A stretch of 64,000 bases of DNA, from contig NC_134509.1 in NCBI RefSeq assembly GCF_027942865.1, forward strand, positions 11,868,017-11,932,016, given 5' to 3'. The notes below the pieces were generated by a model that saw nothing but the letters and a program-made list of their open reading frames with translations, was not told where the DNA came from and searched no databases. The stretch comes from Odontesthes bonariensis (Eukaryota; Chordata; Actinopteri; Atheriniformes; Atherinopsidae). A program made the translations under genes and the position numbers. Positions 1 through 64,000 of this stretch are shown here, piece by piece; the first letter of the stretch is position 1, and each line of letters starts with the position of its first letter.

Positions 1-880
1 TAGGCGGCGGGTGAGCCCGGCATTTGGCAAGGCACCGAAATCAACGTTTTATTTATTTTTTTAACCAAAAATGGCATAAAAACGAGTTATTTAGCATAAT
101 TAATAACAACAACACAAGGATTCTGTTTCAAAATCAAAAAGGAGGACATGACGGTGACGGTGTGGAATTAATTTCCAATACTAACAAGTGTCCTGAGTGT
201 TCCTGTTTCTGTAACTTGACTGAAATATTGTTCCCATCTCGTACTCCATTGCTGGTAAAAGCAGGATCCTTATAGCCACTGTTGCACTGAAGTTGTCTGC
301 AGGGGAAACAGGACACAGCGTCTGCTGGAACCAAACTGTTTCCCAAATTTGGTCCCATGGTACCACGTCCACAGGAAGGCGGCCATTTTGGATGGAAAGT
401 GAGTTTTCGTGCCATTTTTGACCGATTCCACGCCTTGCATAAGATCGAACTCGTCCTAAAGATTTAATGCTACAGACTTCAAACTTGGCCAGGTTACTCT
501 TAAGACATGGGGGGGAAAGAATCATGAAGAAACTTTTTTTAAACTTAAAGGGCGTTGGCGTGGCGACGCCTCAAAGTTCGATGACTCGCCATCACTCGCC
601 ACAAAAAAATGAAGTCACTTATAACTCCCACATACATTATCCAATCTTTCCCAAACTTCATACGGTGAATGCTGGACCCAGCCTGAACATGCACATATAA
701 TCATAGTTTTATTATTAATAACACATTTATTATACAGTTATTACTGACATATATATATATATTGATGTGTTGATTTCACATGTGTTGATGGATCCCCTGG
801 AGTGGCCCCGGTTGGAGTTATTCTAACAGGTCCTCTGCTGCTAACGCAGATTCTCATGGTTGTCCTAAGGCAAGGCAAGG
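1..880. other. intergenic, nothing recognised
   Basis: No convincing coding exon, RNA gene or repeat family was recognised on either strand. The short ORFs here lack similarity to anything I know and lie in AT-rich sequence. A short AT dinucleotide run lies near 750. Confidence 0.5.
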
Positions 881-2235
881 CAATTTTATTTATATAGCAC
901 AATTCATACACAATGCAATTCAAAGTGCTTCACAGCTATATAAAATCACAAGAAGGCATTAAAAAGAAATAATAAAATAATAAAAAATAAAAAATAGATA
1001 AAATCAGAGAAATAAAAAGCATGATTTAAATTGTAAACAAAAAGAAAGAAATAAGAACAATATAAAATCAGTAGTTAAAATGTGATTAAGTTTTGAGCTT
1101 TATTCAAATGCAGCTGAAAATAGGTGTGTCTTCAACCTGGACTTAAATACACTGAGCGTTTCAGCTGATCTGAGTCTTTCTGGGAGTTTGTTCCAGACAT
1201 GTGGAGCATAGTAGCTGAATGCAGCTTCTCCATGTCTGGTTCTGACTCTGGGAAATGATAAAAGACCGGATCCAGATGACCTGAGGGGTCTGGAAGGTTC
1301 ATACTGGGTCAGGAGGTCACTGATGTATTTTGGTCCTAGACCATTCAGAGCTTTATAGACCAGCATCAGAACTTTAAAGTCTATCCTCTGATGGACAGGC
1401 AGCCAGTGTAAAGACCTCAGAGCTGGACTGATGTGCTCCACTTTTTTGGTCTTAGTGAGGACTCAAGCAGCAGAGTTCTGGATAAGCTGCAGTTGTCTAA
1501 CGGACTTTTTAGGTAGACCTGTAAAGATGCTGTTACAGTAATCAAGCCGACTAAAGATGAATGCATGGACTAGTTTTTCCAGGTCCTGCTGACACATCAG
1601 ATCCTTTAACCTTGATATATTCTTAAGGTGATAGTAGGCTGACTTTGTTATTGCCTTAATGTGTTTTTCCAAATTTAGGTCTGAGTCCATCACTACACCC
1701 AGATTTCTGGCCTGGTTGGTAGTTTCTAGGTGTATAGATTGAAGTTCTGTGGTGACCTGTAATCGTTTCTCTTTGGCTCCAAAGACAATTACCTCAGTTT
1801 TGTTTTTGTTTAGCTGGAGAAAATTGTGGCACATCCAGTCATTAATCTCCTCAATGCATTTACCAGGGCCTCGGTCTCCTGGTGACATTGTAATATATAT
1901 CTGCGTGTCATCTGCATAGCTATGGTAGTTTATTCTGTTGTTTTTTATAATCTGTGCCAGTGGGAGCATTAAACAGAAGAGGTCCCAGGATGGAACCTTG
2001 GGGAACTCCACATGTGACTCTTGTGTGCTCAGATGTAAAGTTACCTATTGACACAAAGTACTTCCTGTTCTCCAAGTATGTTTTTGAACCAGTTTAGTAC
2101 AGTTCCGGAAAGACCCGTCCAGTTTTCCAGTCGTTTCAGTAGTATATTGTGGTCAACTGTATCAAATGCAGCACTGAGGTCCAGTAAAACTAAGACTGAC
2201 ATTTTTCCACCGTCTGTATTCAGACATATTGGTAA
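881..2235 (-). mobile_element. 5'-truncated L2/jockey-like LINE remnant
   Basis: Read on the minus strand this is the second half of a non-LTR reverse transcriptase. The order is an FDTVDHNILL-type motif near 2150, the catalytic SYADDTQIY motif near 1910, then the C-terminal fish L2-type stretch with LHWLPVHQRIDFK and SFKSRLKTHLF (1441-1100). The 3' end carries the common fish tail with repeated AAGGC and TTTATTTATATAGCAC (around 868-905). Frameshifts and stops break the frame near 2010 and around 1450, so it is dead. The 5' half, including the endonuclease, is absent. Clade (L2 versus a related CR1/Rex1-like group) is inferred from motif style. Confidence 0.8.
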
Positions 2236-2990
2236 TTTAGATGATGGAGCGGGTCAACGCTAGGCTCAGATCTACCCCCCAGCCCAATCGCTTTTTGTCC
2301 CCCATAAACCCCCCACCAGAGCGGCCAAAGGTTCGCCACCGAGCCCCTCCCCTAGCAGAGCAGCCGAAGCAACAGCGCCCAACCTTGGTAAGGTTCCAAG
2401 GATGAGAATTAAAGCTTTTGTATGTATCTTCAGCATGTTTTGACAATGTGGCTGAGGTTTACAGAGTCGCCTCAATGAATTTCACCACTAAAAATAAACC
2501 AAAATCTGTCTCTAGGATCAACAAACTCGTAACATCTTTTCGAACATTTCAGTTTAGATTGTTCAGACTGACAAAGGTTTCTCCTGCCAAGAAGGATCAC
2601 TATTTGATTTTGACCCTAAGACTGTGTCAGAATAATCCTGATGTGCACTTTAATGTCAGTAAATATTTTCTAACCTTTGCTGTACCTGAGGTTGCGATGA
2701 GAGGTGGTGATTTGTTAAATTTGGAACTACTTAAGGAAAAAGTACCAAGAGCTGAGAGACTGATGTGATTGTACTTTCATGATTGTAGTTTGTAAGCATA
2801 TTTTGATTTTTAGAGTAAATTCTTGACAGAAAATCTCAATTAAAGTCCATCTTTCATGTTCAGTTGGCCTGATCTCTCCAGTCTACCTACCATTATTCTC
2901 CGAGAAGACCTCCTAAAAAAACGAAAGTTCCAGGTTTGCTAAAAATAAAATCAGTCGTAAAAGCATCACTGCTGTTTTGCATTCGTTGCA
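2236..2990. other. intergenic, one unexplained 116-codon ORF
   Basis: This is the stretch between the LINE remnant and the 3' end of the channel gene. A 116-codon plus-strand ORF (2418-2768) has no domain I recognise and no clear promoter or splice context. The upstream 2270-2400 is proline/alanine-rich if translated. I see no poly(A) signal clearly assignable to the channel. Confidence 0.35.
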
Positions 2991-5900
2991 GTTATACCTC
3001 TCTGCTCTCCTTGAGCGCTTGCATGATGGAGGCCACCACCAGGTTCCCCAGCACAAACTGGGCCACAATGACAAAGCTGGCAAAGTAAATTGGTGAGACC
3101 CAGAAGAGGTAGCTCACACAGCTGATGTCATCAGGGCGACATTCCCTCATTGTGTCCTGCAAGGCACAGAGCCAGATGTTCAGCAATTGGCCAGCAGGTA
3201 ACTTGGACATGATCAGCTATGATCCAGTGTTTGTTTTCAGTCACGATATATGGCAGGTTGTCAGGGTTTGGAGTGCGTGTGCGCTCATACCTTCAAGATG
3301 CCACTCCAGTTGTCTCCGGTGCAGACTCTGTAGAGCGTGAACATAGCCATCGGAAAGTTCCTGAAGTTGCTGTGCCGATGCAACCCCAGGCACGGGTAAT
3401 CAGGAGTACACACTGATCAACAGGGGCAAACAAAGCAGATGTGCAGATGTTAACGTTTCTGCGCTGTTGACATATTTGAGTAATGCATTTGAGGCAGAGT
3501 TTAGATCTTAAAGAACTGTGATCTTCCACGGGAACAGGCCTTTAATTCAACTCCACTGAATGATATGAATGATTTGGCACAACAAAACTGCTTAAAAGAA
3601 GATCTAGTTTGACTAAGGTGTTTGGCTACTCTTTAAAGCTCTTCTCCACAATACTGGAGAATATTTGCAATGCAAATACAAAATCATCTATCCGACCATG
3701 TTCCTTTGCAGAAGGTTTGTGTTTTTATGCTTGTCATGCTACTGGGACTCACCTAAGTTGCCAAAGAGCTCCACCCCCAGCGTGGAAAAGATGAAAGAGA
3801 AGAACATGAAGAGCAGACAGATGTTTCCAACCTGGAAAAAAAAGCTTGCATTAAATCCTCCGTAAATTCTCTGTCACAGCGCTTACATTTTATCATTCTT
3901 GGTTGCAAAGAGTTCAGAAGGACAAATGCACTAAATGTACAGCTTTACTATGTACAGAAAAATCTGAACGATGCTGGAAACCGAGTGGAACGGACAACAG
4001 TTCTGTCTGAAATCAGATAGAACAGCACGATCTGCATCCTTTTTTTGGAAAAGAGGTCTGGATTCAGTCTGATCATGCGAAGGGGTCAACTAAACTGTGG
4101 AAACTGAGCCACGCTAAGGGTGCAGAATTAGGTGCTTAAATGTGCCGCAGATCATACACTGGAAAAAAATCAAAATCTTACCAAGTATATTTGTCTCATT
4201 TCTAGTCAGAATATCTCATTACACTTGATATAAGACACAACTGCCTAACAAGTACTATTTCAGCCAGATATAGGGACTTGTTTGAAGACAATACATCTGG
4301 AATATTTTGTTAAATGAAAAAGTCTTGAAAACAAATTGTTTTGAGTCGGATTTCATATGAAACAAGCTTTTTTTGACATTTGAAGAGGTTTTTAAGTTAA
4401 TTTCAAGATCACTTTTATCTCAAAAGTTCCAAATATCACATCTTATTTCAAGAAATCTTGACAAGCCGATTTTCATGAGTTCCATTGGTAGATTTTTTTG
4501 CTTATTTCAAGCAAAAACGTCTTGTATTTGTTGTTTTTTTACTTATTTTTGGAGGGGCATTTTTTCCAGTGTAACTGCTGTGACACTTTGATAAGCCATG
4601 TGGTTCTGTGACTACTCACCCACTCCTACAGAGTAGGATCTGAAAATGATTACCACTTATTCTGCCTTAAAGTCTGAAAACATGTGAAGGGACTCGATTT
4701 TTAACGCTTCTAATCTTGTCCAATCAAAATGAATAAAGCGGACATGGCACGATCATTCCAGATAAGTTCAAAGATATCGTGCAGATTTCATGCATAGACA
4801 CATGAGAACAGAAATGTTTTTAACCTGGATTTAAAAATGTCTCCATTTGTTGAAAGTTTAATCCCCACTGGCAGTTTAGTTTTTAGTGACGGAACAGCCT
4901 TCAGTCTCCCCACAACGCCACCGCTGTGCTGGGCCTTTTTCATAAAACTGTCTTTTTCTTGACCATGTTGCAGGCCAGAAAGACCAAACCAAGCACATCC
5001 ACTAATTCAAGATTACTGGGTCATTACTGTGGCTTTCTTCACACTTTCTCCTGCCAACATCTGGTACTGCACTTGTCTGCAGTGCACACTCATGTTCACT
5101 CTAACATGTGCTGTTAGAGGTTACTGTGCTGGATAAATGTGTCCACAGCTGGAAAATGGCCCAAACAAACAGCAGAGAACCCAACTCATTCTCTCAGGTT
5201 TTAACACTTAATTTGATACCAAGCAATCCTTTTTATAGTTCCGTTTAACCGAATGGTTGCTAACTTATATTATGAGTTGTGGCACACTTAAAACACAGTT
5301 CTTTTATGGCTTTACTCGAGCTTTGAATAGGATAAATGCTATGCGATTAATTCATGTCCACTTTACTGCCGGAACCTTAACAAACAGTGTGTGTGTGTTT
5401 ACCCGAGACAGTGTCTTGATGACGGTTTTTATCAGAACTCTTAACCTCTTGGTCCTCAGCACTGATGAGAGACAGGGATTGTTGAGGAAAATTCTCTCAT
5501 TTGTGTGCGTACACACCTTTATCATGAAAGATTTCAAAATGTTTGTTTTTGTGTGTGTTTGTTTGTCTACCTTGTGCAACTTTGGAGATTCTGAAGACTC
5601 TCAGGGTGCTGGGAGTGAAGGGAATCATACGTCTCATCCCCATAATGCCGAGAAGGATGCTGACAACGGAAACTATCACGATAGCGATGTCCAGCAAGTT
5701 ACAGCTAAACACAGGCATGCATAAGGGCACACACACATGATGTCGGGGTCTTAAAATGCAACAAAAAAGACGCAGAGGAACAACAATTCTCCCTCATTCC
5801 AATGTGTTACCTGTTCTTTAGAAATGTAACGGGGCCAAAAGCTATCAGCTTCAGCACCATTTCACCAATCAGGAGGAGGGTGAAAACGTAGAAGCTATAA

Positions 5901-6170
5901 TCTGAAATTTGTGTCAAATACTAAAGAACACACACGTGTACAAACAGGGTTATAACCTTCACCTGAAAAGGCTGGAGCTTTCATCACCATCAGCGGTGTG
6001 TGTGTGAGCACGCGTTACCTGTGGCTGACCATAGTGCTCAAAAGACATTATCCCGACATTGATGATTATCAATGCAGGAACGAACAGGTCAAAGGCTCTA
6101 GTGGAACACACTTTGTATATAAAGCGCCGTACGGTGGAATAGTTCACATAGAACGGCTCCAGCTCCTGTT
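2991..6170 (-). CDS. Cav3-like channel, domain IV and C-terminus
   Basis: Exons: S1 (6170-6019, [20 protein letters not shown]), S2 (5920-5811, [20 protein letters not shown]), S3-S4 (5704-5571, [32 protein letters not shown]), S4-S5 (5461-5403, 59 nt, [20 protein letters not shown]), S5 (3831-3753, [14 protein letters not shown]), pore (3412-3291, [17 protein letters not shown]), S6 (3164-2991, [20 protein letters not shown]). The filter aspartate (TGDNW) is kept. All phases agree. The last exon ends ALKESREV followed by TAA at 2991, where family members continue with a long acidic C-tail. The stop overlaps a possible donor (GAG|GTATAA), so continued splicing is not excluded, but no downstream exon is visible. 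Confidence 0.85.
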
Positions 6171-9100
6171 CTAAAACACAAAAGACACACAGGCACAACT
6201 ATATTTCCATATACACAAACAGAATCAATGTAACTTTCAGAGGTGCTATAATCAATAGAAAACATCATAAAATCAGCTGTTTGCGTGCCCTAACCCAGTG
6301 GTTTTCAAACTTTTCCATGCCAACGCCCCCCAAACAGTATTAGCTTCTGGCCAGGGACCCCCTTTGCAAACCACAGACAATGCTACAAAATATGTAAAGA
6401 AACATCAACTTTTAGAACGTATTTTCTTTCTTTTCTTCACGGACAGTAGCTCGCTGTGTGAATGCAGCCTGACTAAATGCTCTTCTTTACGTCTGAAGAA
6501 GTCAACCGTTTTTTCGGACGGATGTTTTTGTATCAAGTGACGCTGAAGTTTCGAAGGTTTTGAACACTCATTTGAGAGGGTCTCCAGACAGAGGACGCAT
6601 TTCGGGCAATCGTGGCCATTTTTCTGTAGGGCTGTAAAGCCAAACTTAATGTATGCTGCCTCATACTTTCTGATTTTAGTCGGCCAGTTCTTTCAGTCTC
6701 TTCCAAGTCAAAAATCTGTCCATTTTGGCTAAGCTAGCTACACGCTAGCTTGAGGAGCAGAGCAGCTTGAGAACAGGCGCAAACCGCCAGGTCTACGATG
6801 TTTTGACTGGCAGCCAATCAGAAAGACAAGCATGGCAAATAACATTTCGATATGATATATTATTATAAATTGTATTTTACAATACTGATTAAAAAAATGT
6901 GACAATTTTTTATAATGATGTTTAAAAAAAATTGAATTCTATTTTTGCATTTTTTTCTTATCTTCACTCCAATTTTCTGAGGCCCCCCTAGCGCCCCCTG
7001 GCGGCCCCCACTTTGAAACCCCCCCCCCCCCCACACACACACACACCCCCTTCATTCCCCTTACGATTGCTCGGAAGTGAGTGCACTTGTCGCCCGCTTT
7101 CTTCAACTTCAAGTTGCTGCATCTGCTGACACTGGCAGAAGGTCTCCGCAATGATACTGATGAACATGTCGAGGAGAAAGAAGCTCACGAAGACGACGAA
7201 ATAAGCCAGGGCCAACTCGTTGTAGTTCCTTACAGGCTGAAAAGGGAGCAAAACTCAAATCTGATGTGTCCGTTTATCTCAAACTGCACATAACAGTGTC
7301 CAAACATAACATGTCGCTTGAAAGAAAAAAAAACACCGAACCTGTATGTCGACTGCGACAGCATCCAGCCCATCGTACATGAGATTCACCCAGCCATTCT
7401 TGGAGTACATCACAAACAGGGACATCAGAGCCTGAACAGAGAGATCAAGCAGCACACCCTGAGTTTACAGGAGCTGGTATTCAGAAAAGGAAAGCAGTTT
7501 TTTCAGCTTGTCTGAAACCTTCAGGACTGGAAAAAATCTAAATCTTACTAAGTATATTTGTCTCATTGGGTATCTTATTACACTTAATATAAGACACAAC
7601 TGCCGAACAAGTACCATTTCAGCCAGATGTAGGGACTTGTTTTAATACAATACATCTTGAATATCTTGTTAAATGAAAAAGTCTTGAAAACATCTTGTTT
7701 TGAGTCACATTTCACATGAAACAAGCTTTTTTTTTCCCTTTTCAAGCCGATTTTCACTAGTTCAAGCAATAAAATACAACAAAATCAAATAAGATAACAT
7801 AAGATAAAAGTGTCATCATACTACTGGGTATTAAAAGCAATCCTAAATAAGTAGGTTTTTAGCCCAGATGTGAAGAGGCCCAGGTCAGAAATAAGACGCA
7901 GCTGGACGGGGGGCTTATTCCAGAGCCTGGGGGCAGCTTTGGGAAAAGGCTCGGTCACCCCAGGGTTTGTGTTCTGACCTGGGCACTTCCAGCAGAAACT
8001 GATCTGTTGACCTCAGAGCTCTACCAGGACTGTTAAAAGCTCAGATAAATACGATGGGGCGAGGGCGCTAAGAGCTTTAAAAACAAACATTAAAAGTTTA
8101 AGGCCCCATCCACACGTAGCCGGGTATCTGCTAAAACGAATATATTTTTCTACGTTTGGACCTGTCATCCACATGAAAACGCATGAAAACGCATCGTAAA
8201 TGAATGTTTTTAAAAACTCCGGGCAAAGTGAAGATTTTTGAAAACTCCGTTTATGCAGCTGCGTGTAGACAGAGATAACCGGAGTTTTGCGTTTTCGAAC
8301 GTCACAATATGCGCCAAAACAACAACAAATCTGCTTTAAAGTCTAAAGTGCGACCTTTGTTTACTGAAGAAGCATGGATGCCTTGAGAACTGTGGTGGTT
8401 ATTATTGTGCAGGCGCTGTTTACTGCCTTGATTTTACACGCCCAAGTCGTACTCCCAGAGGAATGGCGTGGCAATTTCGCATGTCCCTGTCCTCACTCCT
8501 GTCGCTGTCGGAATTATTCCGTCCTCATATCGAGGGGCAGTCCACTGTCATGCGATCACCTGTCAGTGTGCTCAAAAAAGTTGCGTGCACACTTTATTAT
8601 TTAGCTGACGAGGGCAGATTGCGCAAAACAGCAAATGCATTTGGGTTGTCAAGACAGGTGAAAACGCAGATGTTCGGTTATGTGTGGAAGGTGTTTTTTT
8701 CGAAAACGAGGTAATGTGGATACAAATTATTTTATAAACGGAGGGGGAGAAATATTCGGTTTTAAAAATACCCGGCTACGTGTGTACATAGCCTAAAATC
8801 AGTTCTATAAAGGACAGGAAGCCAATGGAGGGAGTTAAGAACAGGAGTGATGTGCACACGTCTGTTGGTGTTGGTTAAAAAGACGGGCAGCAGCGTTCTG
8901 CACCAGCTGAAGGCCACTGAGAGAAGACTGGGAGACGCCCACATAAAGAGCATTGCAATAGTCTAACCTTGTCTAACAAGTCTAACAGGCTAAGTGTAGC
9001 CTGTGTGGCATGTGCCAACTTACTTACCCTCCTACACATCACGCAGTTACAATCCGGCTTTACTGTATCAAGGAATGACATGAATGCTAACCTGCGTCCT

Positions 9101-12100
9101 CTTTCTTTGAGGGTGTAAGTTCCTACCTGTAGGATGTTGTCAAAATTGTAGTTCTTTTGCACCCAGTGATAGTCGGCCGCCAGGCACTCAGACTTGCTCA
9201 CGATGTCGGTGACGTCCTCACCCACGCAGTGAAAGAACTTCCCCTTGAACAACTGAGGTTTGGGTGAAAGACAAGAGACAGTGAGTGCCCTCATCTCCTC
9301 TCTTCTACTTCAAAGCTGGTTGGCTGTTACACTGTCAATGCCCAGGAGTGGTACAGTCCTGAAGGGCAGAAAGAAGCTGTGCGTGCTCCTCACCTGAACT
9401 CCAAGTGTGCCGTAGAAGAAGAAGAAGAAGACGCCGCAAATGAGAAGGATGTTGGCCACGGGTTTCACAGAGGCCATCAGAGCCTCCACAGCCAGCTTCA
9501 GTCTCGAAGTCTTCTTGATCATCCTGGAGCACACAAAATGAAGCAAAGATGTTTGTTGGAGTCAGTGCACTGCAAAAAATGCCCCTCCAAAAATAAGTAA
9601 AAAAAAAACAAAAAAAGCTTGTTTCATGTGAAATATGACTCAAAACAATTTGTTTTCAAGACTTTTTCACTTAACAAGATATTCAAGATGTATTGTCTTC
9701 AAACAAGTCCCTATATCTGGCTGAAATAGTACTTGTTAGGCAGTTGTGTCTCATTAAGTGTAATGAGATACCCAATGAGACAAATATACTTGGTAAGATT
9801 TAGATTTTTTCCAGTGTAGCAGAAATATGTCGGCAGATTGGTGACATGATGCCACACAAATAGAAAGCAAACAGATTTATAACGTACCTGAGTGGGCGGA
9901 GAGCGCGTAGCAGGCGTATAACCTTGAGGGTGCTCAGCCTCTTAGCCTTTCCAGATGTGACAACAGTGATACATATGTTGACCAAAGACGTGATCACCAG
10001 ACTGCCATCCAGGATATTCCAGGAACACTTGATGTAGCTTCCCTCTCCAAATATCAAGCCATTGGCCATTACCTGGTGTTAGAGAAAGGACCCATCCAGT
10101 CATGTTTAAGACACGTAAAGTCCCAACAGCATTCCTCAAGTCAAATGAAAGCTTTGATTTCAAAGCAGAACTCAGATGACACAAAGTAATTTTACCTTCA
10201 AAAACATCTCCACAGTGAACACAAAGGTCCCGGAATGACACACTGAGTCCAGTATCCATCGCTCCTAAGGGTCAAACAAGAGGTTCATTTTCAACCTTTT
10301 TGTCTTACAAATAACAACATTCATTTTTCACAACTCATTTGTCCCATTAAATTCCTAACAGATCGGTCTATTTCACGTCATGTTTGTGTGTGTCAGACTG
10401 GAAGCGTGTGTGCTCTTTGCAGCTTTCGAGAATTCCCTTCATCTCACCGTGCTGTTGGGGGAAATGCCGGGTCTCTCAAAGGCGATAGTGAAGCAACACA
10501 GCAGGATGACCAACAGGATCCCAATGTCAAACCTTGTGTCATCGGTCAACTTCTTGCAAAATGTGCGGAATCTGAACTCACACACACGCACACACACACT
10601 AGAGTCAAACCAGCTGTAATCGGTTAAAGATACAAAGAAAAAAGAAGGGCATTAAAGTGAAATATGTGTCCCCGCAAAATTGATTAAATGCTTTGGATGA
10701 CCCATTTTGATTTTAGCTGTGTGGGAACACTGGAAAAAAACGCTCCTCCAAAATAAGTAAAAAAACAACAAATAAAAGACGTTTTTGCTTGAAATAAGCA
10801 AAAAAATCTGCCAATGAAACTAGTGAAAATCGGCTTGTCAAGATTTCTTGAAATAAGATGTGATATTTAGGACTTTTGTACGGTGGCCGACACGTGCAAA
10901 CGCGCTGCAAACGCGCTGCAAAGTATATGCTGTATTCTAGATGAATTTTTATGTTGTAGAGTTGTGAATTTATTTTATCAATGGAGAAATTGAGCAGCCT
11001 TGCTTTGCTGTCTATAGTAGTAGATCAACCCTCATCTTACTTTGAAGCTCCCAGATCAAGGAAGTGACGTCGACGCAGCTTTAGCAGCAGAGAAGCTATT
11101 AGGCTTGTGTTGATAATAATAAACTCCTGGACTATGTACAAACTTCCAAATGCATCGTTCTGTGAGTACAGACCATATTTGTACTACTGTAGAAGTTTGG
11201 TGTCATGGCATGTGATTTTAGTGTGGTAATTTTGGAGATACTGCCAGGGTCCGTTAGCGCTTGTACTAAGCTATTCGGGATAACTCAGTAACTCAGCTGA
11301 TGGTCAGCCAAGATCGAAAAAACTTTGGGTGGGCTACTTGGCTGGATGACACGGTGCAAATGACCCTAGGGTGAATCTACTCCGAACCATCACTTTAAGT
11401 GTAATGAGATATTTTGACTAGAAATGAGACAAATATACTTGGTAAGATTTAGATTGTCTCCAGTGAATGGTAAAAAATACACCAAATCAGATGCGCAAAA
11501 TAAACGGTAATACAAGAAACCTGAGCAGACAGTGCCCGAAGACAAAAGTGACAACAGCTAACACAGCGGCCTGAAAGAACAAAACACAGCAGGCCAAAAC
11601 AAGACGAAAAACATCTCACAATTTCAGGTGAGCGAGATTTCTGAAAACACAACAATTAAAAAAAAGTGCAGAGTTCACATTAAACTGCAAATAACAGCTC
11701 GAGTTGTAAAATCCTGCGTGTTAGTGTGGGACACTTGCTTGTTTTCTGGAGGAACCAGGTAGAACGTCCAGTCTTCGCGCTCTTTGCACCAGGGCAGCAC
11801 TCTTCGGATCAAACGTGCCTGTGGGTGTTCAGCAGTTACACATGATGAAAAAGCCAAAAAAAAAAACTACAAAAAGTACAAGCAACTACATTTCTGCTTC
11901 TCCTAAAGGCACTTGTATTAAAGGCGGTAAATGACCACCACACTGGAAAAAATGCCCCTCCAAATATAAGTAAAAAAACAACAAATACAACACGTTTTTG
12001 CTTGAAATAAGCAAAAAAATCTACCAATGGAACTATTGAAAATCGGCTTGTCAAGATTTCTTGAAATAAGATGTGATATTTAGGACTTTTGAGATAAAAG

Positions 12101-15100
12101 TGATCTTGAAATTAGCTTAAAAACCTCTTCAAATGTCAAAAAAAGCTTGTTTCATATCATATGTGACTCAAAACAATTTGTTTTCAAGACTTTTTCATTT
12201 AACAAAATATTCCAGATGTATTGTCTTCGAACAAGTCCCTATATCTGGCTGAAATAGTACTTGTTAGGCAGTTGTGTCTTATATCAAGTGTAATGAGATA
12301 TTTGGACTAGAAATGAGACAAATATACTTGGTAAGACTTTGATTTTTTCCAGTGCAGCAAAATGTTGCACTACTTCTTTAAACCCCGGAGCGGCTTCCAT
12401 CATGTCGCTTTATCATTTGTGAAATCTTGGAAAATCTTCCCTTGAGCTTAAAGACTTTAACTCTTTACTCTCACAAACTCACGTCGCTCCAGTTCGAACG
12501 GGTCGGCGCAGAGGCTTCCCCAGCAATGTTGGTAGGGTCGCTTTGAGTGGAAGTTGTTGGGCCCTGGAACAACATGAACAAAGGTGTATGTGTGGGAAAA
12601 TACAGCGTTCCAGCCACCTCACCTTTTAGGAGCACAGTAAAAAGTTCCAGTTTGGTTTCGCTGCCTCACAGAACATGATCCCAAGGCTTCTGGAGCCTTT
12701 CCAGATGTGCTCTGCACATTGGAGACCATTTTAGTTGTGCTTGTGGCCTGTACAGCGCCTGTTGCCACGAGGTCTTCATGGAAGTCTCTGGTGTCACCTG
12801 AGGGTTTTTATCCGCTTGTTTTCTTAGACATCTTTGTTCATAACTTTCTCTTTCCGCCACACCCTTTGTCCTGTGCAGCATCTGTATCTTCAACCTCAGA
12901 CTTTCAAACTATAAACTCTACAGTATCTGAACAAGGATTAAGTGCATCTACTTCCTGTTTTGCAGCCTCTTCTCTTCACATTCGGTGCACCGTGCAAAAA
13001 TAAACCTCATCAGAAAAACCAAAGTAAGCTTACATGACATGACATGACATGCATATTTACTTTTACACCTTGAAGTCTCCGATCTGCATCTAGATGCAAT
13101 ACATTCAAGTGGGAAATGAAAGAGACATTAAAAATCCTCTGTGAGGAGTTTGGACACTTACATCTTCAGGATTCAGCGTAGTTGAAGGGGGGGGTGGTGT
13201 TGTCAGTGGGTATCACAGTGGGCTTTAAGACAAAGAACATAAAAAAAATAGTTTTTCATAGGTCTATGCAGGTGTTTCTGTCATTTATACTTAAAAGCCA
13301 TGCTGGATGAGCGTTTCAACATGACCCTACCAGAGACTGGAAATTCCTAACCACAATGCCCACGATAACATTGAGAAGAACGTTTTTCCCAATCACGATG
13401 AGGGCAATGAAGCAGAGAGCCGCCCATGCGGAGGTGGAAGCCATGGCGTTGAACAGCACCAAATTCCAGTCTTCCAGGGTCAGAATCTGGATCGATACGT
13501 TGATAAAAATGCAAAGATTGATACAGAAAATATGACAAAGAATGATCAGAGGGTCAAAAACCAACCTGGAACACTGTCACCATGGACCAGAGCAGCGAAT
13601 CAAAGTTTTTTCTGTCATCAGCGGGATCTCCATCTGGGGAAATGTACACAAACTTGCAGCCAAACAGGTACATACCCACGACACTGCAAAAAGACAACAG
13701 ATCCAAGTGAGAGTCAGTCAAGTCGCATCTGGGAGCCTGTGTAATGTTATAAGCGGGCGCTCGTCAAGGAACCCTTTGTGCTTAACGTGTGTTACTTGCC
13801 CGAAGATGAAGATATAAAACAGCATCAGCCAGCAGAGTGTGGACGCCTCCTCTATGGACCTGTACAGCACCATCAGCTGCCTCTTCAGGTAGGGGAAGTG
13901 GTGAACCAGCCTCCCGGAGCCCAGCACGTCCTAAATATCACATCTTATTTCAAGAAATCTTGACAAGCCGATTTTCAATAGTTCCATTGGCAGATTATTT
14001 TTGCTTATTTCATGCAAAAACGTCTCGTATTTGTTTTTGTTTTATCTCCTCTTTTATGCCAAGAACCTAAACTGAGATTTGAAAATTAGGGAGCCTGAGA
14101 CCTCCATCCTCATATTGCAGTGATAATTTATCCATGCTAAGTCTTGGTGGCTTACCGTGCCAGATAAACTTCCTAATTGTTTTTTTAAGAGATATAAAGA
14201 ATGCGTTTGGTATTTGAATTGGGAGTGATTGAAACACATATAGAAACCTAGGAAGGATATTCATCTTCTACCAAATAATTTGAGTGGTAAGTCCATCCAT
14301 TTTCCTAAATCCTCAGTCACCTTCCGAAGAAGGCTAGGTAAATTTAGTTTAAAGAGGTTTTTGAGGTTACCATCCACATATATTCCTAAATATTTGAAGC
14401 CCTCAGGAGACCACTTGAAATTAGACACATTTTTAACTTTATTGTGGTCAAATACAGAAATCGGTAAAACCTCACTTTTTTCCAAATTAACTTTGTACCC
14501 AGATATTGAACTGTATCTACCCAATAAGTCCTGAAGGCGACAAAGAGAATATTCCGCATTGGTTAAAAATAAAATGATATCGTCAGCAAAAAGCGGAATC
14601 TTATGTATGTCCGTACCTATCTCAAACCCGCTAATATTAGAATTTTTCCTAATGGCCTCAGCCAAGGGCTCAATAGCAAGCACAAATAGGGCGGGACCAA
14701 CTGGATCTCCCTGTCTGTTGCCCCTATAAAGCCATCAAATCCAAGATAAGCGAATGTTGTTCATGTGTTCATTCACAACGGTTTCTGAGATGTTTTTCAT
14801 CGCGTTCGGTTTCCATTTCACACAGCGTCCCAACTTTTTCGGGTCTCGCAGTTTCATCACGTCTCATTTTTTAAAGTTAACTGTCAACGCAGCCCAGTGA
14901 GAGAAGGAACAAATAAACGTTCTTACGTGAGGATGTCCTCTCCCAGAAAGCAGCGGTTGCGCAGCTCCCCGCCCCACAGCTGAACTCCAATTACAGCGAA
15001 GATGTGAATCACAAACAGGTACACGATGAGGACATTTCCAAGCATGGGCACAGAGTCCAGGAGTATGGACACCAGATCTCGAAAACCTACACAGGTGAAC

Positions 15101-17448
15101 ACAAGAGGATAAATCAGGTTTTCACACATTGTGGCCACACCTTCTTTTAAACTTTGATCTTCACGACTGAAACACATCACCAGATATTACTTTTAGTGAC
15201 AGACTGGCATCATCTCAGTCGTTGTTTGACCTGCCACGACCTGTATTGAAAATACTGGCACCTAAAGGCTTAAAATTTGGGCTAAAAAGTTCAAATTGGC
15301 ATCTAAAGGGTAAATTTTTTTAATATAATTGAAAACTTGGTGGTTATGATCAGAACTGAAGTGGAATAAAAGATTTATGAAAAAAAAAATATATGATGTT
15401 TTTAGGTCGTTTTAAAAGGGAACTAAAATGTTCCTTTTCAGAAATGAAGGAGTTTTTTTTTTTTTAAATTAGACAGCAAAAAAATTTAAAATCCCTAAAA
15501 ATTTATGTTGTTGCTGATCATTGACATATCCCAGACCATAATTATCCCTACTCAATAATTCCACTTTGCATTCTATATATTGAAAATATAGCAGTTTTTT
15601 TTGGGTTTTTTTTACAGAAATTGGCGTTTACACCATATAAACCAGTATTTAAAGGGTTAAATTTTTGAAAATAATTAAAAACTTGGTAGTTATGATCAGA
15701 ACTGAAGTGGAATAAAATATCTACGGAAAAAAAGCGCAAAAAAATATTAACATGTGATGTTTTTAGGTAATTTTAAAAGGGGACAAAAATGTCCCTTTTC
15801 AGAAATTAAGTTGTGTTTTAAATCAGGTATGAGGGTTAAGTGAGTTCAAATGAATGAGATCAAAGAGTTTTCACTTTCAGGAAACAGACCATCATCATTT
15901 GATCTAAATTAGAGATAAAAACAACCATTCATCCATCAGGAAAACTTTGAAAGCAATCAACGAAACCCTGGTCTAAAACGGTTTCATTCACATTCAGATA
16001 GAAAAAGCTACATTTTCAAATGTTTTTGTTGAAGATAAACTCAGAAGAAGCCCTGACAGCAGGGTGACATTCATCCTCTCACCACACCCCTTAATGTTCA
16101 AACATCAGCTTACTCTGTATCCTGCTGATCAGCCGTATCGGCCTGAGCGCGTGACCGACTCCAAAGTTGACTCCGAACGCGGAAACGATGTAGTCCAACA
16201 TCCTGAGAAGACAGTTGCAGACAGAAACAAGAGGACACGTTTCATTTCATTTCATCAGTGATGAAAAGAATACGGAGCTGACGTGAGAAATAGTGGGATA
16301 CTGACTGTCCACAGGCGATAATCGCGTCAATTTTGTTCCATTTGTCTGCGAGGTAGCTTCCTCGGTGGCCGTAGGCGCCTTGGGCGACCATCTTGACCAT
16401 CATCTCGCAGAGAAAGTACGCAAAGTCAAGGCCTTTCAATACCTGGTTGGATACAATAAAAAAGAAATACACAAGATCAATGGGTGAATATATCATCACT
16501 GAAAAACAGAACACTGAAATCTCTGTTGTACCCGCACACAGAACTAAGTTCTGAACTGGAAAAAATGCCCCTCCAAAAATAAGTAAGAAAAACAACATTT
16601 TTGCTTGAAATAAGCAAAAAAATCTGCCAATGGGACTAGTGAAAATCGGCTTGTCAAGATTTCTTTAAATATAATGTGATTTTTAGGACTTTTGAGTTAA
16701 AAGTAATCTTGAAATTAGCTTAAAAACCTCTTCAAATGAAAAAAAAAAAGCTTGTTTCATGTGAAATATGACTCAAAACAAGATGTTTTCAAGACTTTTT
16801 CACTTAACAAGATATTCAAGATGTATTGTATTAAAACAAGTCCCTATATCTGGCTGAAATAGTACTTGTTAGGCAGTTGTGTCTTATGAGACAAATATAG
16901 TTGGTAAGATTTAGATTTTTTCCAGTGTGGGTTTCAGTCTTTGAGTTCCCGCCTCTGCAATGCATGGCTCTCACTAACCTTTTGGTAAGTTTGCTCCCCT
17001 TCACCAGGACTGTACATGCCCAAAGACACGGAGCTCACCAGGATGACAATTACTGAGAGATAGCGCAACCACGTGGAATATGTTAAGGTCAGAACCCATT
17101 CTGTGATTTGACTGCAACACAGGTCTGATGTTTACAGAATGGAGGCACTTAATCGGGCCGCTCGCTGTCCTTTTGGAAATGACAACTACATTATTGGCAC
17201 TCAAAAATGGAAAGAAATGGAAGCAGGAAAGCTGTGTTATAATGAATAACTGGTCTTATCAGGTGTCTGCCTAAGTATTTTTCAAACAATATGAAAGGAT
17301 ATGAGCTGCGCGCTATATTTATGCACCATGCACGAAATTTGGTGGTCTGGTGTAAACGCCAGAAAGCCACCGGGGGCAGGTCGGGGAACGGTAACTCCTG
17401 CTCCTCCGGCCTCCCAGAGGTGCTCGCCTGTTCCTGCACAGGGAGCAT
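2991..17448 (-). CDS. divergent T-type (Cav3-like) voltage-gated calcium channel alpha1 gene, probably decaying or incomplete
   Basis: Pore-forming subunit of a low-voltage-activated calcium channel by family; plasma membrane. Exons, minus strand: 17448-~17337, 17111-16979, 16442-16306, 16202-16114, 15086-14927, 13930-13800, 13683-13566, 13486-13331, 13222-13162, 12563-12483, 11818-11739, 10571-10448, 10264-10196, 10072-9888, 9523-9394, 9252-9127, 7431-7342, 7236-7065, 6170-6019, 5920-5811, 5704-5571, 5461-5403, 3831-3753, 3412-3291, 3164-~2991. Cav3 hallmarks: PMLGNV in IS5, GMYLFGCKF in IIS5, KEREDW before IIIS1, HYGQPQ after IVS1, CTGDNW in the IV pore. Missing: I pore to start of II S4. 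Linkers and both termini are very short compared with the ~2,000-residue family. Odd: frameshift in one linker exon, filter Asp to Asn in III, lost charges in I S4, stop just after IVS6. Paralogue identity (1G, 1H or 1I type) cannot be assigned. It may be a pseudogene. Confidence 0.82.
4157..4571 (+). mobile_element. MITE copy 1 (full length, CACTGGAAAAAA inverted ends)
   Basis: The ~415-bp element has ends CACTGGAAAAAA and TTTTTTCCAGTG and is flanked by TA on both sides. Internal landmarks shared by all copies are CTTACCAAGTATATTTGTCT and AAATCTTGACAAGCCGATTT. It has no coding capacity. Superfamily is unclear: the flanking repeats look 2 bp long. Confidence 0.85.
4575..5400. other. channel intron, mostly unremarkable
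   Basis: This is intron sequence between the IV S4-S5 and S5 exons. A short degraded LINE 3'-end-like piece is visible near 4800-4930 (AACCTGGATTTAAAAATG). No exon was found on either strand. Confidence 0.4.
6296..7018 (-). mobile_element. hAT (ZBED/Charlie-like) transposon remnant
   Basis: The left end is CAGTGGTTTTCAAACTTTT. The right end has a matching CACTTTGAAA that runs into a C tract, so that terminus is damaged. Minus-strand translation around 6740-6540 gives a broken N-terminal BED-finger region: [15 protein letters not shown], then after frame changes [21 protein letters not shown] and KPSKLQRHL, the typical C-x2-C and K-x-x-H spacing of fish hAT transposases. The catalytic region is absent. 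It sits in the domain III-IV intron of the channel gene. Confidence 0.75.
7019..7047. repeat. C-run and CA microsatellite
   Basis: A run of about 14 C is followed by (CA)n at the damaged right edge of the hAT remnant, 20 bp from the end of the domain III S6 exon. Confidence 0.9.
7065..10571 (-). CDS. Cav3-like channel, domain III
   Basis: Seven exons in consistent phase: S1 (10571-10448, [20 protein letters not shown]), S2 (10264-10196, [12 protein letters not shown]), S3-S4 (10072-9888, [11 protein letters not shown] and [14 protein letters not shown]), S5 (9523-9394, [20 protein letters not shown]), extracellular loop (9252-9127, [21 protein letters not shown]), pore (7431-7342, [18 protein letters not shown]), S6 (7236-7065, [20 protein letters not shown]). 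S4 charges are intact. The pore has SKNGW where Cav3 channels have SKDGW, so the filter acidic residue is replaced by Asn (codon AAT). The 1.7-kb intron between loop and pore holds a LINE with a nested Harbinger element. Confidence 0.88.
7525..7766 (+). mobile_element. MITE copy 2 (3'-truncated)
   Basis: Same family and orientation as the 4157 copy. It starts ACTGGAAAAAATCTAAATCTT and loses the right end after an internal deletion near 7740, where TTTTTTTCCC joins TTTTCAAGCCGATTTTCAC. Confidence 0.75.
7770..8101 (-). mobile_element. degraded LINE 3' end, part 1 (split by Harbinger)
   Basis: This is a diverged relative of the 881-2235 LINE. It reads CAGCTGGACGGGGGGCTTATTCC and continues across the inserted element at 8794-8970, where the minus strand gives [19 protein letters not shown]. 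Heavily mutated. Confidence 0.6.
8102..8793 (+). mobile_element. PIF/Harbinger element, internally deleted, with TAA target duplication
   Basis: The 692-bp element has 26-bp imperfect inverted ends that both contain ACACGTAGCCGGGTAT. It is flanked by TAA at 8099-8101 and 8094-8096 in the mirrored position at the right end (8794-8796). A 3-bp TWA-type duplication is the Harbinger signature. Inside, the plus strand encodes a transposase N-terminal piece ([33 protein letters not shown]) with a start near 8463 and a frame change after it. No DDE region remains. It is inserted into an older LINE fragment. Confidence 0.85.
8794..8975 (-). mobile_element. degraded LINE 3' end, part 2
   Basis: Continuation of the LINE interrupted by the Harbinger element. 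Minus-strand translation shows [20 protein letters not shown], matching the C-terminal region of fish L2-type reverse transcriptases. Confidence 0.65.
9568..9816 (-). mobile_element. MITE copy 3 (internally deleted)
   Basis: Inverted relative to the 4157 copy. It starts CACTGCAAAAAATGCCCC and ends TTTTTTCCAGTG. About 165 bp of the middle is missing. Confidence 0.8.
10738..10878 (-). mobile_element. MITE copy 4, left part
   Basis: It starts CACTGGAAAAAAACGCTCC and runs to GATATTTAGGACTTTTG, then is interrupted by unrelated DNA. The right remnant is at 11396-11465. The flanks are AA on both outer sides. Confidence 0.75.
10879..11395. other. unidentified insert inside MITE copy 4
   Basis: About 515 bp replace the middle of the MITE. 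The left edge has a direct repeat of CAAACGCGCTG. It has no coding potential and no recognised family. It is probably an interspersed repeat or the filler of a deletion. Confidence 0.4.
11396..11465 (-). mobile_element. MITE copy 4, right part
   Basis: Carries AAGTGTAATGAGATATTTTG and ends CTCCAGTG. It matches the terminal 70 bp of the full-length copies. Confidence 0.75.
11739..13222 (-). CDS. Cav3-like channel, shortened II-III linker exons
   Basis: Three small exons. 13222-13162 is Thr/Pro-rich and ends GAAGAT|GTAAGT. It is 61 nt because of an 8-C run; with 7 C it would be 60 nt, open, and in phase with its neighbours. 12563-12483 (81 nt, phase 0, donor GAC|GTGAGT) is Ser/Thr-rich. 11818-11739 encodes [19 protein letters not shown], matching the conserved Cav3 motif just before IIIS1. 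The linker is about 75 residues, far below the several hundred usual in Cav3. The first two exons are inferred from phase and splice sites only. The third is supported by homology. Its exit donor must be AA|GCAAGT (GC type) to join the next exon in frame. Confidence 0.55.
11941..12354 (-). mobile_element. MITE copy 5 (full length)
   Basis: A 414-bp copy inverted relative to the 4157 copy, with intact ends CACTGGAAAAAA and TTTTTTCCAGTG, flanked by CA on both sides. It lies in the II-III linker introns of the channel gene. Confidence 0.85.
12590..12905 (-). mobile_element. Tc1-like transposase fragment (degenerate)
   Basis: The minus strand reads a decayed middle portion: [16 protein letters not shown], a stop, then GSETKLELF. 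This corresponds to the Tc1 family block ending WSDETKIELFG. Inverted repeats were not located. Confidence 0.45.
13331..13930 (-). CDS. Cav3-like channel, domain II end of S4 to S6
   Basis: Three exons. 13930-13800 encodes the S4-S5 linker and S5 ([27 protein letters not shown]). 13683-13566 encodes GMYLFGCKF and [17 protein letters not shown]. 13486-13331 encodes the pore and S6 ([19 protein letters not shown]). The domain II filter glutamate (LEDW) is present. The exon at 13930 begins exactly at the edge of a truncated MITE whose sequence supplies a TATTTAG acceptor-like end, so its natural 5' part is probably lost. Frame continuity from the first to the second exon needs a GC donor (GG|GCAAGT). 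Domain II S1-S3 is not in the window. Confidence 0.85.
13931..14045 (+). mobile_element. MITE copy 6 (truncated both ends, abuts an exon)
   Basis: A fragment covering CCTAAATATCACATCTTATT to TTTGTTTTTGTTTTA. Its left edge is the exact 5' boundary of the domain II channel exon on the minus strand. Its right edge joins the L1 fragment. Confidence 0.8.
14046..14740 (-). mobile_element. L1-type LINE reverse transcriptase fragment
   Basis: The minus strand encodes [20 protein letters not shown], then [10 protein letters not shown] (the catalytic YADD equivalent is FADD), [15 protein letters not shown] and, after a shift, [17 protein letters not shown], the order seen in vertebrate and fish L1 ORF2 palm and thumb. 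Both ends are truncated. It occupies the interval where the channel's domain I pore to domain II S3 exons would be expected. Confidence 0.85.
14927..17448 (-). CDS. Cav3-like channel, N-terminus and domain I S1-S5
   Basis: Five exons. The first starts at Met 17448 and carries a short cytosolic N-terminus with [14 protein letters not shown], matching the LPYPALAPVVFFYL-type Cav3 start. Its donor is uncertain (C|GTGCAT near 17337 or a site a few bases on). Exon 2 is S1 ([18 protein letters not shown]), exon 3 is S2-S3 ([13 protein letters not shown]), exon 4 is the S3-S4 loop and S4, exon 5 is S4-S5 and S5 ([27 protein letters not shown]). From exon 2 on, phases agree (0, 2, 1, 2) and donors are good, for example CAGA|GTAAGC and CTCAC|GTAAGA. 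S4 reads [11 protein letters not shown] and lacks the first two arginines of Cav3 S4. The pore and S6 exons do not follow. Confidence 0.8.
15290..15830. repeat. pair of ~160-bp diverged direct repeats, AT-rich
   Basis: Two modules (about 15300-15460 and 15655-15812) share GTTATGATCAGAACTGAAGT, then GATGTTTTTAGG, then CCTTTTCAGAAAT. They lie in one intron of the channel gene and have no coding potential. The separator is AT-rich. Confidence 0.75.
16554..16927 (-). mobile_element. MITE copy 7
   Basis: Starts AACTGGAAAAAATGCCCC and ends TTTTTTCCAGTG, with a deletion of about 40 bp near the right end. Same orientation as the 11941 copy. Confidence 0.8.
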
Positions 17449-17634
17449 GATGCTGAGCTGCTGCCGCCTCGGTCCCTCAGCGACAGTTAAGACTCTGGAT
17501 CACAAATACTCTGTAAGAAAGTCAGAAATATGCAGGAGGAGAAGGGGTCAGGATAGATTAATTACATGGACATAAAGACAAAGACTACGTGTGTTCAGGG
17601 GAAGAAAAATAATTTGATCTATTTATTGTCACAG

Positions 17635-18040
17635 ATCAAAGTCTTACCAAGTATATTTGTCTCATTTCTAGTCAAAATATCTCATTGCACTTAATATAAG
17701 ACACAACTGCCTAACAAGTACTATTTCAGCCAGATATGGGGACTTGTTTGAAGACAATACATCTGGAATATCTTGTTAAATGAAAAAGTCTTGAAAACAA
17801 ATTATTTTGAGTCACATATCATATGAAACAAGCTTTTTTTTTGACATTTGAAGAGGTTTTTAAGCTAATTTCAAGATCACTTTTATCTCAAAAGTCCCAA
17901 ATATCACATCTTATTTCTTGAAATCTTGACAAGCCGATTTTCACTAGTTCCATTGGCAGATTTTTTTGCTTATTTCAAGCAAAAAGTCTTGTTTTTGTTG
18001 TTTTTCTTACTTATTTTTGGAGGGGCATTTTTTTCCAGTG
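17635..18040 (+). mobile_element. MITE copy 8
   Basis: Same orientation as the 4157 copy. The left terminal inverted repeat is lost (it begins at ATCAAAGTCTTACC), while the right end TTTTTTTCCAGTG is intact. It lies just upstream of the first recognised channel exon. Confidence 0.8.
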
Positions 18041-18195
18041 CAGTATTTCATCGTTATTTTTATCGTTTTTTTTATTAGCAATATAAATTATGTCAAGCAA
18101 TCGTCTCAAATTATCAGTGGAGAATCTATTTAGAATAAACCCTGTTTGATCGGGGTTGATCAGTAAGGGTAAAGGGTTAATTATATTATTTGTAC
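18041..18195 (-). mobile_element. L1-type LINE fragment (RT fingers region)
   Basis: The minus strand reads LLINPDQTGFILNRFSTDNL followed by RRLLDIIYIANKK, the conserved L1 motif HPDQTGFI-x-GR-x-x-x-DN-x-RR. Only about 150 bp remain, abutting MITE copy 8. Confidence 0.7.
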
Positions 18196-18925
18196 ATTGC
18201 GTTTTTACTCGTGCAGTGGTGTGATAGACTCTGCTGTAGGCTACATGCCACTGCCAGCAACCATTAAATGCTTTCGACTTTAATCTAGGCTTGCTATTTG
18301 CTATTTGATATAAAGCCCTCCTCCAGGTGGTCGCCGGTAACACTGGAGTCTATGAGAGCTAGCAAACTTTTTTACCGCGAACAAGCAGAGGCAGCTTTTC
18401 ATTGGCGCATGAAAAATTGATTCTAGATATACTGTCGGTCTCTCCCGCACCTGCCATTTTCTTCTCCTGTTGTTTGGTCTTCTTTTTTTGCTTTTTCGGT
18501 TTCACAGTAATCTTCTCCTCTGTCGTCTCTCCCGATTGTAAATTCATCCCAAAATTTTCGAGAGGCGTCTGGCTGCAGACCTGCACTGTCAGGACCCATG
18601 ACCTGCACTGTCTAACTTTCAACCAGCATGTGGTGACTTCCGGTTTTCAAAAATAAACGAGAACTGTCAATTTTTTATTTAAAAAAAGAAAGAGAGATGT
18701 GTGTCTCATAAAACAAGTTATAGTACTATGCCCCTACACTCGTTTTTTTTTTTTTAAATAAATATTAGCATTTTAGCACAATAGCTTCCAGGTCATGTGA
18801 CCTATTGGGTAAAAATGAGCATAATTGTCTTCCCTGCCCTGATTGTTTCCACCTGTTCCCCACCTCCTTAAACGCATATGTATTCTGCATTCCCATTTGT
18901 TTTGTGCCAGTTTGTCTTCTCCAGA
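18196..18925. other. unassigned region with a Lys-rich ORF
   Basis: A minus-strand ORF (18622-18359, 87 codons) is rich in Lys, Glu and Gln in its middle. I do not recognise it. It could be the 5' part of a transposon-encoded gene next to the ISL2EU-like remnant, or chance. A poly(T) run lies at 18742. Confidence 0.3.
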
Positions 18926-20010
18926 GAAAGCAGGCATGTCCAAACGCAACGCGAATGCAACGCGGGGCTCGGGCACACGCGTTGCATTCTGGGATATGGT
19001 CGCCATATTGGATGCACAATCTATCGTAAACAAACCGAGGCAAGACAGAGATCAAGGAACAAACAGTGAGAGAAAAGCATGTAAAAATCGAAGAAAGGAT
19101 GTGGGATATACCGGGATACATTACAGAAGGAAGCCAGAGATCGGTACATACAGAAGATTGGCGTTATAAACGGACTGGACCCTTATGAAATACCGAGCAA
19201 GGAATGGAGTGTCGACGAAGATTTACTGCCGAAGTTCACCCTTTCGGACATAATTGCGTATAGTATGTGGTGTCAGTGCTTATACTTTGCAACAGTTTCA
19301 ATTCTAATGACACTTCACACTTTTGTCATGTTACTCTACTTGTAAATAAATAATGTAACACACACACTTGGCTGTATCTCAAAGCACATTTATTTCAGAC
19401 GACTTCAACTTTGCACAACACTCCTGCTCATGGTGGTCAGAGTACAACATACAGACACAATCTTGTCAAAGAATGTTTTGTCTTCACCTTCGCATGGCAA
19501 AACTATGTTGATAGGTACTTTTGCTGACAAAAAGGTGTATTGTTTCTGACAGTTCCAATCGCCCTTTCCACGTGAATTCGGAGATGGGCAAATTTCCTTG
19601 TATTTTCCACATTGGATTAAGATCAGATTTATTGTCATGTATACATGCATACACACGAAATTTGTCCTCCGCTTTTAACCCATTGAGACATCCCTTGCTT
19701 CCAACTGACAGTGTCCTCTTGTGAAGGCGGGGATCTTTACCTCAGCACACAAAAGTCTGTAACTTACCAGAATGAAAATGCAGAGAACACGCTCTCATCG
19801 ACACCGGGATTGAGTGGAAAGTTATGTTTGGTCGTCTTACAGCAGCGATCCATGCTAGTCGACGACGCGTTGTTATCTCGGACACTTGGTCTCCGTGGGT
19901 GCGCCTCCAAGCAGGAAACCGGTAAAAAGATAAACCATTTACGATTTCCCCCCCATTCCTGTCACGGCTTGCGCTATTGCACCCCACGACACAGCAACGT
20001 TTGACCATAG
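18926..20010. mobile_element. ISL2EU-like DNA transposon remnant (THAP/DDE transposase and YqaJ nuclease pieces, convergent)
   Basis: Two convergent gene fragments. Plus strand: a start near 18937, then about 19140-19275 gives IGVINGLDPYEIPSKEWS, DEDLLPKFTLSDIIAY, the region before the YqaJ-type nuclease domain of fish transposon proteins. Minus strand: a THAP domain from Met 20013 (CCVVGCNS, FYRFP, RRRLAWIAAVRR, ACSLHFHSG) ending at a G|GTAAGT donor near 19773. Then 19660-19400 is a decayed DDE_Tnp_4 C-terminus with VPINIVLPCEGEDKTFFDKI and VCCTLTTMSRSVV. THAP plus DDE_4 plus YqaJ is the ISL2EU gene set as I know it. The catalytic middle parts are missing. Confidence 0.55.
19617..19692. repeat. 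short dispersed fish repeat
   Basis: Contains TTATTGTCATGTATACATGC and ACACGAAATTTGTCCTCCGC followed by TTTTAACCCATT, a tail seen in many fish interspersed repeats. It lies inside or beside the ISL2EU-like remnant. Confidence 0.55.
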
Positions 20011-21054
20011 ACAATAAGTAAGATAGATAAACCAACGAAGAAAGTTCCAAGACCAGGCGGGAGTACGTCCTGCGCGCAGTGGAAAACAATGTAAACAAAA
20101 CAGTTCTGCGCTTCCAGTATGGCCGCCGCTCACGTAGTGACGTCACATGCCCGCAAAGGGCCATGTGGCTGCAGGTGGTGATGTTAGTGTTACCTCCAAC
20201 ACCGAAGCTTCGAAGCATGCTTCAAACTCGCTGGAGAAATTGTCTAAAAAAAAAAAGAAACCGTTTGAGCCCTTCTACTGTGCAAAAACTACTTTTCTTG
20301 AATAAAAACACGTGAAGTAACACAAGCACCCTCTTTATTACACCAAGCACACTCCCAAAGAAAATATGAAAGACAAACCAAAAATGTTCACATTGTTTTT
20401 AAATTATTGTGTTATATACAGAAGAGATGTATCATTTGCTTCATTTGGTGCAACAATCGCTACTGCCAGTAGATGTAACCCAAGGGAATTGAATGAAGCT
20501 TCGGGTAGTGAACCACTTTATGACACAATGGTTCAAAATTATTCAATTGCCATCACCAGCTGCAGGTTTTCGTCCCAAACAGGCTTTGACTCAGATAATC
20601 AGCTGATCTCAGTCTGCAGATAGTTGATTGGTCAAACTGTGTGCTTATATATAAATAATTATCTATCTAATATATATTATTATAAATGTTTTATATTTAT
20701 ATATATATATATATATATAGTTATAATTGATTCCTTATTTTAGGCAACTCGGGGCTGCTTGCTGTTTTTGAATGTGCTGCATGGTCTCCGCCACCAGATG
20801 GCGCCCGCAAAGGAGTCGTTGAGCTCCGCCCCCTCAAGGTTGATCTCCGCCCCGATCTGCAGTCAGGGGTACTTGGGTTTCAACAGGTGAGCGTTAATTG
20901 GCTGCGTGAGCACGCTATTTGAGCGCCAGCTCTTCAATGAGTCGGAGTTTTGGCTGGCCAGTAGATTGTTTCGAACCTTTTCTTAAGCAGGTAAAGTGTT
21001 TTAAAAGAAGCTGAAGCCACCTGTTCTCTCACTGAACCTCAAACTGTGCACAAC
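20011..21054. other. intergenic and perilipin 5' region
   Basis: Outward of the THAP start is GC-richer DNA, then an AT-dinucleotide microsatellite (about 20645-20720). The last ~120 bp before the start codon form the likely 5'UTR and core promoter of the perilipin gene. No clear TATA box near 20930. Confidence 0.4.
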
Positions 21055-22984
21055 ATGCCGACGAACAACAACCTGGTGAGTATAGGCTGCAAAGAGCAGA
21101 AATAACCCCTTAAATTGTAGCTAATATACGTCTTCTGAGCCCTATTGTTTGACACCCGAATTGGAAAGAAATGTCCAGGTGAATTTCCTTTTTTTTTGCT
21201 CTGTCTCTTCTGTTCTTTTAGAAAGTACCTAGTGCAGTTGCCAGGCTGGCCCAGCTGCCTATGGTACTGTCAGCTCGTGCCACACTATCGGTGCTGTACA
21301 GGGACACAAAAAGCATCAATCCCAACCTGAACTCCATGTGTGACGCTCTGGAGAGCAGGGTGGTCGCTTTCAGCGCCGCCGCCTGTACCACAGTTTCACC
21401 TGTCATTGTCAAGTTCGAGCCTCAAAGTAAGTGGATGGCGTTACAGGCATTAATTGCACTTTTAAAAGCCTTGTTTGCTGAAGGGGAAAAGAGATGGTGA
21501 AAACCCTGCACCAAGTACACAACTTTAGCTCTAAGCAATTATAAATGCACAGCTCGTTGAACAAGGCTGCTTGTTTGATGGATTGGTGTGTCTTCATAGT
21601 TTCCATTGCAAATAACGTTGCATGCAAAAGTCTCGACTGGTTGGCGATTTCATTCCCTGTGCTTCTGTCACCCACGGACCAGGTAGTTTTAACTTTCCTC
21701 CTTCAAAACATGCTAATCTCCACATTTATTTATTCTTAAATTCCTCTGAAAGAGTAAACAAAGGGATGCTTATCAATGTGCTTCTGACTTCGTCGTAAAG
21801 GTTGTGGCTACTGCCAAGAACAAAATGCAGGAGATTCATGATGTGGTGAGCATTACAGCCAAAGGAACAGTGGACTGTGTGCAGTACGCCGTCAGACAGG
21901 TGATGAGCGGGATCCTTCAGGCTGACGATGGAGCGAGCAAGTCTCTGGTGGAGAGAGTGGTCAGTTTTGCCAGTGTGGGGCTGGACTCTGCGCTGAGTTT
22001 GTCTGAGGCTCTGGTGGATCAGGTGCTGCCCCCCTCTGACAAAGATAAAGGTACATGGCACACATCAAGTCTGTGTTGTGAAACGATGCAGATTCTTACT
22101 GAAAGCCTGCGCTTTTCTTTTTCTGTCCCTAGAAGACGAGGCCCACTTGGTTGAGGGTTTTGAGGGTGCCACTCACAAGGGACGGTACCCTGAGCGAATG
22201 CTTTCACTCACTACTAAACTGTTTAAGAGGACCTACCAATCAGCTGGGTCCAAGATCCAGACTGTTCAGGTGTGCTATGAGTACAGTTCCAATCCCTACA
22301 TGTGGAGGGATGGGTGTTTTTGTCATGTCGTGAGCATTGGTCAGTTATAAAGTGACATCCTCTCTAATTCATGACATTGAACTGTGATGGCCACTATTAA
22401 AATAAATAAATCATTGAAACTCCAAAATATGCTTTTTTTTTTTTTTTTAAATTAAAAAAAGTTTGTCCTAGTAGAGGAATAATATATAGTGTACAATAAA
22501 GCTGTTAACTTGAGACTATTATGACCTGTACATGGCCACTGGAATGTGTCAATGTGACTAAAACCACTGCATTATTCATTTTCCAAACCTCTCTCTCCTA
22601 AAATGAACTACTTCCCCTTTTGGCTGACACATTTTATACTGATCTCAACAGGTCATGGAGAGTGTATCCAGGTCCACTACTCTGGTGCAGAACCTTCGGA
22701 GCAGCTGGGTGGGCCTGATCTGCAGCCTCCAAGAACTGCCTCAATACCTGCAGTATCGGGCTGTGTCTGTGTTTTTCTTCATCGCTCAGATGTACAACGT
22801 GAGCAGTCTACCATCCCACAAGGTGCAGGCTAAAAACGGAAAGCGCCCCGGAAACGCCACCGACACTTCGTCAACTTGCATGGTGCTGGCTCGCCCACAA
22901 ACTACACCTGCTTTCAGAATGAGGCCCACCAGGACATTTGTGTTCGACAGCAGCTGTAATGTTAAGGGCTGTGTGCGCCGTTGA
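21055..22984 (+). CDS. perilipin family lipid-droplet protein (PLIN2/PLIN6 type)
   Basis: Coats lipid droplets in the cytosol and limits lipase access (family knowledge). Exons: 21055-21075, 21222-21426, 21600-21682, 21801-22050, 22133-22269, 22652-22984, all GT-AG with matching phases, about 341 residues. The N-terminal PAT region runs over exons 2-3: VARLAQLPMVLSARATLSVL, KSINPNLNSMCDALESRVV, then ISIANNVACKSLDWL, which aligns with the ISVANTYACKGLDRI stretch of PLIN2. The central 11-mer amphipathic region is short. The last exon keeps part of the four-helix region (SRSTTLVQNLRSSWVGLICS, LQELPQYLQY) and then has a Thr/Pro-rich, Cys- and Arg-rich tail in place of the normal bundle end. A polyadenylation signal AATAAAATAA lies near 23043. 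Its place beside rps6 fits the PLIN2 block, but the divergence suggests teleost plin6 or a lineage duplicate. Confidence 0.85.
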
Positions 22985-23040
22985 ATTGGGCTGCTGTAAC
23001 TGCTTGCTCTAAATGTGAAAATGCTGGTCTGATTGTTTAT

Positions 23041-23055
23041 GAAAATAAAATAACG
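23041..23055 (+). terminator. polyadenylation signal of the perilipin gene
   Basis: AATAAAATAA lies about 60 bp after the stop codon and is followed by GT/T-rich DNA, as expected for a cleavage site. Confidence 0.7.
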
Positions 23056-23423
23056 TCTTAAAGAGTGCATGACTTTACTGTCTTTGTGACAGTTGCTACA
23101 TGCCCAGGTTGCCACAGATGAGAAAAGGGACGATGCTGAAACAAGAGGCCGTTGATCCTAATTGGACATTTTACTTGGTTTAGTTGTGTAGCTGGTCACC
23201 ATGAAGCGACCATCCAGGGAGGACAAACTGAACTTAATTGCACAAATTCAACTTCATAATCTTTTCATGAAGTGATTTGATGATCCAAAGCATGTTGCAA
23301 AACTTTAAAGGTCTAAAAATACTTTGGATTTAGAATATATTCTGAATTTCTGTAGAGGACTACAGTGCATCTTATCAGTAGTGCTCATTTTCCTTGCAAA
23401 CTAATCCCATCTACAGCCTAATT
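23056..23423. other. intergenic, nothing recognised
   Basis: Lies between the perilipin 3' end and the hAT element. No ORF or repeat signature recognised. Confidence 0.5.
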
Positions 23424-24431
23424 CAGTGGTTCCCAAACTTTGTGCCCAAGGCACACCGAAGGACAAGTGAAAATCTCAAGGCACACCTATTGTGCAAAAT
23501 AAAATGTGACAACTATATTACTCAATATTTAAAAAATAAATTTGAAACTTTATCAAATTAGGCTTCATCAAAGCAGCAAAAGTCATTTAAACCAGACAGA
23601 TTACAAATGGGGCAAAGGAAACTCAGCAGAAATTCAGCACAGAACTGTCAATGCAAGGAAGCTGCATTGTCCATGGTCCTAAACTACAAATTATCAATCC
23701 ATTTCAGCAAGGAAACATGTGCTATTGTAAATATTTGTGCCTACTTACAAATTAGTGAGATACATGTGCCCGTCAGGGCGCAGATTTCTTTAATGCTCGG
23801 TGGCACTGAGCAGAGGGCCACTCGCAAGTCCTGTTCAACAGAGAGCCGCGACCTCCTGTTCTTCATGTGAACCAGAGCAGAGAACGCCAACTCACACAGG
23901 CAGGTAGTGGGGAAAGGAAGAAGTTGCTCAATCGTGTGGTGGGAGATGCTTAGGTACTACGATGCAGAATAATTAGCTACCTAGCAGTTAAGTTAGCATG
24001 AGGATTGCTGACATCCCCGGTCCAACTGAAGCCATAAGACAGGTAACTTTCATGATACTGTCAGCTGAGTTTTTCCTCTTTTCTTTCGGTGATGGGTTGT
24101 CGGCAGTTTCTGCACTGGTGGTTGGTGGTTTGCTCCACACCAGAAAGCGCTCCATTTTCCCCTTTCTCTGTTTTCATGTTATCCTTCAGCCTTTGATGTG
24201 TCACTGTCTCATAATTCCCACCTGCGCAACTGCGTTAACAGCGAAATATGGGTTCTCTGAGGATTTTTTTTTAAATTATTGTTTTTAGGTATAGAGTTTG
24301 CCTCTGTATTATGAAATGAGTGCATACAAAGTACTGATATAGTAAATTAAAAATTTTTTTTGTGTAGTTGTATGTTACAAGAATAACGTATGGTTGTCAC
24401 AAAATCCCACGGCACAGTTTGGGAACCACTG
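23424..24431 (-). mobile_element. hAT transposon remnant with near 8-bp target duplication
   Basis: The ends CAGTGGTTCCCAAACT and AGTTTGGGAACCACTG are perfect 16-bp inverted repeats. The flanks GCCTAATT and GCCTTGTT match at 6 of 8 positions, as expected for an old hAT insertion. Minus-strand translation near 23900-23760 gives LCELAFSALVHMKNRRSRL, then VEQDLRVAL, the C-terminal hAT dimerisation motif. The rest of the transposase is lost. Confidence 0.85.
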
Positions 24432-24613
24432 GCCTTGTTTATACCCTGGAGCTCCTTTCAGATTTCCTGGCTCTGAAGCAGCACTGCAGTATGTCAGAAT
24501 GGACTGTCCCACCTTTGCCTATCCTGGCATGACAATATCATCAAAGCATCGCACACACTGAGAAAATACCAATTACAGTTTTTCAGCAAAACATTTTATT
24601 TGACTTTTGGGTT
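24432..24613 (-). terminator. rps6: rps6 3'UTR and polyadenylation signal
   Basis: AATAAA on the minus strand (TTTATT at 24596-24601) lies 13 bp after the stop codon, giving the short 3'UTR usual for ribosomal protein mRNAs. Confidence 0.75.
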
Positions 24614-29578
<4,965 letters not shown>

Positions 29579-29630
29579 TTTGCCAAACCGACCCAACGAC
29601 GGTCCGCTACGGGAAAGAGACCGGATATCC
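29579..29630 (-). promoter_or_regulatory. rps6: rps6 5'UTR with likely 5'TOP start
   Basis: On the minus strand a pyrimidine run CTCTTTCCC lies about 35-40 bp before the start codon. It fits the terminal oligopyrimidine tract that begins ribosomal protein mRNAs and links them to mTOR control. The exact start site is inferred. Confidence 0.6.
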
Positions 29631-31375
29631 GCTTCGTGGTCTCACATAGAGCTAAACTTTTCTCGCGATATCTTATCTTTTGAAGAAAATGCTGATTTAA
29701 AGGTTGAAGGCTTATTTGGAATCAAATACAAAACTGCCGTCCTTAATAGGTTACGTACAATTAAGTACTTGTCAGATCGTAGGGGGACTTTTTGGAGTTT
29801 TTGAAAGTTCAGAGGTCGGTGATGTTGTGCACGTGCTTCCCGTGAAGCAATTTATGTTAGAAATGACCTCAAGGACTTCTTCCAAACATCAGGAGGACTT
29901 GTCCCCTGGCAGGAAACTGTCATCCACAGAGATTTTTTGCACTGATCCACACCATCACGTGCTTTTTGTAATAACAACTTTTGTTTTTATTAATTTTATA
30001 AAGAGATATGTCAATATGTGATAGTAGTGATGATTTGGAGCAAAAGCAGTATAAGTGAAAAACTGAATCTTTCTGAGGATGATAGGCAGAGGGTTTTGGT
30101 GTAATTCATCCAGTTCTTGAATAAAGGCCACTTAACCAAAATGCTTCTTTCACTCTAACTAAGTAACTAACTGGTGGAGTGTTTCAGGTTTATATGGTGG
30201 AGCTGTGAGCCACTGATTCATCAGCCCATTCTGTGGGCTGTTTATGGCATTATCATCTGTGAGTTGTTTACCAATATGTAGATCACAAGATTCAAGTGAG
30301 ATCGCCTAGGGAGGAGAGTCAGGGCTGCATTCAACACAGTTGTATGCACAGTTGAGTGGAGCTACAGCTGCAGCGGGACTGAGCCATTTAATTGGACCAC
30401 TGAAAAATGCCCAATGTTGCAACACAAAGGACTGTGAGAGAAAGATGTTTCATTTTATTTATTTATTTTTTAAAGTTCCTTCCAGAAACTTTAGAAGAAA
30501 TTTGCATTTTATAAGTGATTCAAGAAATCCAGAGGAATATCAGTGCTTAAGGTACGTGATCTTCTTTTTTCACTTTGATCTTTTAGCATTTTCCAGAGAG
30601 TCACATTTTCTCTGATTTGGGGTTGTACTTATTCTTAACTTTTTTTCATACAAGATCATAAAGTAGATAGAAAAAAGTACTGCCTATGACACTGTATAGA
30701 CTAAGAAGTGCTGCATGAGTGTGTGTGAATGGTTGAATGTGTTTTTTGTGTTCACGTGCTTCTAGGGTTCGAGGGGTCAACAAGACCAGGAAAGCACGAT
30801 ATAAAATGCAGCCCATAAAATATTACATATATGAAATATTAAAAAAAATAACGGATGCAAAGCTTAAAACTCCCACACAAGCTCTTCAAAAGAATTCAAA
30901 CAAGGATAAACATTCATTTAACTCATGAATTATGTTCATCAACTTATGGATTGTAGTCACTTGTCGTTATAAATATTAACGACATCAACATAATGAGGGG
31001 ACTGTTGAATGGGATCCTGCGTCAGCCAGAGGGTGCCAGAGAGACAGCAAGACGTTGAGATGATTATCTTTCCAAGCGAGCAGAGAGCAAATCTTCTTTT
31101 GAGATACACATCACCCACAATTCCTATTGCTTACGTAATGCGAAAGCCATGTGTAACATGTTCTTATGCACTGTATCACGCCGTACACGCATAATCCAAT
31201 CGTCTATTACAACCACATCGGTGACTACTTTGGGATAGAAATACCGAGATACTGATCATTTCCTTTAGTCATCTCGAAAATACACATTTTGACGTTGTGC
31301 ATTCAACGTGAATTGAGAAAAACATAATCACAGTTAATTAGGAAAAGCTTGCTGAGAATGGAATGGTAAGTAAGA
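29631..31375. other. intergenic between rps6 and an RTE fragment
   Basis: No conserved exon seen. Small ORFs here show no known domain. Confidence 0.45.
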
Positions 31376-32340
31376 CTGTACTTGTACAGCACTTTTCTAG
31401 TCAATCTGAGCACTCAAAGCGCTTTCACAGTTCACACTAAATGTCACATTCACCCATCCATTGTTCTCCTGGGGGATTTCAGTGCCTATGTGGGCAATGA
31501 TGGAGTGACCTGGAGAGGTGTGTCTGGGCGGAACGGCCTCCCTGATCTGAACCCAAGCGATGTTTTGCTTTTGGACTTCAGTGGTGGTCATGAGTTTTCT
31601 ATTACAAACACCATGTTCGAGCATAAGGTGGTTCATAAGTGTATCTGGTAACCAGGCCACCTTAGGCCAAAGGTTGATGATCGACTTTGTAGTTGTAACA
31701 TCAGACCTGCCACTGTATGTCTTGAATGTCAGGCGAAGAGAGGGGCAGAGCTGTCAACTGATCACCTCCTGGTGGTTAGTTGGATCGGTTGGTGGGGCAG
31801 ACTGCTGGACATATCTGGAAGGCCTAAACAGGTTGTCAGGATGTATTAGAAATGTCTGACAGAGGCCCTATCCGTGAGATCTTCAACTCACACCCCCAGG
31901 AGAATTAAAAGTAGTAACTGAAGGATCCGCTTGTGTCAACCAGAGGGAAGTCATCAAGGTGAAGACGGAGGCGTAGTCGAGGAGAGGAAAGCATCTGGCT
32001 TGGGACCCTCAGGGTCGCATCTCTGTTTTTTGCAGATGTGATTCTGTTGGCTTCTTCAAGCTATGACCTTCAGCACGTAATGAAGAGGTTTGCAGCTGAG
32101 TCTGGAGTGGCTGGGATGAAAGTCAGCTCTTTCAAATCTTAGGCCACGGTTCTCAACCACAAAAAGGTGGAATGTTTCCTCTCGGTCAGGGATGACTCCC
32201 TGCCTCAGGAAGGGGCGTTTATGTATCTCAGGATCTTGTTTATAAGATTTGTCTTGTGGTTCAGGGACCTGGTTTAGATGCCTGCTGTTACCTTCCTTTG
32301 GAAGTTTTTTAGGCATGCCCAACTGGATCTTCACATTGCT
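31376..32340 (+). mobile_element. RTE-like LINE fragment, internally deleted
   Basis: 31375-31440 carries the dispersed fish tail CAGCACTTTTCTAGTC and CTCAAAGCGCTTTCAC. Then the endonuclease region: [48 protein letters not shown], later a frame with MIDFVVVTSDLPLYVL. After a deletion the RT palm piece near 32025-32120 (FADVILLASSSYDLQHVM, KRFAAESGVAGMKVS). Several stops and shifts, dead copy. Confidence 0.75.
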
Positions 32341-33349
32341 AGCTATCTAAAACTGTCTCTTGGGCTAACAGAAAGAAAAGCAAGAACTAGGGTTACAACT
32401 AACCATCATTTTATGTTGATAAATCAGGTGATGATTCAATAGAGGCATGAAAAATAAAAGTAGGCTATCTAATATTTTTTGATGACAACAGCAAATACGT
32501 TGCATCTTTGCTAAGAAAAAAAATGACTGCAACAATTGGAATTTCTTCCAATCGTTTAATCAAATCAATTAATTATTCGGTGCATATGTAACTTTAACAT
32601 GATAACTAAGAAAATAAGCCATAATCATCACCAATATTTTCATTTGAGTCAAATAAATCATTTACTTGTGACCACAAATTAATCTTGTAGACTATGTGCA
32701 GTGTCGCAGACACTTATGTGAGGGTGTGTTCAGTAAAAACTGAAATATTTCTCTTCATTAAAGTGTCATTCACTGAAACATTCAAACAAAGTTCAAATTC
32801 ATTCTAAATAAGGCGAGCAATTGCAGCTACCATCTGACAGGAGCAGCATAAAAGGTGAGTGCGAAACTCCAGGAATACACAGAAGGGGAAGTTGAACATA
32901 GAGTAAACTCTTATGCATTTGAAGTTTTAAAATCATGGTAAACCCTCAGTTATCGTCCTTTGTTGTATGAACATGATGAAAGAAAAGAAACGTACTTCCT
33001 GGAATTGACTTACGTCACAGCGAAGACGGAAGCCGAGTGGAGTGACTCCTCTCGCAGCGCGTGGATACTCTTTGACTCCTGAGCGAACAGCTGTCAGAGG
33101 ACGACGCAGAGCGTCATGACTGGCTGGAGGCTTTGTGGAAGGAAGGATACCCTGAAAATGCTGCACGGCGGCGATTACTTTAAACAAGTCGGGTGGACGA
33201 TACGTGTCAGTATTCAGAACTTAGAGTCTAGCGTGTAGCCAACTGGCCAACGTATAGCGACTTTCATCGCTTATCGCCATTATTTAATCTCCCTTCGCCG
33301 GAGGAGTGCTGTCCGCCTGCACTGTCCATCAGACAGAACTAGTCCAGGC
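32341..33349. promoter_or_regulatory. acer2: acer2 upstream region and 5'UTR
   Basis: AT-rich to about 32950, then GC-richer. A CRE-like TTACGTCA lies at about 33011, followed by GC-rich, pyrimidine-rich DNA to the start codon. No TATA box evident. The transcription start is not determined. Confidence 0.4.
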
Positions 33350-48011
<14,662 letters not shown>

Positions 48012-50185
48012 AGAGGCCCGAGTCTACTGTTCTGCAGCTTTGCCACCAGCAAGATAAAGAGACGGGTCCGTGAGTCGTGTTGCCCTCAAGCCCACAACCT
48101 AAATAGCCTTAGGTTTTTTTTTTTATTTTTATTTTTTTATCTGACATTAGCATGAATGTGATTTTTGGCCAAATGCAAGGATTGACCTTTTCCTGAACGG
48201 GTTTGGTTTTCGAATCGCGACATAGCAGTATTTTATGAAACTCTTGGGGTCACAAATGTGACACAAAGATCATTAGCAAAAAAACTATATCAAAGCTGAG
48301 AAACCTCTACAGTGTTCCACACTTATGCTCAGGCTCCGCACGAGACATCATGTCATCTCTTGAGAGTGAAAGTCTTACACTTTACACAAATGAGACTTCT
48401 TCATAGAGAGAATTTCATACACTTCACGATAGTAGGAACACCTCCACATTTTAAAGCATTATGTTGCCTTTTCAGCCGTTAATATAACATGTCATAGGTG
48501 AAGTCTGGCCATTTAAAACCATGTTGGAGGACAATAAAGCACTGGATGAATCAAATGTGACTAATGCAAACTGCACAGCTCAGCCAACTGTATAACAGTT
48601 AGAAGCTGGCTCATGAGATGTTAAGGTTCAAGAAGCTAATTCACAAATAGCTTTAGGCTGTTGTATTCCTGCTGCCCCCTGTGCTGATATTCTTCGAAAC
48701 GTGTCAGAAACAAAGTGGGCTTGATTTCCATTTCAGATCTGTTATGCTTTACTTTCAGCATGCTACTGTTATTGTTCAGAATAATTTAAGGAAAACTTGT
48801 TTAATCTATTCCTGTGCACATTTGTTAACTTGCAAAGCAATGCAGTCATTTTCATACGAAAATAATCATATTGATATATTCCTGAATGACTTGGCACTTT
48901 TCACAGTGACCACAACTCAGAGTAGTAAATTAGAAACAAAAAAAGTAATTAAATAGATATCAGAACTTGATAAGTAGACATTTAGTTGAAATGTAGCCTG
49001 TTAATTTTCCTTAGCTTATCTTTTAAAGCTCAGCGTTTGTTCGTTTTTTAATCCAAACATCTCAGCTTGTTAATTGCTCTTAAGGGTATGATTAAGTATT
49101 TAAAATGGTGCAAAAAGCTTCAACCAAACCAGATAATGTATTAGAAGTAGGTTGATTTTGTCCATAAGTTTGTGTTATTTTCTTTTGCTTTGCTTTCTTT
49201 TTTAAAATTGCTCTCAAAGTTGGAGAGCTGATAATAGCAGGTGGAATAGTGGTGCAAATGAGGTTTCATTTTCTCTGATCTAAAACTAAACCTAACTCTG
49301 AGGTATTTATTGCACAAAACAAACAAACAAAAAAAGAGAATAGACAATGTCCATCCATCCATGGATCTCTTACACATAGACAATGTGTATGTGTAAAAAT
49401 AAAATAAAAGCAATCCATTCTGGACGTAGCAAAGAGAGGAGTCTTTAAAGCTGTTTTTTAACTTTAACCCTTTATCGGACATGTTGAGAACAGCCTCGGG
49501 CTGTTATTTCAATCCAGTCCTCCCGCAGAGGCTCCAGGGAAGTCAAGCTGCGAAAATACGTTGTGCAACTGTGACGGGTCAAATGAAGGATCCCGATTTA
49601 CAAAGAAAACAACTGTTTTGCAGCAAGACTGAAGCAATATTTTCTCAACACGGAAGTATTTTTGTTGGGTCGAAAACTGTTTCTATTTTTTTTGTAAGGG
49701 AGGTGCAGCCAAAAATGATGGGTTGGACGATTCTGATAACAGATTGATGCCACCGTTTGTACTGCCAAACTTTTTTTTATATGCACGTTCAGGGGGAACT
49801 TTGTGAAGCATCAACAATGTGAAGAAATCCAGAGAAACTTGCAGTTTGCTGCAAGACAGAAATAAACAAATATTGATGGCTTGAGAAGTCAGTCAGTGAA
49901 TCAAGCATCAAATGATGGACAAAGTGTGAACAGAGCCGCCTGTTAAATGAAAATGTGATGTTAAACCATAGACATAAGGTATGATTACGAGTTAAGTCTT
50001 TTTATTGACTTATATATATATGTGTGTGTGTATTTAAATCTTAAGAGTTTCTCCACCTGCATTGACAATACGGATAAATTGCACAGAAATATTTATTTTC
50101 ATAAATTATCCTGTTTTGTTAACAAATATTTGTAACAGATGATAATTTTGGTATTTTATTTTACATAATAAATAAAGCCAATATT
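48012..50185 (+). other. acer2: acer2 3'UTR (inferred)
   Basis: No ORF with known similarity. Overlapping polyadenylation signals AATAAATAAA at about 50166-50175 give a plausible end, making a 3'UTR of about 2.2 kb. Earlier signals are possible, so the length is inferred. Confidence 0.5.
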
Positions 50186-52435
50186 GAACATTGACAACAG
50201 CGGCTTCAGATGGTGTGTCTCTTGCAGTAATTCAGTCATCGAAGAATCTTTTTTTTTTTTTTTTTACCATTAATCGTCTTCTGCAAGTTTGTACTGGCTC
50301 AGAAAGATGCAGGTAGCAGAAGCTACCACCAGGGGGCAGAGTGCCACCAGTTAGTGATTGAATTCACGTAGAACCACCACTGTCATCCACAGCAGATTGA
50401 CTTAGTCTAAGATTCTATTTAGAAAAAAGGGGGGGATTGCAATGAATTTATTTTAAAAATGATTACATGCTTTTTTTTTAAACGCATGCATGGTGTTCCT
50501 TCGAAGGGAACACACTGACCTCGTATCCACCCTACAAACACACGAATCACACCCACTGCAGTTAGTCATAAACATTTGAAAGGGTGAAATGTTCTTGTTT
50601 TGTTTTTTTGTCTTTTTTTTCAGAAAGAGCACATCAAGGATACATCTCTCTGAAGATGTTTTTTTTTCTTGTTGAGCTGGATTTATGTTGATGAGAAAAC
50701 CAGATCTGCACTTTTGTTGTTCAACATAATGCACACCATGACTGTACAGGTAACCATTAACTGCTGGCAACCCTGCTGCCAGTTTACTGTAAATATAGAA
50801 GACGGTCTTTTACAGTGTGAAGCGTTAAATCGCTCCCTGTTATTTCTTCGTAGAAGGTTTAAGCATCCATTCATAGGTGAACTAAGGAGAAAATGGGAAT
50901 GGTGGGGGGAATCCTCAAAGAAGGACATAATGTGTAAAGCTCGGGTACAGTTCTGGATAATAAAACCTCTTTCCAGAAGAATACACTCGCCACTCTTGGA
51001 GGATATGTAATTCAGGAAGAATGAAAGAAAACGGAGGGAAAAAAAATCAGATATGACACAAAACTATCTTATTTAACAGCTGAACAGCCTTAACTTTGTA
51101 TGACATTCCTCAAAAAGAAAGAGAAAAAATAAGCTTGTTTTCTCAATTAGACCTACTACAACAGCAGGGGGAACAATTTTTGGAATTTAAAACAAACAGC
51201 TGCGTAAGTCTAGATATGCGAATGCATGTGCACTTAAAAGACCATGCTCGCAGAGCTTAAAAAGCTGTTACATGTGGCGGATTTGACAGGAAACACTGGC
51301 CCAATAAAACATCTGTCTGCTGTCAGATGTTGCAGTGGAGACGATTATGAAACTGTGGCAAAAGGTGTTGGTTGTTCCAACTCAACTGTGTTTCAAATTT
51401 GTTTGCAAGTACAAACAAAGTGGGAGGGCTGTGAAAGGGAAACGTATCACTTCAGAAGTCTCAGACTTTAAAACTCAGAGAGGTTTTCCCAAAAAATAGA
51501 AACTGTACAGATTTGTTTTAAAACAAGACGATACAGATATCATCTCGGGATGATGATAGGTGTTGCCACAGAGCAAAGAGAATTAAAGCCTATCTTCGAG
51601 GAAGATATATGAACTCAATAGCATATCAATAGCAAACAGTCCGGATCTCAGTCTGACTTTTAGTTTATGCCAAGGCTCTGTGCTGCAAAGCTGATCTGTT
51701 TACTGAGACTCAGAACCCGACTGATAAACAATATCTTTGTTCCCCAAAAGGAATTAAAGCTGCCTTAGGCAGGGGAAGTTCAAATAAGTTGGAAATTGTG
51801 ATTATTTTTGTTTGTTTGTTTTGTTCATGTTTTTTACATTTCTTCCCCTACTTTATCAAAAGAAAAAAATGCCATTCATTATATATTTTAAAAAAGTATA
51901 TTTTTGAGAAATGTTTCACAAAGCCATAATGTCCAGCTGTTAAATAAAACAGTTTAGTGTCAGTTTGTCAGTCCCACAAATGATTATCATCATCATTATG
52001 TTTCTAATTTGTTCATGTACAAACCAAAGCTGCCAAAGTTTTCATGTCATGCACCCATGTCGTCTGATGTGATATTTAAACATTTAAAGCTAAATATTCC
52101 AATTAAAGATCAACCAATTAAAACATGGTGAAATGACACAGTGGGGTTTGCAGCTCTGCTTATTATCACAACACATCATCATCATTTGTGACCCTGATGG
52201 GTTATGATGACTCTAGAAAGAATGAATAGTTTATTGCAGTTTCTTCATAATGTGTGTTGTTCGTATAAATCATCATGTTTTGAGATCAAATCAATGAAAC
52301 CAGTCCAGGTCTCCGTAATCTCGTGGGTGCAGTTAGGTTTGATTCAGTTCCGCCATCAGTTGTTTGATGGTTAAATAACACGCCTGTTCTGCGTGATTAA
52401 ACAGCAATTGTTTAGTTTTATTTCCATTTGGGAGC
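50186..52435. other. intergenic between acer2 and tspan5
   Basis: Contains a possible Tc1-like helix-turn-helix fossil (51244-51470; see separate entry), poly(T) runs, and otherwise unremarkable AT-rich DNA. Confidence 0.4.
51244..51475 (+). mobile_element. possible Tc1-like transposase N-terminal fossil
   Basis: Translation LSAVRCCSGDDYETVAKGVG and CSNSTVFQICLQVQTKW resembles the first helix-turn-helix of Tc1 transposases (x-TIAKxLGVSxSTVxxI). Weak and short. Confidence 0.3.
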
Positions 52436-52890
52436 ACGCAGAGGAAGTCCCGCCTTCTCCGACCACCTAACGCCCTGATTGGCTCCAAGAGATGCCGTTC
52501 AAGTAACAGCCATGTCCAGGGTTTGGGCTGCGGGTCAGATGGGAAAGCATCGCTTTTTATCTCACCGTTACACCTTTGTGGATACTGAGCGGGTTGAGCT
52601 GGTGTACGCGCACATATTTGACGAACTTAACGCTCCTCTGCGGCTGCATCTGCGCCTTTTGCCAGGATGATGTTTATTATAGGACGATAAAAAGAAAAGA
52701 AAAGAAAAGAAAAAAAAAAAAAAAACAGACGGCGCGTTCGTCGAGGCATAAAAAAAAAGAAAAAAAAAGACAACCCAAAACATTAAAGGGTGTTTCCACC
52801 ACCAGGCTGTCAAACACAACAGGAACCGCAGGCTACATGTGATTCTTCCCCGTCGTGCGAACGTCGTTTGAAACAGAATCCATCCAGATG
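52436..52890 (+). promoter_or_regulatory. tspan5: tspan5 promoter and 5'UTR
   Basis: A CCAAT-type GATTGGCTCC lies at about 52477-52486, followed by moderately GC-rich DNA with an A-rich low-complexity stretch (52688-52770). Two adjacent ATGs precede SGKHFK; the second matches the usual family start. Confidence 0.45.
52688..52770 (+). repeat. A-rich AAAAG low-complexity stretch
   Basis: Repeated AAAAG units and A runs in the tspan5 5'UTR or promoter region. Confidence 0.85.
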
Positions 52891-53088
52891 ATGTCAGGAA
52901 AGCATTTCAAGGCTCACGAAGTGAGCTGCTGCATCAAATATTTCATCTTTGGATTCAACATCATATTCTGGGTAAGTCCCCTGTTTGCGACTTCGGGCCC
53001 TCGCGCAGCACACTGACATTTGATAGACGTGACACGGTTTGTTTGTGTGTCGTTTTGTGTTTCAGTCGGTCCTCATCGGACACAAAGG

Positions 53089-53123
<35 letters not shown>

Positions 53124-55181
53124 GGGGGGGGGGGTCTGGGTCATCTCTGCAGTGCTCTCTCGGTGCACTTGCTCCCTCTGTCACCTATCATCAGCACGCC
53201 TTGGCTTTGTGTTACCGTAGCCTCTCGGTGATGTTTGGGCAGGAAAAGGAGCACTCGGGGCTGTCATCATCTCTGATGCCCCTTTACTGTGTGAAACCGC
53301 GGCCAAGGCAAACAAACGCCTCCTCCCGAGCCCGGGACCCACAGTGACTCTGCGGGCCACCTGGTGGCCTGCTGTTTCATCACTGGGAAGAAGGAACCGT
53401 GTCATTCCCGTTCTGTTGGGGCCCTCACTGTGTGTAACACGTTTCATTTGACGATTCAATTTTCTAAAGAACTTAAGATCGACAAAAAAGGGGGTTAGAA
53501 ACCGGACATGAAAGGCAATAGATTCATTGATCATTTGACAGATAGAAAACTAGTACAGTTTGCTCAAGGTTTGAAAATGTGAGTGTTCACCGCTTCTCCA
53601 GTGGTCATATTAAAGTAAGATTGTTGTTGATGGGGAAAAAAATGTTGTCACCTCGTACAAAACAACCCAACTCTGCTGCATAATCGGCTGATTGGAAGAT
53701 ATAAACCATGTAGGTGCTTTGTCTAGAAGGGTTTCACTTTTCGAACAGCCCAAAATCTAATCTACAATGTTGTTGTTGAACTGTTTTGGATATTTGGTCA
53801 ACCATTTTCTTACAATTAACAATCCCAGTTTCTGATATGTTCAATTTCTTGAACATAATTTCTGCATAGTGTTCCACTATGAAGTAAATATTGGTAAATA
53901 TTGGTTGGATTAGCAAATTATTGCATTCACTTTTAATACAGTGTCACAACTTTTTCTATATCTGGGGCTGTACTGTTTTTACATGCTTTAAGTGTTTTTT
54001 TTTTAAGAAAGTATAACAAGAAAGTAATGGCAGCAGTCACCATATACAGCATTGCCCACAGTGACTTCTTTCCACAACAGACATATAGTTTTATTTTGCC
54101 AGTGCTGCTGTGATTAATTGTGGCAATGGGAATAATTTGTGTGTCCGATTAAAGCATAACAAAGTCATGGGGATTAGCGTGAATGAGGACTTAAGTTAAT
54201 TCAGTTGTCAGTAGTTTTTAACGATTACATCTGAGACAGTCAATGATGTCTTCCAAGAAATTGACCGATTGGCTTGTTAAAAGGAGACTGTGGCACCGCT
54301 GTATAACCACTGCGTAACAAATTATAAGGCTAAAAATACTTAGATCTCAAAGATCAGTCACTGTAGGTGAGAGGGAAGACATAGGCAAGTCTTTTTGTGG
54401 CTCAGTCTGCCAATGACTCCCCAGAATATTTTACAATTAACTGTATATATCATTCGCAAAAGTTGGCTGTCCTGCTTTAATATCTGGCTCATAATCACTG
54501 TAAATAGCCTAATTCATTTGTATCTTATGTTTGGAAAAGAAAAAGTAAGTCCACATGTCCTCAGAGTTTGCATTAATGAATTGAATGTTTCTATTTGGAT
54601 AACATACTTTTTTTAAGGTAAACACAAAAAACTTGTGCTAACGAAAAAATGGACCAGACTCAGTGAATAATTCCCTATAATCCCTATAATATAGATCAGT
54701 GAGCAGTGCTGACCAACATGTCATTGGGGTCATCAGGTGGGAACCTCCTTTCATCAGTGTTTCGTCTAGTTGGCCCCACGACACCTCCAGGAGGCTAGAC
54801 ATACATAATGATTTCTCTTTTATTTTATTCTTATATTCTTTTGTTTGGCACTTTTTTTGGGTTGTTTTGATGGCGTTTTTTTGGTGGATTTAATGTGGTA
54901 AATGATCCTGTTTTCACGAAAAGGCATTTTTGGTTCAGTTTGGGGACAAAATGCAGTCACGTTTATATCAGAGCCCAGGGTGTCACAGAGGGGCATTGAA
55001 ATAAAATGATCTGTGTTATTAACTTGACCTGCTAATGGTTGTAATGTTGTGGCTGACTGATCTGGTTACTCTTTTTTTCTTTCCTTTTTTTTTTTACATT
55101 TTGTTTTTGTTTTTCCAATTACTGCATTTGCACCCTGCCAGTCACCAATCTGTTGCAAGGATATCACACACACACACACAC

Positions 55182-55222
<41 letters not shown>

Positions 55223-55225
55223 CAC

Positions 55226-55302
<77 letters not shown>

Positions 55303-55303
55303 C

Positions 55304-55359
<56 letters not shown>

Positions 55360-58300
55360 CCCACTTTGGAAGAGACAATTAAACTAACAATCTTTGAAGT
55401 GCGGGACAATACCTCAAGAGAACATGCAAGGCCCACTCTGGGTTTGAACCAGTAACCTTCTAGATGTGCTGTGAAATAACTAAACATTCCACCATTGTAC
55501 AACACTAGGGAGATATTCATTAAGATATTAATGCTTAATGCATTCACTAGGAGGCGAACTTAGTCATATTCATATATTGAAGATCTGTTATCATTCATTA
55601 TATCAACCGTTCTGTTATTAGCTATATTTTTAAATGCTTCCTCTTAGAGGAAAGTTTATCCATGTTTGTTAGCTTTTGTTAGTTTACTCAAATTACCTGC
55701 TCTGTATTTCTGTGTTGTATTTTTTCTGTGTTGTATTTTTTCTGTCTTTATGTAAAGCACATTGAGTTGCCTGTGGTATGAAATGCGCTATATAAATAAA
55801 TATTGATTGATTGATTGATTTGATTCAATTTCCAAATTGAACAATTTTTATTAAAACTAAATAAAAGTCCAATGTAAGCGTAAAAAAGTAATGTGAAACA
55901 TCCGCTACAAGTTGTCAAAGCTCAGGACTAAAAATTAGATAAAGATGACATTTTCCCTGTTTCTTTATATGACATCTGTCAAAGTGCTACTAGCAAGTGA
56001 GGGGTTTATCGAAAGAGGTCAATTCTTCACAAATTGAAAACGTATTAGCAATAGACTGTATTTATGAAAGCCTTACAGTAAAGTTAGTATTTGTGCATTT
56101 CAGTTTAAAGCTCAAAAGGCAATTAGTGAATTCATGTAACAGTTATAAGCATGTTACAAAAGTGTTTTTCACACACAAATTGCTATATAATGTTAAATTG
56201 CAATACTATGATAAAAAACGTATGTAATTATGATACCTGCTTTCGAATCCTCAAACTTCTACGTTGTAGGTGGAAACTCGTACAGTTATAATGCATTGAG
56301 GCTGTTTAAAGATGCCTTTTAGTCGGGGAGCCTCCTACTGATTCTGCTAACTGAGATGAGAATATTTAGCTATGGACCACGGCCAGGAAAATCTTTCAGT
56401 GCTTCTGTGTGATGAGCACATGTTGAAGTTGCAGCAAAATAACCCAGCTCTCATTTCTTCTATCCGTCAGTTCCTCGGATTGGCGTTCCTTGGCATCGGG
56501 TTGTGGGCATGGAGTGAAAAGGTAGGCTCTCTACAGAATATCAGAGCTATTAGAGGTTTCATTGACCAGTTGCGTGTTTCTTTTTCTTTTTTTTCTTTTT
56601 TTTCACACATTGACATCTGCAAATGATCAGCAGATGATCAGCAGATCATGCATGCATTTCTTTCACCCGTCTGTCTACATGGAATGCCGAAGAGGCTTTA
56701 CTGAATCAGAAAGGAATGTCGTGTTTTCCTGTGGGACGCCGTTGTGAACAATGGATTCTGAGGATGGTAGATGTGATGAATTTCACAGATTCACTCATTG
56801 TGGTGCTTTCTTTTCGGGGGGACACAGACAGAGAGTCTACTAAGAGGGCTGACTTTCACAGAAGAACATTTGTCGGAATATTCGCTCTTGATTCTCGCTT
56901 CATTCTACACATTGAATTGACACTGGTTTATTTTTATTTTTATGATGTTATGATATATAGTCATTTTATGATTTAGGGGTTTATATATTTATTGTACCCA
57001 AGGTCATGGCTTGAAATGTCTTCATGAATTAGACCTACTGGCTATGAAGGCAAAGTCTTTTTTTCTTTTCTTTAAAGGAAGTACAAATCCTCAGATTTAA
57101 GATGCTGGAACCAGAGACTCTAATTTTCCTATCAACAGTTGAAGTCTGTTGCCACTGTTATATCCTCATTTAACTCTAAATGTTAGTTTTGCACAAAAAC
57201 TGAAAACAGAGAGACAGCATGCCAGGGTGAGTCGTAGTGTCTTTGTTCTTTAGTAGAGGTCTAGCTTGCTGTCATGTGCAACAAGTGATGTGCCGCCATA
57301 CCGTCACAAACCACTCAAAAAGTTATTTTTGGAATAACTTATTTGACCATGTACAGCACGTAGTGGGCTGCCTAGTGGGTTTATTAAGTAGCATTAGCAT
57401 AGTAGCTGTGTGAGTTGGTCACTCATTTAATGGTGAGTTAGCAGTTAACATTAGAACCCCCTTCAAGCTAACCAAGAAAATACACTATGCAGTTAGTTTG
57501 AATAAAGACGTGGAATTATGATTCGATTTTTTTATCCTACCTCACTTTGAATGCCTTGGCCCCTATAACACCCTGTCCTGAAATCCTTTAATTCTCCAGG
57601 GTGTTCTCTCCAACATCTCGTCCATCACTGACCTGGGGGGCTTCGACCCTGTATGGCTCTTCCTGGTGGTGGGAGGTGTAATGTTCATCCTCGGTTTTGC
57701 TGGTTGTATTGGGGCGCTGAGAGAAAACTCTTTCCTGCTCAAGTTTGTACGTTACCCAAAGGCATTCTCAGAGATTCATCTCATCCCTGGTTTCTTAATA
57801 TTACTTGTTGAATAAATACAATTGTTTTCTTTTTTTTTATTCTTTATTTCAGTTCTCCGTGTTTTTGGGCATCATCTTCTTTCTGGAGCTGACTGCAGGA
57901 GTCCTGGCCTTTGTCTTTAAAGACTGGATCAAGGATCAGCTCAACTTTTTCATTAACAACAATATCCGTGCCTACAGAGATGACATTGATCTGCAGAACC
58001 TGATCGACTTCACTCAGGAATATGTGAGCATGGTGTTTTTTTTTTCTATTCCCTCTACTGATTTCACGCTATTTTTGTGTTGAGCTGCTGAATATGGTTT
58101 CTTTGTGTTTTTTTAACCTTGCAGTGGGAGTGCTGTGGCGCTTTTGGAGCTGACGACTGGAATTTGAATATCTACTTTAACTGCACTGATTCCAACCCGA
58201 GCCGTGAGAAATGCGGAGTGCCGTTTTCCTGCTGCACCAAAGATCCAGCTGTATGTCTTCCTATTTTACAGACAGTTCACTCCTTAATGGTACAGCACAA

Positions 58301-60549
58301 CCAGCCAGTGGGTGTAATTTGCTGGGGGTTTTTTGTTTGTGGGTTTTATTTTTGTTTCTTTTATTTATTTATTTATTTATGTTTTGTTTTTTGTTTTTTA
58401 GATTTGGAATTCAAACTGAGTACAGGCTGCTAGTAGTTGCTGGTAGTTTTGAAAGTCTCTTGAAAGATAGCTTTGTTATATGTGTCCTCCAGAAGGCTGT
58501 CTGAAGATGGCAACTGTCATGGCTCGCTTCCAACAGGATATTCAGGCCACAGTGTTTAGTCCTCTCAGACTCTGCGAGCAAAGCACAGTCTGAAAACGGA
58601 TGGGAGGAGACCTTGAGCAGGGAGTTTTTTTGGCAGAAAATTGCTCTTACTGCTGCTCACTCTGCATAGCAGTGACACCACTCTGCTTCATCTGAAAGTA
58701 CTATTGCTTCCCTTCAGTGAAAGTTGCCTGGAGAATTTATTTTATTTATTTTTTTTGCTGACCTGAGGACATGCTGTCCAAGGTTATGCTCTGAGAAATG
58801 CATGGATACACAATGGTTGTTGAATAATATAAGAGGTATCACTAATGGCTGAATTCCATGAAGAGGGGAGAGGTTAAGAAGTTTTTTAAATTTAGCAAAT
58901 ACGTAGGCACATTTAAAAAAATATATATATATAATAAATTGTTGTTTCAATGTAAAGTCCATCACAGCAATTATTTAAACAACAAAATAACTCCCTGAAA
59001 ATAGGTCTTTTATCCATCCCTTATCAAACTAACCATCTTATCTTCACAGGAGGATGTCATTAACACGCAGTGTGGATACGACATCCGCGCAAAAACAGTG
59101 AGTTACACACAAATTACTTTACTAAACTGAACTCATCATCCATTAGGTAACAAGGGTTGCAAAAGAGCCTAGAAAGCTGAAACTATGGCTTTTTTGTGGC
59201 TCTTTTGCTTCAGTTGGGTGTATTGGGCTGCATGAGGTCATCAGCTACTCCACCCTGGTCACAATATTCCTCTTTCAGTATGTTTCTCACCTTCTCTCTC
59301 TTCAAAACATAGCAGCTGGCTCTCCATCAATACTTAAGGCGGTGTGGTATTACTCATGCAGCAGCAATGTAATGCGAATTGAGCCCCTCCCCCCACCATT
59401 AGCTTTGGCTGTACTCCACGGCAGCATAATGTAAGAAAGAAAAGGCAATGTTTGTTCTCTTGACTTCACATGTGATCTCCAGCGAAGCAGTTTTCCGAGT
59501 CGGATGTGGAAAAACAGTGAGCAACTGAATAATCTTTTAGAGATTCTACAGTTGGGGAGAAAACCAGAAGATGGAACACTCTCATGTGCTCCCTTTTAAA
59601 ACGACTATGTTGTCAAGAATTGCAAAGCAAAAGTCAGTTTCAGCTCTGTTACACTGTAAGGCAAAAGTCATTTTCAGTTCTGTTACACTGTAAGGCAAAA
59701 GTCAGTTTCAGTTCTGTTACACTGTAAGGCAAAAGTCAGTTTCAGTTCTGTTACACTGTAAGGCAAAAGTCAGTTTCAGCTCTGTTACACTGTAAGGCAA
59801 AAGTCAGTTTCAGCTCTGTTACACTGTAAGGCAAAAGTCAGTTTCAGTTCTGTTACACTGTAAGGCAAAAGTCAGTTTCAGCTCTGTTACACTGTAAGGC
59901 AAAAGTCAGTTTCAGTTCTGTTACACTGTAAGGCAAAAGTCAGTTTCAGCTCTGTTACACTGTAAGGCAAAAGTCAGTTTCAGTTCTGTTACACTGTAAG
60001 GCAAAAGTCAGTTTCAGCTCTGTTACACTGTAAGGCAAAAGTCAGTTTCAGTTCTGTTACACTGTAAGGCAAAAGTCAGTTTCAGCTCTGTTACACTGTA
60101 AGGCAAAAGTCAGTTTCAGCTCTGTTACACTGTAAGGCAAAAGTCAGTTTCAGTTCTGTTACACTGTAAGGCAAAAGTCAGTTTCAGCTCTGGTCCTCTG
60201 TGAAGCAAAAGTCGAAACCTTTCACCTGCATTTGATTGCTCGGCTGTAGCACTGGCCTGACATGCGACTGTTTTGTCAGGACTCGGAGCAGAGGACCTTC
60301 ATCTACATCAAAGGTTGCGTCCCACAGTTTGAGAAGTGGCTTCAAGACAACCTGACCGTGGTGGCGGGCATCTTTATTGGAATTGCCTTGTTGCAGGTGG
60401 GCAAGTGTGAACGGTTTGTACTTGCATCCGACCCTTTCCATGTTTCATCTACCCTGACATTTTTGTTTTGTTTCTGGTTTTAGATTTTTGGCATCTGTCT
60501 AGCGCAGAATCTGGTGAGCGACATTGAAGCAGTCAGAGAGAGTTGGTAG
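52891..60549 (+). CDS. tspan5: tetraspanin-5 (TspanC8 subgroup)
   Basis: Four-pass membrane protein. TspanC8 members escort ADAM10 from the ER and shape Notch and cadherin shedding. Exons: 52891-52971, 56471-56521, 57600-57746, 57853-58023, 58125-58250, 59050-59097, 60280-60396, 60484-60549, about 268 residues. Signature: MSGKHFKAHEVSCCIKYFIF, AFLGIGLWAWSEKG, DPVWLFLVVGGVMF, the large loop with ECCGAFGADDWN, CGVPFSCC, TQCGYD and KGCVPQFEKW (eight cysteines), then the fourth helix (FGICLAQNLVSDIEAV) and the end RESW. Every intron is GT-AG in phase. It is closer to TSPAN5 than to TSPAN17 or TSPAN14 by the N-terminus and loop. Whether it is the a or b teleost copy is not decidable here. Confidence 0.96.
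53091..53134 (+). repeat. (GT)15 followed by G14
   Basis: GT dinucleotide microsatellite running into a poly(G) tract, about 120 bp after tspan5 exon 1. Confidence 0.95.
53135..55160. other. tspan5 intron 1, first half
   Basis: No exon or repeat family recognised apart from T-runs. Confidence 0.4.
55165..55356 (+). repeat. (CA)n microsatellite, about 192 bp
   Basis: About 96 CA units interrupted by several CG steps. Alternating purine-pyrimidine DNA of this length can adopt Z-DNA. All ORFs over it are artefacts. Confidence 0.97.
55690..55830 (+). mobile_element. LINE-type 3' tail with (ATTG)n end
   Basis: GTAAAGCACATTGAGTTGCC, ATGCGCTATATAAATAAA and the ending ATTGATTGATTGATTGATT match the common fish L2/CR1-like 3' tail. 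5' truncated to about 140 bp. Confidence 0.7.
55831..56468. other. tspan5 intron 1, end
   Basis: AT-rich, nothing recognised. Confidence 0.4.
56522..57590. other. tspan5 intron 2
   Basis: A short direct duplication GATCAGCAGATGATCAGCAG lies near 56625. No exon or repeat family recognised. Confidence 0.4.
58251..59045. other. tspan5 intron 5
   Basis: Contains a (TTTA)n run near 58360 and an AT run near 58920. No exon found. Confidence 0.4.
59623..60213 (+). repeat. 34-bp minisatellite, about 17 units
   Basis: The unit is AAGGCAAAAGTCAGTTTCAG followed by YTCTGTTACACTGT. It is almost perfect except for one C/T position and a GTCATT variant in the second unit. It ends with degenerate TCTGGTCCTCTGTGAAGC, 66 bp before tspan5 exon 7. 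The C/T variant alternates in the middle units, so a 68-bp higher-order unit exists. Confidence 0.97.
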
Positions 60550-63225
60550 GTGGCAGCAGTTCAGTTATATACGCTCAAGTTATTTTGGGACAAATCTAAC
60601 GGTGAAAAAAGAAAGAAAAAAGGTTGTGTTGTAAGATGTAATTCCTCAAATCTAGGTATAGATTACACCTTTGATCCAAACATGACATTCTTGTACAAGT
60701 GGTCATAGAAGGAGGTTTCTTTCGTTAATTTACACTTATATTTTATATTTTATAAGTTGGAGGTCCAGTTCACAAATCGCCTAGTTTTTAAGCAAAACTC
60801 AATGTTGAAATCCTGGTTGGATTTTAGCACGTTGTACAGCCTTCGGTTGTGCATCTTACATATTTACTGCGGTTTGTGGGAAATATAGAATAAGTAATAA
60901 TGACTAAACTGCTTGGACTAAAATTAGTCTAAATTTACCCAAAGATATCCATGGCTAAATGTGGGTCATGACAAGACATGACAGTCGGAGACGAGTCACG
61001 GAAAGAAACCCAGAGGACCTCTGGTGGAGGGTGTTTGTAACGGGAAAATAAACATGACTCAGAGCAAAACTTGGACAATCCTATGTTTTTGTTGGTTTTT
61101 TTTTTTGGGGGGGGGGTGTTGGTATATGACCAAAACTAAGAAAACTTGCTTCAGCTCTGTGTCCTATTTAGTGACGATTAGATGAAGTTATTTAGCTAAA
61201 CTAAGGTGGTGACTGTAGAAAATACAACATTTGCTGTGCTTTGATGGAGAGTTAAGAACAGCTTTAATGTGTGTGCGTGTGCTTCAGCTTTATTGGGCCT
61301 TACACGCCTTGCAGGTAGATGAAGCTGAGCCCAAAAGCTAAACTCTACTTTGCGGGGCTGCAAGCTGGTCTTGTTTTGATTCTGGATTTGAATTCCTTAC
61401 TTTTTTGCACCCGTTTCTAAATCTGCTTCTTTTTTTTTTTCCATACAGTTTGTTCACCTAAGACCCCCAAGAAAGTTTTCAATTGCAAGAAGGATGTGAC
61501 TGGTAATCACTGACAGTGACACTTTCATCAGTCACACCTATAAGTTATTCATCCTCTTTTCCCTTTTTGTGTATTGACATGTTTTATTTATTCTTTTTTT
61601 TTTCAGGAGTTTGGACGCCAGTAGCAACGAGAAGACTCCCCTCCAAATGTAAATAGTAAATTAAGAATTACTTTCAGAGTTTTTTTGTTTTTTTTCTTTT
61701 TAGATGAAGCGTAACCGTTGAAATGTAACGTAGATCTGATGCAGTCTAACACAATCAAATACAGGTCAAATTCATCACAGTACATGCAGCTCTGGTAGTA
61801 TAAGGCTGTGTGCAGGAAAATGAAGACGGAAACGACTGTTGCACATCGAAAATGAAAGAAAAGAGTTGAGGTTTTCTCTGAGGTAGTTCTTCATTAATAA
61901 AAGGGGGTCTTAGCTTTTGTAGTTTCACATCAGCAGTTTTTTTTTAGGAGCTGCATGGAAGGATCGTGTACAAAGAAGTGATTCTGGAAATGCACTGCAT
62001 GCCCATTGTCTGCTGATGGGACACTGGCTAACCTACATGTATTCAGTATTTTCAAAGATTTGTTTCACAGTGGCTGGGAAGCACTTTTTTTGAATGTTTA
62101 TTGGAATCTGCTTAAAGTTAATTGTGAGTTGATTACACTCGCCCAGTAACAGAGTTTTGTGAGACTGTAGTAATGTCATGAAGAAATGCGATGGATGTCG
62201 TAGGCCTTGTGATGTCGCAGCTCGAAAGGGACAGTGACAACAAATGTCCAATTACACTGATGTGATCAAAATGACCGCCTTAAGCACTTTAATGATCATG
62301 AAGGGAGAGATGAAGAGATGAACAGCCTGCAGCTGTTCAGTTTAATAAACCACACAAAGGGGCACTTTCCATTTAAAAAAAAAAAAAAAAAAAAAAAACT
62401 TTGACTCTCCACTTTTGTCACATGCTTTGTCCAAAAAGCAGCTTTGCAGAAAATGTCTTTCATCACATATGAACAGCGGTGCCATTTCTTGTAAATGATG
62501 TTCATAAGTGTTCAGTATTTTCGCTTTATTTTGAATCGTGGCTGTGTTGTTCCAGTGTTGAAAGCTGCCAGTGAAGGGTTAGTTCATTTCTGTTCATTTT
62601 TCATGTATTCACTGGAAAATGGGGACACGAGGGATTTTTCAAGGGTTACGCCAAACGCCATACTGCTTCCTCTTAGTGGCACTTAACAGGGTGTGCGAGT
62701 GACGCACAGCCTACTTACATGCAGTACTTGAAAGCAGAGCGTCCAGGCTCTGTCACCAGCAGTTTTTGTTGAAGTAGAATTTTGATAGGAGACAGCAGCA
62801 CCATGATGCATTTTGTTTTCTGTTCACCGTTAATGGGAGTATAAACTACCATCTTATGCAGAAGCAGCATGAAATCACAACCCGATTCCACAGAACTTTT
62901 CCTTTGCAGCCAAATCTTCTTATGTGAACTGAACATCCTTTACTTCCGAGTCTACATCCGTTGTTTTCTGAATCTCCCAGAGTAAGCTTTATAAAGCGAA
63001 CACGGTGTCAGATATCATTTTCATCTCACAGCTTCTTATAATTGTTGGTGTTTACGGATCGCTTTCTCACCACGTAGTGCCATATTTGTGATTTCTACAT
63101 ACTGCTAACTATGATTATGCTTCTTTTTTTCTTTTTCTTTTTCTTTTTTTCACCTGTACTATTCTTGTAAATAAATGGATCATGAGATGTAAATATACAT
63201 TATCGCTGAATAAATGTGGTTCTTT
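60550..63225 (+). other. tspan5: tspan5 3'UTR (inferred) with possible alternative terminal exons
   Basis: No other gene was recognised. Polyadenylation signals occur at about 61896 (AATAAAA), 63169 (AATAAA) and 63208 (GAATAAATG), the last pair being the likely main end. Two strong polypyrimidine-AG acceptors at 61448 and 61605 could define 3'UTR introns or alternative ends. A 24-A run lies at about 62374. Confidence 0.5.
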
Positions 63226-64000
63226 TTATCTTTTTGTCTGAGTTCATTTTGATTTTTGAGGTCATGTTTTGCTGTTCTTTACCACCCATGCTTCAAGTTT
63301 CACAACAATGCGTTCAGTTGAATGCAGCCTCCTCTCTAGATTAGTTGTGATTTGCTGCCGTCAAACTCGCTGCTTGCCTGGGAAATGTGTAAAAAATCAA
63401 AAGGAGAAAAAACCCAAGAAGAATACAGAAGAAATGAGAACCACCTTTTTGCTTATTGAATAAATATGTTTATTGATGCTGTTATTGAAAAACTTGAAGT
63501 TCAACTGAGTGAAAAAAGTGAAAAATAATGCACTCCCTCCATCTAGTGTTTGAAACAAATATTACTGCCATTCTCCGTGTTCCCTGCAGTTCTAAGCAAA
63601 CAACAGATTGGTCTGTCTGTGCTGATGAATGGAGGCCTTCACTTTACCTAAAAAACTCCCCACAACAGTTAACCAACAACAAAAAAAAACCTCATCTCTG
63701 CTCCTAAAAGGTGTTATTTTTGGAGGTTTTGTCATGAAGAAAACCTCTCATAGCATTAAAATGACTTGGCTGTGACTACACCCTTTGCTCATTCAGCAAA
63801 TGGGGATCTATGAATAAACTAATTTAGTCCTGCCTCCATCTCTACCCGCCAGATGAAGTCCTAGTGACAAGTCCCCGCTAACTTGTCATAGCTTGGCTCG
63901 CTTCTCATTTAATCAGTTCCTCACGGCACATTTGAATTAGCTGTAAAGCCTCACCCTGGAAGTAGCCATGTTTGGTTCTTCCAGTGTCATACGTAGAACA
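63226..64000. other. intergenic, nothing recognised
   Basis: Downstream of the tspan5 polyadenylation signals. Another AATAAA lies at about 63460. No gene start visible before the window end. Confidence 0.45.

Follow-up and report, generated by a model that had tools for sequence, protein, structure and literature searches.

A Cav3-type calcium channel duplicate with L1 and MITE fragments in place of exons 6 to 11, most likely a deletion pseudogene

We found that a Cav3 (T-type) calcium channel gene of Odontesthes bonariensis, which occupies positions 17448 to 2883, read on the minus strand, of the 64,000-nucleotide stretch analyzed here (the window; C4:11868017-11932016 in a genome of 945 Mb and 187 contigs), lacks exons 6 to 11 as well as the initial 58 bp of exon 12, with about one quarter of its coding sequence missing. 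Judged from the sequence, we put the probability at about 0.88 that this gene is an unprocessed Cav3-type duplicate in which the arrival of an L1 fragment was followed by one or more deletions and which is most likely a pseudogene, with a copy on contig C19 likely being the working gene.

The C19 copy was found through a 95% match to a query spanning the 3' portion of exon 5 and the adjoining intron. The C19 region is colinear with the window, introns and flank included, from the left edge of the window to 18056. This duplicated block (window 1-18056, with no strand assigned, common to C19:8355242-8378219) is interrupted in its match, and shared pieces, likewise interrupted, continue for 4.56 kb beyond the left edge of the window. 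The end of the block at 18056 lies about 16 bp beyond a MITE. Our C19 model, predicted from splice signs and homology with exon ends read by hand, comprises 32 exons, 3945 bp and 1314 aa, with no internal stops, sound splice sites, AT-AC ends of the U12 type at intron 1, and GC donors in two introns. When the predicted protein was compared to solved structures, the top four of the 152 matched sequences were Cav3.2, Cav3.3, Cav3.1, and Cav3.1 (1292.5 to 1183.6 bits; 1250.6 for Cav3.3), while Cav1 and Cav2 channels scored at most 476.6 bits, Cav2.3 (alpha-1E) being the next after the Cav3 entries. A Pfam scan of residues 1-661 returned two Ion_trans stretches, and the four pore positions read E, E, D, and D (in TLEGW, TLEDW, SKDGW, and TGDNW), an acidic series that we take to be the motif of Cav3 (T-type) channels. 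By its sequence, the C19 copy is a Cav3 (T-type) channel, with its best matches across all four domains to the T-type alpha-1 subunits (CACNA1G, H, and I). On the other hand, the solved Cav3 entries have chains of 2116-2261 aa compared to 1314 aa in the C19 model, whose linkers and C terminus are short, and this gene is set apart from about five ordinary Cav3 loci in the same genome. It is the sole member of its family that can be read whole.

With AT-AC ends and the 5' site ATATCCTTT, intron 1 of the window copy (17302-17073) resembles U12-type introns, as does intron 1 of the C19 copy; the assignment follows what we take to be the U12 5' site consensus. A published account (PMC6865273) reports that U12-type introns are enriched in voltage-gated families.

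When the 32 C19 exons were mapped to the window, 25 were found whole and with splice dinucleotides that match (exons 1-5 and 13-32), together with the 3' part of exon 12, and exons 6-11 gave only short chance alignments. All surviving exons lie on the minus strand. Exons 1-4 (16114-17448) carry the start codon and domain I S1-S4. Exon 5 (14927-15086; domain I S4-S5 linker and S5) is the last whole exon before the loss and ends at 14927 in phase 2 with two codon bases left over, just as an earlier note on this DNA had read it. The remaining 5' part of intron 5 (14734-14926, 193 bp) is colinear with C19 local positions 34655-34847. On the far side of the loss, the exon 12 remnant (13800-13927; domain II S4 end to S5) retains 128 of 186 bp and its GC donor, while its acceptor and 5' 58 bp are gone. 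The earlier note had the channel resume with an exon at 13930, and this start has to be given up: homology to C19 begins at 13927, and 13930 merely follows a chance TTTAG. It was right, however, that joining 14927 to 13930 shifts the frame, with a stop after 14 whole codons. Exon 13 (13566-13683, phase 2) and exon 14 (13331-13486; domain II pore and S6, placed by exon mapping from C19) come next, followed by exon 15 (13162-13222) and by exons 16-32 (2883-12563; end of the linker, domains III and IV, and the stop codon), which keep their splice dinucleotides. With exons 6-11 and the 5' part of exon 12 absent, the window copy does not possess four complete domains. Measured against C19, an interval of 6955 bp with 955 coding bases (local 27697-34651) corresponds to 803 bp of the window (13928-14730). 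Upon reading its sequence, we also noted that the C19 interval includes a piggyBac-like stretch of about 2 kb, which may never have existed in the window copy.

The middle exons are absent from this locus, as had been proposed. The colinear C19 paralogue carries them and so reveals what was removed, and a paralogue at 42.4 Mb on C4 has exons 10 and 11. A genome-wide DNA search with exons 10-11, for which all three candidates were scored, located them at C19 itself, C4:42407181 (91%), and C21:9857435 (90%), and not at the window locus. In the C4:42.407 copy, both exons are open in the alignment as read by eye. Because an apparently intact copy is present on C19, the organism does not lack these exons.

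What lies between the surviving intron and exon 12 is a scar of two mobile-element pieces, and its content agrees with the earlier description. The first piece is an L1-type ORF2 fragment with a reverse transcriptase (14046-14733, minus strand; Pfam RVT_1, 5.9e-11 at 14264-14734), which is truncated at both ends, the position of the inner end being approximate. The second is a 118-bp fragment (13928-14045, minus strand) of a high-copy MITE of about 420 bp. Compared to the best of five L1 places, the L1 piece carries 15 substitutions in 676 aligned bases (2.2%), and relative to genomic copies it has internal deletions of 13 bp, 14 bp, and about 55 bp, the last near the inner end. Since 2.2% is less than the intron divergence of 3.9-4.4% between the window and C19, the L1 piece probably arrived after these two copies parted. 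Neither a 3' tail nor a target-site duplication, as expected of L1 insertion by target-primed reverse transcription, is seen, and the fragment ends inside ORF2 on both sides; it is possible that the 3' end was removed later. The intron/L1 junction shares 3 bp (GGC, 14733-14731), the MITE/exon 12 junction (13928/13927) shares 1 bp and cuts inside the exon, and the L1/MITE junction falls at about 14046/14045. The scar thus has three junctions, two of them with shared sequence, and therefore records more than one simple deletion. As candidate sources of the MITE fragment we considered the C19 MITE before exon 6 (94.0%) and the one before exon 12 (88.6%), but unrelated copies elsewhere in the genome match better (96%), so that the point at which the deletion started cannot be fixed.

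Of the two alternatives to a deletion pseudogene, the one that survives better, though we hold it improbable, is that the exons are present at the locus and went missing from the assembly where contigs were merged within repeats. The scar is indeed made of repeats, and among the 42 matches listed the MITE has 31 further places and the L1 several more. However, 1 bp and 3 bp of shared sequence would be too little for joining by overlap, the MITE junction cuts within exon 12, the window does not contain a single N, and, among the matches listed, further members of the family are short of exons too, in different combinations. The L1-MITE join was found only at the window locus when 40 of 731 candidates were scored. 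The colinear C19 copy, the 3-bp and 1-bp junctions, and the cut inside an exon instead support a deletion with retroelement debris at the breakpoint, which the earlier note had raised alongside an assembly join.

The statement that the remainder of the gene keeps its phase stands for nearly all of the whole exons, which are open and differ in length by no more than a net +3, -6, and +3 bp, all in exons 16-32. It fails for exon 15, which at 61 compared to 60 bp has gained a base within or next to a C run, with a +1 frameshift and a stop as the result. In such a sequence context, the additional base may be a sequencing error. The loss of exons by itself imposes no frameshift, because exons 5 and 13 both have phase 2 and a splice between them stays in frame. 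If both exon 15 and what is left of exon 12 were skipped, the message would have an open frame of 933 codons, which is a sign of little other decay and not evidence of use. Lesions are in fact fewer than expected for an old pseudogene, which counts against the pseudogene reading, and either the loss is recent or the copy is of some use. That the locus is still used, by way of an exon 5 to exon 13 splice and a skip of exon 15, we regard as the more remote of the two alternatives. The product of 933 codons would retain domains III and IV along with portions of domains I and II. In its favor, the start codon and splice sites are kept, and skipping exon 15, whose junctions are phase 0 on either side, leaves an open frame. 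Against it, two skips are required, the domain I pore and S6 would be absent from the product, as would domain II from S1 to most of S5, so that no pore would be complete, and the domain III pore has N where C19 has D.

At the domain III pore (window 7431-7342), the window reads SKNGW compared to SKDGW in C19, with the D presumably occupying a meaningful pore position. Of 97 differing residues (in exons 1-5, 13-14, and 17-27 only), the Cav3.2 residue is kept by the window at 21 and by C19 at 28 (p 0.39), while exons 17-32 score 778.8 bits against Cav3.2 for the window and 833 bits for C19. One-sided decay of the window copy, favored by the bit scores but opposed by the residue polarity, was therefore rejected, and the even residue count weighs against the pseudogene reading.

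Returning to the deletion pseudogene, the window gene is an intron-bearing duplicate with disabling lesions and an intact copy elsewhere in the genome, as described for unprocessed pseudogenes, and its introns, which can be aligned to C19, set it apart from processed (retro) pseudogenes. Introns, a block common to the intact copy, lost exons, and a frameshift are what it shares with unprocessed pseudogenes carrying an internal deletion; it differs from them in that its surviving exons are nearly all open, in the L1 and MITE scar, and in the presence of other incomplete copies of the family. Since any product of the window copy would be unable to form a four-domain channel, the copy is most likely a pseudogene, and the loss would most likely represent a recent deletion in a segmental duplicate. 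In the order of events that we infer, a divergent Cav3-type gene was duplicated with its introns and the window copy separated from its relatives; the L1 fragment would then have come to rest in intron 5. Deletion, in a single step or several, would have taken out exons 6-11 with the beginning of exon 12 and left the L1 and MITE pieces at the scar. Either end joining or template switching may have carried out the repair.

Right of the channel gene, the window also holds a THAP-domain reading frame at 19742-20221 (Pfam 3.3e-9), possibly a transposon remnant, a perilipin-like exon at 21750-22154 (Pfam 4.5e-8, at the cut-off), and a ribosomal protein S6 exon at 27629-27913.

C19 residues 1-661 as a genome query gave 78 matches, with 67 of 179 candidates scored. 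Close relatives, each described by the matches listed, lie at C21:9.85 Mb (exons 1-3, 6-8, and 10-14), C4:42.4 Mb (from part of exon 6 onward, with none to exons 1-5), C4:34.46 Mb (exons 1, 2, and 4), C21:9.00 Mb (exons 3-4), and C14:6.16 Mb (pieces of exons 6 and 7). Stop counts in the table of protein matches are uninformative, as they also occur in open C19 exons where matches run into introns. About five more loci with 36-65% identity (C26:20.75, C4:3.42, C26:18.36, C28:24.05, and C4:31.8) look like ordinary Cav3 genes, and the handful of weaker matches probably represent other channels. With exons 25-28 as a DNA query, seven substantial and two short places were found (nine of nine candidates scored), adding C28:23.40, C4:34.63, C4:34.45, and C4:42.39. 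From its strand and its distance of 20 kb, we infer that C4:42.39 is part of the C4:42.4 copy; in the 6 kb between the C4:42.4 parts, there was no tblastn match and no blastn match of at least 120 bp. Over exons 25-28, the window is nearest to C4:42.39 (introns 4/366), with C19 further away (11/361), and frame-breaking changes occur in three of the seven copies (C4:34.63, C28, and C14). Altogether, these are dispersed short Cav3-like genes on C4, C19, C21, C14, and C28, several of them incomplete or frameshifted in the parts seen. No tandem paralogue was found in the stretches fetched near the window or C19 locus, and no paper on such a short Cav3-like subfamily was found in the literature searched, which is no proof of absence.

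Between the window and C19, exons differ at 190 of 2824 positions and introns at 196 of 4998 (3.9%; Fisher 6e-8), a comparison that leaves out the badly aligned introns 22 and 24; when these are included, introns (517/6621, 7.8%) exceed exons (180/2664, 6.8%). The step in divergence is located at exon edges. Over exons 25-28 (window 5380-6200; C19, C4:42.39, C4:34.45, C4:34.63, C28:23.40, and C14:6.14), exons differ more than introns in all 21 pairs, with ratios of 1.5 to 9.7 and p <0.05 in 20 of 21, the pairs being non-independent. On the other hand, exons 10-11 of C19 and C4:42.4 show little excess (9/126 and 6/149 compared to 13/333). The exon excess is therefore clear in part of the gene and uneven. 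For ten pairs, silent and replacement rates were mostly alike, nine having a pN/pS of 0.63-1.21 and the other 3.18. CpG decay was rejected as the cause, since the excess persists without CpG sites (138/2536 compared to 159/4817). Positive selection alone is not shown by a dN/dS of 0.74 (bootstrap 0.55-1.04) over 922 codons aligned without exon 15 and the exon 12 remnant. Changes were not significantly clustered within exons (33 close pairs compared to 28.4 expected, p 0.17). Candidate causes are conversion between older copies, selection for diversity, and a mutation bias toward exons.

The fast exons of venom genes offer a likeness. In accelerated segment switch in exons (ASSET; PMC2711939), paralogue exons are also reported to differ more than the adjacent introns; unlike those cases, the gene here encodes a channel, shows no sign of swapped unrelated segments, and has silent rates close to its replacement rates.

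The deletion itself is ordinary, a duplicate gene in breakdown; its main import is a caution, as the exons are present elsewhere in the organism, and an entry to an amplified T-type channel subfamily. T-type channel genes usually exist as few, slowly changing copies. The pattern of exons changing faster than introns is the more interesting lead and would need a mechanism if it survives fuller data. We tentatively suggest, while thinking it rather doubtful, that the window belongs to a short T-type subfamily with seven or more scattered loci, whose exons, over part of the gene, diverge several times as fast as the introns, and do so equally at silent and replacement sites. If true, this would point to a process confined to exons, either diversifying selection of great intensity or recurrent conversion with older paralogues or spliced copies as donors, and the deletion in the window would be one casualty of a channel family in fast turnover.
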